A model generated the notes under the pieces. That model saw only the letters and a list, made by a program, of their open reading frames with translations. It was not told the DNA's origin and ran no database searches. Below, piece after piece: positions 1-64,000 of a stretch of 64,000 nt of DNA. The DNA is from Tieghemostelium lacteum. Taxonomy: Eukaryota > Evosea > Eumycetozoa > Dictyosteliales > Raperosteliaceae. A program made the position numbers and the translations under genes. Where the stretch lies: assembly GCA_001606155.1 (NCBI GenBank), contig LODT01000029.1, positions 248,001 to 312,000 on the forward strand. Reading direction: 5' to 3'. Each line of letters starts with the position of its first letter. Position 1 is the stretch's first letter.

Positions 1-1056
1 TCAAAAGGAGATCATTAATGTTTTTGTATATTAGTTTCTTGATTATTGGATTATCTGTTGCCAACAGCGACTTAATATTTTCACAAAACAGTATTCTATA
101 ACTATCATCTAATTGGTACCTCTTATCAAGATAATGTTCAATCATTCTAAATAGTGAATGCTGATAGATATTAAAAAAACTAAAACTGACTAATGACAAT
201 GTTAACTTTAGATCCTGATCAGAATGTAACATAATCTTTATCTTTACAGAAGTCTTTTGTTGTTGTAATATTGTAAATAGTTGTTTCAGTGTATTCATTT
301 TGAACTGTTTAAGTCGTTCAGTTGTCTGTAGAAATTCATAATTATACTGATACTGATCCATTAAAACCAAAAGTAACCATAAATAAAGATCATGATTATT
401 CTCTAATATATTTTGAAATATGACATCACTGTATTGTTGTGTATGATCATTTGAATAGATTGACTTTAATAACAACTGACTTGTAGTTCTTTTCTCTAGA
501 TTATTATTTTCATTCAACAGAATCTTTTGAATACCCAAACTATAACAATTCTTTATTCTCTCATTAAAGTAATTATTCAATGATTCTAATATAACTATAC
601 TATTTACATTTAAATTATCTTTTAATATCTATTATATTAAGTTAATATACAATATAAGCTTGGCAACTGAACCTTATTCCTTACATCTACACTTACATTT
701 CTATCTTTATAAAATATGTTCAAAATAAATGATAGATTCTCTGAATTTAGATTAAAATTTGAAAGTTGTAATTTGATTATATATTCTTTAAAATTGAGGA
801 ACTCTTTATCTATACCTATAGGTGGTAGTTGATATAAGAATTGATGTTTCTTTGAATAATCTACTAGAGAACTTTGAAATATATTGTAAAGGTCTATAAC
901 TTTTTTATGATCATGCTTTTCGAGTTGGTTTATATAAATATCAAAGTTATTTGCCCACTCATATGAAAGTGAATAAATTTCCTCAGTCCATTCAGTGTTG
1001 TCTAAACATGAATAAAGTATTTCAATAAATTGTATAATTTCTTTCGAACTAATCAT
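1..1056 (-). CDS. Unrecognised protein, two exons, cut by the left window edge
   Basis: The 5' part of a minus-strand gene. Exon 1 runs 1056 to 685 (starts MISSKEIIQF, 124 codons). The intron is 684 to 629 (GTAAGG...AATAG, 56 nt), and exon 2 runs 628 to 1 without a stop. Phase 0 is kept across the junction (…VSVD | ILKDNLNVN…), and exon 2 gives about 209 codons of helix-rich sequence with no interruption. The protein is rich in Leu, Asn, Gln and Lys and looks all-alpha. I see no signal peptide, membrane segment or catalytic motif and do not recognise the family. It shares an upstream region with the plus-strand gene starting at 1382. The function is unknown; the exon model is good because both exons are open and in phase. 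Confidence 0.7.
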
Positions 1057-1381
1057 AAATAAAATAATAAAAAAAATAAATCAAATATTATATATATTTA
1101 TTATAAGTTAAATAAAGGATAAACTTTATTAAAAAATGTATAAAACTATTAATATTAATAGTTAAGAAAATAGATGAAAATTTATTATTATGAAAAATAC
1201 TCTAAAAGAATGAGGTTGGTTTTTTACAAAATAAACCTTCTTCCAATATAAATAGAATAAAAAAAATTAGTATTTGAAAAGACTTTAAATGTTATTATAA
1301 TTTCTTTCTTTCGTTTATTTCATGGTCATTTAATTTATTACTCATATTATTATCTCTATGATAAATATTAATTAAATTAAA
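1057..1381. promoter_or_regulatory. Divergent intergenic region (shared promoter)
   Basis: The 325 bases between two divergently transcribed genes. They are over 80% A+T, with oligo-A and oligo-T runs typical of dictyostelid promoters. I see no recognisable RNA gene or conserved motif. Confidence 0.45.
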
Positions 1382-2141
1382 ATGAATACAAAAGAAACAA
1401 CTACACAATCGAAACATATTAAAGTAAGTATTAATAGAATTTACTATTTAAATCTATATACTAATACAACTAAACTCCTATTTTCTTTCTTTGATTATTT
1501 TTTTCTATAATTAGTCTAAATATGATGACAGAATTGAGGTATATCAGGCACCTGGTGACCAAGATGCTCTGATGAAATTAAAGTCTCAGATGGAGTCTCT
1601 GGTCACTGCTGTACACCAGTACAACCACAACTACAATTTCATTGATCTGGTGTACCAATATGTACTGGATAAGGAACTGATGCTGAGTGAGATTCTGAAC
1701 CACTTGGCTGTTTATAGCTCTATGGATACCTCTGCAGTTCCATTGCTGAGAGAGCTGGTTTCCTGGTACTGTCAAGAGAAGGTCTTTGGTATCTGTAAAG
1801 ACCTATCCATTGTACTTGGTGCTTTCAAGGGTCAGAACACTCCATTGTGTGACCAATTCTATAAAGACCTTGAAAGCTACCAGAAGAAGCTGAGATCCAA
1901 GGCTGAAGTTCTCAAGAAGCTGGATGATCTGGAGAATGAACACGGTGATCTAATCCGTCTCAAGAGATCCATTCAGTACCGACTGGAGATTGCCTATGAG
2001 GAGCTGGAGGTCCTGTACGCCAAGTATGAAAAGAGTACAGAGAACGCCATCAAAAGAATGGACTTGCTGGCAAAAATTCAAGCCATAGGTCTGGATGAAC
2101 TGATGATTAGTTCCAGGAACTGTTTGTCAAGTGTAGAGTAG
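1382..2141 (+). CDS. Coiled-coil protein of unknown function, possibly frameshifted near its end
   Basis: Exon 1 is 1382-1423 (MNTKETTTQSKHIK). The intron is 1424-1514 (GTAAGT...AATTAG). Exon 2 is 1515-2141, giving 222 residues. The protein is helical; residues about 120-200 are rich in K/E/L heptads (for example KAEVLKKLDDLENE), suggesting a coiled coil. Codon use is unlike its neighbours: leucine is mostly CTG and the exon is clearly GC-richer. After residue about 213 the coding pattern continues in another frame, from about 2112 to a TGA at 2312-2314, including MAYYQLVPDEVR. So the native protein may be about 50-65 residues longer, and this copy carries either a frameshift or a sequence error. 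The shape loosely recalls BAR-type helical bundles, but I cannot support that. Function unknown. Confidence 0.6.
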
Positions 2142-2336
2142 TCAAGTACTCAAACTTTACCATGGCTTACTATCAATTGGTTCCAGATGAAGTCAGAGTC
2201 CAGACCAATAGGGATGACTTCCATTTGTTTTTTTCAGATCTGGATGCTTTTGTCAACTCTTTGGGTTCTTTAATTAATTTGGAACTATGGTACTTCCAAT
2301 TGGTAAATTGGTGAATTGGTTAAAGCCCAATGATGA

Positions 2337-3089
2337 CTACAAATGATTCTTTAAAAGTGGGTGATCTCTATTCTTAACCAACATTGAAAGAAAGATCAAA
2401 TCATGATGCTGAATTGCCCATTGAAGAAGTAGTTGACTTTTGATTTTAGAGTTTTCATAGAGATGGCTTTGTGTAAGAATATATGGTAATATATTGCAAT
2501 CAGTGATAAAATATCTCCAAAATGTTTTTAACAGTTTTGGATCATTTTGATGAATGAATATGAAACTTGGTAATCTTATTCTGAGGATCGAATGGGAGTT
2601 TATTTTCTTTGGAATAATCTCTTTATCCATATCCATCAAAATACTTCTGGATTTTTCACCAATCTTGATTCTGTGGGGGTACAATGAATTTTATAGATTC
2701 CATTGACAACATTATGTTCATTGGATATATTGCAAATTCCAATGGACTCTTGGATGGAAAATCTTCAAGATAGAATATTTTCATAATCTCTAAATGATCA
2801 GGAGTCATTACAGTATCATTCGATGTCGAATAATTCCATAGTTTTTAATATTAGTACTATCGGGTTTCATGTATTTTCTAAATAGTTTATAATGGTTAAC
2901 TTGTCTATAGTATATTATTTCTGTAATGATACCAGAAATTTCTCTACTGTTTACATAGTTATTAGTAATCAGGTATTCCATATTTTCAGTTGTTTGAGAC
3001 TCGATAGATAATCTATTAACACAACACTGCAAATTACCTCTTAGTTGATCATTATTATTAGTGGGAGGTGGCTCACGTGAATTAATCAC
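2337..3089 (-). pseudogene. Broken gene, possibly of the dictyostelid ankyrin-type family
   Basis: Three adjacent stretches of plausible coding sequence lie on the minus strand in different frames. They are 3089-2808 (begins MINSREPPPTNNN), about 2815-2640 (includes PDHLEIMKIFYLEDFPSK), and about 2684-2337 (ends LVKNRDHPLLKNHL). No splice signals join them in phase, so at least two frameshifts are needed. Composition and phrases such as FWRYFITDCNILPYILT resemble the large dictyostelid family with degenerate ankyrin-like repeats, of which an intact member lies at 55541-57505. This is a host gene remnant; family assignment is tentative. Confidence 0.45.
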
Positions 3090-3391
3090 TTTTTAATCTC
3101 CAAAAATAGAATTAAAAAAAATAAATAAAATAGGGTACACCACTTTAAATTAAAAGACTTTCTCATTAACAAAATAATTTATTTACTATGTAGTGTCGTT
3201 TCAAATCCTCATATTAAAAGTGATCAACTAAGAGCATTTCTTCTCTGGAGTGAAACACTCTTACTTAGTCACTTAAAAACCTAGGTTGTTAATTTTTTTT
3301 TTTCTCCAATGTGCAACTTAAGTTTGAACCACCATTTCCACCAGTACCTGTATATTTGAATAGTATGCGGCTTCGTATATTCTTCTATAAT
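3090..3391. other. Intergenic stretch with a small imperfect hairpin
   Basis: No gene is seen. The stretch is AT-rich with one imperfect stem-loop at 3218-3274: outer stem AAGTGA/TCACTT, then CTAAG/CTTAG after a 4-nt bulge. This could be chance or a small structured RNA. I do not see the 11-nt motif of dictyostelid class I RNAs. Confidence 0.25.
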
Positions 3392-3471
3392 CTATATCAT
3401 ACTTCTTCTCTTTCTATAATCATTTAGTTGCTTTTTTCTCTCCAGTGTCTCTTCCATCTTTGATACTATAT

Positions 3472-3517
<46 letters not shown>

Positions 3518-3930
3518 GATATTATTGGATTGATTACAATTAGAATTTTGTATGATATTATTCATAAACTGTTGTTGATGTTGTTGAGGTGTTAAATCAT
3601 CACTTCCACCATAGAGTCCTGTTACACTGATATGTTGTTGACTTGAAAATAATTCAGAAAGTGGTACCGCTATAGATTTACCTATATCAATACTACTATT
3701 ACTATCATTACTATCTCTAGAACCACTACCTCCCAATAGAATCACTAGAAGTATTATTACCACCACCACCACTACTACTATTACTATTACTACTTATACT
3801 ATTTAATATATACATTTTGATTAGAATCTGAATCTGCTGAATAGTAAATAGGTTGATGATTTTCTAATATTTGAAAATTTGATGATTTATTAAGGTGTAG
3901 TTTCACTCTGTGTTTGCTACAAGTTTTGTG
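3392..3930 (-). pseudogene. Poly-Asn coding remnant or mis-phased multi-exon gene
   Basis: The clearest piece, about 3730-3392, reads through GSGSRDSNDSNSS, a Gln/Asn-rich stretch, 15 Asn and a basic tail ending DYRKRRSMI. It has no usable ATG in frame. Upstream on the same strand are two more coding-like pieces. One is MYILNSISSNSNSSSGGGG in a different frame, from about 3818. The other begins at an acceptor-like TATAG near 3932 with VHKTCSKHRVKLHL. A single frameshift near 3735 would link the first two. This may be a decayed low-complexity protein or a real gene with an indel in the sequence. No function can be assigned. Confidence 0.35.
3474..3518. repeat. TTG triplet repeat, 15 units (poly-Asn on the minus strand)
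   Basis: Fifteen perfect TTG units; in the minus-strand frame they read as AAC codons, encoding 15 consecutive asparagines. Homopolymeric Asn tracts are a hallmark of dictyostelid proteomes. Confidence 0.9.
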
Positions 3931-4229
3931 TACCTATAATTTATATATTAATATCTAAGTTTTTAAATACAAAAACAAAAAACAAAAAAAAATTATTTTA
4001 ATAGACTTTTAATTTATTTTATTTTAGCTTTATTTATTATATGATCTATTCACTGTATATTCTAAATAAAACTGGTACATTGATATTTCAAATAAACTAA
4101 ATAAATAATTAATTACTTATTTCTTTTATTATTATTTATTTGTTGTATTATATTTTGTTAATAATATGGTAATCACGATTGAAGTGATAAAATCTGTTGA
4201 TTGAGATAAGTGATATAAATAGAATTATT

Positions 4230-4690
4230 TTATTTTGGTGTCCATAATGGTTTTAATGTGGATCTTCTGAATAGCAGACCATAATCGATGTGACTTTCCC
4301 AAAAGTTTGGGTACTCTTCTATCATCTGTTTAAAATTCAAATCTTTGTGAATTATATATTCCATTCTATTCGATAGATAGTCTCTATTGGCAAGTTCAGG
4401 ATGGTTCTGAAGGAAGAATAGGATAAATTCATTCGTGCAATCAAGAAGGAACTCTTTCACAGTAAATCACAGAGTTCCTTCTTGATTGCACGAATGAATT
4501 GACTTTTAAATTCATTATAAACCAATATAAACATATCCAATCTCTTTGCTCCATTATAAAATAATTGAATAGAATTTTCACATAAATTTAATATTCTATC
4601 AACATCACCATTTTCTTATGAAGCTCTATTCTATCTCTGAGTAATTGATACTTTCTATCCTGTTCTTCATCATTATCATTATTTTTTACC
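4230..4690 (-). pseudogene. Broken helix-rich gene interrupted by an inverted duplication
   Basis: Two coding-like pieces lie on the minus strand. The upstream piece starts at an ATG at about 4692 (MVKNNDNDEEQDRKYQLL). After a frame change near 4625 it continues as NGDVDRILNLCENSIQLF and ends with IKKELCDLL stop near 4445. The downstream piece, 4460-4230, begins MKEFLLDCTNEF and ends STLKPLWTPK stop. Between them sits a perfect 30-bp inverted repeat. The right arm codes QFIRAIKKEL in the first piece and the left arm codes EFLLDCTNEF in the second. The sequence resembles the N-terminal parts of dictyostelid ankyrin-type proteins, but the match is weak. Broken host gene. Confidence 0.45.
4426..4500. 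repeat. Perfect 30-bp inverted repeat with 15-nt loop
   Basis: The left arm 4426-4455 and right arm 4471-4500 are exact reverse complements over 30 bases. The loop is 4456-4470. The first mismatches lie directly outside and inside the arms, so the boundaries are sharp. The repeat lies inside a broken gene. Confidence 0.95.
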
Positions 4691-4838
4691 ATGAATTAAG
4701 TTAATGGTAACTGATAGTAATTATATGATTTAATTGAGTTGTATCTATAATAATCTTTAACATGATAATAAATCTTTTTATAAAAATTTGAAAAAAACTT
4801 ATTATTTTTTAATATTCAAAAAAAGACGAAAACATAAC

Positions 4839-5784
4839 ATGGAAGCATTTCAAAAGATTCACCCCCTCGAGTTCTATAGGAAATTTTTACAAAGATCAGT
4901 CAGACCTGATGGTAGATCACTTAATGATATTAGAAAAACTAGTATTTCAACAGGAGCAATTACTACAGCCTGTGGATCATCATTTGTAAAGATTGGAAAC
5001 ACATCAGTTATATGTGGTATTAGATCAGAAGTTGGCATACCTTCTTTTGAGAACACAGATCAACAAACTAATATATGTAGGTTATATACATTTGAGAAGT
5101 ATATTTGAATTCTTATAGTGTTTAACATTTAAATCTTATACAGTTGTAAATTTAGAATTGGGACCTATTTGCTCGAATATCTATTCGTCAACTAAACCTT
5201 CTGAACAAGCAATGAGTTTATCATCTAAGTTGAACTCATTAGTAAAAAGATTAGATATACCAAAAGAGGATTTTTATTTTGACCAAGAGGGTAAAGTACT
5301 CTGGTATTTATATGTGGATATATATTGTTTAGATTATGATGGTAATATAATGGATGCTTCTATTCTAGCGTTGATATCATCCTTGAAAAATGTTAAATTA
5401 CCAAGAGGAATTATAGAGAACACCAATGAATATTATAAAGATACTGAACAACTAAGATCACTACAAATCAATCATTATTTATTTCCACTATCATTTTCAA
5501 TTATAGAAGAGTATGCATGCACATTAAGACACCACCTCTACATTTTTATACCGTACTAATATCTAATAATTTATAGCTTTATTTTATCAGATCCTTCAAA
5601 TCAAGAAGAACAATTATCAACATCTAATCTTACAATTACATTAAATGAAAATTTTGAAATTTGTTTATTATCCTATAGTGGTATTAAACCAATTTCCGAA
5701 ACCATCCTTCAAGAATCTTTTGAAAAACTTAAAAATAGAATAGAATATCTAAAAAGTCTAATAGACTCTGCTCAAGAACACTAA
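4839..5784 (+). CDS. exosc8: Exosome core subunit EXOSC8 (Rrp43)
   Basis: An RNase PH-like ring subunit of the nuclear and cytoplasmic exosome, which degrades and trims RNA 3' ends. Exon 1 is 4839-5076, exon 2 is 5144-5510 and exon 3 is 5577-5784. The introns (GTAGGT...ACAG and GTATGC...TTATAG) are in phases 1 and 2. The total is 270 residues, against about 276 in human EXOSC8. Matches to the human protein include PLEFYRKFL, VRPDGRSL, IGNTSVICG, LGPICS, CLDYDGNIMDA and LSDPSNQEE. As in other eukaryotic Rrp43, I see no intact catalytic or phosphate-binding residues, so a structural role is likely. An ATG-less upstream extension was rejected because the MEAFQKIHPLEFY start aligns with the family. 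It is convergent with the colossin gene, 79 bases away. Confidence 0.93.
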
Positions 5785-5863
5785 ATAAAATATTATTTGA
5801 ATTATAAAACTTATTTTTATATATTTATTTGTTTTTTGTTATTATTCATTATTTATTATTTGT

Positions 5864-8800
5864 TTAAATTAAACCAAAATCTAAATCATATTTTGTTGGT
5901 GAATTATAGTTATCTGTAAATGTAAATTGTATAAATGTTTTACCATCAGCAGTAAGAGTTGCTGAGTTAAAGGTTAATGTAGATTGAATTTCATTTGGTT
6001 TTGGTATGATAGTTGGTATTACATTATCAATTAGGATTTTGTAGGTTTCATTTGGTGGTATATTAGTGAATTTATATAAACCATTTTGATCTGTAGTTGT
6101 TCTGGCAACTACTATGAATCTACTATTGACTAATGTTAAATTAACATTTGCTTTACCAGATTCAAATGGATCTCTGATACCATTTTGGTTGGTATCAATC
6201 CAAACCTGGTCACCAATTACAACAGATTTTGGAGTACATTGTGCAAGTAAGTCACCAAGACCACTTGATTTTCCAAATGTAACTTGGTTTGGTTGTGATA
6301 TGTTGGTTGTGTACATTACAAAACCAGTTCTTAAAGAACCATTCATATTGTTATAATATTTAATTGTACCTTCAAAGGCAAAATTGTAGTCATACGAATT
6401 TGAGATTACATCTGGGAATCCAGGAACTTGGTGAATTGCCCAACCGGCAGTTTCATCATGCCCAATAGCTCCAAGTTTAAAGTTATCATTATAGAATTCA
6501 CCTTTTCCAGGACCTTCTGTTTGTCCTCTAAATCCAGATGCTGATAAATGTGAACCAGTTAGAGAACCACATTTTCCATCTTTTTCTAATACAAGTTTAC
6601 CAGTACTGTTATCCATGCAAGCTCTTAATATATCACCAGCTGTTACAAATTGTGATTGGTCACCTTCTCTGTCTCTTATACCAATAATCAAATCAGTTCC
6701 ATCAAATGCCAAACTTGATACAATAGGTTGGGGAACTCCAATTTCATTAGCCCAAGCTCTCCAATTTGCAGATGGACACACACCAGCTTTATCAATATTC
6801 TTACAACCTCTGGTATAGTTCATTGGTATTGTAAGTACTTTTTGCAGTGTGGTATTTACTGGGTTAATAGCATCAACGGTGTAAACATAACCCATTAAAT
6901 CTTTGTTGGTTGGACCGGTACAAGTAGCACCTATATAATATTTACCAGATTTATAGGTTACTGCAAATGTGCTCCAATAGAATACATCTTTGTTGGCACA
7001 TTCACTTGGTATCTTTAGAGTACGAATATTTGAAGAATTTGCTGTTTGGTCTAATGGGATGAATACTACTTCGTCACGGTAAAGGTTAGCAGCTGCTAAA
7101 GTTCTTTGAACTGGATTCACATCAATATCACCAAATGACACACGATATACATGATCAAGACGATAATCATCAAGGGTTATTGGGATATCCATATCATCAA
7201 ATCCTGTATATCCTTCATAGAAAATTCTATTCAAATCTACAAATTGAGATAATTTACCTGATTGATCAAGTTTATAAATTACACCAGGACCATTAGGACC
7301 ATAGTCTGTACCAACTTTCATGAATGAACTCATGTACATATCTTGTTTTACTTTATCCCAACCTAGACCAAAAATGGAACCAACTTGTTTCTCAATTGCC
7401 AACATTTTAACATCTGAATGACTGGAGCTGTTGTATGGGTAACGTACTATAACTGGTTCATTTACATTAGATCCAGTTTGAGAATCACCAATTACATAGC
7501 AAGAAGTTGCAATCCATGGGTTATCATTACAAACCTCTTCATTGGTGATAAAGGAGAAATCATAACCAGAGGAAGATATAGATGGGATTACATTAATTTC
7601 CGTTGGTCTACATGGTTCAATTCTATCGCCTTGTCCAAATACCAAAGCTGGAGTTCCTACAACAACACTGTATCTTCCATCTTGAACTAGTCCCGAGAAT
7701 GTATAATTTCCATCAGATCCAGTTGTAGTTTGAGCAAGTGGTTTAGATATATTATTGTAGTACAAATAAACCGGGATTTTAGAGAGCGCCAAATCATTAG
7801 CAGTGCCTAGCCTAGAAGTACTATCAAATTTACCATTACAGTTCCAGTCTTTGAAGACTTTGCCTGATATTATGGCTGTACTTGGTCTAACTAAACCTAG
7901 TTTAATAACTGAACATTGATAGGATGCAAATGGACATTGAATATTTCTTGAATCTACACTATTCAAAGATATAACTGTTGTGGTATAATTTGATTGAAGA
8001 ATATTTCCACTTGGTGCATTATATTTAGTAGCTACCCATTCACCCGAGTATAATAATTGTAATGTGTAGTTTCCGAGTGAAATGTTTTCAAATTGGAATA
8101 CACCTGTGGAACTGATTACAGAACTGTTAATTATTGAGCCTTGACTATTAATTAAATTTACTTTGGCACCACTTGGATTATTTGATATTGGATTCTCTTC
8201 ATAAACACCATCACCTAGAATATCATTCCATAAATTACCATATATACCCATTGAGCTGTAATACAAGCCTGCATCAACTACTGGGTAATAATATAATGCT
8301 GTTATTGGTAGACCTGAAGGAGTTGGAATTGTTTTGGTAGAGTTCAATAGCAATGACAATACATCAGACTTTCCATTGGGATTGACTATGTTATCTGAGG
8401 TTGCAGATTTTGAACTAACTAACATACCGATGGGTATAGAGAACTGAACTATATATTGACCTTCTTTGATACCATCTATATAATAGTAACCTTGAGCATT
8501 GGAAACAGTTCTCTTTGGTTGATTTAGTGGATCAGGAACTATATTACTATTTATATCTAGTAGAGTTACAGTTACATTACTAAGACCTTTTTCTTCACCA
8601 TCCATAATTCCATTTTTATTTGAATCAACAAAGACACGATCACCAATAGCCATTAGAGGAGTTATAACACCAATGTTAATATTGGAGTATAGTCTACATT
8701 TTGCATTTGGATTTGCAGGATCTTTGATTACTAAACTATTGGGTAATGTGAAATTATCAGATCTTAGTGAATCTCTAATAACATTTACAACTGTTCCTGT

Positions 8801-11800
8801 ATTGGTATAAGGTGATATTACATCTCTATTGGAAAGCTGAACTTTTACATAATAGGTACCAGATGGCACTAATGGGATCTTGTATGCACCTATAGAATCA
8901 GTTTTTACAGGCTGAATAACAATACCGTAAAAATCTACAGCTATTTGGTTGGTGAATGCATTGTATAATGTCACCAAGATATCAGATTTTCCATGTTCAT
9001 TTGTATCATAGATACCATTTTGGTTGTCGTCAATCCAAGCCAATCTACCAATTTCAAAGCATGGTAAAACGATACCAGCATTATTGTTATTGGAAACGTA
9101 GTAATTCATTGTAGTATTGATTTTTGTATATAAACTCTGAGGTAACACAATCTTTCCATGTATATCTGCTCTAGATTCTTCAGTATTATTTGAGAATTTA
9201 GTACCTTGTGGATAACCAGTAATGTTTACATTTAGGAAATAGGTACTACCAGTAATATTTTTAAATTCATAGAATCCTTTACTGTCTACTTTTACTGAAG
9301 AGACTTCACGAGCATATGAATAGTTTCCTCTAAAGAGTGATACTACAGCATTGATAGCTGGCAATTCTGTGGAGGTGTTATACTTGGAGTTTTCATCAGT
9401 ATCTAACCATATCGTACCAGAGATATCTATGGTTCTGAGAATGAAACCAGCGTTTAGTAGTGGGTAGATGTAGAAACTATCAACACCATCGGAAGCTACA
9501 GTTGGACGGACACCTTGTGTCATGTAACTTAGGTTTTCACAATATAAGAAGGAGCCATTTATATTTGAAACTTTACCTTTTGGAGATGGAATTGTGTATT
9601 CATTTGGTGTTTGGAATTTGAAACAATATTTTCCTTGTGCTAAACCATCTAATTTCCAGTTACCATCTTTATCAGTATGAGTACTTTCAACGACTTGAGC
9701 ACCAATTAGAGCTGTAACAGTCACACCTTCATAATTTAATTCACCTGGATCTTGTTGGCCATTCTCATTGCTATCTATAAACACATGTTTACCAACTGCC
9801 AGTTTAGGTGGAACTACACCTATGTTAATTGTAGGATCAAATAGATCAGCAGAAACTCCTAAACTAGGATCTGGGATTATATTATTGGGATTAGTTATAT
9901 CAACTTTAGCAATTGCCCAACCAGATGAATTTGCCCTGTTTTCAGTTGAGAGTTGTGAGAATGTGGTACCAAATGGAGTATCAGCTTTTACATAATAGGT
10001 TCCAGGAGATAAATTGTCAAATGTATATATACCATTTTCATTGGTTTTAACATTAGATATAAATTTATAATTAGCATCATAAAGACTGACTGGTAGATTG
10101 AATAATGGCACTTCATTCGATTCAAAGGCACCATTTGCATTTATATCATTCCAAATAAATGTACCAACAGCAAAGGTAAATGGATGAATACCAAAATTAA
10201 TATTATAATTGTAATAGTCATCTGTGGAATCTGGAACTTCTTTAGGGAATTTAGTAACTTCAGTGTCATTCCAATATAAACGGAAACAATATGTTCTATT
10301 GGAACCTGCACGATTATAAGTTGTTTTGTTATAGTATGCTGGTGCCATATTCTGAGCAATTCCAGAATAGGTTGCACAATAGTTACCGGGTCTTACTAAT
10401 TTCAAATCCCAATTACCTTTGGAATCTGTTGTTGTACGCCAAGTTTGATTTGAATCCAAGCTATTTACCACAATCAAGATACCTGAAATACCATACTCAC
10501 CTGCAGACTTATTGTAAATTCCGTCATTATTCAAATCTGCATAAACTGTATCACCAATTCTAAATGTCTTTGGAGTTATACCAGCATTAATGAGCATATA
10601 TGCATATTTGGTATCTACATTATCTTCAGGTTTGGCTTCAAATACTGTCTTTCCAATTTGCAAATTAACAATATAATCACCATTACCATTAAATACTGAA
10701 AGAGTGGAGATATTGGATATCTTTAGACCGTAGGGTACTTTAATATGAGCTGTATAGAGTCCTGGAAGAACTTTAATGCTATAATCACCTAATGAATTGG
10801 TTACATTGGTATAGGTAGTAAAAGGAAGTGGATCTGTATTAACTAAATTTTTTCTATGTAACTTGAATTGATATTCACCTTTATATAGTGAAATTGTTAT
10901 ATTTGAAAGTGGAACATCTCCCATCTCAACCTCTAAATTACCATTACCATTTTGATCATAAAATATTATATGACCAACTGTAATATATGGAATAAGACCA
11001 AGATTAATATCATTTCTATCATCATTAATTTCTAGACAGTATTCAACAGTGTCAGGACTAGAAGTGGAGTTAAATGGTGATGTCTTAGTCAAGATATCAG
11101 CAGCATAGAGTTTAGTTGAGAAAACAGCTTGTACACAATAGTTTCCAGATACAACTTTGTTAAATGAATATTTTCCATTTTGGTCAGAGGTTACTTGTGA
11201 TATAAGAGTAGTTTTATCACTATTGTATAATTTCATTACAATATTAGAAATCATTGTATCATTGTCAGATCTACTTTGTAAATTATTCAAATCCAACCAT
11301 ACTTCCTTACCAATAGAATAGTAAGGTACCAAACCAACATTTGCAGAGTAATAGCTACTATTTGTTATAGTAACACAATATATACCAGAACTATTAAATA
11401 GTGAATGATCAGTTGGTTTTGAAACTTCATATTTGTCAGATGGGAAGACTACATGTATGCAATAGGCACCTGGATTAACTTTTGTAAATAGATATTGTCC
11501 ATTTTGATCAGAAGTAACAGTTTGTACAACTTTGTTTTCTGGATTAGACAGTAACTCAAATTTAATTCCTGGTAGTACAGACTCTGTAGCTTGTTTTAAA
11601 CTATCGTGGTTTTGATCAGTCCATATTTGGCTACTAATTTCTAATTCTCTTACAAAACCAGGATTTAGGTTACTAAATGTAGTAGGCTTAGTAGCACCAC
11701 CTATAAACATACATGATTTTGAATTACTGAATAATGAATCTGGACTATTTAAAACTGAGGAGTATCCAGATGGGGTAGTTGCTATTATACAATAGTAACC

Positions 11801-14800
11801 AGGTAATAAATCAGTAAATTGGTAGTGTCCAGCGGAGTCTGTTTGTACATTTCCTAATACTTTATCATTTCTAGTTAATTGAATTGATACATTAGGCATT
11901 TCTTCTCCAGATTGGAATTTTTGATCATTGTTCTTATCATCCCATGCATAGGAATATATTTTTGCTAGTGCAAAGTAACCTGCATTTATACCATAGTTGT
12001 CTTTATCTAAAGTGAAACAATAGGAACCATTTTTAAGAGCAATGGAGTCTAGAGATTGGTTTACTATTTGATAGCCATTCTTCATTTCAAATTGTACACA
12101 ATAGAAATCTGGCATCAGGTTAATAAATGAATAATCACCAGATACGCTTCCAGTAGATACAGTAGCTTGAGCATTGGTATTCATGTTCTTAAGAGTTACT
12201 TTAATGCCTTCAAATGCCTCATCACTTGCTGTAAATTGACCATCGTTATCTATATCAATAAAAGTGTCTCCTCCAATTTCATATAATGGGATAAAACCAA
12301 TATTGAGATTTGGTGTTGAATGATTACTATGTCTGAAACAGTATTGACCATTGGAATCAACAACTGAATCAGAACTTTTAACTACCAATTTGTACTTATT
12401 AGGGATGGAAACTTTAATACAATATTCACCTGGGTTATTATCTGAAAACTCAAATGGATTCTTATTTGATGTTTCAATAACCTTTCCTGTATTCTTGTCT
12501 ACCAACGTAACTGTAGTTATTATTTCTCCAAATGGTTCAGTATCAGGATCTCTTATACCATTATTGTTCTTATCTGACCAAATACTTCCTGATATTGAAG
12601 CTCTAGGAGTAAGACCAGCATTGATATCAGTTATTTCAAATGGTGATGCTGGATAGGTTATAGTGAGACAATATTCCCCTTGAGAATTGAATTTTGATTC
12701 ATTTCCAAATGTTGATAGTTTATATCCTAATAGAACTATAATCTTTATACAATAGTCACCTGGTATGATATTGGGAATTGAATAAATACCATTTTCACCA
12801 GAATTAATAATAATAGGTTGAGATGGATTTAATTTATCAATAAATTGAAGTACAACACCTGGTAGGCCATACTCTTTATCATCACCATCTTTTTGGAATA
12901 TAGAATCACCATTGGTATCAATCCAAACATTGGATTGATGAATAATGTATAATGGGACTAAACCTAGACCAATAGCATCGATATTTGACTTGAGTTCAAA
13001 GCAGAATTGAGCATATAATGGGTTATCAGATTGTCCAAATCCATTATCAGAATCTTTCTTTGGTGAAACTTTAAAAAATGATGGCAATTTTGTTTGGAGG
13101 CAATATCTTCCTGGTTTTAGTCCGTTGAATTTATATTTACCTTCAGAGTTGGTAATTTGAGTTCCAATAGTCACATTTTCATTAGATTCAATTTTAATTA
13201 GAGTAATAGGCACATCGGATCTTCCTACATCAGTTAGTGTGTCTCTAATACCATCTGCATTTATATCAACCCAAACTACATCAGATATTGAATATAAAGG
13301 AATATATCCAATGCTAATGAATGGATTTGATGCATTGGTTTTATGGAAGCAATATTGTCCATTAGAGTCAATTGCCGAATCTGATCCAATCAATATTTGA
13401 TAACCTGGTGGAGTATCAACTTTAATACAATAATCACCTGGTTGAACATTGGCAAACTCAAACGGATTATTATTTGTAATTTGAACTATGGAATTGTTAC
13501 TCATTGATATTAAAGAGATATTTGTTGTGATTTCTGTAAATGGTTCAGTATCAATATCTCGGATTCCATTTCCATTTTTATCTGACCATATACCACCTGA
13601 AATTGATGAAATAGGTGTGAAACCAATATTGATGTCTAATTGTTCAAATGGTGATGTTGGGTAGGTTAATGAGAGACAATATTGACCTTGAGAATTGAAT
13701 TTTGAGTGATTTCCAAATGGTGAAAGTTTATATCCTAATGGAACAATAACTTTGATACAATAATCACCTGGAATGACATTATAGATTGAATAAATACCAT
13801 TTTCACCAGAATTAATGATATCAGGTTGAGATGGATTTGATTTATCAATAAATTGCAATTCTACACCTGGTAAACCATATTCTCTCTCATTTCCATCTGT
13901 TTGGAATTTAGAATCACCATTGGTATCAATCCAAACTTTGGAACCAAGAGAATATAATGGAACAAGTCCAATATCAATATCATGATTGTTTTCATTTAGA
14001 TTGAGACAATATTCAGTTGTTGATTTTACCCCAAAGGATTCTAAATTATTTAACTCAAAGATAGATGAACTTGATTTTTCAGTAACTGCAAAATGGTCTG
14101 GAATTTGAACACTAAGACAATATTTACCAGGTCTTAGATTATTAAAGGAGTATTTACCTTGTGAGTCAGAAGTTGTACTTCCAATAGTTTGGTTTCCATT
14201 GGAATTGACTTTTACAATATTCAATAATATTCCAGATTTTCCAATATCACTAGTTGGATTTCTTATACCATCATCATTAATATCTACCCAAACCTGGTCA
14301 CCGATAGAATAGAGTGGAACTAGACCAATGTTTAGATTATTGGTGTGTGAACTAGATGTTGAGAAACAGTATCTACCATTAGAATCAGCAACAGAATCAG
14401 ATCCAGTAGCTACTAATTGATATCCAGAGGGTACTGTAATATGAATACAATAATTACCTGGAGGCATTAAATCAAATTTAAATGGGTTTGCAGTGGTACC
14501 TTTAATTGGAAGACTAGTACTTGGATTTAACAGATCAACTTGTGCCCTAATTTCACCAAATGGTTCAGTTTCAGGATCTCTAATTCCATTGTCATTCTTA
14601 TCCAACCAAATACCACCAGATATATCATTCAATGGTATAAATCCTACGTTTATCTTGTAATTTGTGAAAGATGAAGGATAGGATATAGTGAAGCAATTTT
14701 CATTATTTGAATCAAACACAGAGTCATTGGCTTTTGGTGAAATTTTATAACCTATAGGAGTTGTCACAAGTATACAATAGTCTCCTGGAATCAAACCATC

Positions 14801-17800
14801 AAATGAATATTCGCCATTAGAATTCGAATATACTACTTTAGTATTACCAGCATTGTTTTTATCAATGAGTTTGAATTCCACATTGGATAACATAGGTTCT
14901 TGTTTTTCATCACCGTTTATAGAAGAATCACCATTTTTATCAATCCATGCAAATTTACCAACTGAATATTGTGGAATTAAACCAGCATCCGCATTATGAA
15001 TAGTATTTAACAATTGTAAACAATATTCATTTGATGAGAAGACTGAATATCTAGTAGTTTTGGTTAAAATGAAGTGATCTGGAATTTGAAGTGTCAAACA
15101 ATAGTTGCCGGGCCTTAGGCTATCAAATATATAATTTCCTTGTGAATCCGTTTGAATTGATCCAAGATTGGATTTGGAACCATCTGAATTTACTTTGGTT
15201 AATGAAATGGGTATATTGGATTTTCCAATATCAGATGATTGATCTTTGATTCCATTTGCATTGATATCAACCCAGACCTGATCTCCAAGTGAATATAATG
15301 GTATAAATCCAATATTGAGATTTGTTGTTGATGAATTGGATTTATGGAAACAATATTGACCATTGATCTCGACAACTGAATCTGATCCGAATGAAACAAG
15401 GGTGTAACCAAGTGGAACTGTGGTTTTAATACAATAATCACCTGGTTGAATATAGATAAATTCAAATGGATTCTTGTTTTCAGAAATATCAATAATTTTA
15501 CTGCTATTCTTATCAATGAGAGTAATGATTGGTGCTATTCCATCAAATTCTTCATTTTCATCTTTGAATCCATTATTATTCTTATCTGACCAAATTTTAC
15601 CTGAAATTGATGAAATAGGTGTGAAACCAACATCAATATCCAATTGTTCAAATGGTGATGTTGGGTAGGTTAATGAGAGACAATATTGACCTTGAGAATT
15701 GAATTTTGAGTGATTTCCAAATGGTGAAAGTTTATATCCTAATGGAACAATAACTTTGATACAATAATCACCTGGAATGACATTATAGATTGAATAAATA
15801 CCATTTTCACCAGAATTAATGATATCAGGTTGAGATGGATTAGAATTATCAATAAATTGCAATTCGACACCTGGTAAACCATATTCTCTGTCGTTTCCAT
15901 CTCTTTGAAGTTTAGAATCACCATTGGTATCAATCCAGACCTTTGAGCCCAGAGAATATAATGGAACAAGTCCTATGTCTATATCAAAATTATTGTAATA
16001 CAGATTAAGACAATATTCAGTTGTTGATTTGACATCAAAGAATTCTGAATCATTTAATTCAAAGATAGATGAACTTGATTTCTCAGTGACAGCAAAATGT
16101 TCTGGGATTTGAATAAATATACAATATCTTGCTGGTTCTAGATTATCAAATCTGTATTTACCCAGAGTATTAGAAACCTTACTTTCAATAGTAGAATTTC
16201 CATTGTTTCCAATTTTAATAAGAGTAATTGGTACACCTGATTTACCCATATCTGTTATTGGATCTCTAATACCATCAGCATTGATATCAACCCAAACTTG
16301 ATCACCAATAGAATAGAGTGGTATAAATCCTATATCTAGATTTGAAACTGAAGCATTGGTTTTGTGGAAACAATATTGACCATTAGAGTCAAGAACTGAT
16401 TTTGGATTTAATATATATCCTGGTGGAATAGTAACTTTAATACAATAATCACCTGGTTGAATGTTTACAAATTCAAATGGATTCTTATTTTCTGAGATTT
16501 CAATGATTTTACTTGTATTTTGTTCTGATAGAGTTATTGTAGTTGACATTCCTTCAAATGGCTCAGTATCAGGATCTCTTTTTCCATTTCCATTATTATC
16601 AGACCATATTCCACCATATATTGATGATATTGGAGTTAGACCTGCATTGATGTCTACTTTTTCAAATGGTGATGTTGGGTAGGTTAGAGTAAGACAGTAT
16701 TCATTTTGTGAATTGAATTTAGAGTCATTTCCTTGTGGTGACAATTTATAACCAGGTGGTATAATAATTCTAATACAATAGGAACCTGGAATAATGTGTA
16801 TAATCGAATATATACCATTTTCACCAGAGTTGATAATACTAGGTTGAGATGGATTTGATTTATCAATAAACTGAAGTTCAACACCTGGTAGACCATATTC
16901 TTTGTCTTTACCATCTTTTTGGTATTTAGAATCGCCATTGGTATCAATCCATATGGTTGAGCCACGTGAGTATAATGGAACAATTCCTAGATCAACATCT
17001 GGGTTATCAGCATTTAAATATAGACAAAATTCAGTACTTGGCTCAATATTAAAGAGTTCAAATTCTCTTAATTCAAATACATTTGAATTTGAATTACTTG
17101 TAACTGCAAAGTTATAAGGTATATCAACTTGGAGACAGTATCTACCTGGTCTGAGTTTGGAGTATCCATATTTACCCTGAGAATCTGTTACCTTATTACC
17201 AATAGTTACATTTCCATTAGAAGTTATTTTAACAAGTTTCAATGATATACCAGCTTTTCCTGGATCACCTGGGTTTCTAATACCGTCAGCATTCAAATCT
17301 ACCCAAACTAAGTCACCCAATGAGTAAAGAGGTACAAAACCAATATTTAGGTTTTGAATTGATTTAGTACCTAACGAGAAACAATATCTACCATTGGAAT
17401 TGACTACAGAGTCAGGTCCTGTTACTACAAATACATATCCATTTGGAGCATTAATTTGAATACAATAATTACCTGGAGGCATATTATCGAATTGATAAGG
17501 ATTGGCAGTGGTACCTTTAATTGGAAGACCAGTATTTTTATTCAATAGATCAATTTGTACTTGAATTTCACCAAATGGTTCTGTAGCAGGGTCTCTAACA
17601 CCATTGTCATTTTTATCTAACCAAATACCACCTGATATCATATTATGAGGGATAAAACCTGCATTGACATTATTAAAAATAAATGGTGATGAAGGATACT
17701 TTAATGTGAAGCAATAGTCTCCAACAGAATTGAAAACAGAGTCACTTATCATTGGTGATAGGGAATATCCTGATGGAGTATTAACATGTATACAATAGTC

Positions 17801-20800
17801 TCCTGGAATCAAACCATCAAATAAAAATGCACCTTTTTCATCAGTAATCTTGCTTCGAACATTAGAAGAATTCTTTGAATCATAGAGTTTAAATTCAATA
17901 TTTGGGAAAAAGTATTCTTGATTGTCACCTTGGTTTATAACTGAATCTCCATTAGTATCAATCCAAGCTAGATTTCCCACTGAATATTGTGGAATTAAAC
18001 CAAAACCTGCTTTAGTAACTGTATTTTCAAGTTGTAGACAATATTCATTTGATGGGAAGACAGAGTCACTTGATACTTTGGTTAAAATGAAATGTTCTGG
18101 TACATTTACTTTCAAACAATAGTTTCCAAATTTAAGGTTATCAAATTGGTATCTACCTTGTGAATCAGTTTGAACTGTACCTATATTTGATATGGAACCA
18201 TTTGAATTTAGTTTTACCAATGAAATGGGTATATTGGATTTTCCAATATCAGATGATTGATCTTTGATTCCATTTGCATTGATATCAACCCAGACCTGAT
18301 CTCCAAGTGAATATAATGGTATAAATCCAATATTGAGATTTGTTGTTGATGAATTGGATTTATGGAAACAATATTGACCATTGAAATCGACAACTGAATC
18401 TGATCCGAATGAAACAAGGGTGTAACCAAGTGGAACTGTGGTTTTAATACAATAATCACCTGGTTGAATATAAATGAATTCAAATGGATTCTTGTTTTCA
18501 GAAATATCAATAATTTTACTGCTATTCTTATCAATGAGAGTAATGATTGGTGCTATTCCATCAAATTCTTCGTTTTCATCTTTGAATCCATTATTATTCT
18601 TATCTGACCAAATTTTACCTGAAATTGATGACATTGGAGTGAAACCAACATCAATATCTAATTGTTCAAATGGTGATGTTGGATAGGTCAAAGTTAAACA
18701 ATATTGACCTTGAGAATTGAATTTTGAGTGATTTCCAAATGGTGAAAGTTTATATCCTAATGGAACAATAACTTTGATACAATAATCACCTGGAATGACA
18801 TTATAGATTGAATAAATACCATTTTCACCAGAATTAATGATATCAGGTTGAGATGGATTTGATTTATCAATAAATTGCAATTCGACACCTGGTAAACCAT
18901 ATTCTCTCTCATTTCCATCTGGTTGGAATTTAGAATCACCATTGGTATCAATCCAAACTTTGGAACCAAGAGAATATAATGGAACAAGTCCAAGATCAAT
19001 ATCAGGGTTATTTTCCCTTAGATTGAGACAATATTCAGTTGTTGATTTGACATCAAAGAATTCTGAATCATTTAATTCAAAGATGGATGAACTTGATTTT
19101 TGGGTTACTGCAAAATGTTCTGGTATATCAACACTGAGACAATATCTTCCTGGTGGTAGTCTTTGGAATCTATAACGACCCAAGGAATCTGTAGTTTTGC
19201 TTCCAAGACTTGTGTTTTGACTGGAGCCAATCTTAGTGAGTGATAGAGTAACATTAGAAATACCAATATCAGTATCATTATTTCTGATACCATCAGCATT
19301 GATATCAACCCAAACCTTATTTCCTAGGAAATATAGAGGTATTATACCAATATTTAAATTAGTTATGGATTCATTTGATTTATGGAAACAATATCTACCA
19401 GAGAAATCAACTACAGAGTCTTTAGAAGTTACAAATTTATAGAATTCAGATGGGATAGTTACACTAATACAGTATTCATTTGGAAATAGTTCCTTGAATT
19501 CAAATGGATTTTTAGAAGTTGTTTCAATAACTATACCTGTTTCTCTATCTATTAAAGATACATTTGCATAAATTTCACCAAAGGGTTCTTCATCAGGTAC
19601 CCTTACTCCATCACCATTTTTATCAAGCCATAATCCACCAGATATTGATGAAATTGGAATGAGACCTGCATCAATTTGTAGAATATCGAATGAAGTGTTT
19701 GGATAATCAATTGTGAAACAATATTCACCATTTTCATCAAATTTAGTATCATTTCTAGATGGTGATAATTTATAACCTATTGGTACTACGATTTTAATAC
19801 AATTTTGACCATTTACAAGAGAAATGAATTGTGATAATCCAAAATCACCAGTTTTAGTAGAACGGTTGGTATCAAAACCATTTTTAACAATAAACTGTAT
19901 TTCAACACCTGGTAGACCATATTCTTGTTCTATAGAACCATCCGATTCTTTTTGGAAAATAGAATCACCATTGGTATCAATCCAAACTCTAGAACCAATG
20001 GTATAGATAGGTGACAATCCAAGATCGGCATTTGATGTATTTTGATACAAATCGAAGCAGTATTCAGCAATTGAAGAGTTATCAAGCTTAGGTGAGAATA
20101 CATTATCAGATCCTTTTCCAGGAGTAACTAGGAAATGTTGTGGAAGTATTGCTTCTATACAATATCTACCAGGTTTAATATTTTGGAATTGATAGATACC
20201 ATTGACATCAGTAACTTGTGTATCAATAGTTGAATTATTTTTGGTATCAATAATGGATATTGATACATCTGATTTTCCTAAAAATACACCATAATTACCA
20301 TCAGCATTGAAATCAACCCAAACAAGATCACCAACTGTATATAATGGAATTAAACCAATATATAGATTGGAGATTGAAACATTGGTTAGAGCAAAGCAAT
20401 ATTGGCCATTAGAATCTACTACAGAATCAGCACCAGTTGCAACTAGAATTTTACCTGATGGAACCTCAACCCTAATACAATAGTCTCCAGGAGGAAGAAG
20501 TTTAAACTCAAATGGCATGTTGATTGTGCTATCAAGCTCCTCACCATTTTTGGTTAAATGAACAGTTGCTGAAACCTCACCAATTGGTTCAGTATCAGGA
20601 TCTCTTTTTCCATTATTGTTCTTGTCTAACCATACACCACCAGAAATATCATTATTTGGAATGAAACCAGCATTGATGTTTTGAATTTCAAATGGAGATG
20701 TTGGATATGATATATTGAGACAATATTCACCGTCGCTATTAAAGACAGAGTCTTTACCACTTGGAGATAGTCTGTAACCTGCTGGTGTTACAACTCTAAT

Positions 20801-23800
20801 ACAATATTTATCAGGAAGTAAACCTTCAAATAAATATTGACCTTTGATATCAGTTGTAACATTTGACTGATGATTTCCAATGAGAATGAACTCAACACCA
20901 GGCATAATAACCTCAGATTCAACATTATAAAATGAATCACCATTATTATCAATCCATGAAAATTTACCAATGGAATAAAGTGGTAAAATACCAAGATTAG
21001 CATTGGTCACGTTTTGGGTTAAGAATAAGCAATGTTGGGTAACTGAATCATTAAGTTGGAATACAGAATCACTGGAAGTTTTAGTTGGAACAAAGTTTGG
21101 TGGAATAGTTGCTATTATACAATAGTTAGCTGGTAAGAGGTTACCAAATTGATAATGACCCATTGCATCACTAGCTACATTGCCAAGAGTTTCTGAAGTT
21201 CCATTTGAGTAATATAGAACTAGGTTCATCATTACATCTGATTTTGGAATTTCATGAGAACTATTTCTTAAACCTTGTCCATTGATATCAACCCATACAT
21301 AACTTCCTAAAGAGTACAATGGAATGAATCCAATATTGAGATTAGGTGTTGATGAATTGGTTTTGTGGAAACAATATTGTCCATTCGAATCAAAAACAAG
21401 TACAGGAGATAGGATATATCCAGATGGAATATCAACTTTTACACAATAATCACCTGGTTGAACATTATGGAATTCAAATGGATTCTTATTTTCTGAGACT
21501 TCAATTACATTATTTGTATCTTTGTCAATCAAGGTTACTTTAGTTGATATACCTTCAAATGGTTCAGTATCAGGGTCTCTTACACCATTATTGTTCTTAT
21601 CAGACCAAATTCCACCTGAAACTGCTGAGGTAGGTATTAAACCTGCATTTATATCTAATTGTTCAAATAGTGCCTCGGGATTATTCAAATAGTCAATAGT
21701 GAAACAAAATTCACCATTGGAATCGAATTTAGAATCACCTCTTTGTGGTGACAGTTTATATCCTAAAGGTACTACTACCTTTATACAATTCTGTCCATTT
21801 ACAATGCTAGTGAATTGGTAAAAACCTTCTTTTCCAGTAGTTATTGAACGGTTGGAATCAAATCCAAATTTTGCAATAAACTGTATTTCAATATCTGGAA
21901 GTCCATATTCTTTTTCTTTTGAACCTTGGGTTTCTTTTTGGAATATTGAATCACCATTAGTATCAATCCAAACTCTAGAACCAAATACATAGATTGGTGA
22001 TAACCCAAGTCCATAGGTACTATTGGAATTGAGGTCAAAGCAATAGTCAGCAATTAAAGAGTTATCATGTTGAGGAGAGAACACATTATCAGACCCTTTT
22101 CCAGGTGTAACTTGGAAATGTTGTGGAAGTTCAGCTTGTAGACAATATCTTCCTGGTTTTAGATTTTGGAATTGAACTTTACCCTTGTTATCAGATAATT
22201 GATTTCCAATAGTATCATTAGTGTCACCAATTTTAATAAGATGTATAGGTACATTAGATTTTCCTGTATCAATTCCACGATTACCATCGGCATTCAAATC
22301 CACCCAAACAAAACTATTAAGTGAATAGAGTGGAATAAATCCAATATTGAGATTTGGAGTTGATGAATTGGATTTATGGAAGCAGAAATGTCCATTTGAA
22401 TCAGCTACCAAATCAGACCCACTTGTTATTAGTTCATAACCTGATGGTACTTCAACTGTTAGGCAATAGTCACCTGGTTGAATATTAGGGAATTCAAATG
22501 GATTCTCATTAGCAGTTTCAATAACTTTACTAGTATTTTTATCAATGAGTGATATAGGTGTTGATAATTCTCCGAATGGTTCAGTATCAGGATCTCTTAT
22601 ACCATTATTGTTCTTATCAGACCAAATTCCACCGGATATTGATGATATAGGAGTTAGACCTGCATTGATATCTAATTGTTCAAATGGTGTTGTTGGGTAA
22701 GTCAAAGTTAGACAATAGTTACCTTGAGAATTGAATTTTGATTCGTTTCCAAATGGTGAAAGTTTGTATCCACTTGGTACCATAATTTTAATGCAATATT
22801 CACCAGGCATAATATCGATAATTGAATATATACCATTTTCACCAGTTTCTACAGACATTGGATTATTTGGATAAGAATTATCAATAAATTGTAAATCTAC
22901 ACCTGGTAAACCATACTCCTTATTATTTCCATCTTTTTGAAGAATAGAGTCACCATTGATATCAATCCATATTTGAGAACCTAGAGAATATACAGGTACT
23001 AATCCTAAATTAATAGAACTATTACTTGAATTCAAATCTAAACATATCTCAACAGCTCTATCGTTGGAAATTAAGTCCGCGGAAGTACTATTGAAAACCG
23101 ATTGATCACTGATTGGTGTTGTTATATAGTGTAGTGGTACCTGTACCTGAATGCAATATCTTCCAGGTCTTAATTTAGTAAACACATATTTACCATGAGA
23201 ATCTGTTATAGTAGTTCCTACTGTTGAATTACCATCACCATTAATCTTTGTAAGAGTTAAAGAGATTTCAGATTTTCCAATATCAGAATTAGCATCAATT
23301 TTACCATCTCCATGAATATCAACCCAAACTAAATCACCAAGTGTGTATAATGGTACTAAACCAATATTTAGATTCTCTAGTGAATTGTCTAGTAAATTAA
23401 AACAGTGATTACTATTATCATTAAGCACTGAATCAATACCTTCTTTAACATAAATATAATTGGATTTGATGGAGTCTGGTATAGTTAATTGAATGCAATA
23501 GTCACCAGGTGGCAAAGTTCCATATCTAAAGGAACCATCAGTACCGATATTAGATGAATGTAAAAGTTTACCATCATTAGACAGAAGTGATATTGATAAT
23601 GGTAATTCAGGTATACCATATGACTCAGAACCAGTATCTCTAATTCCATTATCATTCTTATCTATCCATAATTTACCAGATGCCTCATTTTTAGGGATAA
23701 ATCCAGCATTTAGATTATTAAAAGTAAATGAAGATAATGGATATTTTAATGTGAAACAATATTCACCATCACTGTTGAAAACAGATTCCTTTATCATTGG

Positions 23801-26800
23801 AGAAATTTTGTAACCTGCTGGAATGACAATATGAATACAATAGTCACCTGGAATCAATCCAACAAATGAATATTCTCCATTGTCATTAGTTTTGGTATCC
23901 CTGTTATATTTTCCATCATCTTTATCAATTAGTTTGAATACAATATTTGGGAATACATTATCGCCTTCATTTTTAATTGAATCAAAATTGTTGTCCATCC
24001 ATGCTAGTTTTCCAACTGAATATAATGGTACCAAACCAACATTAGTATCATTGGAGGTGCTAACTAGTTGTAAACAATATTCATTTGATGAGAAGACTGA
24101 ATATCTTGAAACCTTTGTAATTTTGAAATGTTCTGGTATTTGGATACTCAAACAATAGTTTCCAGGTTTCAGTTTATCAAATTGATATTTTCCTTGTGAA
24201 TCAGTTAATACTGAGAAATTATTTTGAGAACCATCAGAATTTTTCTGTACTAATGAAACAGGTACACTGGATAATCCAATATCATTTGTTTGATCTATAA
24301 TACCATCAGCATTGATATCAACCCAAATTAAACTACCAAGTGAATATAATGGAATGAATTCAATGTCAATGTAAGGAACTGAAGAATTTGATTTATGGAA
24401 ACAATATTGTCCTTTGGAATCAAAGATAGATTCAGGTGCAATAATATATCCTGATGGGATTTCAACATTGATACAATAATCACCTGGTTGGACATTGGGG
24501 AATTCAAATGGATTATTGGTTGTTGATTCAACTATTTTACCAGAATTCTTATCAGTTAATGTGATATTGGTTGGAATTTGATTGTATGGTTCAGTTTCAG
24601 GGTCTCTGATTCCATTTCCATTCTTATCTGACCAAATTCCACCAGAAAGTGAAGAAATGGGAGTGAGACCAACATTGATATCTAATTGTTCAAATGGTGA
24701 TGTTGGATAAATGATATCGAGACAATATTCACCTTGAGAATTGAATTTTGATTCATTTCCAAATGGTGAAATTTTGTACCCAAGTGGTAAAATAACTTTG
24801 ATACAATAGGATCCTGGAACAATGGTATCAAATGAATAGATTCCATTTTCACCACTACTGATGATTTCAGGATGGCTTGATGAATCCTTTGATTTATCAA
24901 TCAGCTGTAATTCAACATTTGGTAAACCATATTCATTATCATTTCCATCTTTTTGGAATTTAGAATCACCATTGTTATCAATCCATACTTTAGATCCAAG
25001 TGTGTAAATTGGAACTAATCCTAAATTAACATTATTATTGTTTGAGATGAGATTTAAACAATATTGTGGTATTGATTCATCAAGATTATATAATTGATAA
25101 TCCATAATACTAAGGATAGCAGTACTATGTTTATCAGTAACAACAAAATGTTTTGGAATTTCAATTTCTAGACAATATTTGCCAGGTTTTAGATTATCAA
25201 AGATATAACTACCATTTACATTGCTTAATTGATTTGCAATGGTTGAATTTGATGTTGAATCAACTTTAATGAGAGAAATTGAAACACCACTGAGACCAAC
25301 ATCAGTTGAAAGATTTCTTTTTCCATCAGCATTGATATCAACCCAAATCATTTCACCAATTGAATATAATGGAATGAATCCAATTTCAAAGTTTGGATTT
25401 GATGAATTTGATTTATGAAAACAATATTGCCCATTGGAATCAAAGATAGATTCAGGTGCAATAATATATCCTGATGGAATATCAACATTGACACAATAAT
25501 CACCTGGTTGGACATTGGAGAATTCAAATGGATTCTTTTTAGTGGTTTCTATGACTTTCCCGGAATTCTTATCAGTTAGAGTAATGTTTGCTGGTATTCC
25601 TTCAAATGGTTCAGTTTCAGGGTCTCTGATTCCATTTCCATTCTTATCTGACCAAATACTTCCTGTAATTGGAGAAATTGGTATTAAACCAATATTGATG
25701 TCTAATATTTCAAATGGTGATGTTGGATATAAGATATTGAAACAATATTCACCTTGAGAATTGAATTTTGATTCATTTCCAAATGGTGAAACTTTGTATC
25801 CAAGTGGTAAAATAACTTTGATACAATAGGATCCTGGAATAATGTTATCAAATGAATAGATTCCATTTTCACCACTACTCATTTTATCAGGATGAGTTGA
25901 TGGATCTTTTGATTTATCATTGAGTTGTAATTCAACATTTGGCAAACCATATTCTTTATCATTTTCATCTTTTTGGAATTTAGAATCACCATTGGTATCA
26001 ATCCATACTTTAGATCCAAGTGTGTAAATTGGAATTAGGCCTAAATTAACATTTTTGTTGGAATTTAGATTTAAACAAAATTGTGATATTGATTCATCTA
26101 GACTATTTAATTCATAGTTATTTATACTAAGGATAGAGGTCCTATATTTTCTAGAAAGAATTGGAATTTTAACTACAGTAAAGTGTTTAGGAATTTCAAT
26201 TTCTAGACAATATTTACCAGGTTTTAGTTTATCAAAGATATAACTACCTTTGGCATCAGTTAATTGATTTGCAATTGTTGAGTTTGATATTGAATCAACT
26301 TTAATGAGAGTAACTGAAACACCACTGAGACCAACATCAGTTGAAAGATTTCTCTTTCCATCAGCATTGATATCAACCCAAATCATTTCACCAATTGAAT
26401 ATAATGGAATGAATCCAATTTCAAAGTTTGGATTTGATGAATTTGATTTGTGGAAACAATATTGTCCATTAGAATCGAATAATGATCCAGGTGCAATAAT
26501 ATATCCAGATGGAATATCAACTTTTACACAATAATCACCTGGTTGGACATTGGAGAATTCAAATGGATTCTTTTTGGTGGTTTCAATGACTTTTCCGGAA
26601 TTCTTATCAGTGAGAGTAATGTTTGTTGGTATTCCTTCAAATGGTTCAGTTTCAGGATCTCTGACTCCATTTCCATTTTTATCAGACCATATTCCTCCTG
26701 AAATTGGTGATACTGGAATAAGACCTACATTAATATCTAATATTTCAAATGGTGATTTTAGATAGATAAAATCAAGACAATATTCTGCGTCTAAATTGAA

Positions 26801-29800
26801 CTTTGATTCGTTTCCCAAAGGTGAAAGTTTGTATCCATTTGGTACAATAACTTTAATACAATAGGATCCTGGTATAATGTTGTCAAATATATAGAGTCCA
26901 TTTTCACCTGAATTGATAATTTCAGGATGGCTGTGAATCTCATTTGTAAGGTCAAAAATTTGTAGTTCAACATTTGGTAGACCATATTCTTTGTCCTTAC
27001 CATCATGTTGGAATATAGAATCACCATTGGTATCAATCCACACTTTAGATCCGAGGGTGTAAATTGGAACTAGACCAAAGTTTACATTAGTGTTGTTGGT
27101 TATAAGATTTATACAGTACTGTGATAGTGACTCTTGAATTATATAAAATTGGTATTGATTCAATGAATTAAAAATAGATGATCCATTTTTACCACTGACG
27201 ACAAAATGTTTTGGAATGTCAATTTCTAGACAATATTTGCCAGGTTTAAGATTTTCGAAATTAAAAATACCATTGAAATCAGATGTTTTAGTGGAAATTG
27301 TTGAGTTTGATGATAAATCTACTCGAATTAAAGTTATAGGAACACCACTAAGACCAATATCTCTGGTTGGATCTCTAATACCATCGGCATTGATATCAAC
27401 CCAGATCATTTCACCAATTGAATATAAAGGAATTAATCCTATATCAAGGTTTGGTCTTGATGAATTTGATTTATGGAAACAATATTGTCCTTTGGAATCA
27501 AAGATAGATTCAGGTGCAATAATATATCCTGATGGGATTTCAACATTGATACAATAATCACCTGGTTGGACATTGGGGAATTCAAATGGATTATTGGTTG
27601 TTGATTCAACTATTTTACCAGTATTCTTATCAGTTAATGTGATATTGGTTGGAATTTGGTTATATGGTTCAGTTTCAGGGTCTCTGATTCCATTTCCATT
27701 CTTATCTGACCAAATTCCACCAGAAAGTGAAGAAATGGGAGTGAGACCAACATTGATATCTAATTGTTCAAAAGGTGATGTTGGATAAATGATATCGAGA
27801 CAATATTCACCTTGAGAATTGAATTTTGATTCATTTCCAAATGATGAAACTTTGTATCCAAGTGGTACAATAACTTGGATACAATAGGATCCTGGAATAA
27901 TGGTATCAAATGAATAGATTCCATTTTCACCACTACTGATGATTTCAGGATGGCTTGATGAATCTTTTGATTTATCAATGAGTTGTAATTCAACATTTGG
28001 TAAACCATATTCATTATCATTTCCATCTTGTTGGAATTTAGAATCACCATTGTTATCAATCCACACTTTAGATCCAAGTGTGTAAATTGGAACTAATCCT
28101 AAATTAACATTATTATTGTTTGAGATGAGATTTAAACAATATTGTGGAATTGATTCATCAAGATTATATAATTGATAATCCATAATACTAAGGATAGCAG
28201 TACTATGTTTATCAGTAACAACAAAATGTTTTGGAATTTCAATTTCTAGACAATATTTGCCAGGTTTTAGATTATCAAAGATATAACTACCATTTACATT
28301 GCTTAATTGATTTGCAATGGTTGAATTTGATGTTGAATCAACTTTAATGAGAGAAATTGAAACACCACTGAGACCAACATCAGTTGAAAGATTTCTTTTT
28401 CCATCAGCATTGATATCAACCCAAATCATTTCACCAATTGAATATAATGGAATGAATCCAATTTCAAAGTTTGGATTTGATGAATTTGATTTGTGAAAAC
28501 AATATTGCCCATTGGAATCAAGGATAGTTTCAGGTGCGATAATATATCCTGATGGAATATCAACTTTTACACAATAATCACCTGGTTGGACATTGGAGAA
28601 TTCAAATGGATTTTTGTTGGTGGTTTCAATGATTGTACCGGAATTCTTATCAGTTAATGTGATATTTGTTGGTATTCCTTCAAATGGTTCAGTTTCAGGA
28701 TCTCTGATTCCATTTCCATTTTTATCTGACCAAATACCACCTGTAATGGATGAAACGGGAATAAGGCCTACATTGATGTCTAATATTTCAAATGGTGATG
28801 TTGGATAGATGATATCGAGACAGTATTCGCCTTGGGAGTTGAATTTTGATTCATTTCCAAATGGTGAGAGTTTGTAACCTAATGGAACTACAATCTTGAA
28901 ACAATAGTCACCAAGTAAAATATTTTTAATTGAATAAACTCCTTGTTCACCAGATTGGTATTTTTCAGTAGTAGTTGGACTCAATTTGTTATAAAATTGT
29001 AATTCAACACCAGGTAAACCATATTCTTTATCATTACCATCTTGTTGGAATTTGGAATCTCCATTGGTATCAATCCAGACTTTTGTACTTATAGAGTAAA
29101 TTGGGATCATTCCAATATTTAGAATATAGTTACGATATAAATCTAAGCAGATGTGTTCATCGTTAGAGTTTAAACTATCGATCAATTTAAAGTGATTAGA
29201 TATTTTTGAGACTACACAATATTTCGAAGGATGGAGTTTTGAGAATTCAATTTTACCATCATTGTCAGTGGAAAGAGATGAGATGAGTTCATTATTGGAG
29301 TCTTTAGTGAGATTAACTGGTAGCTGAGGGAAACCAATATCTACAGATTGGTCATATATACTATTATTATTAACATCAACCCAAACAAAAGTAATCAAGT
29401 GATATAAAGGAACTAGACCAAATGATAGGTTTGGTATATTATTTGGATCAGAAATAGTAAAACAATAGTGACCAGTTGCATTTAGGATAGAGTCAGGTCC
29501 TACAGGTACAACAGAATAGTTTTCAGGAATTTGTACATTAAGACAATAATCACCAACAGGAAAGTTTTTAAATGAAAATGGAATGCTGTCACTAACGGGA
29601 TGGATAATAACAGAGGCATTATTACTATTGGTCAAGGTTATGTTAGATAATAATTTATTTGGCTGTGTATCTGTTGGATCTTTCACACCATTACCATTGT
29701 TATCAATCCATATGTGACCTCTAGTATCAACAGTTGGAATGAACCCTACATTAGATTCCCTAGTTTCACTTTGGAATTTAGAATATTCAATAGTGAAACA

Positions 29801-32800
29801 ATCATAACCAGTGGCATTGAATTTAGAATCTGCTGATTTTGGACTGATGTTATAACCCTTTGGTATATTGATAATGTGTATACAATAGTCACCTGGAATC
29901 ATGTCAGTGAATTCATAAGTTCCATTTTCATTGGTTTCTGTAATGAGAATTTCATTGATTGCCAACTCAATAAGTTCCAATTTGATTTTAGGTAGAACTG
30001 ATTCAGTTTTGTTGTCATATATAGAGTCGAAATTAATGTCAATCCATGATACACCCTTAACTGAATACAATGGAATTAAACCAAGATCTACCTTGTTACT
30101 GTTAGATACAAGGTTCATACAATATTCTGGAAGATCTACAAAAGGTTCAAAAACAGAATCTGGGAAATATTGTCTCTTATTGGTTGTAATAAAGTGTGCA
30201 GGGATTGTAGGTTTAACACAATAGTATCCTGGCTTCAGTTCAACAAATTGATAGAAACCAGTGTCATCAGTTACAGTGTCACCTAGATGAGTATAGTTTT
30301 CACCTTTGAATAATGAAATGGATACATTACCCATACCAACATCGGTAATTGGGTCTCTAGCACCATCAGCATTTACATCAATCCATACCTGGTCACCAAA
30401 GTAATACAGAGGGATGATACCGATATTCAAGTTGGCTACTGAGAGATTAGTTTTATCAAAACAAAATTTACCATCACTGTTTACAACTGAGTCAATACCT
30501 GGTTTAACTAGAGTAAAGTTTTTGGGAGATACAATGGATATACAATATTTTCCAGGAATAATGTTTTCAAAAGTGAATGGATTGGTAGATAGAATTATTG
30601 AGTTGTTTTTAGAATCAGTGAGAATTACAGGAGTTATAACTTCACCAAAATGTTCAGTTTCAGGATCTAGATATCCATTATCATTTTTATCAATCCAGAT
30701 ACCACCAGAAATGGAGTTTACAGGAATTAAACCAACATAGATATTTTGTAAATGTACTGGAGATGAAGGATAACTTATTGTAAAGCAATAATGTCCAGTT
30801 GAATTGAAAACTGATTGATTGGTTTGTGGTGACAATTTGAATCCAGCAGGTACAACAACATGTAGACAATAGTTACCAGGCAGCAAATTAAATATTTGGA
30901 ATTTACCATCATTATCTGTTGATATAAAACCGCTGACATTGTAACTTTCAGCAGAGAATAGTATGGAGACATTTGGAAATGTAACTTCATTTTTATTCAA
31001 TATACTATCATTGTTTGCATCAACCCAAGAAAATCCAGACAATTCATAACTTGGTGACAGACCTAAATCCATATTAGTTACGTTGCTAGCTAATGTGAAA
31101 CAATATTCAGTCTTATGATGACGATCTAAAGACTCGAATATATTGTCATCTGAATCTTCCACAAGTACCAAATCTATAGGTACTTTTGCCCTTAAGCAGT
31201 AATCTCCTCCTTTAATATCCTGGAATTGGTATTGACCTTGTGCATTGGTTTTTGTAGTTTTTGGATGTCCAGGATCCAAAGCATTAATTAAGGTGATATC
31301 AAAGTTCTCTAATGGTTTATCAGCACTATCAAATACTTTATTTCCATTGATATCAACCCAAACTTTATCGCCTATTGAATATAATGGAATAAGACCTAAA
31401 TTGAAATTGTTTTGTACTAGTGGTGTATCAAATGAATTTAGTGTAAAACAGTATTGACCTTGATCATTAAATGGGGAATCTGAGGATTTCTCTACAATGA
31501 TATAGTTTGGAGGTACCAATACCGTTATGCAGTATTTTCCAGGTTGAATTTGGTTAAAGTGATATAGCCCATTTTCATCCGATTGAGTAGTGCCAATTGG
31601 TTTATTAGCCTTTTTGTCAATGAGTGTTAGTGTAATATTAGGTATACCTTGATTTTCAGATGCATCTCTAATTGAATTTGAATTCTTATCTATCCAGATC
31701 AATTGTCCTACACTAAAGAGAGTAGGAATGAAACCTTGATCAATGGATGGATTGTAAAAATCTGAAATTAACCCAGATTCTATGGTATTCCTATTGGTTA
31801 CACTCTGGTCGAGTTGGAAACAATATACACCTGATTTGTCATTAGCTACAGAGGTGCTATTAGATTGAACCTGAGGAGATACAGAATAGTTATAACCAGC
31901 AATTGGTGATATGAAATGAATGCAATAGTATCCAAAAGCAAGGTTACTGAATGAATAGTGACCTTTTTGATCAGATGTAGTTGTTGAAGTTAAATTACTT
32001 AGAATTGAGATATTCTTTTGTAAAGATTCATCAGAAGGTACTGATGATGAAGTTAGACCTACAAAGAATAAGTCAATTTGTACATTAGCAAAAGGAGGTT
32101 CACCACGATCATATACACCATTATGATTACTATCAATCCAAATTTGATCACCAATAGCAAATACCATATCATAAATACCAGCGGAGATGTTCATTAGAGA
32201 TGTTCCATCCACCAATACACTATTATTTGCAAATAGTTGAAGACCATTTACAAATCCATTTTCAGGATTTACTCTAGAATCTTGAGTTTGTTCAGAAAGA
32301 TGATAGTTATTAGGTGTTGTAATTCTAACTGAATATTCACCACCACTAAGGAATTCAAAGTCATATGAACCCTCTTTACTTGAAGTGGTACTCTTCACTA
32401 GAATATCATAACTATTCCATAACTCAATATTTACATTTTCAAATGGTTCTTCACCTTGCTGTTTAATTGAATCTCTATTTCGGTCAAACCATACTAGACC
32501 GTGAATTGAGAATTGTAGTTTCTGCATACCTACATTAAATGTCAAATGTGAGGTATCTTCAGGTACCTGAAGTTTAATCTCACCACGACTGTCAGCTTGA
32601 GAGTCTGGGCCATGTGTATACTGGTATCCAGTTGGTAAATGGAAGATTAGAATATATTGTCCAGGTGGTATATCAGTGAATTCATATGATCCATTGATAT
32701 TACTTTTAAGAGTTTTCAATATCTCATTGCTGTCATGGTGACGGATATCAACAGATATGTCTTTAAGATATCCTTCAGAATCACTGTGTACACCATCACC

Positions 32801-34024
32801 ATTCTGGTCTTGGTAGACTCTACCTTTTACAGAATATTTTAATTGAGTTAAACCAATATTTACATGTGGGTTCCAAAGAGTGGCATTTAGGAAGTCAGGT
32901 ACCTGTACAAGTCCTTTTACCATTGGACCTAGTGTAATCTTATCTGATCTACCATCACTGTAAATTGCATTATCAGATCCTAATGCTGATACAATGTACA
33001 ATGGAGGAATTATAAATTTAAGATAATAAGTACCAGCTTGTAAACCATCAAAATCATAGAAACCCAAATGATTAGTTGAAGTGTTTTTTAAAATGGTGTT
33101 ATTGTCATAGTGGTATAACTGAACTGCTATATTACCCATTGGTATTTCATCACCTTGTTTAACACCATCATTATTAAGGTCAATGAATGCCATATGACCT
33201 ATAGCATAAAGTTGATTAGTTCCATTACATTGTCCTATTCCAACTAGAGAATAGTAAACGAGTGATCCTTTGCATTGACCCTCACAGTTCACACCCTGTA
33301 TAGTTGCCTTTACACTTAGAATCTCTTGATTAGGTTGCAAAATGGCATAGTTATTCAAACCTTTATGATTTGCTTGCAAATTGATATGAGAACCGTGTTG
33401 TAAACTGTGAATTACAGGTGACATATCAAATTGTTGATCTGAAGATTCAGATTGATCAGGAAGTGTTCCTTCGTCCAATTTCTCCCATGAAAGCATATCC
33501 ACAGGTACACCATACTTATCTACACTCTCCATTTGAACTGAAACCTCAGAAGTGATTCCATAGACAATCAATAAAAATCTCTGAGTTGATGATGAAAATG
33601 TAAATGTTACAGAAGATGGTTGATCACCACAACTGTAATGCAATAGTGAATGAATAGTTGATCCAGCTCCACTTGTAACATTAAAAAACTGAGTGTTACC
33701 ACGTAGGTGGTTGATTTGGTCTTGAGAATATGTAATTTTCTGACCTATTATTATTGGGTGTTGAGTGCCATCTAGTTGCACTGTAACATTGGGTATATCA
33801 GAACTAACTGATTTGTCCCATTCCAATTGTACCTTTCTATTGAGATCAAATCCACTTGGTGAGACTTTAGAGAAATCCAAAAAACTCTTTAAAGGTGTGC
33901 AATATTCACAAATGATGCCATATTGACCTGGTTTATCTTTTGATAGGGTGATTTCTGTATTATCTCGTCTCCCAATTAATTGTAAGATAAAGATTAAAAT
34001 AAAGATAAACTTTATTTTTTTCAT
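5864..34024 (-). CDS. colA: Colossin-A-like giant secreted protein (9386 aa, 76 CnaB/SdrD-B-like domains)
   Basis: A single intronless frame encodes about 1 MDa. Residues 1-18 form a signal peptide (MKKIKFIFILIFILQLIG). A unique N-terminal region runs to about 270. By my count 75 beta-sandwich domains of about 114 residues follow, each opening with a motif such as VWVDINADGIRD or IWSDKNGNGIRD. These loops have the D-x-N-x-D/N-G-x-x-D pattern of calcium loops in bacterial SdrD B repeats. Residues about 8830-9270 form a different module (GSIFGLGWDKV, YGPNGPGVIY) that I recall from bacterial proteins with the same repeats. A last repeat ends the chain at LDFGLI. There is no membrane helix or GPI signal at the end, so it is probably soluble or matrix-bound, and N-glycosylation sites are abundant. 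D. discoideum ColA has the same design and about 11,100 residues. The biological role of colossins is not known to me. Confidence 0.88.
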   Translation of the reverse strand: MKKIKFIFILIFILQLIGRRDNTEITLSKDKPGQYGIICEYCTPLKSFLDFSKVSPSGFDLNRKVQLEWDKSVSSDIPNVTVQLDGTQHPIIIGQKITYSQDQINHLRGNTQFFNVTSGAGSTIHSLLHYSCGDQPSSVTFTFSSSTQRFLLIVYGITSEVSVQMESVDKYGVPVDMLSWEKLDEGTLPDQSESSDQQFDMSPVIHSLQHGSHINLQANHKGLNNYAILQPNQEILSVKATIQGVNCEGQCKGSLVYYSLVGIGQCNGTNQLYAIGHMAFIDLNNDGVKQGDEIPMGNIAVQLYHYDNNTILKNTSTNHLGFYDFDGLQAGTYYLKFIIPPLYIVSALGSDNAIYSDGRSDKITLGPMVKGLVQVPDFLNATLWNPHVNIGLTQLKYSVKGRVYQDQNGDGVHSDSEGYLKDISVDIRHHDSNEILKTLKSNINGSYEFTDIPPGQYILIFHLPTGYQYTHGPDSQADSRGEIKLQVPEDTSHLTFNVGMQKLQFSIHGLVWFDRNRDSIKQQGEEPFENVNIELWNSYDILVKSTTSSKEGSYDFEFLSGGEYSVRITTPNNYHLSEQTQDSRVNPENGFVNGLQLFANNSVLVDGTSLMNISAGIYDMVFAIGDQIWIDSNHNGVYDRGEPPFANVQIDLFFVGLTSSSVPSDESLQKNISILSNLTSTTTSDQKGHYSFSNLAFGYYCIHFISPIAGYNYSVSPQVQSNSTSVANDKSGVYCFQLDQSVTNRNTIESGLISDFYNPSIDQGFIPTLFSVGQLIWIDKNSNSIRDASENQGIPNITLTLIDKKANKPIGTTQSDENGLYHFNQIQPGKYCITVLVPPNYIIVEKSSDSPFNDQGQYCFTLNSFDTPLVQNNFNLGLIPLYSIGDKVWVDINGNKVFDSADKPLENFDITLINALDPGHPKTTKTNAQGQYQFQDIKGGDYCLRAKVPIDLVLVEDSDDNIFESLDRHHKTEYCFTLASNVTNMDLGLSPSYELSGFSWVDANNDSILNKNEVTFPNVSILFSAESYNVSGFISTDNDGKFQIFNLLPGNYCLHVVVPAGFKLSPQTNQSVFNSTGHYCFTISYPSSPVHLQNIYVGLIPVNSISGGIWIDKNDNGYLDPETEHFGEVITPVILTDSKNNSIILSTNPFTFENIIPGKYCISIVSPKNFTLVKPGIDSVVNSDGKFCFDKTNLSVANLNIGIIPLYYFGDQVWIDVNADGARDPITDVGMGNVSISLFKGENYTHLGDTVTDDTGFYQFVELKPGYYCVKPTIPAHFITTNKRQYFPDSVFEPFVDLPEYCMNLVSNSNKVDLGLIPLYSVKGVSWIDINFDSIYDNKTESVLPKIKLELIELAINEILITETNENGTYEFTDMIPGDYCIHIINIPKGYNISPKSADSKFNATGYDCFTIEYSKFQSETRESNVGFIPTVDTRGHIWIDNNGNGVKDPTDTQPNKLLSNITLTNSNNASVIIHPVSDSIPFSFKNFPVGDYCLNVQIPENYSVVPVGPDSILNATGHYCFTISDPNNIPNLSFGLVPLYHLITFVWVDVNNNSIYDQSVDIGFPQLPVNLTKDSNNELISSLSTDNDGKIEFSKLHPSKYCVVSKISNHFKLIDSLNSNDEHICLDLYRNYILNIGMIPIYSISTKVWIDTNGDSKFQQDGNDKEYGLPGVELQFYNKLSPTTTEKYQSGEQGVYSIKNILLGDYCFKIVVPLGYKLSPFGNESKFNSQGEYCLDIIYPTSPFEILDINVGLIPVSSITGGIWSDKNGNGIRDPETEPFEGIPTNITLTDKNSGTIIETTNKNPFEFSNVQPGDYCVKVDIPSGYIIAPETILDSNGQYCFHKSNSSNPNFEIGFIPLYSIGEMIWVDINADGKRNLSTDVGLSGVSISLIKVDSTSNSTIANQLSNVNGSYIFDNLKPGKYCLEIEIPKHFVVTDKHSTAILSIMDYQLYNLDESIPQYCLNLISNNNNVNLGLVPIYTLGSKVWIDNNGDSKFQQDGNDNEYGLPNVELQLIDKSKDSSSHPEIISSGENGIYSFDTIIPGSYCIQVIVPLGYKVSSFGNESKFNSQGEYCLDIIYPTSPFEQLDINVGLTPISSLSGGIWSDKNGNGIRDPETEPYNQIPTNITLTDKNTGKIVESTTNNPFEFPNVQPGDYCINVEIPSGYIIAPESIFDSKGQYCFHKSNSSRPNLDIGLIPLYSIGEMIWVDINADGIRDPTRDIGLSGVPITLIRVDLSSNSTISTKTSDFNGIFNFENLKPGKYCLEIDIPKHFVVSGKNGSSIFNSLNQYQFYIIQESLSQYCINLITNNTNVNFGLVPIYTLGSKVWIDTNGDSIFQHDGKDKEYGLPNVELQIFDLTNEIHSHPEIINSGENGLYIFDNIIPGSYCIKVIVPNGYKLSPLGNESKFNLDAEYCLDFIYLKSPFEILDINVGLIPVSPISGGIWSDKNGNGVRDPETEPFEGIPTNITLTDKNSGKVIETTKKNPFEFSNVQPGDYCVKVDIPSGYIIAPGSLFDSNGQYCFHKSNSSNPNFEIGFIPLYSIGEMIWVDINADGKRNLSTDVGLSGVSVTLIKVDSISNSTIANQLTDAKGSYIFDKLKPGKYCLEIEIPKHFTVVKIPILSRKYRTSILSINNYELNSLDESISQFCLNLNSNKNVNLGLIPIYTLGSKVWIDTNGDSKFQKDENDKEYGLPNVELQLNDKSKDPSTHPDKMSSGENGIYSFDNIIPGSYCIKVILPLGYKVSPFGNESKFNSQGEYCFNILYPTSPFEILDINIGLIPISPITGSIWSDKNGNGIRDPETEPFEGIPANITLTDKNSGKVIETTKKNPFEFSNVQPGDYCVNVDIPSGYIIAPESIFDSNGQYCFHKSNSSNPNFEIGFIPLYSIGEMIWVDINADGKRNLSTDVGLSGVSISLIKVDSTSNSTIANQLSNVNGSYIFDNLKPGKYCLEIEIPKHFVVTDKHSTAILSIMDYQLYNLDESIPQYCLNLISNNNNVNLGLVPIYTLGSKVWIDNNGDSKFQKDGNDNEYGLPNVELQLIDKSKDSSSHPEIISSGENGIYSFDTIVPGSYCIKVILPLGYKISPFGNESKFNSQGEYCLDIIYPTSPFEQLDINVGLTPISSLSGGIWSDKNGNGIRDPETEPYNQIPTNITLTDKNSGKIVESTTNNPFEFPNVQPGDYCINVEIPSGYIIAPESIFDSKGQYCFHKSNSSVPYIDIEFIPLYSLGSLIWVDINADGIIDQTNDIGLSSVPVSLVQKNSDGSQNNFSVLTDSQGKYQFDKLKPGNYCLSIQIPEHFKITKVSRYSVFSSNEYCLQLVSTSNDTNVGLVPLYSVGKLAWMDNNFDSIKNEGDNVFPNIVFKLIDKDDGKYNRDTKTNDNGEYSFVGLIPGDYCIHIVIPAGYKISPMIKESVFNSDGEYCFTLKYPLSSFTFNNLNAGFIPKNEASGKLWIDKNDNGIRDTGSESYGIPELPLSISLLSNDGKLLHSSNIGTDGSFRYGTLPPGDYCIQLTIPDSIKSNYIYVKEGIDSVLNDNSNHCFNLLDNSLENLNIGLVPLYTLGDLVWVDIHGDGKIDANSDIGKSEISLTLTKINGDGNSTVGTTITDSHGKYVFTKLRPGRYCIQVQVPLHYITTPISDQSVFNSTSADLISNDRAVEICLDLNSSNSSINLGLVPVYSLGSQIWIDINGDSILQKDGNNKEYGLPGVDLQFIDNSYPNNPMSVETGENGIYSIIDIMPGEYCIKIMVPSGYKLSPFGNESKFNSQGNYCLTLTYPTTPFEQLDINAGLTPISSISGGIWSDKNNNGIRDPDTEPFGELSTPISLIDKNTSKVIETANENPFEFPNIQPGDYCLTVEVPSGYELITSGSDLVADSNGHFCFHKSNSSTPNLNIGFIPLYSLNSFVWVDLNADGNRGIDTGKSNVPIHLIKIGDTNDTIGNQLSDNKGKVQFQNLKPGRYCLQAELPQHFQVTPGKGSDNVFSPQHDNSLIADYCFDLNSNSTYGLGLSPIYVFGSRVWIDTNGDSIFQKETQGSKEKEYGLPDIEIQFIAKFGFDSNRSITTGKEGFYQFTSIVNGQNCIKVVVPLGYKLSPQRGDSKFDSNGEFCFTIDYLNNPEALFEQLDINAGLIPTSAVSGGIWSDKNNNGVRDPDTEPFEGISTKVTLIDKDTNNVIEVSENKNPFEFHNVQPGDYCVKVDIPSGYILSPVLVFDSNGQYCFHKTNSSTPNLNIGFIPLYSLGSYVWVDINGQGLRNSSHEIPKSDVMMNLVLYYSNGTSETLGNVASDAMGHYQFGNLLPANYCIIATIPPNFVPTKTSSDSVFQLNDSVTQHCLFLTQNVTNANLGILPLYSIGKFSWIDNNGDSFYNVESEVIMPGVEFILIGNHQSNVTTDIKGQYLFEGLLPDKYCIRVVTPAGYRLSPSGKDSVFNSDGEYCLNISYPTSPFEIQNINAGFIPNNDISGGVWLDKNNNGKRDPDTEPIGEVSATVHLTKNGEELDSTINMPFEFKLLPPGDYCIRVEVPSGKILVATGADSVVDSNGQYCFALTNVSISNLYIGLIPLYTVGDLVWVDFNADGNYGVFLGKSDVSISIIDTKNNSTIDTQVTDVNGIYQFQNIKPGRYCIEAILPQHFLVTPGKGSDNVFSPKLDNSSIAEYCFDLYQNTSNADLGLSPIYTIGSRVWIDTNGDSIFQKESDGSIEQEYGLPGVEIQFIVKNGFDTNRSTKTGDFGLSQFISLVNGQNCIKIVVPIGYKLSPSRNDTKFDENGEYCFTIDYPNTSFDILQIDAGLIPISSISGGLWLDKNGDGVRVPDEEPFGEIYANVSLIDRETGIVIETTSKNPFEFKELFPNEYCISVTIPSEFYKFVTSKDSVVDFSGRYCFHKSNESITNLNIGIIPLYFLGNKVWVDINADGIRNNDTDIGISNVTLSLTKIGSSQNTSLGSKTTDSLGRYRFQRLPPGRYCLSVDIPEHFAVTQKSSSSIFELNDSEFFDVKSTTEYCLNLRENNPDIDLGLVPLYSLGSKVWIDTNGDSKFQPDGNEREYGLPGVELQFIDKSNPSQPDIINSGENGIYSIYNVIPGDYCIKVIVPLGYKLSPFGNHSKFNSQGQYCLTLTYPTSPFEQLDIDVGFTPMSSISGKIWSDKNNNGFKDENEEFDGIAPIITLIDKNSSKIIDISENKNPFEFIYIQPGDYCIKTTVPLGYTLVSFGSDSVVDFNGQYCFHKSNSSTTNLNIGFIPLYSLGDQVWVDINANGIKDQSSDIGKSNIPISLVKLNSNGSISNIGTVQTDSQGRYQFDNLKFGNYCLKVNVPEHFILTKVSSDSVFPSNEYCLQLENTVTKAGFGLIPQYSVGNLAWIDTNGDSVINQGDNQEYFFPNIEFKLYDSKNSSNVRSKITDEKGAFLFDGLIPGDYCIHVNTPSGYSLSPMISDSVFNSVGDYCFTLKYPSSPFIFNNVNAGFIPHNMISGGIWLDKNDNGVRDPATEPFGEIQVQIDLLNKNTGLPIKGTTANPYQFDNMPPGNYCIQINAPNGYVFVVTGPDSVVNSNGRYCFSLGTKSIQNLNIGFVPLYSLGDLVWVDLNADGIRNPGDPGKAGISLKLVKITSNGNVTIGNKVTDSQGKYGYSKLRPGRYCLQVDIPYNFAVTSNSNSNVFELREFELFNIEPSTEFCLYLNADNPDVDLGIVPLYSRGSTIWIDTNGDSKYQKDGKDKEYGLPGVELQFIDKSNPSQPSIINSGENGIYSIIHIIPGSYCIRIIIPPGYKLSPQGNDSKFNSQNEYCLTLTYPTSPFEKVDINAGLTPISSIYGGIWSDNNGNGKRDPDTEPFEGMSTTITLSEQNTSKIIEISENKNPFEFVNIQPGDYCIKVTIPPGYILNPKSVLDSNGQYCFHKTNASVSNLDIGFIPLYSIGDQVWVDINADGIRDPITDMGKSGVPITLIKIGNNGNSTIESKVSNTLGKYRFDNLEPARYCIFIQIPEHFAVTEKSSSSIFELNDSEFFDVKSTTEYCLNLYYNNFDIDIGLVPLYSLGSKVWIDTNGDSKLQRDGNDREYGLPGVELQFIDNSNPSQPDIINSGENGIYSIYNVIPGDYCIKVIVPLGYKLSPFGNHSKFNSQGQYCLSLTYPTSPFEQLDIDVGFTPISSISGKIWSDKNNNGFKDENEEFDGIAPIITLIDKNSSKIIDISENKNPFEFIYIQPGDYCIKTTVPLGYTLVSFGSDSVVEINGQYCFHKSNSSTTNLNIGFIPLYSLGDQVWVDINANGIKDQSSDIGKSNIPISLTKVNSDGSKSNLGSIQTDSQGNYIFDSLRPGNYCLTLQIPDHFILTKTTRYSVFSSNEYCLQLLNTIHNADAGLIPQYSVGKFAWIDKNGDSSINGDEKQEPMLSNVEFKLIDKNNAGNTKVVYSNSNGEYSFDGLIPGDYCILVTTPIGYKISPKANDSVFDSNNENCFTISYPSSFTNYKINVGFIPLNDISGGIWLDKNDNGIRDPETEPFGEIRAQVDLLNPSTSLPIKGTTANPFKFDLMPPGNYCIHITVPSGYQLVATGSDSVADSNGRYCFSTSSSHTNNLNIGLVPLYSIGDQVWVDINDDGIRNPTSDIGKSGILLNIVKVNSNGNQTIGSTTSDSQGKYSFNNLRPGKYCLSVQIPDHFAVTEKSSSSIFELNNLESFGVKSTTEYCLNLNENNHDIDIGLVPLYSLGSKVWIDTNGDSKFQTDGNEREYGLPGVELQFIDKSNPSQPDIINSGENGIYSIYNVIPGDYCIKVIVPLGYKLSPFGNHSKFNSQGQYCLSLTYPTSPFEQLDINIGFTPISSISGGIWSDKNGNGIRDIDTEPFTEITTNISLISMSNNSIVQITNNNPFEFANVQPGDYCIKVDTPPGYQILIGSDSAIDSNGQYCFHKTNASNPFISIGYIPLYSISDVVWVDINADGIRDTLTDVGRSDVPITLIKIESNENVTIGTQITNSEGKYKFNGLKPGRYCLQTKLPSFFKVSPKKDSDNGFGQSDNPLYAQFCFELKSNIDAIGLGLVPLYIIHQSNVWIDTNGDSIFQKDGDDKEYGLPGVVLQFIDKLNPSQPIIINSGENGIYSIPNIIPGDYCIKIIVLLGYKLSTFGNESKFNSQGEYCLTITYPASPFEITDINAGLTPRASISGSIWSDKNNNGIRDPDTEPFGEIITTVTLVDKNTGKVIETSNKNPFEFSDNNPGEYCIKVSIPNKYKLVVKSSDSVVDSNGQYCFRHSNHSTPNLNIGFIPLYEIGGDTFIDIDNDGQFTASDEAFEGIKVTLKNMNTNAQATVSTGSVSGDYSFINLMPDFYCVQFEMKNGYQIVNQSLDSIALKNGSYCFTLDKDNYGINAGYFALAKIYSYAWDDKNNDQKFQSGEEMPNVSIQLTRNDKVLGNVQTDSAGHYQFTDLLPGYYCIIATTPSGYSSVLNSPDSLFSNSKSCMFIGGATKPTTFSNLNPGFVRELEISSQIWTDQNHDSLKQATESVLPGIKFELLSNPENKVVQTVTSDQNGQYLFTKVNPGAYCIHVVFPSDKYEVSKPTDHSLFNSSGIYCVTITNSSYYSANVGLVPYYSIGKEVWLDLNNLQSRSDNDTMISNIVMKLYNSDKTTLISQVTSDQNGKYSFNKVVSGNYCVQAVFSTKLYAADILTKTSPFNSTSSPDTVEYCLEINDDRNDINLGLIPYITVGHIIFYDQNGNGNLEVEMGDVPLSNITISLYKGEYQFKLHRKNLVNTDPLPFTTYTNVTNSLGDYSIKVLPGLYTAHIKVPYGLKISNISTLSVFNGNGDYIVNLQIGKTVFEAKPEDNVDTKYAYMLINAGITPKTFRIGDTVYADLNNDGIYNKSAGEYGISGILIVVNSLDSNQTWRTTTDSKGNWDLKLVRPGNYCATYSGIAQNMAPAYYNKTTYNRAGSNRTYCFRLYWNDTEVTKFPKEVPDSTDDYYNYNINFGIHPFTFAVGTFIWNDINANGAFESNEVPLFNLPVSLYDANYKFISNVKTNENGIYTFDNLSPGTYYVKADTPFGTTFSQLSTENRANSSGWAIAKVDITNPNNIIPDPSLGVSADLFDPTINIGVVPPKLAVGKHVFIDSNENGQQDPGELNYEGVTVTALIGAQVVESTHTDKDGNWKLDGLAQGKYCFKFQTPNEYTIPSPKGKVSNINGSFLYCENLSYMTQGVRPTVASDGVDSFYIYPLLNAGFILRTIDISGTIWLDTDENSKYNTSTELPAINAVVSLFRGNYSYAREVSSVKVDSKGFYEFKNITGSTYFLNVNITGYPQGTKFSNNTEESRADIHGKIVLPQSLYTKINTTMNYYVSNNNNAGIVLPCFEIGRLAWIDDNQNGIYDTNEHGKSDILVTLYNAFTNQIAVDFYGIVIQPVKTDSIGAYKIPLVPSGTYYVKVQLSNRDVISPYTNTGTVVNVIRDSLRSDNFTLPNSLVIKDPANPNAKCRLYSNINIGVITPLMAIGDRVFVDSNKNGIMDGEEKGLSNVTVTLLDINSNIVPDPLNQPKRTVSNAQGYYYIDGIKEGQYIVQFSIPIGMLVSSKSATSDNIVNPNGKSDVLSLLLNSTKTIPTPSGLPITALYYYPVVDAGLYYSSMGIYGNLWNDILGDGVYEENPISNNPSGAKVNLINSQGSIINSSVISSTGVFQFENISLGNYTLQLLYSGEWVATKYNAPSGNILQSNYTTTVISLNSVDSRNIQCPFASYQCSVIKLGLVRPSTAIISGKVFKDWNCNGKFDSTSRLGTANDLALSKIPVYLYYNNISKPLAQTTTGSDGNYTFSGLVQDGRYSVVVGTPALVFGQGDRIEPCRPTEINVIPSISSSGYDFSFITNEEVCNDNPWIATSCYVIGDSQTGSNVNEPVIVRYPYNSSSHSDVKMLAIEKQVGSIFGLGWDKVKQDMYMSSFMKVGTDYGPNGPGVIYKLDQSGKLSQFVDLNRIFYEGYTGFDDMDIPITLDDYRLDHVYRVSFGDIDVNPVQRTLAAANLYRDEVVFIPLDQTANSSNIRTLKIPSECANKDVFYWSTFAVTYKSGKYYIGATCTGPTNKDLMGYVYTVDAINPVNTTLQKVLTIPMNYTRGCKNIDKAGVCPSANWRAWANEIGVPQPIVSSLAFDGTDLIIGIRDREGDQSQFVTAGDILRACMDNSTGKLVLEKDGKCGSLTGSHLSASGFRGQTEGPGKGEFYNDNFKLGAIGHDETAGWAIHQVPGFPDVISNSYDYNFAFEGTIKYYNNMNGSLRTGFVMYTTNISQPNQVTFGKSSGLGDLLAQCTPKSVVIGDQVWIDTNQNGIRDPFESGKANVNLTLVNSRFIVVARTTTDQNGLYKFTNIPPNETYKILIDNVIPTIIPKPNEIQSTLTFNSATLTADGKTFIQFTFTDNYNSPTKYDLDFGLI
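15200..18680 (-). repeat. Second pair of near-identical segments within colA, 3018 bases apart
   Basis: About 15200-15970 and 18218-18990 align at an offset of 3018 bases (1006 codons, again nine domains). Stretches of over 100 bases show only single differences; the first part covers domains 53-54 versus 44-45. A third, less exact relative of the same C-type domain lies near 13680-13960. Confidence 0.75.
24385..28518 (-). repeat. Two near-identical 1.06-kb segments within colA, 3078 bases apart
   Basis: Segments 24385-25440 and 27463-28518 align without gaps at an offset of 3078 bases (1026 codons, nine domains). By eye they differ at only a few per cent of sites. In the core at about 25000-25420 versus 28078-28498 I find only one or two differences. 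Identity drops sharply outside. The pattern indicates recent duplication or gene conversion between domains 15-16 and 24-25. Confidence 0.85.
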
Positions 34025-34792
34025 TTCTTTTAATTGAATATTATATTTAATTAAATTATCCTATTCAAATTATTCTAAATTAAAAGTTTAGATATTAATA
34101 TTTCATAAGCAACACTTTTATATATAGATCTACATACCCTTTTTGTTTATTAATAATTTAAATGATAATTAATTAAGTTTTTTTTATGAAATCGGGTATT
34201 ATTTAAATATTATAATATTACTGTGTTCTATGAAAGTAATATATTTTGCTCTTTTGTAATGATACGATCAATATTCTGTAATTATAATAAAATTGTAATT
34301 AAATAATATTGATGTAATCAATCATATAGAGTGCTATTCTGCAAACATTGAGCTAAATGCAAGGGATACCTACATTGTAACTACTATTCTAATCATCATC
34401 ACATTGCTATTTCATTACTACTACTGTTCAAAAACAGTGAGTGAGAACTATAGTGTGTATTTGAATGTGTAGGTGTGAATTTTGTGATTCTATAGGGTGT
34501 GGGTAGGGTATTTTTGAGTTTTTAATTTTAACAATACACTAATAACTATAACAATTTTCACACACATAAATAACCCCCACCCTATCTTTTCATAGAGTGA
34601 GTAAATATATATTTAGTGATTTGATGATGATTTTCCTCTTCACTTTTAGTTTATCTAAAACTCACTGAAATGACCTCTGATACAAGTTTTCATTCAGTAA
34701 AATAGTCACATTTTTCGTAAATTTGGTAAGAAAATTAAAAAATCGAAAAGACTTTAAAAATTGATTATTATAAGAATTATTGTTCATTAAAT
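34025..34792. other. Intergenic region upstream of colA with an inverted G-rich/C-rich pair
   Basis: This stretch lies between the importin-5 stop and the colA start, both on the minus strand, so it should hold the colA promoter. It is mostly AT-rich. Two GC-rich islands stand out: 34491-34504 (TATAGGGTGTGGGT) and 34573-34586 (ACCCCCACCCTATC). They are reverse complements at 12 of 14 positions. GT/CA-rich elements of this kind are bound by G-box binding factor in D. discoideum developmental promoters. That these are such sites is inference. They lie about 470-560 bases upstream of the colA ATG. Confidence 0.35.
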
Positions 34793-37700
34793 TTATTGAG
34801 TTAAATATTTTACTATAATATCTTGGTCAGCTTTTTGATTGAATGATGATGAGACTGGTTGTAATTTACTATTGCTGTACAATATCCTCATAATTTGTTT
34901 GAATTTTCCTTTTTGTTCTTCAGTAAAAGTGTCAGCTTTGTCTCCAGCTAACAAGATTGTTATTAACTTTTTAATGTAATCAGGAGTGGATAATATCAAA
35001 GTATCATAACCATTTTCGATTAAATATAAATAGGAGGTTATAGATTGTGGGAATTCTTGTTGATCTTGTATTGGTAGAAACTCCAAGAATACACGTATCA
35101 TTGGTTGAATATATTGAGGAAGAGAACCGTGGAATTTCTGTAAGATCTTACCAAGGGCTACAATAGCAGACTCTGTGGTCTCAATGTGTTTCTTGTTACG
35201 ACTTTTATCGTTAGCGACAATTTGATTCAAAATCTCTAAGGTTTGTAGTAGATAGGGTTGGAAGTGTTGTGGGGAACTTTCTGCTGCAGCTCCTAAACCA
35301 TTGACTGCAGTGTGTTGAGGGGCGTTATTGGGTGATTGGGCATATTCAATAAACTTGGGTACAATGTGTTGATACATTTCATATGCTGGTATGCCACAGT
35401 TATTTACAATATCAATGAGAATACACAACATGGATGCTTTAATATCATCATTACTCTTCTCCAAATGATGAAAAATGGTTGGCATCAATTCAGTGATATA
35501 TTTCATTGAGTTTTCCTTGTTGGCAATGACAAAATCTCCAACAGAAACTGCTAAATCGGTGAAACAATCGTTCAAAGTCTCTGTTTCAAAGTGGTCTTCT
35601 GGATCGACATCATCTTCATCTTGCTCATCTGCCAATATTTGTTCATAGAGTTTGAAAGATGAAAAGACTTCAGAGTAGGTCAAAGCAGTCTCTTTAAGTA
35701 TCTCATCTGAAACTGGTCCGACAATCTCCAAACACTCACCAATGTATTTAACCTTGATAGACAATACTTCAATTTGTTCTTCTTCTGTCTGAGTGGCTTT
35801 GAGTAGTGGGTAATAAAGTTGGATAAACAACTCCATCAAATAGGTATTGGTTTTACTCTTGTCATTGATATCATGGTACTCCTTAACGACTCTTAGCAAA
35901 ATTGGGATCAAAGCGGCACAGTTGGATCTTACCTCCTCACTATAATTAAAATTGATTAACTCGGTAATTGGTTTAATTAATTGAGGTACCCATGGATAGA
36001 AAGCATCTCTCAACTCTGCTGCATAGATACCAATCAAATAGAGTGCCAAACCCTTGTTTTCCAAAGTACGATTAGCATTCTCATCAATGATATCCTGTTC
36101 ATATCCATTACCCAAAGGTTGGGTGGTAACATCAAAGCCTTGAGTTACAGCCTCTAGGAGTGGTTTCATAGCGTAATTAAGATATGGAGCGAAATCTTTT
36201 CCAAAACATTGACAGAATCTAGTGTGTGCACGCAATGAGAAATCAATTTGAGGATCATCGGGTTGGAAGGGGGGTTGTTCAGCGAGGTATTTCATAACAT
36301 TAACACAATCGTTATAGAAAGTTTCTTTACCAACTGCCAAACCAACCAAAGAGATGGTTTCAATAGCACGACCACGGAAATTTCTGGATTCTCTGGAATT
36401 CTCGTTCTGGAGGATTCTAATTAGGAATGGCATGATTTCACCGTAGAATGGTTTGAAATCTGCACCTATTGCATCAATGATAGTTGAGAATGCATTCAAA
36501 GCATTCTGGGCCACAAATATCTTTGGATATTGAATGAGGGTAATGAGACGTTGCATGAGAAGTGTGGAATTTGGACCCATTAGTTCCTTAGAGATATCTT
36601 CAAGGAATTCTGAGAGGAATTGGCACACACTTTGTAAAACTCTTGGACATGGATCCTGAAGGGATTCTAAAGTACAATGAAGGATATTTGAGGCAAATTG
36701 GTGTAACTTTACACCATAATCAGTAGCCAATTGTGAGAGACATGTAAAGACAGCTGCACGAACTCTAATGTTAGGATCTTTACGTAGATTCAAAATCAAA
36801 GTTAATAAATCTTGTAAATGACCCTTCATTTGAGCTTTGCAACCATCACTGACCATAGTAATAGCAGTAAGGCATGCAAAACGTTCATTCCAATTTGCTG
36901 ATGATGCCATTTGTGGAAGGTATTTGTGGAGTTCTGGGAAAATAGCTTTACCGAGATGAATAGCAAATCTATCAAGAGAATCAGTTGCAAATGCTGCATC
37001 TGATGATGGATCCTCATCAAGGTCTTCACCTCCTTCCCATTTATGTAAATCTTCCTCTTCAATTTGTGATGACCATTTCAAAAGAGTTTGGATGATAACA
37101 CTGATATATTTTTGATTTTTCAACAAGGATGGTCTCTTTTCGGCAACGGTAATAAAGAATTCAACACAATGGTGTCTAGTTTCTTCTTCAGCCATCTCTG
37201 ATTGCATATAATTATTTAATTGGTTAAATACGGCATCAAAGCTATGCTTAATCCAATCTGGTTTGATTTCAACAATAACTAACAATGTAACGATACCTGT
37301 TCTAGCTTGTTTTTCATGTTGACCTGATTGCATTGCATTATCAATTGTCTAAATTATAATTATTATGGAAAAGATAGGGGTGTGTGTTAGGATTTCTTTG
37401 AAATTTCAATATTATAATATATATAAGTGAGTTTTTGGTACCTTTAACATTGCTGGTAACAAGGGCTTGAAACCATCTGCATATGCTGGACTAATATCAA
37501 TAAAAGATGAAATAGTACCTAAAGCTGCAATTTGTACTAATAAAGACTGATCACTGAGACCCAATTGTACTAATTGTTTAAATAATTCATGATTAAGCTG
37601 AGCTCCTGCTTGTAAAATATCAGTTGCCAATGATCCAATAATTGAAAATGCAGATTCTCTTATATTTTCGTTTGGTGATCTAGAAGATTCAATAATAAAT

Positions 37701-38363
37701 GGGAGTAGTTCTGGCCATTCATCTAAAGTTGAGAAATAAGAAAGTTAGATTTGAGAGACATTTTTTTGATCAAATAAGGTTACTTACTTTTAGACAAAAG
37801 CTCTGGTGCAATAGCTGTAGTGATATTTACTAGTTTATGTCTTACATGATTGATAGTTTCAACTCTAATTCCTTCCAAAACTACTTGTTTGAGATGAGCA
37901 ACAACCTCTGGTCTGAGTTTAGACCAAACGCCATCTTTTGAATTTGGGTTAACAATACCTCTAATCAAAACAGATGTTGGTTCTCTTAGCTAATTTAAAT
38001 CATATCAATAAATAAACAAAGACATAAATATAAAATAAAAAAAAAAATAAAAAAAAAGACGAAAAAATCGATTGATTGGGTAATTATGGATATTTTGGTA
38101 TTAATACGTGTATTTCTTTAAAGTGATTGTCTTTCCTCGCCATAATCAAGTAATTTATAATGAATTGGAGAGTTTTCTGCCATTTTGTTGTTAAAAATAC
38201 ATACAATAGTGTCTGGACATAATAACAATACGGTGAGATAAGATACTAATTGATTTGGATCATTATTTTTGTAGGTATTTAACATTGCCTCACATTGTTG
38301 AACCAATTGTGGGTTGGAAACATTTTGTATAGCGAGTTTAAGTTCTTGTGGGATATTTTCCAT
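34793..38363 (-). CDS. ipo5: Importin-5 type karyopherin (RanBP5/Kap121)
   Basis: A nuclear import receptor of the importin-beta family; it binds cargo in the cytoplasm and releases it on RanGTP in the nucleus. There are four exons on the minus strand: 38363-38205, 37989-37788, 37722-37442 and 37348-34793, joined in phases 0, 1 and 0. This gives 1065 residues against about 1097 in human IPO5. The protein is a solenoid of HEAT repeats. Recognisable parts include the acidic loop WEGGEDLDEDPSSD, SLDRFAIHLGKAIFPELH, and ANWNERFACLTAITMVSDGC, which matches the family's repeat 8-10 region. The first intron must start at GTATGT after CPDTI; reading on would insert unrelated residues and then stop. 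The gene is divergent from the OSGEPL1 gene, 297 bases away, and lies 2 kb from its partner Ran. Confidence 0.92.
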
Positions 38364-38660
38364 TATTATTATCTTTCACTATACAATATTCCGAGGGAGG
38401 ATACAAGAAAAAAAAATAAAAAAAAAAATTTTTAATGCCTGAAAAGAGAACACAATAGGAAAAAAAAGAGGGAAAATATTTTTACATTATGATTGTGGAG
38501 TATTCAATTAACCATTTTTGTATTTTCTTAAATGAATTTCAAGTTTGATATTTTGGTTTTAATTGAATGAAGTTCATTTCATTTCAAAAATAGAAAATAC
38601 ATGAACTAATCGGTTTTCGGTGAAAAACTCCTGAGTTTTTTTATAAATTTCATTTTAGTG
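38364..38660. promoter_or_regulatory. Bidirectional promoter between importin-5 and OSGEPL1
   Basis: A 297-base AT-rich region between two divergent starts with several oligo-A and oligo-T tracts. Near the OSGEPL1 end it holds a short hairpin at 38623-38640 (AAAAACTC, 2-nt loop, GAGTTTTT), nested inside a larger inverted repeat that extends into the coding sequence. Confidence 0.5.
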
Positions 38661-38703
38661 ATGTATAAAAGATGTTTATATTCGTTACTTGAAAACCGAT
38701 TAG
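38606..38703. repeat. 13-bp perfect inverted repeat flanking the OSGEPL1 start codon
   Basis: The left arm 38606-38618 (CTAATCGGTTTTC) and right arm 38691-38703 (GAAAACCGATTAG) are exact reverse complements. The 72-base spacer holds an 8-bp hairpin and the ATG at 38661. If transcribed, the two arms could close a loop around the start codon. Confidence 0.85.
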
Positions 38704-40034
38704 GATATTTAAATAATAATAAAAGGTTTATAAGTAATACAACAAATATTAAGAAAGAATATTTTAATGTATTGGGAATTGAAACATCATGTGATGATAC
38801 GAGTATAGGAATAGTCAGAAGTGATGGTACTATACTAGGTGAATCTAAACTCTCTCAATGGGATATTCACAAAGAACATAGAGGCATTGTACCAAATTTA
38901 GCATCTGAACAACATAGACTAAATATAGATAAATCCATAGATTTGGCATTACATGAGAAGTTTAAAGACGGTTTGAGTATACAAGATGATATTGATGTCA
39001 TTGCAGTTACCACTGGTCCAGGACTTGCATTTTCACTTCAAGTTGGTTTAGAAAAAGCTAAAGAACTGTCACGTCAATATAATAAAGAGTTATGTTCTGT
39101 TAATCACTTAGAAGGACATTGTTTGGTGGTGAGAATGGAGAATATTGAATTAGAATTCCCATTTCTTACATTGCTGATAAGTGGAGGTCATTCACAGATT
39201 CTAGTTTGTAGAGGTGTATCTGATTACCAATGTCTTGGAAATACATTAGACGATTCAATAGGTGAGGCACTGGATAAAGCAGCTAGAATTCTAGATTGTG
39301 AATTTGGATCTGTATATGATGGTCATCAACATTACTATAATATTCATGGTGGAGAGGCTATTGAAATTCTTGCTAGAAGAGCCTCACCTGATGCTAATGA
39401 AAGATTTAAATTCTCAATACCTATGAAGGAATCTAAAAATTGTGATTTTTCATTCTCGGGTTTAAAGTCATCTCTGAAGAGATATGTGGATCAATTGAAA
39501 TCTCAGAGCGGTTCTGAATTAAGTTTACAAGATAGATGTGATTTAGCATCATCATTCCAAAATACAGCATTTTCTCATTTGGAGAATAAACTAAAGAAAT
39601 CATTGAATTGGTATTATGGTAAATCAACAATGGATGGAAAGAAAAAGAATAAGAAATTATCTCAACAACAAGAGATAGCAGGTACAGAAACAATGCCAAA
39701 AAGAGAGAAATTAAATGGTTTAGTTGTAAGTGGGGGTGTTTCAAAGAACCAGTATCTAAGAGAACGATTAGAAACTCTATCCAAAGAATTTGATTTGAAA
39801 TGTTATTTCCCATCACCAAAACTTTGTACTGATAATGGAACTATGATAGCATGGGCTGGTGTTGAAATGTATAATAAGGGAATGGTAACTAAAGATCTAG
39901 ATAAACTATTCTATATTCCATATTGGCCTCTAGATAAGAACCCTGTAAATCTATTTGATTCCAATTTAAAAGAAAAAGATCAAAAAATAAGATCAAATTG
40001 GTTTAATGATATTAAAAATAAATATCAGAAATAA
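38661..40034 (+). CDS. osgepl1: Mitochondrial tRNA threonylcarbamoyladenosine synthase OSGEPL1/Qri7
   Basis: A Kae1/TsaD-family enzyme. It transfers the threonylcarbamoyl group to A37 of ANN-decoding tRNAs, giving t6A; the Qri7 branch works alone in mitochondria. The protein has 457 residues in a single exon. The N-terminus is basic and Ser/Asn-rich (MYKRCLYSLLENRLGYLN), fitting a mitochondrial presequence. Family motifs are GIETSCDDTSIGI, the metal-binding H-x3-H in NHLEGH, LISGGHSQ, DDSIGEALDKAARIL, FSFSGLKSS, VVSGGVSKN and CTDNGTMIAWAG. A Lys/Gln-rich insertion (KKKNKKLSQQQE) precedes the SGGVSKN motif, a common dictyostelid embellishment. The first ATG at 38661 was chosen over the in-frame GTG just before it. 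Confidence 0.93.
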   Translation: MYKRCLYSLLENRLGYLNNNKRFISNTTNIKKEYFNVLGIETSCDDTSIGIVRSDGTILGESKLSQWDIHKEHRGIVPNLASEQHRLNIDKSIDLALHEKFKDGLSIQDDIDVIAVTTGPGLAFSLQVGLEKAKELSRQYNKELCSVNHLEGHCLVVRMENIELEFPFLTLLISGGHSQILVCRGVSDYQCLGNTLDDSIGEALDKAARILDCEFGSVYDGHQHYYNIHGGEAIEILARRASPDANERFKFSIPMKESKNCDFSFSGLKSSLKRYVDQLKSQSGSELSLQDRCDLASSFQNTAFSHLENKLKKSLNWYYGKSTMDGKKKNKKLSQQQEIAGTETMPKREKLNGLVVSGGVSKNQYLRERLETLSKEFDLKCYFPSPKLCTDNGTMIAWAGVEMYNKGMVTKDLDKLFYIPYWPLDKNPVNLFDSNLKEKDQKIRSNWFNDIKNKYQK

Positions 40035-40303
40035 CAATAATGTAAATAATAATATTTTCAACTAAAACGATTAAAACGATTATCATAGTTGTGGTATGAG
40101 AAAGTTTATTTTTAGAAACAAAAAAAAACAAAAAAAGACTATTAGGGAAATGTTTAAACGAACGAATAACTATTTGTTGTTTATAATAAAAATTATTTAT
40201 AAATTGATATTTTAAAAAGAAAGAGTGAGAAGAGAATATAATATGGTATAGTTTGGAGGGGTTTTTTTTGTTTGGTTTTTTTTTAATGAGATTGGGGGAT
40301 TAT

Positions 40304-41246
40304 TTATATTTGATCATCATCATCATCTGGAATTGGGAGAGTAGCAACTTGAGCCATTTGGTCACTGTATTGTTTCATTAAGTTTGGATCTACAACTGTT
40401 TCTGGTGGGAGAAGAGTTGGTTGTTGGACAAGTTCGAGGTTCTTTTGACCAGTGAGTTTAGAGGCTAACCAAATGAATGGTTTTTCAAAATTATAATTGG
40501 ATTTGGCAGAGATATCATAGTATGATAAATTGAATCTACGATGGAAGTTGATTTGAGATGGCTTAACTTTTCTTTCTTTAACATCAACTTTGTTACCACA
40601 TAAAACAATTGGGATACTTTCACAGACTCTAGTTAAATCAGAGTGCCAGTTTGGACAGTGTTTGTAAGAGTTACGAGATGTGACATCGAACATAATGATG
40701 GCACATTGACCTTGAATATAATAACCATCTCTAAGACCTCCAAATTTCTCTTGACCGGCAGTATCCCAAATGTTAAAGAGAATTTTACCAAAATTTGTAT
40801 AGAAAACCAATGGGTGAACAGCGACACCAAGAGTTGCTAAAATTTACCAAAAAACGATATTAGATTCATTTGTTCTTTCATAGAGTTGAAATTGTGAAGT
40901 TGTTACAACAATTCCCAAACCCCTTTTTTTTTTTTTTACGAAATACCTACGAATGTATCTGGATTCAAATTCACCAGTGATATGTCTTTGAACAAATGTA
41001 GTTTTACCTACACCACCATCACCAACGAGTACTAATTTAACTGTTGGGAAATCTTGAGCAACTGGAATAGTTTCGGCCTAAGATATAATTGATGTATTAA
41101 TAATTTTGTTCAAAATTTACCTGAATAGCTATATATCATCCACCAAATTCTCTATAAAGTGTTTTCGACTTTACACCTTTATTATAAAATAAGAGATAGG
41201 TATAGGTTGGTATGTAATAACTAATGTTTAAATTAATTCTTACCAT
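40304..41246 (-). CDS. ran: Ran GTPase
   Basis: The small nuclear GTPase that gives direction to nucleocytoplasmic transport. The minus-strand exons are 41246-41244 (the ATG alone), 41077-40951 and 40836-40304. The total is 220 residues against 216 in human. Visible motifs are the P-loop [10 protein letters not shown], switch I ending [17 protein letters not shown], switch [35 protein letters not shown], and an acidic tail ([10 protein letters not shown]) as needed for importin release. The P-loop has Val where human Ran has Thr24, a tolerated position in Ras-like proteins. The first intron begins directly after the start codon (ATG, then GTAAGA). The CAT triplet run at the end of the gene encodes the acidic tail. 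Confidence 0.95.
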
Positions 41247-41708
41247 TTCTGTTTTAATCGTGTTAGTGACTAAATGAAAAAAGAAAAATAAAAAAAAAAA
41301 AATTAGATTTTAAAAAAAAAAAAAATTACGAAGAGGAGGAAAAAAATATAGAAATTCACAAATAATAACAACCAAAATATATATTACTATATACTTACAT
41401 TTTTTAAAAGTATTTATACTAATAGAACAGAAAATTAGAAAAATAGAGAATATAAAATATAAAAAGTTCTCTCATGAGAAAGTTTAAATAGTTTTTTAAT
41501 AATTGCCAATGTATGACTTAGGTGGTAATGAAAAATTTTGGCGGGCTCTTTAAAAAAATTAATTTTTTATTTTAGAACATTCAACAATACCAATCAAATA
41601 ATTTTAAAAAAAACCAATTATTATAAATGAAAATATTTAGTAATTTTGAGATATTGTTAAATTTATTTGAATTATTAAATAGTATTTTTGGGTTGATTGT
41701 TTTTTTTT
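41247..41708. other. Intergenic region upstream of ran
   Basis: 462 very AT-rich bases with several oligo-A runs of 10 or more. They probably hold the ran promoter and 5' leader and the 3' end of the PSME4 transcript. Nothing else is seen. Confidence 0.4.
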
Positions 41709-44700
41709 TTAAGCGTAATAAGTTGGAGAGACTTTTGTGCTTCTCATTAGTTCAATTTCCTCTTCAGAGAATGCCAATTTTTCTTGTTCAAAAGAGTCTT
41801 TATGAGTTCTCCAAAATTCAATAATGGTAGATTCGCAAGTGGATTTAATAGGTTGTACTGAAAATGAATATCTAGATAGCTGGTCGAGAATCTTTGGGAA
41901 ATACGATGGAATATAGTAGGGATTCGACAATATGATACTGGACAATGTCAATAGTAAACTATGCTTTTTAATGAGATTCTCTTGAGTGGTTTTACCTAGA
42001 GATGCCAAAGTATCTATACTGGTGTCCATCAATTGCTTAATTCTCTTGCCGTCAATAGAAGATATTAATATAGATGCCAAAGTGGTTTTGGCGAATTCAC
42101 GAACTTCAATTTGGGTATCCTGAATGAGGTTAGTCACCAATTGGAAGACCTTATCTGACTGCTCTTTGGTCATATAAATACTGTGGTTGAAAAAGAAAAT
42201 CTGGATGAAAGGTAAAACAATTTTTCTGACTTTCCAGAATGAGCTTTGACTTGATAGTTCTAATTGTTGAAGAATCTGTGTAATTAGGTCACTGTCAAAT
42301 ACAAAGGAAAGTGACATGGAAAGTATACAGATACCAGAGAGATCGAGAATCTCTTTCTTAGGATCAGCAGCTAGAGAGAGTATAGGCTTGATTAGAGTTG
42401 GTAGCATTCTGGTAAGAATCTGTCCGAACCCTTTCGAGTGGGTACTCTGTACAAATACCATTAGATTCTCTTTTATCGAGGTTTTTGTCTCTTCAGTTAC
42501 ATGAGGTGAATCCATTTCTTTAATGAGGTCAAATAGCATCTGTTTAGAGGGTTCAGGGAGTACTGGTGCTTCTAGTAGGATTCTACCGTTAGATGGTGAC
42601 CGTGGATAGCTAACCTGATAGTTAAGAACTCTAATCAACAATCTACAAGCCTCAGATCTAACTTGTTTATATGGATTGGAGAACTCTTTTCTAGCAATTT
42701 CTAACATTCTATTTAAGAGTTGAGGTGATTTCCAAGAGACCTCTGCTAAGAATCCACGGAGGAAATGAATGCTCTTGGAGAGAGTGGATATATTGGTACT
42801 GGATTCATAGAGTTTAAACAGGAAATCAGATAACCATGTCAATCGTTTATACTGTACATTATGGCAAATGTATCTGATGGCTGTTGAATAGGTATCTATA
42901 CATTCGTTAGAATAGCTTCCTAGAGCTTGCATAAGTACCTCTGTTAGATAGCTTAATATCTCTTTAGCTCTCTGTGGATCTGAATCTAGACCACCAGTAA
43001 CAATATATCTAGCAATACCAGCTATAATCTCAGAGAGGAGTGAAAGTTCTTCTTTAGATGGTTTACTTTTTAGTGTCTCCATATGAGATTTCAGTGCATC
43101 AAAAGTTGCATCAACACCGAGTATATTCAACAAACCTTGGTAGACTTTAGCATTTGGAATCTTGAAATACTGTACATTGATGGATGATCTAGTATTTGGC
43201 CAACTTCCACTCAGAGACTTTGTAGACAACGTAACGGATACCTTATGATTGATACCTTCAGTATCATGGTCAAGTAACTGGAATTTAATCAGTTTATCCA
43301 TAAAGGCACTATTGAAAATCAATGCGATATCATCACGGAAAAAGTTTATAATAGTACTATAGAACATTTGTACATTCAACTCTAATGGATTGTCAATTTG
43401 CATCTTATCGTCACCATCTTCACTATTTATATTTACAGCACGATCCCAATAACCAGTATGACAATATTCAATATACTTTGGATTATCAATACTTATAACC
43501 TGACTTATAATATTCAAGGACAACATTCTAGTCAATGGATAGTCACTAGTCATGTTCTTTATCAATACCAACACACCATTCTTTATAATAGTAGCATTAT
43601 CCAAAAGTAACTGTAAATTTAAATTCTTAAAACCAGTATTTGGAATGGAATCAAAAATCAATGTATAATAATAAATCAATGATCCTAATAAATAAATATG
43701 ATCTTTCCAATTTACAGTATCTTTCTTTTCATGTGAATTCAATAATCCAATAACCTTATCAATCTACATCATAAAAACTAAATTAGTAAATCAAAATTTG
43801 AATATATATTTTACAATTCGATATACTTACTATAAAATGTAATGACTCTAAATTCATTTGATTTTTCTTTAATACAAATTTTTTTGCTTTTTCAATTTGT
43901 TCTTTTGGAACTGTAGTTTGATATTTCAAATGATAACCATTAGAATTTCCATTATTGCTACCATTTCCATTGCTGAGATGTGACATTTCAGTAGACTGGT
44001 TCAAGTAAATTAATGGTTTGTATTTTGTACCTATAAGTTTCTTTTTGAACTCTGAAAACAAATCTCTAGTAGTTTGTTTAAACTTCTGATCCAGAGGTAA
44101 CAAGAGTATAGGAATAAGAGTTTTGAGTGAATTCCAATTCTCTTTAATAGTCTTATAAATGGATTTATAAGATAGTAGATAAATGGTACCTTTAATCTCA
44201 GAATCAGAGTTTAGAGCTGTGATATTCTTTAAGAGCTGTGGAATGACAATCTTTGCTTTAGCCAATGGATGATGAACTAGGATAATCTTGAGTGTGTCTT
44301 GTGACTGTTTTCTAACCTCACGATATCTATGCACTGAGAGGTCCAAGAGATCAGTAATGACAGATTGAGTTATCACCCTAATTGGTTGATAGTAGTTATA
44401 GCTGTTTTGTCTCTCTAAATGAGCTTTATAGGCTTTGAATATCAATGAATTTCTAGTTTTTAGACCACGCAAGTTCTTCCATTTACCAAACAGCGACTCA
44501 TTAGTTGGGTTCTGGAAATCTTTCTTACCATGGAATAAAGTCAGATAGGTCTTTGCTATACATTGTAGAATTTGAACTTCCTCATCGTTAACCTCTCTGA
44601 CATGTACCAAAAGTTTATGTAAACTCTCGTAGATATATTCTACAACTTTATCAAACTTCTTCAACAAAGTTTGACCATAGACACTGTGGAATGGTGTGTT

Positions 44701-47446
44701 TCTGTACTTGAATGAGTATCTGTCATCTTGGAAATACATATTCTCAATAACCTCGGAATTGTTGGGTAACAGTGATATAGCACTTCTCAATACACTGTTA
44801 ATGAGTTTGAGTTGGTTGACAATCTTCATTCTCTCTAATGGTATGGACTTTGGTTGTTTTAGAGACTCTACATATTCATTAAGTATCACTACACGCTCAT
44901 ACAAGAATTTCTGAATGAGGTCTGATGCAAAGTCAATTTCAGAAGATGTAGGTTCAAACCATTCAATAGGGTAGACTATAGACTCTGATGTTGCGCCCCA
45001 GTACTTGATATGACTGGTCTTCTCTTGCACGACATTCAAAGGTACTGATCGGTTATTCAAAGGATAGAACTTGGATAGAGAGTATATAAGCTTTCTAACA
45101 ACCTTTGAGGTGAATTTCATAATGATCTTATTGTCGCTAGCCATTAGAAGGTTAAGAATGTCCATGAGACGGTCTTTGAAAGTCACTAGTGCATAGCCAC
45201 CTTTGAATACCATGTATCCGAGAAGTGTGAGATACCATTGGTACTCTTGATCGGAGAGTTCGAGTATTTGATGTGACTTGGATAGGATCTTACCTTGGAT
45301 GACTGGAAGGAACTTGGATATGGCTTGTTTAGGATCTCTAAGTACAGCTGATTTCAATACCATTCCAAATTGTTTATAGTAATCAGGTTCGAAGGTTTTA
45401 GTGAAATATCTAACGAGATTATCAAGAATTGTAGTATAGATTTCGTCAGACATTTGACTGAAAAATAACTCTAAAGTCTCTTGAAGGAACATTCCAGGTG
45501 GAATCTCTCTTTTCTTACTGTCTTCAGATTGTTTACTGACCTTTAGAATAAACTTCAAAACTGATTCTATAAACAGTACACACCAATCTGAGAATGAGGA
45601 AGTTGACATAATGGTAGTTCTATCAGCTTGTGAATCGTCTTCATAGGCAGTCTCATCAGACAACAATACACAACTAAAAAGTCTGTGAAAGAACTTGAAT
45701 GATGCTGATGACTTATTTGGATAACTTGGATCTAAACCTGTGATTACCAATTGCATAAAGTTATAGACATGGGTCTTTCCTTCCGGAAACTGTTCATTTG
45801 ATATAATTAATGGATGAAAACATGTTGACATGATTTCAATGGTACTAATCACCCTATTCACTTCTTCCTCCGATTCAAAGGAATCATAAAAATTATTAAT
45901 TAAATTTGGAAATATTATATTTGGTGATATATCTAATTTTACATATTTATAATTAATATTTTGATTTAAATCTTTAGATATAATAATACATACATGCAAG
46001 ATCTTTTATAATTTTACAAGCACTCAATATAAAATGTTTCTTTTTGGAATACAATGTATTTAATAATGGTTGATTTACAATTTCAATGAATTGATTTACA
46101 ATATTATCATTTAATTGCTCTATTATAAATTAGGTATTAGTTTGCTATTATTATTAGTATTGAATATCTTTTTGAAAATACATACTTAGGTTATGTCTTT
46201 TGGAAACAGTGTGACAGGTAGTTAATAGAAATTCAGCTAAATCAGAAGACCATTCACCTTGGTTACTTGGATGAAAGTATATGGAGATCTTGGAAATTAG
46301 AGATTTAAGGAGATCCATGGTATCACCTTGATTATTCATTAGACATACAAATATCTTTCCAATACAAGAGTACTTGTATTTACTATCCGATTCGGATTTA
46401 AAGTGTTCAGGTGCTTTTAGTTTCATTGGTTTTACATGTACCATTGTAGGTGTACCAATTGCTACATCCAAGAGTCTAGTCAATAATGTATAGATACTAA
46501 CTGACATTGGACGCCAATTATAGTTTACACCATGTTTAATAAATCTGTAAAATAAATCTGACCATTTTTCATCCCAATAAGAGAGGGATTCAATCCAATT
46601 CCAAATAGCCATATATTCTTGAATCTGTTGAGGAACTTCACCACTTTGAGGACTATTGGCGCTTAAATGATATGTTGGTAAGAACAAATTCAATGCATTC
46701 AGTCCAAAGAATATATAGTTACTGTGTGGTACGAGATATTGTTTAATCTGATCATGAATCTCTTCAAATGCCTCAACTTTGAAAAAGGCTCTAGAGACCA
46801 TAACTAACTTGTGAAACATTGTCTTTACCTTAGTATCATCTTCCACTATTGTCTTACCTTGATCAATCTTATAATGAGATTTATAAATCTCATAAAGAGG
46901 TTTCCAATCAATATTAATTGTAATTAATCTTTTTCCTTTTCTAATAATTATAATAGTTTAAAAGTGTGTGTAGAGGGGGTGTAATGTGTGTTAATCTCTA
47001 GAACACATTTTGTGTTTTTACAATAAACAATCAACATACAATAAAAGAATAACTAAAAATGTCATAATTGACAATTCAGTTTCAGCATCATTCATGTATT
47101 GGAATAGTAGTTGAAAGAGTTTATCAATTAGATATTCATATTGGTCTTTGAGGAGTGGATATTTCAATTCCATATAAGAGTGTGTAAATTGTGAGATGGA
47201 AGCTCTCAATGATTTACTATCTGCAATCTGAATGGACCAATCAAAGAGTTTAAGATATTCACTGTACATTTTCTGTTGCTCTTCTTCAATCTGATCTTTA
47301 TATGCTTTAGGATACAATCTTGAAATTCTCTTTTTAAAATTTTCCAAAACTTTTTCATCACTATCATTCTTGAATTCCACCAAATCTGGTCTAGACCTAT
47401 AATGATAGTAACTAAAATCCTTTGTATCTAATGTTACAATATTCAT
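41709..47446 (-). CDS. psme4: Proteasome activator PA200/BLM10 (PSME4)
   Basis: A very large HEAT-repeat cap that docks on the 20S proteasome; animal PA200 helps degrade acetylated histones. Five minus-strand exons: 47446-47040, 46940-46186, 46119-45994, 45932-43831 and 43763-41709, in consistent phases. They give 1814 residues against 1843 in human PSME4. Evidence includes IDWKPLYEIY near the N-terminus (human LPWRPLYDM), FPEGKTHVYNFMQLVITGLD (human [20 protein letters not shown]), a SNGNGSNNGNSNG low-complexity insertion, and above all the C-terminus SPTYYA. That ending matches the SPCYYA of PA200, the HbYX-like tail that inserts into the alpha-ring pocket. The small third exon (126 nt) is inferred from phase and coding quality. 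The next gene, CHMP2A, is 395 bases upstream in tandem. Confidence 0.93.
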
Positions 47447-47841
47447 ATCTGTAGATGTTCACTATTTTTTTAAAAAAATTAAATTAAAAAAAAAATAAAA
47501 AAATAAAAAAAATTTAAATTTATTTTAATTTAAATTTTAAGATTTTAACATTGATGTGTGAAGGAGTCAGAGTGGAATAATTATGATTTCTTTTGAATAT
47601 AAAAAAACACTAAAGTTGTAACTGCTAAAATTTTTTTTTTTGTATATTTATACAATGGTGTGAGAAGTGTTGTGGATGTGGATTTTTATTTAGATTTAGT
47701 TTTTGAATCATTTTTAAATAATGATGAGGTATCTTGTGATATAATTCTTATGTATACACTTTGGTTTTGAGTTTTCATTTTGAAAAAAAAAATATATAAA
47801 AAACAGGGTTGTAGAAGGGGATGTGGTTAAGGATAAAGGTA
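47447..47841. other. Intergenic region upstream of PSME4
   Basis: 395 bases between tandem minus-strand genes, with long A/T runs. All frames were searched for a further CHMP2A exon with the expected C-terminal motif and none was seen. No other feature. Confidence 0.4.
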
Positions 47842-48511
47842 TTAACCATTGTGAACTTTATGTGCAGATGAAACAGTTTGAGCTGTTGCGGTTGGGGTAT
47901 CTACTAATTGTGAGGCTAAATCTATACCAATTTCATCTAAAACTTGATTTAAAATTTCTTGTGATTTTTCTTCTTCGTCATCTTGTTCCATTACACTGTC
48001 CATTGTATCGTTCATCATCTCTTCTTTCATATCCATTCTATCGGATTGTTGCTCAAATTCCATCATAATCTTTGTAAATTGTGGTAGATTCATTTGTTTG
48101 TTCATAACCATCATGGCTTTAGTTACACCTTTCATTGCCTCAGCCATTGACTGTGTAGATTGTAATGTTTGTATTCTAAGTGATACTGCTTGTAACTGAG
48201 TTCTCATTTCATAAAACTTCTGAATGTGGAATCTAGTTCTAACCAAATCTTTTGCCATAATCTTTGCTGAATTCTATTAAAAAACATTGAAATAATTAAT
48301 ATCCAAATCCTCATCTATCTCAATTACTAAACTCTCTCCTATATACCATTTGACCTTGTTTAGCCATCTTTTTAATATCCATTATAATCTTCTTTTCCTG
48401 ATTCTGTAAATTCATTCTTTCTCTATCAATTTCTCTCATGGACTTATTCAAATCCCTTTGATTCTCTCTCAAAACCTCTTTAGGTGTCTTTTGTTTACCA
48501 AAAAGAAACAT
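47842..48511 (-). CDS. chmp2a: ESCRT-III subunit CHMP2A (Vps2), lacking a visible C-terminal MIM1
   Basis: An ESCRT-III protein that polymerises on membranes in multivesicular body sorting, abscission and repair, and normally recruits the AAA ATPase Vps4. Exon 1 is 48511-48347 and exon 2 is 48273-47842, giving 198 residues. Strong matches to human CHMP2A include FGKQKTPKEVLRENQR, QGQMNSAKIMAKDLVRTR, LQAVSLRIQTLQS, MAEAMKGVTKAM, LPQFTKIMMEFEQQ, DMKEEMMND and LNQVLDEIGIDL. The basic amphipathic N-terminal helices are present. The protein ends TVSSAHKVHNG, where the family normally continues with a LEERLKNL-type MIM1 helix for Vps4 binding. No splice donor or exon supplying it is seen. The gene is either truncated or uses an unusual tail. 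Confidence 0.9.
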
Positions 48512-48683
48512 TCTATATTTTATACTTTAAAAATAATGTAGAAATAAATAAATAATAAAAAATAAAGAAAAAAAAAAAAAAAAAAAAAAAAATAAAATTT
48601 AATAAATTGAATTTTATAACTCTTCTTGAAAAACTAAGAATGCGTGGGAATGAAAAGTAAAAGTATTACTAGTTTCTTATATT

Positions 48684-50378
48684 TTAATGAATAATCTTAG
48701 GTTTAATACTTGATGGTTTAATTTTGATATTCAGTAAAGTTGGTGATTGAGTTGATTGACTGGAGATTTGTTTACAAATATCGGTTAGAGATGATAGTGT
48801 GGAGATAAAGTATCCTGTACCTCCAAATGATTCCATCATCTTATCATATCTACAATCAATACTCAAAGAAGTAGGTGGAAGTGTATTGGCATTCGATACA
48901 GAAGGTTTCTCTTCTAAACCCTCATAAACACCATTATTATTAATAACCACAAAGACAATAGGTAACTGATATCTAACTGCCAATTCCATTTCCATTCCAG
49001 AGAATCCAAATGCACTGTCACCTTGCACGCATATAACCCTTCTTTGAGGATTTCTATGCACTATACTAGCAGCCAATGCATAACCTACACCTATACCCAT
49101 AGTCCCTAATGTACCAGCATCCAAACGTGTTCTAGCTTCAAACTGAGGTATACACAATCTACCAATATCCATAGTATTAGCACCCTCATTTACAAATACA
49201 TAGTCTCTACAATTATTAGCTGTGAATAAATAGTCTCTTAACACACCATAAACCTGATGATACCCTAAATAGTCACTATCAGAGACCTGAGGTTGCTTCA
49301 TTTGATCTTCCAATTGTTTACCCTTCACCAACATCTCTTTCTGTAAATCCTCTTTCCATTTCAAAAGTTCACCCCCATTTCTAAATTTTATTAAATTTTC
49401 TTTTACCAATTTATTAGCCTCCACCAAAAATTTTTTGATATCAGACTGAACAAGTAATGTAACATTCTTTGTCGATCTAAATTCACTAACATCTACATCC
49501 ACTACCAAAAACTGAACATTTTCAGCAAATGTTGGTGAATTTCCATAATTGAACATCCAATTCAATCTTGCACCTAAAACCAATACAATATCTGCATTCT
49601 TTAAAGTCATAGATCTAGCTGCTGAGACTACACTAGGATCATCATCAGGTACCAGTCCTTTACCCATTGGTGACGGTAGAAATGGTATGCCAGTAGTCTT
49701 TACAAACTCCCTAAGTTCATTTTCAGCACGTGACATTGCAGCACCTTTACCACCTATAATTACAGGTCTTTTACTCTCACTGAGAAGGTATCCTACCAAC
49801 CCACTGATTGATATGTGATCTGTAGGCTCATAAGGCACTGAAGGAGTACCAATAGGCATATTAACATTATCATATACCAATGTCTTATTTTGTATGATTT
49901 CAGAAGGTATTTCAATGTATACAGGTCCAGGTCTACCTTTAATAGATTGAAGATAAGCATCTACAAGTATAGCTGGAAACTTATCAACAGAAGGTACATG
50001 ATAACACTTTTTACAAAGTGGATCAGCTTGTTTCATTTGATCAGATTCTTGAAAACCTCCTTTTCCTCTCTCTAATGTACTTACAGTAGAAGACATTAGA
50101 ATCATAGGCCAACAATTTGACTGTGCATTCAGTAGACCTGGTAAGGCATGTACCATTCCAGGACCACTAACAGTCATACATAAACCAGGTTTACCACTCA
50201 AATAACCTACTACACTAGTTGCATAGCTTGCTGACTGTTCATTTCTAAATCCATAGAATTCCATTCCAATCTTTTGCAACTCATAGGCAATTGGTGTTAT
50301 AGGTACTCCCACAATACCAAATATATGTTCAATTCCAATTGATTTTATAGATTTTGCTATTATTTCTATTCCATTCAT
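48684..50378 (-). CDS. hacl1: 2-hydroxyacyl-CoA lyase (HACL1)
   Basis: A thiamine-diphosphate enzyme that cleaves 2-hydroxyacyl-CoA to formyl-CoA and a fatty aldehyde in alpha-oxidation of phytanic and 2-hydroxy fatty acids. It has 564 residues in a single exon, against 578 in human. The N-terminal TPP domain carries IFGIVGVPITPIA and the activating Glu in FRNEQSASYA. The central domain has GARLNW. The C-terminal TPP domain has GANTMDIGR, LDAGTLGTMGIG and the metal/TPP motif GDSAFGFSGMEME...NNNG. It is normally peroxisomal. The C-terminus, KPKIIH, is not a canonical PTS1; human HACL1 also ends atypically (SNM). Confidence 0.93.
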   Translation of the reverse strand: MNGIEIIAKSIKSIGIEHIFGIVGVPITPIAYELQKIGMEFYGFRNEQSASYATSVVGYLSGKPGLCMTVSGPGMVHALPGLLNAQSNCWPMILMSSTVSTLERGKGGFQESDQMKQADPLCKKCYHVPSVDKFPAILVDAYLQSIKGRPGPVYIEIPSEIIQNKTLVYDNVNMPIGTPSVPYEPTDHISISGLVGYLLSESKRPVIIGGKGAAMSRAENELREFVKTTGIPFLPSPMGKGLVPDDDPSVVSAARSMTLKNADIVLVLGARLNWMFNYGNSPTFAENVQFLVVDVDVSEFRSTKNVTLLVQSDIKKFLVEANKLVKENLIKFRNGGELLKWKEDLQKEMLVKGKQLEDQMKQPQVSDSDYLGYHQVYGVLRDYLFTANNCRDYVFVNEGANTMDIGRLCIPQFEARTRLDAGTLGTMGIGVGYALAASIVHRNPQRRVICVQGDSAFGFSGMEMELAVRYQLPIVFVVINNNGVYEGLEEKPSVSNANTLPPTSLSIDCRYDKMMESFGGTGYFISTLSSLTDICKQISSQSTQSPTLLNIKIKPSSIKPKIIH

Positions 50379-50527
50379 TACTTATATTAATATGTTTGCA
50401 CTTTCTAAATTCTTAATTAAAAAAAAGAAAAACTCAAAATGAGTTTTAATTATTCTTTTTTGATCTGAAATCTAAAAGTATAATAATACATTACGACCTA
50501 TTTTTCAATTTTATAATAAATTTATTT

Positions 50528-51987
50528 TTATCTTTTATATCCTCTTTCATCTCTGTACCTGTCTCTTTTTTCATAATTACCTCTGTCGTTGTTATTTCTA
50601 TTTCTTTCATCCCTATACCTTTCATCCCTACCCCTATCAGAATACCTTTGTTCATGATAATCTCTGTCTCTATTATCACGATATTCTTTATCTCTATAAC
50701 CTCTATTCTTATCGTGTCTATACCTGTCATCTCTACTATTATCATCTCTATTTTTACTGGAATCTACATGTTTATCTATAGTATTATATTGATATTCCAC
50801 TCTGTTGCTGTTTGATTTTAGCTTTTTGGTATATCTAGCATCTTCATCTTCACTGTCGTCTTCATTGTTATTGGGTTTGTATGTATTTGAGGAAGAGGAA
50901 ATAGGAGGTTTTGCTCTAGCACGTATAAACTTTTGAAAAGAATTCTGATGGGATTTCATTTTTGCAACAGATTGAGAGAAATCAACATGTATTCTTCTGT
51001 CATCTACTACGATGTTATCTTTAGTTAGGTATGCTCTTTCACATTCTTCTTTTGTTGAAAATTCTATAAATGCGTAACACAGACTGTCACCAGTCACTGC
51101 ATCTCTAATAACCTCCGCATTCAGTACTTTTCCACATTGGGAAAAGATGATAAAGAGATCTTTAGATTTTGTATTGGGATTGAGTTTACAAACAAATAGT
51201 ACATGTTCAGGAGGTACCACATCAGCATCAGGTAAGACACCGAGTATCTCTAACATTTCCGATCTAGATCTTGCATCCTTTTTCTCTAGTTCCTCTTCTA
51301 ACTGTTCTTTAGTCTTACCCTGATTAGCATCCCATTGAGATGAATCCTCATTGGCTTCAGGTCTGAATTCATCTCTTTCTATATACTGTGGTGACATGGG
51401 TACTCTCTCAATACCACTATCATCATAAGGGTTATCCAATAGAATAGTATGATGTATTCTAATGTTCTTTAGAGGTCTATTACTACCCTCTTGAACAAAA
51501 CAATTATTAATCTTTTCAAGTACATCTAAACCTTCTACAACCTGTCCAAACACAGTATGTTTTTCATCCAAATAATCAATATCAGATCTAGTTGTTATAT
51601 AGAATCTAGAATCATTTTGATTTCTAGACTTATTAGCAGTAGCTACAGTTCCTATATTTTTGTGTGTTAATTTCTTTGGGTGTATTTCATCTTCAAAATA
51701 CTTTGCCTCAAGACCATAGGTAATTCCATAAAATGAATCACCACCTTTACCTGTGTTAGTACTGTCACCAGTCTCAACTAAAAAATCCTTTTGAACATTA
51801 TAAAATATACATCCATTATAATATTTTAGTTGACATACTACATTGTATATTAGAGAGTTAATATTTCAAAGAAATCGTTTATACTAAAATACAAACACTT
51901 TAAAAAGTTTTTACAAGTTATTGGGCATTCCTTGGTATATAAATCAATTACAATATCACCAAGATTCGTTTCAATTAGCACACTCAT
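50528..51987 (-). CDS. ppil4: Cyclophilin with RRM domain, PPIL4-type
   Basis: A nuclear, spliceosome-associated cyclophilin. Exon 1 is 51987-51897 and exon 2 is 51837-50528, giving 466 residues against 492 in human PPIL4. The intron uses GTTTGT and is fixed by the phase match [11 protein letters not shown] (human KLCKIKYYNYC). Residues about 1-165 form the cyclophilin domain, with [17 protein letters not shown] and [13 protein letters not shown]. Residues about 235-320 form an RRM, with VLFVCKLNP and [18 protein letters not shown]. The tail is an Arg/Asp/Tyr-rich low-complexity region ([13 protein letters not shown] type). The catalytic Arg and Trp of cyclophilin A are replaced ([15 protein letters not shown]), as in human PPIL4, so isomerase activity is doubtful. 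Confidence 0.93.
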
Positions 51988-53001
51988 TAACCTTTTAAAG
52001 TGTGGAATCGTGAAATAATTAAAAAAAATTAAAAATATTATATTTTTGTTTTTTTCATTGAATTTAAAATATTAATTAAAGTCATATATATTGAATTTAA
52101 TATTTTCACTTTATTATAATTTTTGACTTTTAAATTCATCATTCATTACAAAATGTTTAATACAATAATTAATCTAGATTGAGCAATTTGAAAGTTATTT
52201 AAAATGTGGCACTCCAAACAATTACCCCAATAGTTTTGAATCCATTAATTTTTCCATTTAACTCCATACTTGCAAACTATTGGGTAATATCATAATCATA
52301 TACACTCTAAATATAGAAGAGATTCAGGGAAATCAGTCCAAGTAGGGGAATTGAATCCTATAATAATCTTCTTTATTTTTATAGTACCTCTTCTTGATTC
52401 CATTAGATCTTTAGAGAATTTTTTCAATTTTTGGATTATTTTTAAAATTAAATATATGTAATAATAAAAAATTAATTGACAAATCAAAATAATCAAAAAA
52501 AATCAATTTGATTACAAAATATATAACTAACACTAAAAACTGATTATTTCCTAAAATAAATTTAAAATTGTCTCTCTCAACTTTTGTAAAATGAAAGAAA
52601 TGTATTAAATTTAGGAAAGATTGTATATTAGTTAGGTAAAATTATATTGGAGTTGCGAAATAAATTTTCTATAGTTGTGAAATTAAATTACCATTGTCAA
52701 TGTATTTTTCCTTTATAAAAGTTGGGAAATTTCCCAACTTGTGGTGGAGATATTCCTAGATTTGTTTATTAATACACTATAAATTTATCTTTTACAATAA
52801 TAACGTATTCCCACGTTTATTCCTCATTCAAATTCCTAATTTTGGAAATTTAATAAATGCATGTGTGGTAAACAAGTGTGGAATGTTAAAAATTATGAAA
52901 ATTAAGTTAAAAAAAAACAAAAAAAAAAACATTATTTAAATGAACTTAAAAGCAAAATTCTAACCCAATTAAAGGAGTCTTACTAAGTAGTGAAGATAGG
53001 A
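51988..53001. other. Gene-poor AT-rich region with a palindrome and a faint repeat-protein fragment
   Basis: About 1 kb with no intact gene. On the minus strand, 52496-52296 gives 66 codons ending GFNSPTWTDFPESLLYLECI. The tail loosely resembles one unit of the dictyostelid FNIP/leucine-rich repeats, so this may be a remnant; I would not call it a gene. A perfect 22-bp palindrome lies at 52719-52740. The rest is A/T-rich spacer and the PPIL4 promoter. Confidence 0.3.
52719..52740. repeat. 22-bp perfect palindrome
   Basis: The half-site AAGTTGGGAAA is followed directly by its reverse complement TTTCCCAACTT. The next flanking bases do not pair. Confidence 0.9.
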
Positions 53002-53381
53002 TGTACAATTATGTAATCAATTTTAACAGAGTAACTACAATTACATAAAAAAGAATATAGAGCGTTTTATACACTTGACAACCATTTAGAGCTCCAGATT
53101 AAAACACAAAATTTTTACTATGTGTATATCTCACAAATCTGGATATTAAAGAGAAACCATTCCATGTAGATCTTCTCAAATGTAATAACCAGTATTTAGG
53201 TCTTAATGAAGATTCAAAAAGTGATTCTGAGAATATGAAATATCTGATTGGATATAGGTAATGATGAATAAGTGCTGAATCTTTATCTAGGGATGAAGAT
53301 GATGAAGATGATGAAGATGATGAAGATGATGATTCATATTCAAGAAGAGCATTATACTCAACTGATAATGAATATAAATAA
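53002..53381 (+). pseudogene. Broken gene with an acidic C-terminal repeat
   Basis: Coding-like pieces in changing frames lie on the plus strand. They are MYNYVINFNRV from 53002, then KEYRAFYTLDNHLELQIKT, then KEKPFHVDLLKCNNQYLG in another frame. The last is an acidic run (DEDDEDDEDDED) ending RRALYSTDNEYK stop at 53381. Two or more frame changes are needed. A candidate GTAATG...CTAG intron before the acidic run is only 33 nt, shorter than others here. The family is not recognised. Decayed host gene. Confidence 0.45.
53291..53335 (+). repeat. GATGAAGAT-type nonanucleotide repeat
   Basis: Tandem GATGATGAA units encode alternating Asp-Asp-Glu in the acidic tail of the adjoining broken gene. 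Confidence 0.8.
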
Positions 53382-53651
53382 ACAGTTTACAGTTTAATAC
53401 ATATTTTAAACAACTTTCATGTACAGTTATACACCACTACAAACATATGTGATTTCCACGGTTAACTAAATAACAATTTATTTTAATATTCTATAGGAGC
53501 TATTTAATTGATATTTAAAACATTTAATTGTTTTAAATAAAAATTTGAATAAGAATTTAATTGATGTTTACACAGCCTAAAAGGTTTTTTTAAAGAAAAA
53601 AATGACAATTAAATTTAAATAATTCTTTAAAATTTCGATCATTTTCAAAAT

Positions 53652-54403
53652 TTAAATGCTCTTTAGGCGTTCTGTAGAACCTGACTTTTCTTCAATTTCT
53701 TCAGGACTATATAATTGAGAAATAGGACTATATTGCACTTGTCAGGTGAGGTTTTAAACTTTTGATGTATTTGAATTGATTTACTAGTCATTTGACACCA
53801 ACTAAAAATATGTTCTTGAGGTAAAATATCACTAGAAATTGGTTAATTTCTTTTTCCAACCATATTCCATCTTCACTCCACAGGTGAATTGAAAATTGCA
53901 TCTATACATTATATCCATAGGATTCAATTCACTTGTGGAGTGAATTTGGGATAAACTATTATCTTGTGAAGATAGGTTGATTTTCATAATTCTTTTGCTG
54001 TCGATATAATTTCTTGGTATTTATTTTGGGTAGTGACATCTCCTATAACACCATTGTTTTGCAAGAGTTCAATGAGTGGTTGGATTGTGACTGCATGCTC
54101 CATTTAAGATTCTTTTAGTAAAAAATACGCTTTTTCATTTTGAAAGATACATAAGCAACACCAAGAGAATAAAGGGTGTCATTAGAATGGAGAATAGAAA
54201 GAGGCATATGATATGTAGTATTGTTGAGTGTATCAATTCAATTCTTGGTAAATAAAACCATATAGATTGAATACTTTCTCTTGAAAAGCACAGTCCATAT
54301 ATTCAAAAGTAGGGTTTTGAAGAAAATTTTCTAAAGCTTCTTTATCTAACTGAATATCTCTTTCCAAATCCTTTATATTTAGAAAGAAATATATTGATTC
54401 CAT
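53652..54403 (-). pseudogene. Broken gene of unknown family, several frame changes
   Basis: Reading the minus strand from an ATG at 54403: MESIYFFLNIKDLERDIQLD, LENFLQNPTFEYMDCAFQEK to ELN stop. In a second frame comes DTLNNTTYHMPLSILHSN, then LGVAYVSFKMKKRIF. In a third, MEHAVTIQPLIELLQNNG to AKEL stop. Further down come SEDGIWLEKEINQF, LPQEHIFSWCQMTSKSIQIH, and finally QYSPISQLYSPEEIEEKSG to a stop at 53652. The order and one-strand arrangement indicate a single former gene with at least four frame changes and an internal inverted duplication (53872-53944). The family is not recognised. Confidence 0.5.
53872..53944. repeat. 22-bp near-perfect inverted repeat with 29-nt loop
   Basis: The left arm 53872-53893 and right arm 53923-53944 are reverse complements at 21 of 22 positions; the single mismatch would still pair as G-U in RNA. 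The repeat lies within the broken gene at 53652-54403. Confidence 0.9.
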
Positions 54404-54425
54404 AAACTATTTTTGTGCTAATGAA

Positions 54426-54784
54426 ATGTACCCCATACAAGAATATCAATTGTTGATAAACATTGTAAATCATCAATTCCATTGTCATTCAATTCAAAAC
54501 ACCAAGCTTGGTTGTTTTCACCTCAGTGATGTTAAGGGTGATGGTTTTGATGATATTGCTTTATCAAATAGTGTAATCTATGCAATTTATGGTAAAAAAG
54601 GACTATATGATGATGTTATAACATTAAATGGAACTAATGGTTTTATGGAAGTTCTCATAATATTTGTGATACCACATTATTCTACAATTTGAGACCACTC
54701 ACAAGCTATAGAATACAACCCAGATTTCAAACAAGAAAAAAAAACATTGAGAAACTGAACAACAGAAATTACAACAAATTTTGA
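54426..54784 (+). pseudogene. Fragment of an FG-GAP/integrin-alpha-like repeat protein
   Basis: The first frame, 54426-54692, includes LSDVKGDGFDDIALS followed by IYAIYGKKG. This is the D-x-x-G-D-G-x-D-D-I calcium loop and following strand of FG-GAP beta-propeller repeats. Coding then seems to continue in another frame (DTTLFYNLRPLTSYRIQ) to a stop at 54784. Both ends are missing, so this is a remnant. An intact FG-GAP protein would be an extracellular or membrane beta-propeller. Confidence 0.45.
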
Positions 54785-54797
54785 TTTGAGATGTCAT

Positions 54798-55520
54798 TTA
54801 TTCTTGATGAAGACAATATGGGATTATATTACAAGGATGGCTAAAATCTAAAAGATATTCACATTTTTCATTATCAAAACATCCCATTCCATAACATGTG
54901 TCACATCCTGATTTTAATTGACATTTTGTACCAACACATTCAAAACCAAAAGAACATCCATAGGTTTTACAATCTTGGTTTTGGTATGTCACACCATTGG
55001 GCACACATAGATAATTATCAACACAACTGCTGTTACTATAACAAACACAAGGAGCTATAGCATTAATATCAATTATTGAATTAATAGCACCTTTGGAAGA
55101 CAATGAAATTTTAATATTGGAGTTTGATTTTGTTGTCAATGAAATTAGTGATAAATGATTTAAGAACTCTATAGTGTTGCCAACATTATGAATCATGATC
55201 TCAGTTACTGATTTTCTTGTGACTAACTATAAAGTTTGCTCTGAAACTGTGTTTACTAATCCAGTTCCATTTATCAAGTGAATGAGGATTTAAATGTCTC
55301 TTTCTTTTAGATCTTTAACAGAGTCATCACTAATCAATAGGAATGGTGACTCATTTGCAAAGGATATGGTATCATGTGACTGTAGGGCACTGCTACCTAT
55401 ATAGATTGAGTTGCCTTTAATAATGCCGTTGAACAACCACAGAATCTAAAATCTCTCATTCTCATAGATTCTAAAGACAACTGAATTGTATTCTACTAAA
55501 GATTTGATTAGTCCATGGAT
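54798..55520 (-). pseudogene. Cys-rich secreted-type protein remnant with three in-frame stops
   Basis: One minus-strand frame stays coding-like for about 240 codons but meets three in-frame stops. These lie after YENERF (about 55447), after KERDI (about 55295) and after SEQTL (about 55228). The last open part, 55196-54798, ends in a Cys-rich region (CVCYSNSSCVDNYLCVPNG, CDTCYGMGCFDNEKCEY) with spacing like that of dictyostelid secreted and prestalk-type proteins. The 5' end is missing, abutting the stop of the ankyrin-type gene. With the opposite-strand FG-GAP fragment it may derive from one rearranged gene; that is inference. Confidence 0.5.
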
Positions 55521-55540
55521 TGGTAAGATCTCTAACCTAT

Positions 55541-57505
55541 TTATTTATTATTATTAATAAATTCAATTAATTTATCAGTGTTAACTTTCAACTTATCACA
55601 TCTTTTTAAAAATTCTTTTAGGGTAGAAAATCTACCAATTTTACAATCATAAGGTTTTTTTAACATTAATCGTATATGTGATTTTTTAAATAGATAAGCT
55701 CGAACGTCAAAAATTATATCTGTCTTATTTAGAATATGTTTAAATATTCTAAGATCATTGCAGTGTAAAATAGCATTCATGGAAATTGATGTAAATTTGA
55801 AACCACTTTCTATCAGGAATAGAAATGTAGGGTAATTTGTACCACAGTGAATCCGTTCAATATTTTTAGATGGCCATTTCATGAATTTTGAATATTTACA
55901 ATTGTATAGATATCTAATTTTTCCAATATCAATGTTATACCCTAATGCAATATATACTAGATGATCTGACAAATCATTTTGATTGATTTGATCGGTTAAA
56001 TAATTATATTTAACAAACCATTTCAAAACCATTTCAATCTGGGGGATAGAGAAATTAATGATGACATAATCTGCAATTTCTCTACAATTTCTGATATTCA
56101 ATTTCATACTTAACAGAAGTTCAATGAACTTCAATTGAGTTTCGATATCAATGGAATCCAATGGTTTCAAATTCACAGTAATATCATGAGATCTAACATC
56201 TCTGGAGAATCTTTCTTCACCAACCCATTGAATTACAAAATTCAAGTTTTCTACAGTTGGACACACCCAAAGTACCTCAAATAGATGGCATATTGTATCA
56301 TTATGACTACTCACTAATAATTGTCCGTCAATATCTTGTTTAGATATATCACCAAATCTGAGTAGAAATGAAAAATATAAATAGCTCTTTGTAGTCTCCT
56401 TCAACCCTAATGTATCGTTTTTCAAGTAATCAAAGATTATCGTAATCAATTCTTTTTCATTCTTCCCCTCTACACAAGAATTAATGTAATCACAGAACTC
56501 TTGTTTAGTAGTACCATTACTAACTTTTACAGTACTAGTACTAGTTTTAACATTTCTATATCCAAAGAAATAGTTTGTTAATTTTGTGAATAAACTAGTA
56601 TACCCTCCCTCTGTACTTGTATTACTACCATTTGACTCTAAACCTGATTCATTTTGTTCACTTTCTTCCTCTTTTTGATTATTTAGATATTCAGTAACCT
56701 TGTTAAAGAATATCAATTTTTTACAATATTCCATAAGAGTAGTAATATTACATTTTATGATTGGTTGACTATAAAAATAAAATTCAACACTATTGTTGTG
56801 GTAGTATAAGATACCCATTTTAAAGAGTAAGTAAATGGTATCAATAGAGAGTTTAGGTGTAGATCTAAAATGAGGTGTATTAGAGTTTCCACAAGTGAAA
56901 AACAGTTTTCTCTGTAGTTTTAGATCATTTAAAACGAAATGAACCATCCCATCCGCATTTACTCTTGCCTCTACAGCCTCTTGTAGTATAATTGAATCAT
57001 CATAACCCTCAGTTCTGTTTTTGTGAAGCCATTTAGCAGATTCTAAACAACCATATCTTACAGCACCATTCAATGTATCCTTGGTAGTTATTTCATCTCT
57101 TAACAGTTCAAGTGCAATGATATTATTAGAATTGGCTGCAATTTGTACAATATTAAAAACTTGACCAGTATCTTTGATTAACAATATAAAAGTCTCTGAT
57201 TTTTTTTTATACTGATTTACAATGTACTTGATTACTTGAATGTGACTATCATCTTCAATATCATTAAAATGTGAGAAAATTACTTCTAAAATATTGTGTT
57301 GATATTCAAATTCCATATTATCCAATAGAATTTTATCTTTAAATAAACTCCAATGATCATTCAATACAATGAATTGGATATCATCAATTTCATCATACTT
57401 TAAGGAATAGTATCTTTCATTTATCACTTCAATTTCTTTAAATATTCTAAAGAATAGATACTTGTTTCTAAACACTTTAAAAAACAATTCGTCAAAGTCT
57501 ATCAT
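55541..57505 (-). CDS. Dictyostelid ankyrin-repeat-type protein, 654 aa
   Basis: An intact single-exon gene. The first part is typical of a large dictyostelid family with an N-terminal helical region and degenerate ankyrin repeats. Examples are FNIVQIAANSNNIIALELLR and LNGAVRYGCLESAKWLHKNR, where 30-34-residue units with an A..x2-G-x-L core are visible at about residues 110-190. A Glu/Ser/Thr-rich linker (KEEESEQNESGLESNGSN) lies at about 278-320. There is no signal peptide or membrane helix, and no clear F-box. Function unknown; such proteins are numerous and fast-evolving, and broken relatives seem to occur elsewhere in this window. The start ATG at 57505 is the first in frame. Confidence 0.75.
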   Translation of the reverse strand: MIDFDELFFKVFRNKYLFFRIFKEIEVINERYYSLKYDEIDDIQFIVLNDHWSLFKDKILLDNMEFEYQHNILEVIFSHFNDIEDDSHIQVIKYIVNQYKKKSETFILLIKDTGQVFNIVQIAANSNNIIALELLRDEITTKDTLNGAVRYGCLESAKWLHKNRTEGYDDSIILQEAVEARVNADGMVHFVLNDLKLQRKLFFTCGNSNTPHFRSTPKLSIDTIYLLFKMGILYYHNNSVEFYFYSQPIIKCNITTLMEYCKKLIFFNKVTEYLNNQKEEESEQNESGLESNGSNTSTEGGYTSLFTKLTNYFFGYRNVKTSTSTVKVSNGTTKQEFCDYINSCVEGKNEKELITIIFDYLKNDTLGLKETTKSYLYFSFLLRFGDISKQDIDGQLLVSSHNDTICHLFEVLWVCPTVENLNFVIQWVGEERFSRDVRSHDITVNLKPLDSIDIETQLKFIELLLSMKLNIRNCREIADYVIINFSIPQIEMVLKWFVKYNYLTDQINQNDLSDHLVYIALGYNIDIGKIRYLYNCKYSKFMKWPSKNIERIHCGTNYPTFLFLIESGFKFTSISMNAILHCNDLRIFKHILNKTDIIFDVRAYLFKKSHIRLMLKKPYDCKIGRFSTLKEFLKRCDKLKVNTDKLIEFINNNK

Positions 57506-57678
57506 AGCTGTACAATATCACTTTTTTTACCTATCAAAAAACTAGTTCTAGAAATAGTCTATATATAAATTAATATGAGAAACCTTTTTAAAAAATCAAA
57601 AAGAGAAACAATAATAAATATCAATATTATAAAAATAAGTTTACTGTTTTGTATACAATGTGTCACCAAATATTTGGT

Positions 57679-60501
57679 TTATTGTTCCATTTTATTTAAA
57701 ATTTCAATGGATCTTTTAATGACACTTTCAGGTAGACCAGCTAATTTAGCACAATAGATACCATAGGATTTATTAGTTATTCCTGGTATAATTTTGTGAG
57801 TAAATAACAAATGGCTATCATCTTCTTTTACCAGTAATTGATATGGTTTTACAGAAGGATGTACAATTTTTTTAGCCAATTCATGATAGTGGGTTGCAAA
57901 TAAACAACGTGATCTATTGACTGCTGTAAGGTGTTCAATGACTGATTGTGCAATGGAGAGACCATCAATGGTTGATGTACCTCTACCAACTTCATCCATA
58001 ATGACCAGTGACTTGTCAGTAGCTTTTCTCAGAATACTAGCAGTTTCTACCATTTCAATCATAAATGTAGATTTATCTCCACTTAGATCATCTGAAGATC
58101 CAACACGGCTGAATATAGAGTCTACAAGACCTACATTAGCACTTTCAGCTGGGACAAAACTACCCATTTGAGCCATTAGACAAATAAGTGCATTTTGTCT
58201 GAGAAATGTACTTTTTCCACCCATGTTAGCACCAGTAATCAACCACATATCAGTAGGGTTCAACAACAAATCATTACTTACAAAACTCTTATTATCTGAG
58301 AATTGTTCAACTGTTGGGTGTCTACCACTTTTAATTTTCAATATAGGTTCTTGTACAACTTTAGGTTTCACATAAAGTCTTTCTCTGCCAATTAAAGCTA
58401 AACTTGTTGAGACATCAATTTCAGCTAAAACATTCGAACATTTTTTAATGTTATCCCCCATTTCTAAAACTGAATTACAAAGGTTATCGAAAATGTTTAA
58501 TTCTCTCTGAAGAACTTCAGAAGCTGCTATATTTATCTTTTCTTCTAGTGCTATCAGATCACTGCTCTTGAATCTCATGTGACTTAGTAAAGTCTGAACA
58601 TGTATGAAATGACTTGGTATCTTGTCACGATGTGATGATGCAATTTCAAAATGCCAACCAATGATTTGGTTGTGTTTAATCTTTAGTTGAGGTGCCACTA
58701 TAGATTTATATTTACTCTCCATTTGTGAGATTAGTTCTTTACTATTATCTCTAAGTTTTCTCTGTTGATCTAATTGGTCGTCATAGCCAACTTCAATGAA
58801 ACCTCCTTGACTTGTAAGAAAAGGTGGATTGTCAACTAAAGCACTTGATAATTCATTCAATAGACTATCAAATACCTCAATTCCTTGAAGTAACTGTACG
58901 ATAGTTTTGTTTTTTGATCTCTCTAAAAGAACCTCTTTAATATGGGTACTAATAGCCAGTGTTGACCCAATAGCTGATAGATCTCTAGGACCTGCTCTTC
59001 CTATATATATTCTCTGTAGACATCTCTCAATATCCATAGTTTTTGATAAAAGTTTACGAATATCTTTAGTTAAAGATTCATCAAGATAAAACCTTTCTAC
59101 CAGATTTAATCTTCTTTCAATTTCATTGAGATTGAGACTGGGAGACTGAATTCTACTATGTATAAGACGACTACCAGAAGATGTCAATGTTCTATCTAAA
59201 CTATCCAATAAACTACCCTTACGTAAGCCTTGGTAGGTCTTTATAACCTCCAAAGAATTCATAGTAGTCAAATCAATAAACATGGATTGTGAGACTGAAA
59301 ATCTAGTTGGAGCATACAAATGCGGTATTCTACCTAACTGCGTATCAATAGTGTACCTTAGAATAGCACCAGCAACTGAGATCTCAGATTGATCAAATAA
59401 ATCTTGAATTTCCTCCCAATCTCTTTCCACAGTAAATGTATCTTTAAATAACTGTACACTTTGTGAATATCCATATAAGTCATCCATAGATTCGCCAACT
59501 GTTGTTATATGGTATGGTTTAAGTATCTTTTTCAATTCCAACATACTACAAAGACACTGAGGTAACAGAACCTCCGACGGAGATATCCTATTTAAATCAC
59601 CAGCTAAATTCTCATATGTACTAGTAGATATAAAAAAATGACCAGTTGACATATCTAACCATGACAATATAAACTTTTGTGTGGATTTGAAGTTTTCCAA
59701 TACATTATCAGTCTTTCTTTGTTTACCTTCAAAAACTGGTGAAAATGTACATAAAAAGTTATTTTGAGAGGATTTTAGAAACCTCTCTTCTACCAATGTT
59801 CCAGGGGTAACTAAACGTACAACCTCTCTTTTTACAACTTTACTCTTGTTTTTCTTGGCAATTTGAGAGTCTTCCACTTGGTCACAAACCGCAACGGTTT
59901 TACCTAATTTGATGAGTTTTTCAATATAGTTGTCTAATGATTGACTTGGAAATCCGCACATTGGTATAGAGGATGCTGAATCTTTACCTCTTGATTTAAT
60001 ACCTCTTTGTGTCAATACAATATTCAGTAGTTTAGATACCTCTATAGCATCACTACCAAATATCTCATAGAAATCACCAACTCTAAATAACATTACACTA
60101 CCTGGATATTTTGATTTTGCTTCATTATATTGTAACATTGCTGGTGTATCAATACCTGTTGCTTCACTAACATTTTTATCTTTTCTCTTTTCTATAGCAC
60201 CCACTTGTTCAATTATAGATTCTTCAATCTCTTTCTGTTTATCCAATTCAACACTATTATCTATTATTGATTGTTTTTTAGAGTATTTCACATTATCTAC
60301 TAATTCCTTCCTTTTATCATTACTTGTGTAATCAATAGAAATTCTATCTAGTGTGTTTAATTTTGGTTTTTTCTTTTTACTCTCTACTGATTTACTAAGA
60401 TTTACATCTAAATTATTAGATTTATTAGATATAAATCTTTTTCCACAGTATTGATCAATTCTAGTCAATGACAAGAATGATCGTCGATAAATTCTAATCA
60501 T
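57679..60501 (-). CDS. msh1: Mitochondrial MutS homologue (MSH1-type)
   Basis: A mismatch-recognition ATPase, intronless. The start at 60501 (MIRIYRRSFLSLTRIDQYCG) was chosen over upstream in-frame codons because it gives a classic Arg/Ser-rich mitochondrial presequence; the protein has 940 residues. After a Lys-rich linker, MutS domain I begins near residue 115 (TPAMLQYNEAKSKYPGSVML) with the mismatch-contacting Phe-x-Glu in VGDFYEIFG. Then come the connector and lever domains, a clamp, and the ATPase with Walker A TGANMGGKSTFLRQN, the motif RVGSSDDLSGDKSTFMIEM, Walker B VIMDEVGRGTSTIDG, and FATHYHELA. It lacks the C-terminal GIY-YIG nuclease of plant MSH1. It resembles bacterial MutS1 and fungal Msh1. 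The next upstream gene ends only 49 bases away. Confidence 0.88.
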   Translation of the reverse strand: MIRIYRRSFLSLTRIDQYCGKRFISNKSNNLDVNLSKSVESKKKKPKLNTLDRISIDYTSNDKRKELVDNVKYSKKQSIIDNSVELDKQKEIEESIIEQVGAIEKRKDKNVSEATGIDTPAMLQYNEAKSKYPGSVMLFRVGDFYEIFGSDAIEVSKLLNIVLTQRGIKSRGKDSASSIPMCGFPSQSLDNYIEKLIKLGKTVAVCDQVEDSQIAKKNKSKVVKREVVRLVTPGTLVEERFLKSSQNNFLCTFSPVFEGKQRKTDNVLENFKSTQKFILSWLDMSTGHFFISTSTYENLAGDLNRISPSEVLLPQCLCSMLELKKILKPYHITTVGESMDDLYGYSQSVQLFKDTFTVERDWEEIQDLFDQSEISVAGAILRYTIDTQLGRIPHLYAPTRFSVSQSMFIDLTTMNSLEVIKTYQGLRKGSLLDSLDRTLTSSGSRLIHSRIQSPSLNLNEIERRLNLVERFYLDESLTKDIRKLLSKTMDIERCLQRIYIGRAGPRDLSAIGSTLAISTHIKEVLLERSKNKTIVQLLQGIEVFDSLLNELSSALVDNPPFLTSQGGFIEVGYDDQLDQQRKLRDNSKELISQMESKYKSIVAPQLKIKHNQIIGWHFEIASSHRDKIPSHFIHVQTLLSHMRFKSSDLIALEEKINIAASEVLQRELNIFDNLCNSVLEMGDNIKKCSNVLAEIDVSTSLALIGRERLYVKPKVVQEPILKIKSGRHPTVEQFSDNKSFVSNDLLLNPTDMWLITGANMGGKSTFLRQNALICLMAQMGSFVPAESANVGLVDSIFSRVGSSDDLSGDKSTFMIEMVETASILRKATDKSLVIMDEVGRGTSTIDGLSIAQSVIEHLTAVNRSRCLFATHYHELAKKIVHPSVKPYQLLVKEDDSHLLFTHKIIPGITNKSYGIYCAKLAGLPESVIKRSIEILNKMEQ

Positions 60502-60550
60502 TTTAAAAAAAAAATTAACAAAAATGAAATTAATATAACACATATACCAT

Positions 60551-61657
60551 TTATTTAGAATTAATATTATTTAAACCATGAATTAAATATGTAGATGGAA
60601 AATCTTGTTTTATGAGAGTTTCGTTATAAGGCCATTGTGAATAGTTTTGAAGGAAATCATAAAAGATGAAATCTTGATAAATGACACTGGAGACTAACCA
60701 ATTTCTAGAATCTAAAAGATATTCAAAAAATTCTCCATCATACCACATTAAACCTTTTCCATAGTGAGGTTGATAGTACTCTTGAACTAATGTCAAAAAT
60801 TTACGCATTTGTTCTGATGTTGACCAAATTGCATTTCCATTTACGTGGAATCTCTGAATAACTTTTCTTTTAAAAGCTTCTTTTTCACGCACTGTTGATC
60901 CAATTGCCATAAATGGTCTACGTCTAGTTGCCTCTGTCATGTAGGTTAATCTGACAATCTCCAATACCCAGCCTCTTCGGATTGGCACGACATCATTTTC
61001 CATGTAGAAAAAATATTGGTAATCTCTTGATATAGGCATATCATAAAACTTTACAAATTGGTTGGCAGGACCTCTAGGATATCCATCTTCTTCCTCAGTA
61101 AGATTGGCATGGATAAACTGTAAAGATTTAAAACACTGTTTCCATTGTGACTCGTTTATCAAATCTGTAATCTGATCTATTATCTTTTGATTTCTTCCAA
61201 AGTTGGTATAAAATATCAAATCTGGTAAGAATTTTGATAATTTACTATAAACTTTACCATTTACAAGTAAAGAAGGATCACAAGGCATTCTATCTACTTG
61301 ATCCCATCTCTTTATTGCATTTAAAGTCTTTTCTAAATGTTTTTCAGGAAATGGTATAACTACAGCTAAATTTTTATATAAAAGTTTAGATTGAAAGTAA
61401 TCAGACATCATTAAACTGTACAGTGAATCTTCTTCTTTGTCATAGGTTTCAGTAGGTGTATATACATTAAACCTGTCAAATTGTATTGATATATTGGTAT
61501 TCAATTGAACATTATCATTTCTACCATCACCTAATGATCTGATGATAAACAGAATCAATAATGCTAAAAATAAAATAATGTATAATTTTCTTTTGTGATA
61601 ATAAACTAAACGAATATATTTATTATTTTGACCTGTTCCATCCCTGTGATTCCTCAT
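60551..61657 (-). CDS. Type II membrane protein, probable GT-A-like glycosyltransferase
   Basis: 368 residues from the first true ATG (61657; MRNHRDGTGQNNKYIRLVYY). A short basic cytosolic tail is followed by one hydrophobic segment at about 25-41 (YIILFLALLILFIIR) and a luminal domain, the layout of Golgi glycosyltransferases. The luminal part has VVIPFPEKHLEKT near its start and FFYMENDVVPIRRGW, which looks like a DxD-type metal site. RFHVNGNAIWS and MWYDGEFFEYLL follow, as in acceptor or metal-ligand regions of GT-A folds. I recall similar ME-D-V-P-I-R-GW sequences in uncharacterised protist and algal proteins, but cannot name a family. The donor and acceptor are unknown. Confidence 0.6.
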   Translation of the reverse strand: MRNHRDGTGQNNKYIRLVYYHKRKLYIILFLALLILFIIRSLGDGRNDNVQLNTNISIQFDRFNVYTPTETYDKEEDSLYSLMMSDYFQSKLLYKNLAVVIPFPEKHLEKTLNAIKRWDQVDRMPCDPSLLVNGKVYSKLSKFLPDLIFYTNFGRNQKIIDQITDLINESQWKQCFKSLQFIHANLTEEEDGYPRGPANQFVKFYDMPISRDYQYFFYMENDVVPIRRGWVLEIVRLTYMTEATRRRPFMAIGSTVREKEAFKRKVIQRFHVNGNAIWSTSEQMRKFLTLVQEYYQPHYGKGLMWYDGEFFEYLLDSRNWLVSSVIYQDFIFYDFLQNYSQWPYNETLIKQDFPSTYLIHGLNNINSK

Positions 61658-62002
61658 GTTCTGTGGTGGGAATATCAAACTGTGAAATTTCAAAAAAAAA
61701 AAAAATTTCGAGTTCTAACAACAATTTCATACTTTATTTAGAAAAAACAGATCACATCTTGTTCTAAAATTTATATAATTACATATGTAAATTTAAACAC
61801 TTTATTCCATGGTTCATTCTAGAAAGTAATTCTCCCATGAAATTTAATCATTTTTTAGATTTTTATGTTTTTTTTTTGTTTAGTTTTTTGCAGAATGTGT
61901 CTTCTCCCTTCTCCCTGTTTAGTTTTAAAATAATTTTTTTTAATTTTTTTATTAATATCTTATTCATTGTCATCATCACTATCAATTATATATTTTAAAA
62001 TA
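61658..62002. promoter_or_regulatory. Divergent promoter region
   Basis: 345 AT-rich bases between the divergent membrane-protein and aldo-keto reductase genes, with oligo-T runs and one pyrimidine-rich stretch (TGTCTTCTCCCTTCTCCCTG) near 61898-61917. No further feature recognised. Confidence 0.4.
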
Positions 62003-62988
62003 ATGTCTGAACCAAAAGTAACATTAAATAACAACAAAACTATTCCATTATTAGGTTTTGGGTAAGTTATTCTAGACATCTAACACAATATGATTAATAA
62101 GAAAGATATTAATATGTATTGTATTACTATAGTACATGGAAAGCTGAACCAAATGTTGTTGAAGAAGCAGTAAAGACAGCTGTTAAGACTGGATATCGTC
62201 ACATTGATTGTGCAGAAGTCTATGCCAATCAAGCTGAAGTTGGAGCAGCTTTTAAATATATTTTTGATAATAAGGTTGTTGCAAGAGAGGAACTATTTAT
62301 TACTAGTAAACTCTATAATACCTGTCACGAAAAGGATAAGGTATTACTCCACTGCAAAAAGACATTGAAAGATTTAAATCTAGAATATCTAGATCTCTAT
62401 TTGATTCATTGGCCTATTGCATTTGAATACACTGGTGACTCTATGGAAGACCCAGTAGGTGAAGATGGTCAAATTAAATTCATTCCAGTACCAATCAGAG
62501 AAACTTGGGAGGAAATGGAAAAATTAGTTGGATTGGGTTTAGTAAAATCTATTGGTGTCTCAAATTTCAATGTTCAAGCACTTCAAGATCTATTATCTTA
62601 TGCTAAAATCAAACCTGTTGCTAATCAAGTTGAATTACACCCATATCTCCCACAAGCCAATCTCAAGAGCTACTGTGACAAGAAAGGAATTCATCTCACT
62701 GCCTATTCACCATTGGGTAGTGGTGCATTTGTAAATGATCCAATTGTAGGTGAGATTGCATCTACCTACAAGAAATCCATTCCAAATATTCTCTGTCGTT
62801 GGGCTATCCAAAAAGGTTTCTCTGTCATTCCAAAATCCTCAACTCCAGCTCGTATTCAAGATAATTTTAATATTTTAGATTTCACCATTACCGATTCTGA
62901 TATGACTAAACTAGATGCTTTAAGTAGTACAAAGAAATTACGTACTTGTGATCCAACTTATTTCTGGGGTATCTCCATTTTTGATTAA
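62003..62988 (+). CDS. Aldo-keto reductase (aldose reductase-like)
   Basis: An NADPH-dependent reductase of carbonyl compounds, cytosolic. Exon 1 is 62003-62061 and exon 2 is 62133-62988, joined in phase 2 (GTAAGT...CTATAG). The protein has 304 residues, typical for AKRs. The TIM-barrel landmarks are all present: [29 protein letters not shown] (catalytic Asp and Tyr), ITSKLYN (Lys), [13 protein letters not shown] (His), [28 protein letters not shown], and the cofactor-binding [16 protein letters not shown]. discoideum has several alr genes of this type. The exact orthologue and substrate cannot be told from sequence alone. It is convergent with the USP gene. Confidence 0.92.
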
Positions 62989-63184
62989 ATATTCAATTAA
63001 GTCTAATAAAAGAATTTCAAAAGAAATTTACAATATTTAAATTATTAATAATACAAATTAATTTTATTACATAAAGAATTGAAATTTCCAGAGATTACTG
63101 AGTCTTGAAGGATACATTTGTTGAAAAGATTGAAATATTGATAAGATTTGATGAAGCTAGTTTAAACAATTGAATTAATTTAAA

Positions 63185-64000
63185 TTAAATTAACCAATTA
63201 CCAAATTCAACCAAATCATCTTGATTATGAATAACTTTTGTGAAAAAGTAAATGGTTCCATTAGATTGAATATCTTGGACCATTGATTCATATTCATAAT
63301 TACCAATGATTTGGTTAACATTATGGTCATTAAACTTGAACCAAGGAGCAGACTGAGAACCACTGGTTTTACAATAGGAATACCAGTGACCAGAGTTTTG
63401 AGTTCCTTGATGAACTCCAACAGCATACAATTGGTAGCATTTTAGAGATTGTATGAAGCTACTACCATCTTCAGAATTTTTTGTGACTGGGAGTTGAACA
63501 GTCATACACTCTTTTAGTGGTCTTCGGTTGACAAATGAATATCCCAGTGAATTGGTAACTACACGTTGTAGCTGGACTACCAGACACTTAGGAGAGTGAG
63601 TAATAACTGTGGATCCATGGATGAATCCTTTACTTTTACATAAAGGATTCTGGCAACTCTCATTGGACATCTTCTCAATCTGAAACTGACTATCAATAAC
63701 CATTTCAGAAAGTGACTTTGGAGAACCATTGTAGATGGGAACATACAACTGGAGCTGGTCCTCAGTGCACTTGGTAACATTGTTGAAACACTTTGAACAT
63801 TTAAATTCCTTATGTTTCTTAATACCAAAGATCTCTCTGATGAAATTAGTTTCTGGCACTTTTTCAAGATATCTTGCAAAGATCTCATCGGACTCCATTG
63901 GATCTTTGGCCTCTTCCATTAGTTCATCTCTTTCTTGATCCTGTTCTTCTTGTTTAATAGCCAGATGTGTTGATTCTAAGCTATTCAGCAGATACATCAT
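63185..64000 (-). CDS. Ubiquitin-specific protease, C-terminal part (cut by right window edge)
   Basis: A deubiquitinase of the USP family; 271 codons are visible, open at the window edge. The first residues MMYLLNSLE fit the helix after the QQDAHEF motif of USP cores, so the catalytic Cys lies outside the window. Next is a Glu-rich stretch, then a zinc-binding finger region (CSKCFNNVTKC and CQNPLCKSKG). The His box follows as YQLYAVGVHQGTQNSGHWYSYCK, with the catalytic His in GHWYSY and the third catalytic residue in FKFNDHNV. The protein ends soon after the catalytic core, so there is no C-terminal extension. I cannot say which USP subfamily this is. Confidence 0.88.
   Translation of the reverse strand: MMYLLNSLESTHLAIKQEEQDQERDELMEEAKDPMESDEIFARYLEKVPETNFIREIFGIKKHKEFKCSKCFNNVTKCTEDQLQLYVPIYNGSPKSLSEMVIDSQFQIEKMSNESCQNPLCKSKGFIHGSTVITHSPKCLVVQLQRVVTNSLGYSFVNRRPLKECMTVQLPVTKNSEDGSSFIQSLKCYQLYAVGVHQGTQNSGHWYSYCKTSGSQSAPWFKFNDHNVNQIIGNYEYESMVQDIQSNGTIYFFTKVIHNQDDLVEFGNWLI

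Follow-up and report, generated by a model that had tools for sequence, protein, structure and literature searches.

A cysteine pair conserved in 65 of the 76 SdrD_B domains of a colossin-like protein from Tieghemostelium lacteum and its probable intradomain disulfide

Colossins and Related Surface Domains

The colossin A of Dictyostelium discoideum is about 11,100 amino acids long. In a published passage it is described as a giant array of bacterial Cna_B repeats and as a slug protein (PMC3188802), and a passage of another paper reports that the colossin family is expanded in Acytostelium (PMC4334915); Cys residues of dictyostelid colossins go unmentioned in these passages. The literature searched on cross-strand disulfides and transthyretin-like folds, and on disulfides of the slug matrix, yielded nothing that was used.

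Both in sequence and in fold, the best matches of the colossin-like protein presented here are the SdrD_B or MSCRAMM B domains (PF17210; SdrD B1-B2, PDB 10ps and 4jdz; UafA, 3irp). The core calcium loop D-x-N-x-D/N is common to both, whereas the outer calcium ligands appear eroded in colossin, and the staphylococcal B domains in the alignments lack the Cys pair of colossin. In the excerpted part of a study of 2018, staphylococcal B domains are the mechanically strongest fold measured and are tuned by calcium, isopeptide and calcium tying the first strand to the last (PMC6232131).

The kinship with CnaB is weak at the profile level: of 73 colossin members, 47 matched SpaA and 1 matched Cna_B. 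CnaB isopeptide domains likewise provide covalent stabilization of a surface repeat, but colossin lacks the strand-A Lys and its putative link would join strands E and F, while that of CnaB joins the first strand to the last. An excerpt of a survey includes one SdrD_B case for which an isopeptide is predicted, and reports disulfides as known and common in isopeptide-domain surface families (PMC12617251). SpaA, FimP and CLIPPER, belonging to isopeptide-domain families or pilins, have disulfides in surface domains, as colossin probably does; in the excerpted descriptions, no E-F pair running through a giant eukaryotic array is mentioned.

Organization of the Colossin-Like Gene

The window (the whole stretch of 64,000 nucleotides analyzed) contains on its minus strand, as are all the features given below, a colossin-like ORF of 9,386 amino acids (5864..34024) in which our own HMM finds 76 SdrD_B domains, the number claimed in an earlier note on this DNA. 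The PF17210 (SdrD_B) profile is matched by all of the 73 domains submitted (E ≤ 0.01, best 1.2e-20); domains 74-76 lie outside the 73-member alignment of this test and are matched by our own HMM. No family match was found elsewhere in the window among the other stretches with at least 40 open codons.

The N-terminal region (residues 1-277, 33194..34024) has 6 Cys and no Pfam match. Its beginning reads by eye as hydrophobic, which makes a signal peptide probable; the protein, which holds 161 N-x-S/T sites, is probably secreted. Toward the other end, a non-repeat region with 9 Cys (residues 8831-9272, 6209..7534) precedes the last domain, and a Pfam search with residues 8793-9272, which span it, gave no match.

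The tabulation of every Cys, a check that the earlier note had proposed for both Cys columns in all 76 domains, gave 65 domains with both and 11 with neither, so that the claim of an all-or-none pair is borne out. One Cys follows the PGxY motif and the other lies in the later xYC strand; the 65 paired domains contain these two Cys and no further one. The pair is present in all 63 domains from 4 to 66 (10970..32146) and in domains 68 (10160..10549) and 70 (9416..9787), as the note had it; it is absent from domains 1-3 (32147..33193), 67 (10550..10969), 69 (9788..10159), 71-75 (7535..9415, the end of domain 75 placed by hand) and 76 (5867..6208). No domain out of 76 holds just one of the two residues. 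The domains that the note gave as carrying neither (1-3, 67, 69, 71-73 and 76) do lack the pair, and domains 74 and 75 do have two Cys each at other places; as a small correction, domains 71 and 72 carry one each off-site (residues 8322 and 8443). Its span of 10990-32170 fits domains 4-66, while 68 and 70 lie below it. The disulfide-free zone that it placed at both ends is partly right: toward the C-terminus paired and unpaired domains alternate at 67-70, and 6 and 9 other Cys are present in the non-repeat ends.

Conservation of the Cysteine Pair

Over the 65 paired domains, the only fully invariant columns, among those with less than 20% gaps, are the two Cys and one Asp, the next-best column reaching 64/65. 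The conservation of the pair exceeds chance, because both Cys columns are complete at a mean pairwise identity of 34%, both codons are used (TGT/TGC 56/9 at one Cys and 54/11 at the other) and the spacing between the first Cys (C1) and the second (C2) varies from 23 to 44 residues, with a median closed loop of 27 in a domain of about 100-150 residues. The 65 domains are not 65 independent observations, a reading ruled out by their being duplicates with 2-8 changes of label: clustering reduces them to 47 groups at 70% identity and to 27 at 50%, and on the best domain tree, which is weak, there are 8 changes between paired and unpaired, of which well-supported branches force 2. For this tree, prokaryotic rows with at least 15 gaps were left out and 34 sharing less than 50% identity were then picked, a handful of interest first and the remainder at random. 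Judging from this tree, the pair was probably gained or lost in few independent events within colossin.

Placement of the Pair on Strands E and F

From a structural perspective, the pair was located by modeling domain 43 (18617..18961), in which Cys 5082 (codon 18779-18781) is assigned to strand E and Cys 5109 (codon 18698-18700) to strand F. In the AF2 model, built from 73 alignment rows (pLDDT 95.1, pTM 0.85), these residues are C66, within strand 63-69, and C93, within strand 91-96. A three-domain model (pLDDT 83.6, pTM 0.67) places every pair at the offsets of domain 43, with C1 as the fourth residue of a 7-residue strand and C2 as the third of a 6-residue strand. Moreover, by a parity count the neighbors at -1 and +1 are hydrophobic in 97 and 98% of the domains for C1, and in 92 and 98% for C2. 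Both Cys are thus predicted to face outward from adjacent strands. Searched with Foldseek, the domain 43 model matched 10ps (E 2.2e-07, TM 0.80 by query).

The same neighborhood emerges from the coevolution of 763 Cys-free prokaryotic domains (rows with at least 30% gaps left out), where the column pair 54-88 ranks 44 of 5,356, as expected of cross-strand neighbors, and 52-88, 52-90 and 54-90 rank 45, 68 and 2,434, respectively. The best E-F register in this set is i+j = 142, followed by 141 and 143; over three data sets the best shifts from 141 to 143, a precision of one or two residues. That the two colossin Cys occupy neighboring positions of the fold, as model and alignments suggest, depends on the second one being column 88. 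This was read by eye in three of three profile alignments; with the family HMM the column is 88 in 25 domains, 90 in 8, 85 in 4 and 86 in 1, the others falling in insertions, and the assignment is therefore not unanimous. Were column 90 the right one, the support from coevolution would vanish.

Cysteine Pairs in Prokaryotic Domains

An initial genome scan with the colossin domains found no relative, nor did a scan of viruses. The prokaryotic set comprises 1,257 unique domains, identical sequences being counted once, of which 959 span strands B to F. Their counts are not natural frequencies, because the loci were chosen as best matches and the searches of Bacteroidota and Planctomycetota, made with the colossin profile, are biased to colossin-like domains; nor do the 32 loci amount to 32 independent genomes, since some overlap or share a genome (L010 with L114, L014 with L085).

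The commonest prokaryotic pair, (27,88), joins the strand-F Cys to a Cys of the B-C turn and occurs in 88 of these 959 domains. It crosses two strands, and the corresponding contact is weakly supported in the Cys-free set (rank 407). In two exceptions the strand-F Cys is paired with a Cys of strand E, in one of them exactly as in colossin: the colossin-type pair (54,88) was found once in 959, in the bacterial locus L132, and the next-rung pair (52,90) about five times, four of them in domains of L114. In the complete domains examined, the strand-F Cys always has a partner, at 27, 52 or 54; in L020, a Cys at column 52 belongs to a match that ends before strand F. Pairing is not general among the Cys of this family, since a single Cys occurs in 85/959 domains, and in 36 of the 115 two-Cys domains the residues are at other places. 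When solved structures were searched for relatives of the (27,88) domains, 14 distinct sequences matched, namely staphylococcal chains, chains of CnaB type and human NOMO2.

Disulfide, Calcium Loop and Alternative Explanations

Taken together, the explanation that we consider likely is an intradomain, cross-strand E-F disulfide that staples each paired domain, as the earlier note had suggested. It draws good support from the outward Cys predicted on strands E and F, from coevolution, from the prokaryotic pairs at these positions and from the lone paired domains 68 and 70. The two Cys would lie opposite each other on adjacent antiparallel strands of one beta-sandwich and, after secretion, would bond within the same domain; that the disulfide forms is very likely. 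Bonds between domains or chains, knitting the array into a longer or cross-linked fiber, would also suit Cys predicted to face outward on the sheet of a probably secreted protein, the more so as colossin A is said to appear a structural slug protein in the passage seen (PMC3188802), but such bonding is improbable: domains 68 and 70 hold both Cys with 67, 69 and 71 unpaired beside them, every paired domain has its own two, and these are neighbors within the domain, in a pair found also in a bacterial one. It is harder still to credit free thiols, or a site for metal binding or redox chemistry, with no structural disulfide: the Cys are predicted to be outward, the protein is probably secreted, a domain offers just two ligands, and in the complete prokaryotic domains examined the strand-F Cys varies its partner yet always has one, as expected of a bond.

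A further possibility is that the disulfide replaces a mechanical lock, doing the job of the Lys-Asn isopeptide or of Ca3 in bacterial B domains. The ligands themselves, counted with rows of at least 20 gaps left out except for the last strand of colossin, give this some appeal. The residue two before the final Gly of the last strand, taken here for the C-terminal Ca3 ligand described in the excerpt of PMC6232131, is acidic in 18/65 paired domains (Asn in 40/65) vs 677/726 Cys-free prokaryotic ones (column 101). At column 10, taken for a Gln bridge, Gln no longer predominates, and acids are found at column 73 in 0/53 alignable paired domains vs 337/721 prokaryotic ones and at column 77 in 2/15 vs 515/701. 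The outer ligands of a putative calcium site thus appear eroded in colossin as a whole. Lys is absent from strand A in all 76 domains (0/65 paired, 0/11 unpaired), at the column taken here for that position; this says little, because Cys-free prokaryotic domains also lack it (0/718). In unpaired colossin domains the last strand is acidic in 1 of the 8 counted; acids stand at columns 11 and 14 in 7/11 and 10/11 unpaired vs 34/64 and 49/65 paired domains, too few to establish a link, and none between ligand loss and the pair was shown within colossin, where 11 domains are unpaired. Furthermore, colossin has mainly gaps at the columns of the E-F loop, and its C1-C2 segments still average 2.8 acidic residues. 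By its geometry the staple would join E to F, whereas isopeptide and calcium tie the first strand to the last. The replacement of a lock has a small chance of being right, and the purpose shared with isopeptide and calcium that the earlier note proposed is not supported for a staple closing 23-44 residues. The core loop D-x-N-x-[DN]-[GSKQ] is kept in 70/76 domains and in 61/65 paired ones, which rules out the pair as its substitute and points to a pair added to the calcium loop.

For the E-F disulfide we favor, with moderate confidence, a role in which the long and variable E-F loop is pinned onto the sheet and the domain is stabilized, most likely against heat, proteolysis and loss of calcium. 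The staple would not be a load-bearing clamp from first to last strand; a pulled domain would still extend, minus the residues of the closed loop.

Significance for the Colossin Family

A broader and doubtful reading is that the host lineage turned an acquired bacterial SdrD_B domain from a calcium-gated into a partly redox-gated fold, the last-strand calcium ligand and the alignable E-F loop acids having eroded array-wide and the E-F disulfide having become fixed in 65 domains. If this were true, how the giant protein folds and how stiff it is would depend both on oxidation along the secretory path and on outside calcium. Colossin-like proteins would in any case offer a natural array of the B-domain fold to which a covalent staple has probably been added away from the main path of load, and the strand-F position with its alternative partners, in the B-C turn and on two rungs of strand E, may serve as a natural series on how the place of a disulfide bears on mechanics.

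Cysteines of the Colossin-Like Protein

A single open frame of 9,386 codons on the minus strand (34024..5864) encodes a protein with a hydrophobic N-terminus resembling a signal peptide, which we, like the earlier note, take to be a colossin from its family and architecture. An HMM made from the ORF's own protein delimits 76 SdrD_B domains, and all 73 scanned against Pfam (the set without domains 74–76) match SdrD_B, while no second family member was found among all other open stretches of at least 40 codons in the window. Colossin A is described as an apparently structural slug protein made of bacterial Cna_B domain repeats (PMC3188802). Between domains 75 and 76 (window 6209–7534) lies a non-repeat region of about 440 residues; residues 8793–9272, which span it, matched nothing in Pfam at a cutoff as loose as E 0.1.

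The earlier note had claimed that a Cys pair occurs in domains 4–66, 68 and 70 and never singly, and the tabulation of every Cys of the 76 domains bears this out: these 65 domains contain exactly two Cys each, all at the places originally read, none of the 76 carries just one of the pair, and 11 carry neither. Outside the pair positions, one Cys each is found in domains 71 and 72 and two each in domains 74 and 75; of the 151 Cys of the whole protein, the 65 pairs account for 130, the N-terminal region for 6 and the non-repeat stretch preceding domain 76 for 9. The paired domains share a mean pairwise identity of 34%, and the columns invariant in all 65 are the two Cys and one Asp (the next best column reaches 64). 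Both types of Cys codon are used at the pair positions, and dN/dS ranges from 0.135 to 0.37 in eight of nine comparisons of similar domain copies, the ninth being without amino-acid change.

The array expanded by duplication, mostly as three-domain units judging from a tree of the 76 domains and 34 prokaryotic ones built with the Cys columns removed. Every third domain groups together across domains 7–62 (window 12269–31033), and near-identical copies occur, e.g., 44/53 and 15/24. Resolution of the tree is poor, with stars on 10 of its 106 inner branches, and the label "paired" needs eight changes on it, two of them forced by starred branches; co-occurrence within this single protein is therefore weak evidence of coupling, and the strict conservation of the Cys is the stronger evidence, in this case for function.

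Position of the Pair in the Fold

In the AlphaFold2 model of the paired domain 43 (73 rows; pLDDT 95.1, pTM 0.85), whose top PDB matches are SdrD structures that include B domains, C66 is predicted in strand 63–69 and C93 in strand 91–96. A less certain three-domain model (pLDDT 83.6, pTM 0.67; remaining four models 61–68) places all three Cys pairs at equal offsets in the two strands. Hydrophobic residues flank each Cys on either side in 92–98% of domains, so both Cys should face outward.

The neighborhood of the pair was addressed by mean-field coevolution on 763 prokaryotic domains without any Cys and without window sequences, taken from a collection of 230 loci and 1,257 unique domains (959 complete over strands B to F). 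Strand pairings were recovered for B-E (i+j = 79 and 81), B-C (56) and E-F (142, with 143 and 141 close), and in two larger sets (one Cys allowed; all domains) the E-F peak lay at 143 and 141. Among 5,356 column pairs, 54-88 ranks 44 (Z 3.6), 52-90 ranks 68 and 54-90 ranks 2,434; pair 52-88 ranks 45, beside 54-88, so that the E-F register is accurate to one or two residues. The first Cys of the colossin pair (C1, strand E) is column 54. The second (C2, strand F) falls in column 88 in three profile-profile alignments, one of them against Cys-free domains (by eye), whereas a plain HMM scatters C2, placing it at 88 in 25 domains, at 90 in 8, at 85 or 86 in 5 and within insertions in all others. 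If assigned to (54,88), the two Cys are cross-strand neighbors.

Comparison With Calcium and Isopeptide Clamps

The pair would close a loop of 23–44 residues (median 27; 1,883 residues summed over the 65 domains). Of the 161 N-x-S/T sites of the protein (window 5867–34024, minus strand), 35 lie between C1 and C2 of paired domains. The proposal that a disulfide serves the same purpose as an isopeptide bond or calcium is not supported: in bacterial B domains Ca3 links the N- and C-terminal strands, as does the isopeptide in a related fold (PMC6232131), whereas the colossin pair joins E and F, neither of those strands, and the core calcium loop is retained in 70 of 76 domains. Other ligand columns are eroded. 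An acid stands at column 11 in 34/64 paired and 7/11 unpaired domains and at column 14 in 49/65 and 10/11, and Gln is no longer the majority residue at column 10, which we read as a Gln bridge. At the last-strand position presumed to be the C-terminal Ca3 ligand, because SdrD B1 as aligned has its sole last-strand Asp there, paired domains have Asn (40/65) or an acidic residue (18/65), the latter being found in 1 of the 8 unpaired domains counted. No link between ligand erosion and the Cys pair could be established with so few unpaired domains (11; 8 for the last strand).

Cysteine Pairs in Prokaryotic SdrD_B Domains

Among the 959 complete prokaryotic domains, C27 (B-C turn) is present in 88, C88 (strand F) in 90 and both in 88 (32 loci, some overlapping), counts that do not represent natural frequencies because the loci were picked by match score; an alternative cut of 943 domains gives 87 with both, none with C27 only and two with C88 only. 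Columns 27 and 88 lie two strands apart by coevolution. This (27,88) subtype is found in bacteria and archaea (L002, L014/L085, L017, L018, L041, L045, L053, L061, L075, L076 and other loci), and in complete domains it is all-or-none save for two with another partner. Both of these carry C88 with a strand-E Cys, at column 54 in locus L132, as in colossin, and at about column 52 (by eye) in L123. An Arsenicibacter genome (L010/L114) has four domains with the pair (52,90), its sum again 142, and C54 accompanies an extra, inserted B-C-turn Cys in Campylobacteraceae loci and in loci from the Planctomycetota and Chloroflexota searches (by eye). The comparison with bacterial SdrD-B proteins suggested in the earlier note yielded a pair at the same place in L132, but single-Cys domains (85/959) and the 36 of 115 two-Cys domains with Cys outside (27,88) speak against a general pairing rule.

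Arrays of colossin-like size also exist in prokaryotes. A Spirosoma oryzicola plasmid (L001) carries a 33 kb gene (14231–47284) of about 11,000 codons whose annotation is SdrD B-like protein, and the colossin pair is absent from the examined half of it; SdrD_B-like matches also lie in open frames at two further loci, 10,542 codons long in L130 (genome G021) and 10,586 in L131 (G042).

The available parts of the literature found on colossins do not discuss their Cys, and the pair is likewise undescribed in the parts available of that found on SdrD B repeats with calcium or disulfide, CnaB disulfide and isopeptide, SdrD B-like proteins and Dictyostelium Cna B. Disulfides are known to be common in related isopeptide-domain families (PMC12617251). 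Judging from the pairs (27,88), (54,88), (52,90) and C54 with a turn Cys, paired Cys recur in the SdrD_B family at the face of the sheet that the colossin pair occupies, the colossin version being a rare one.
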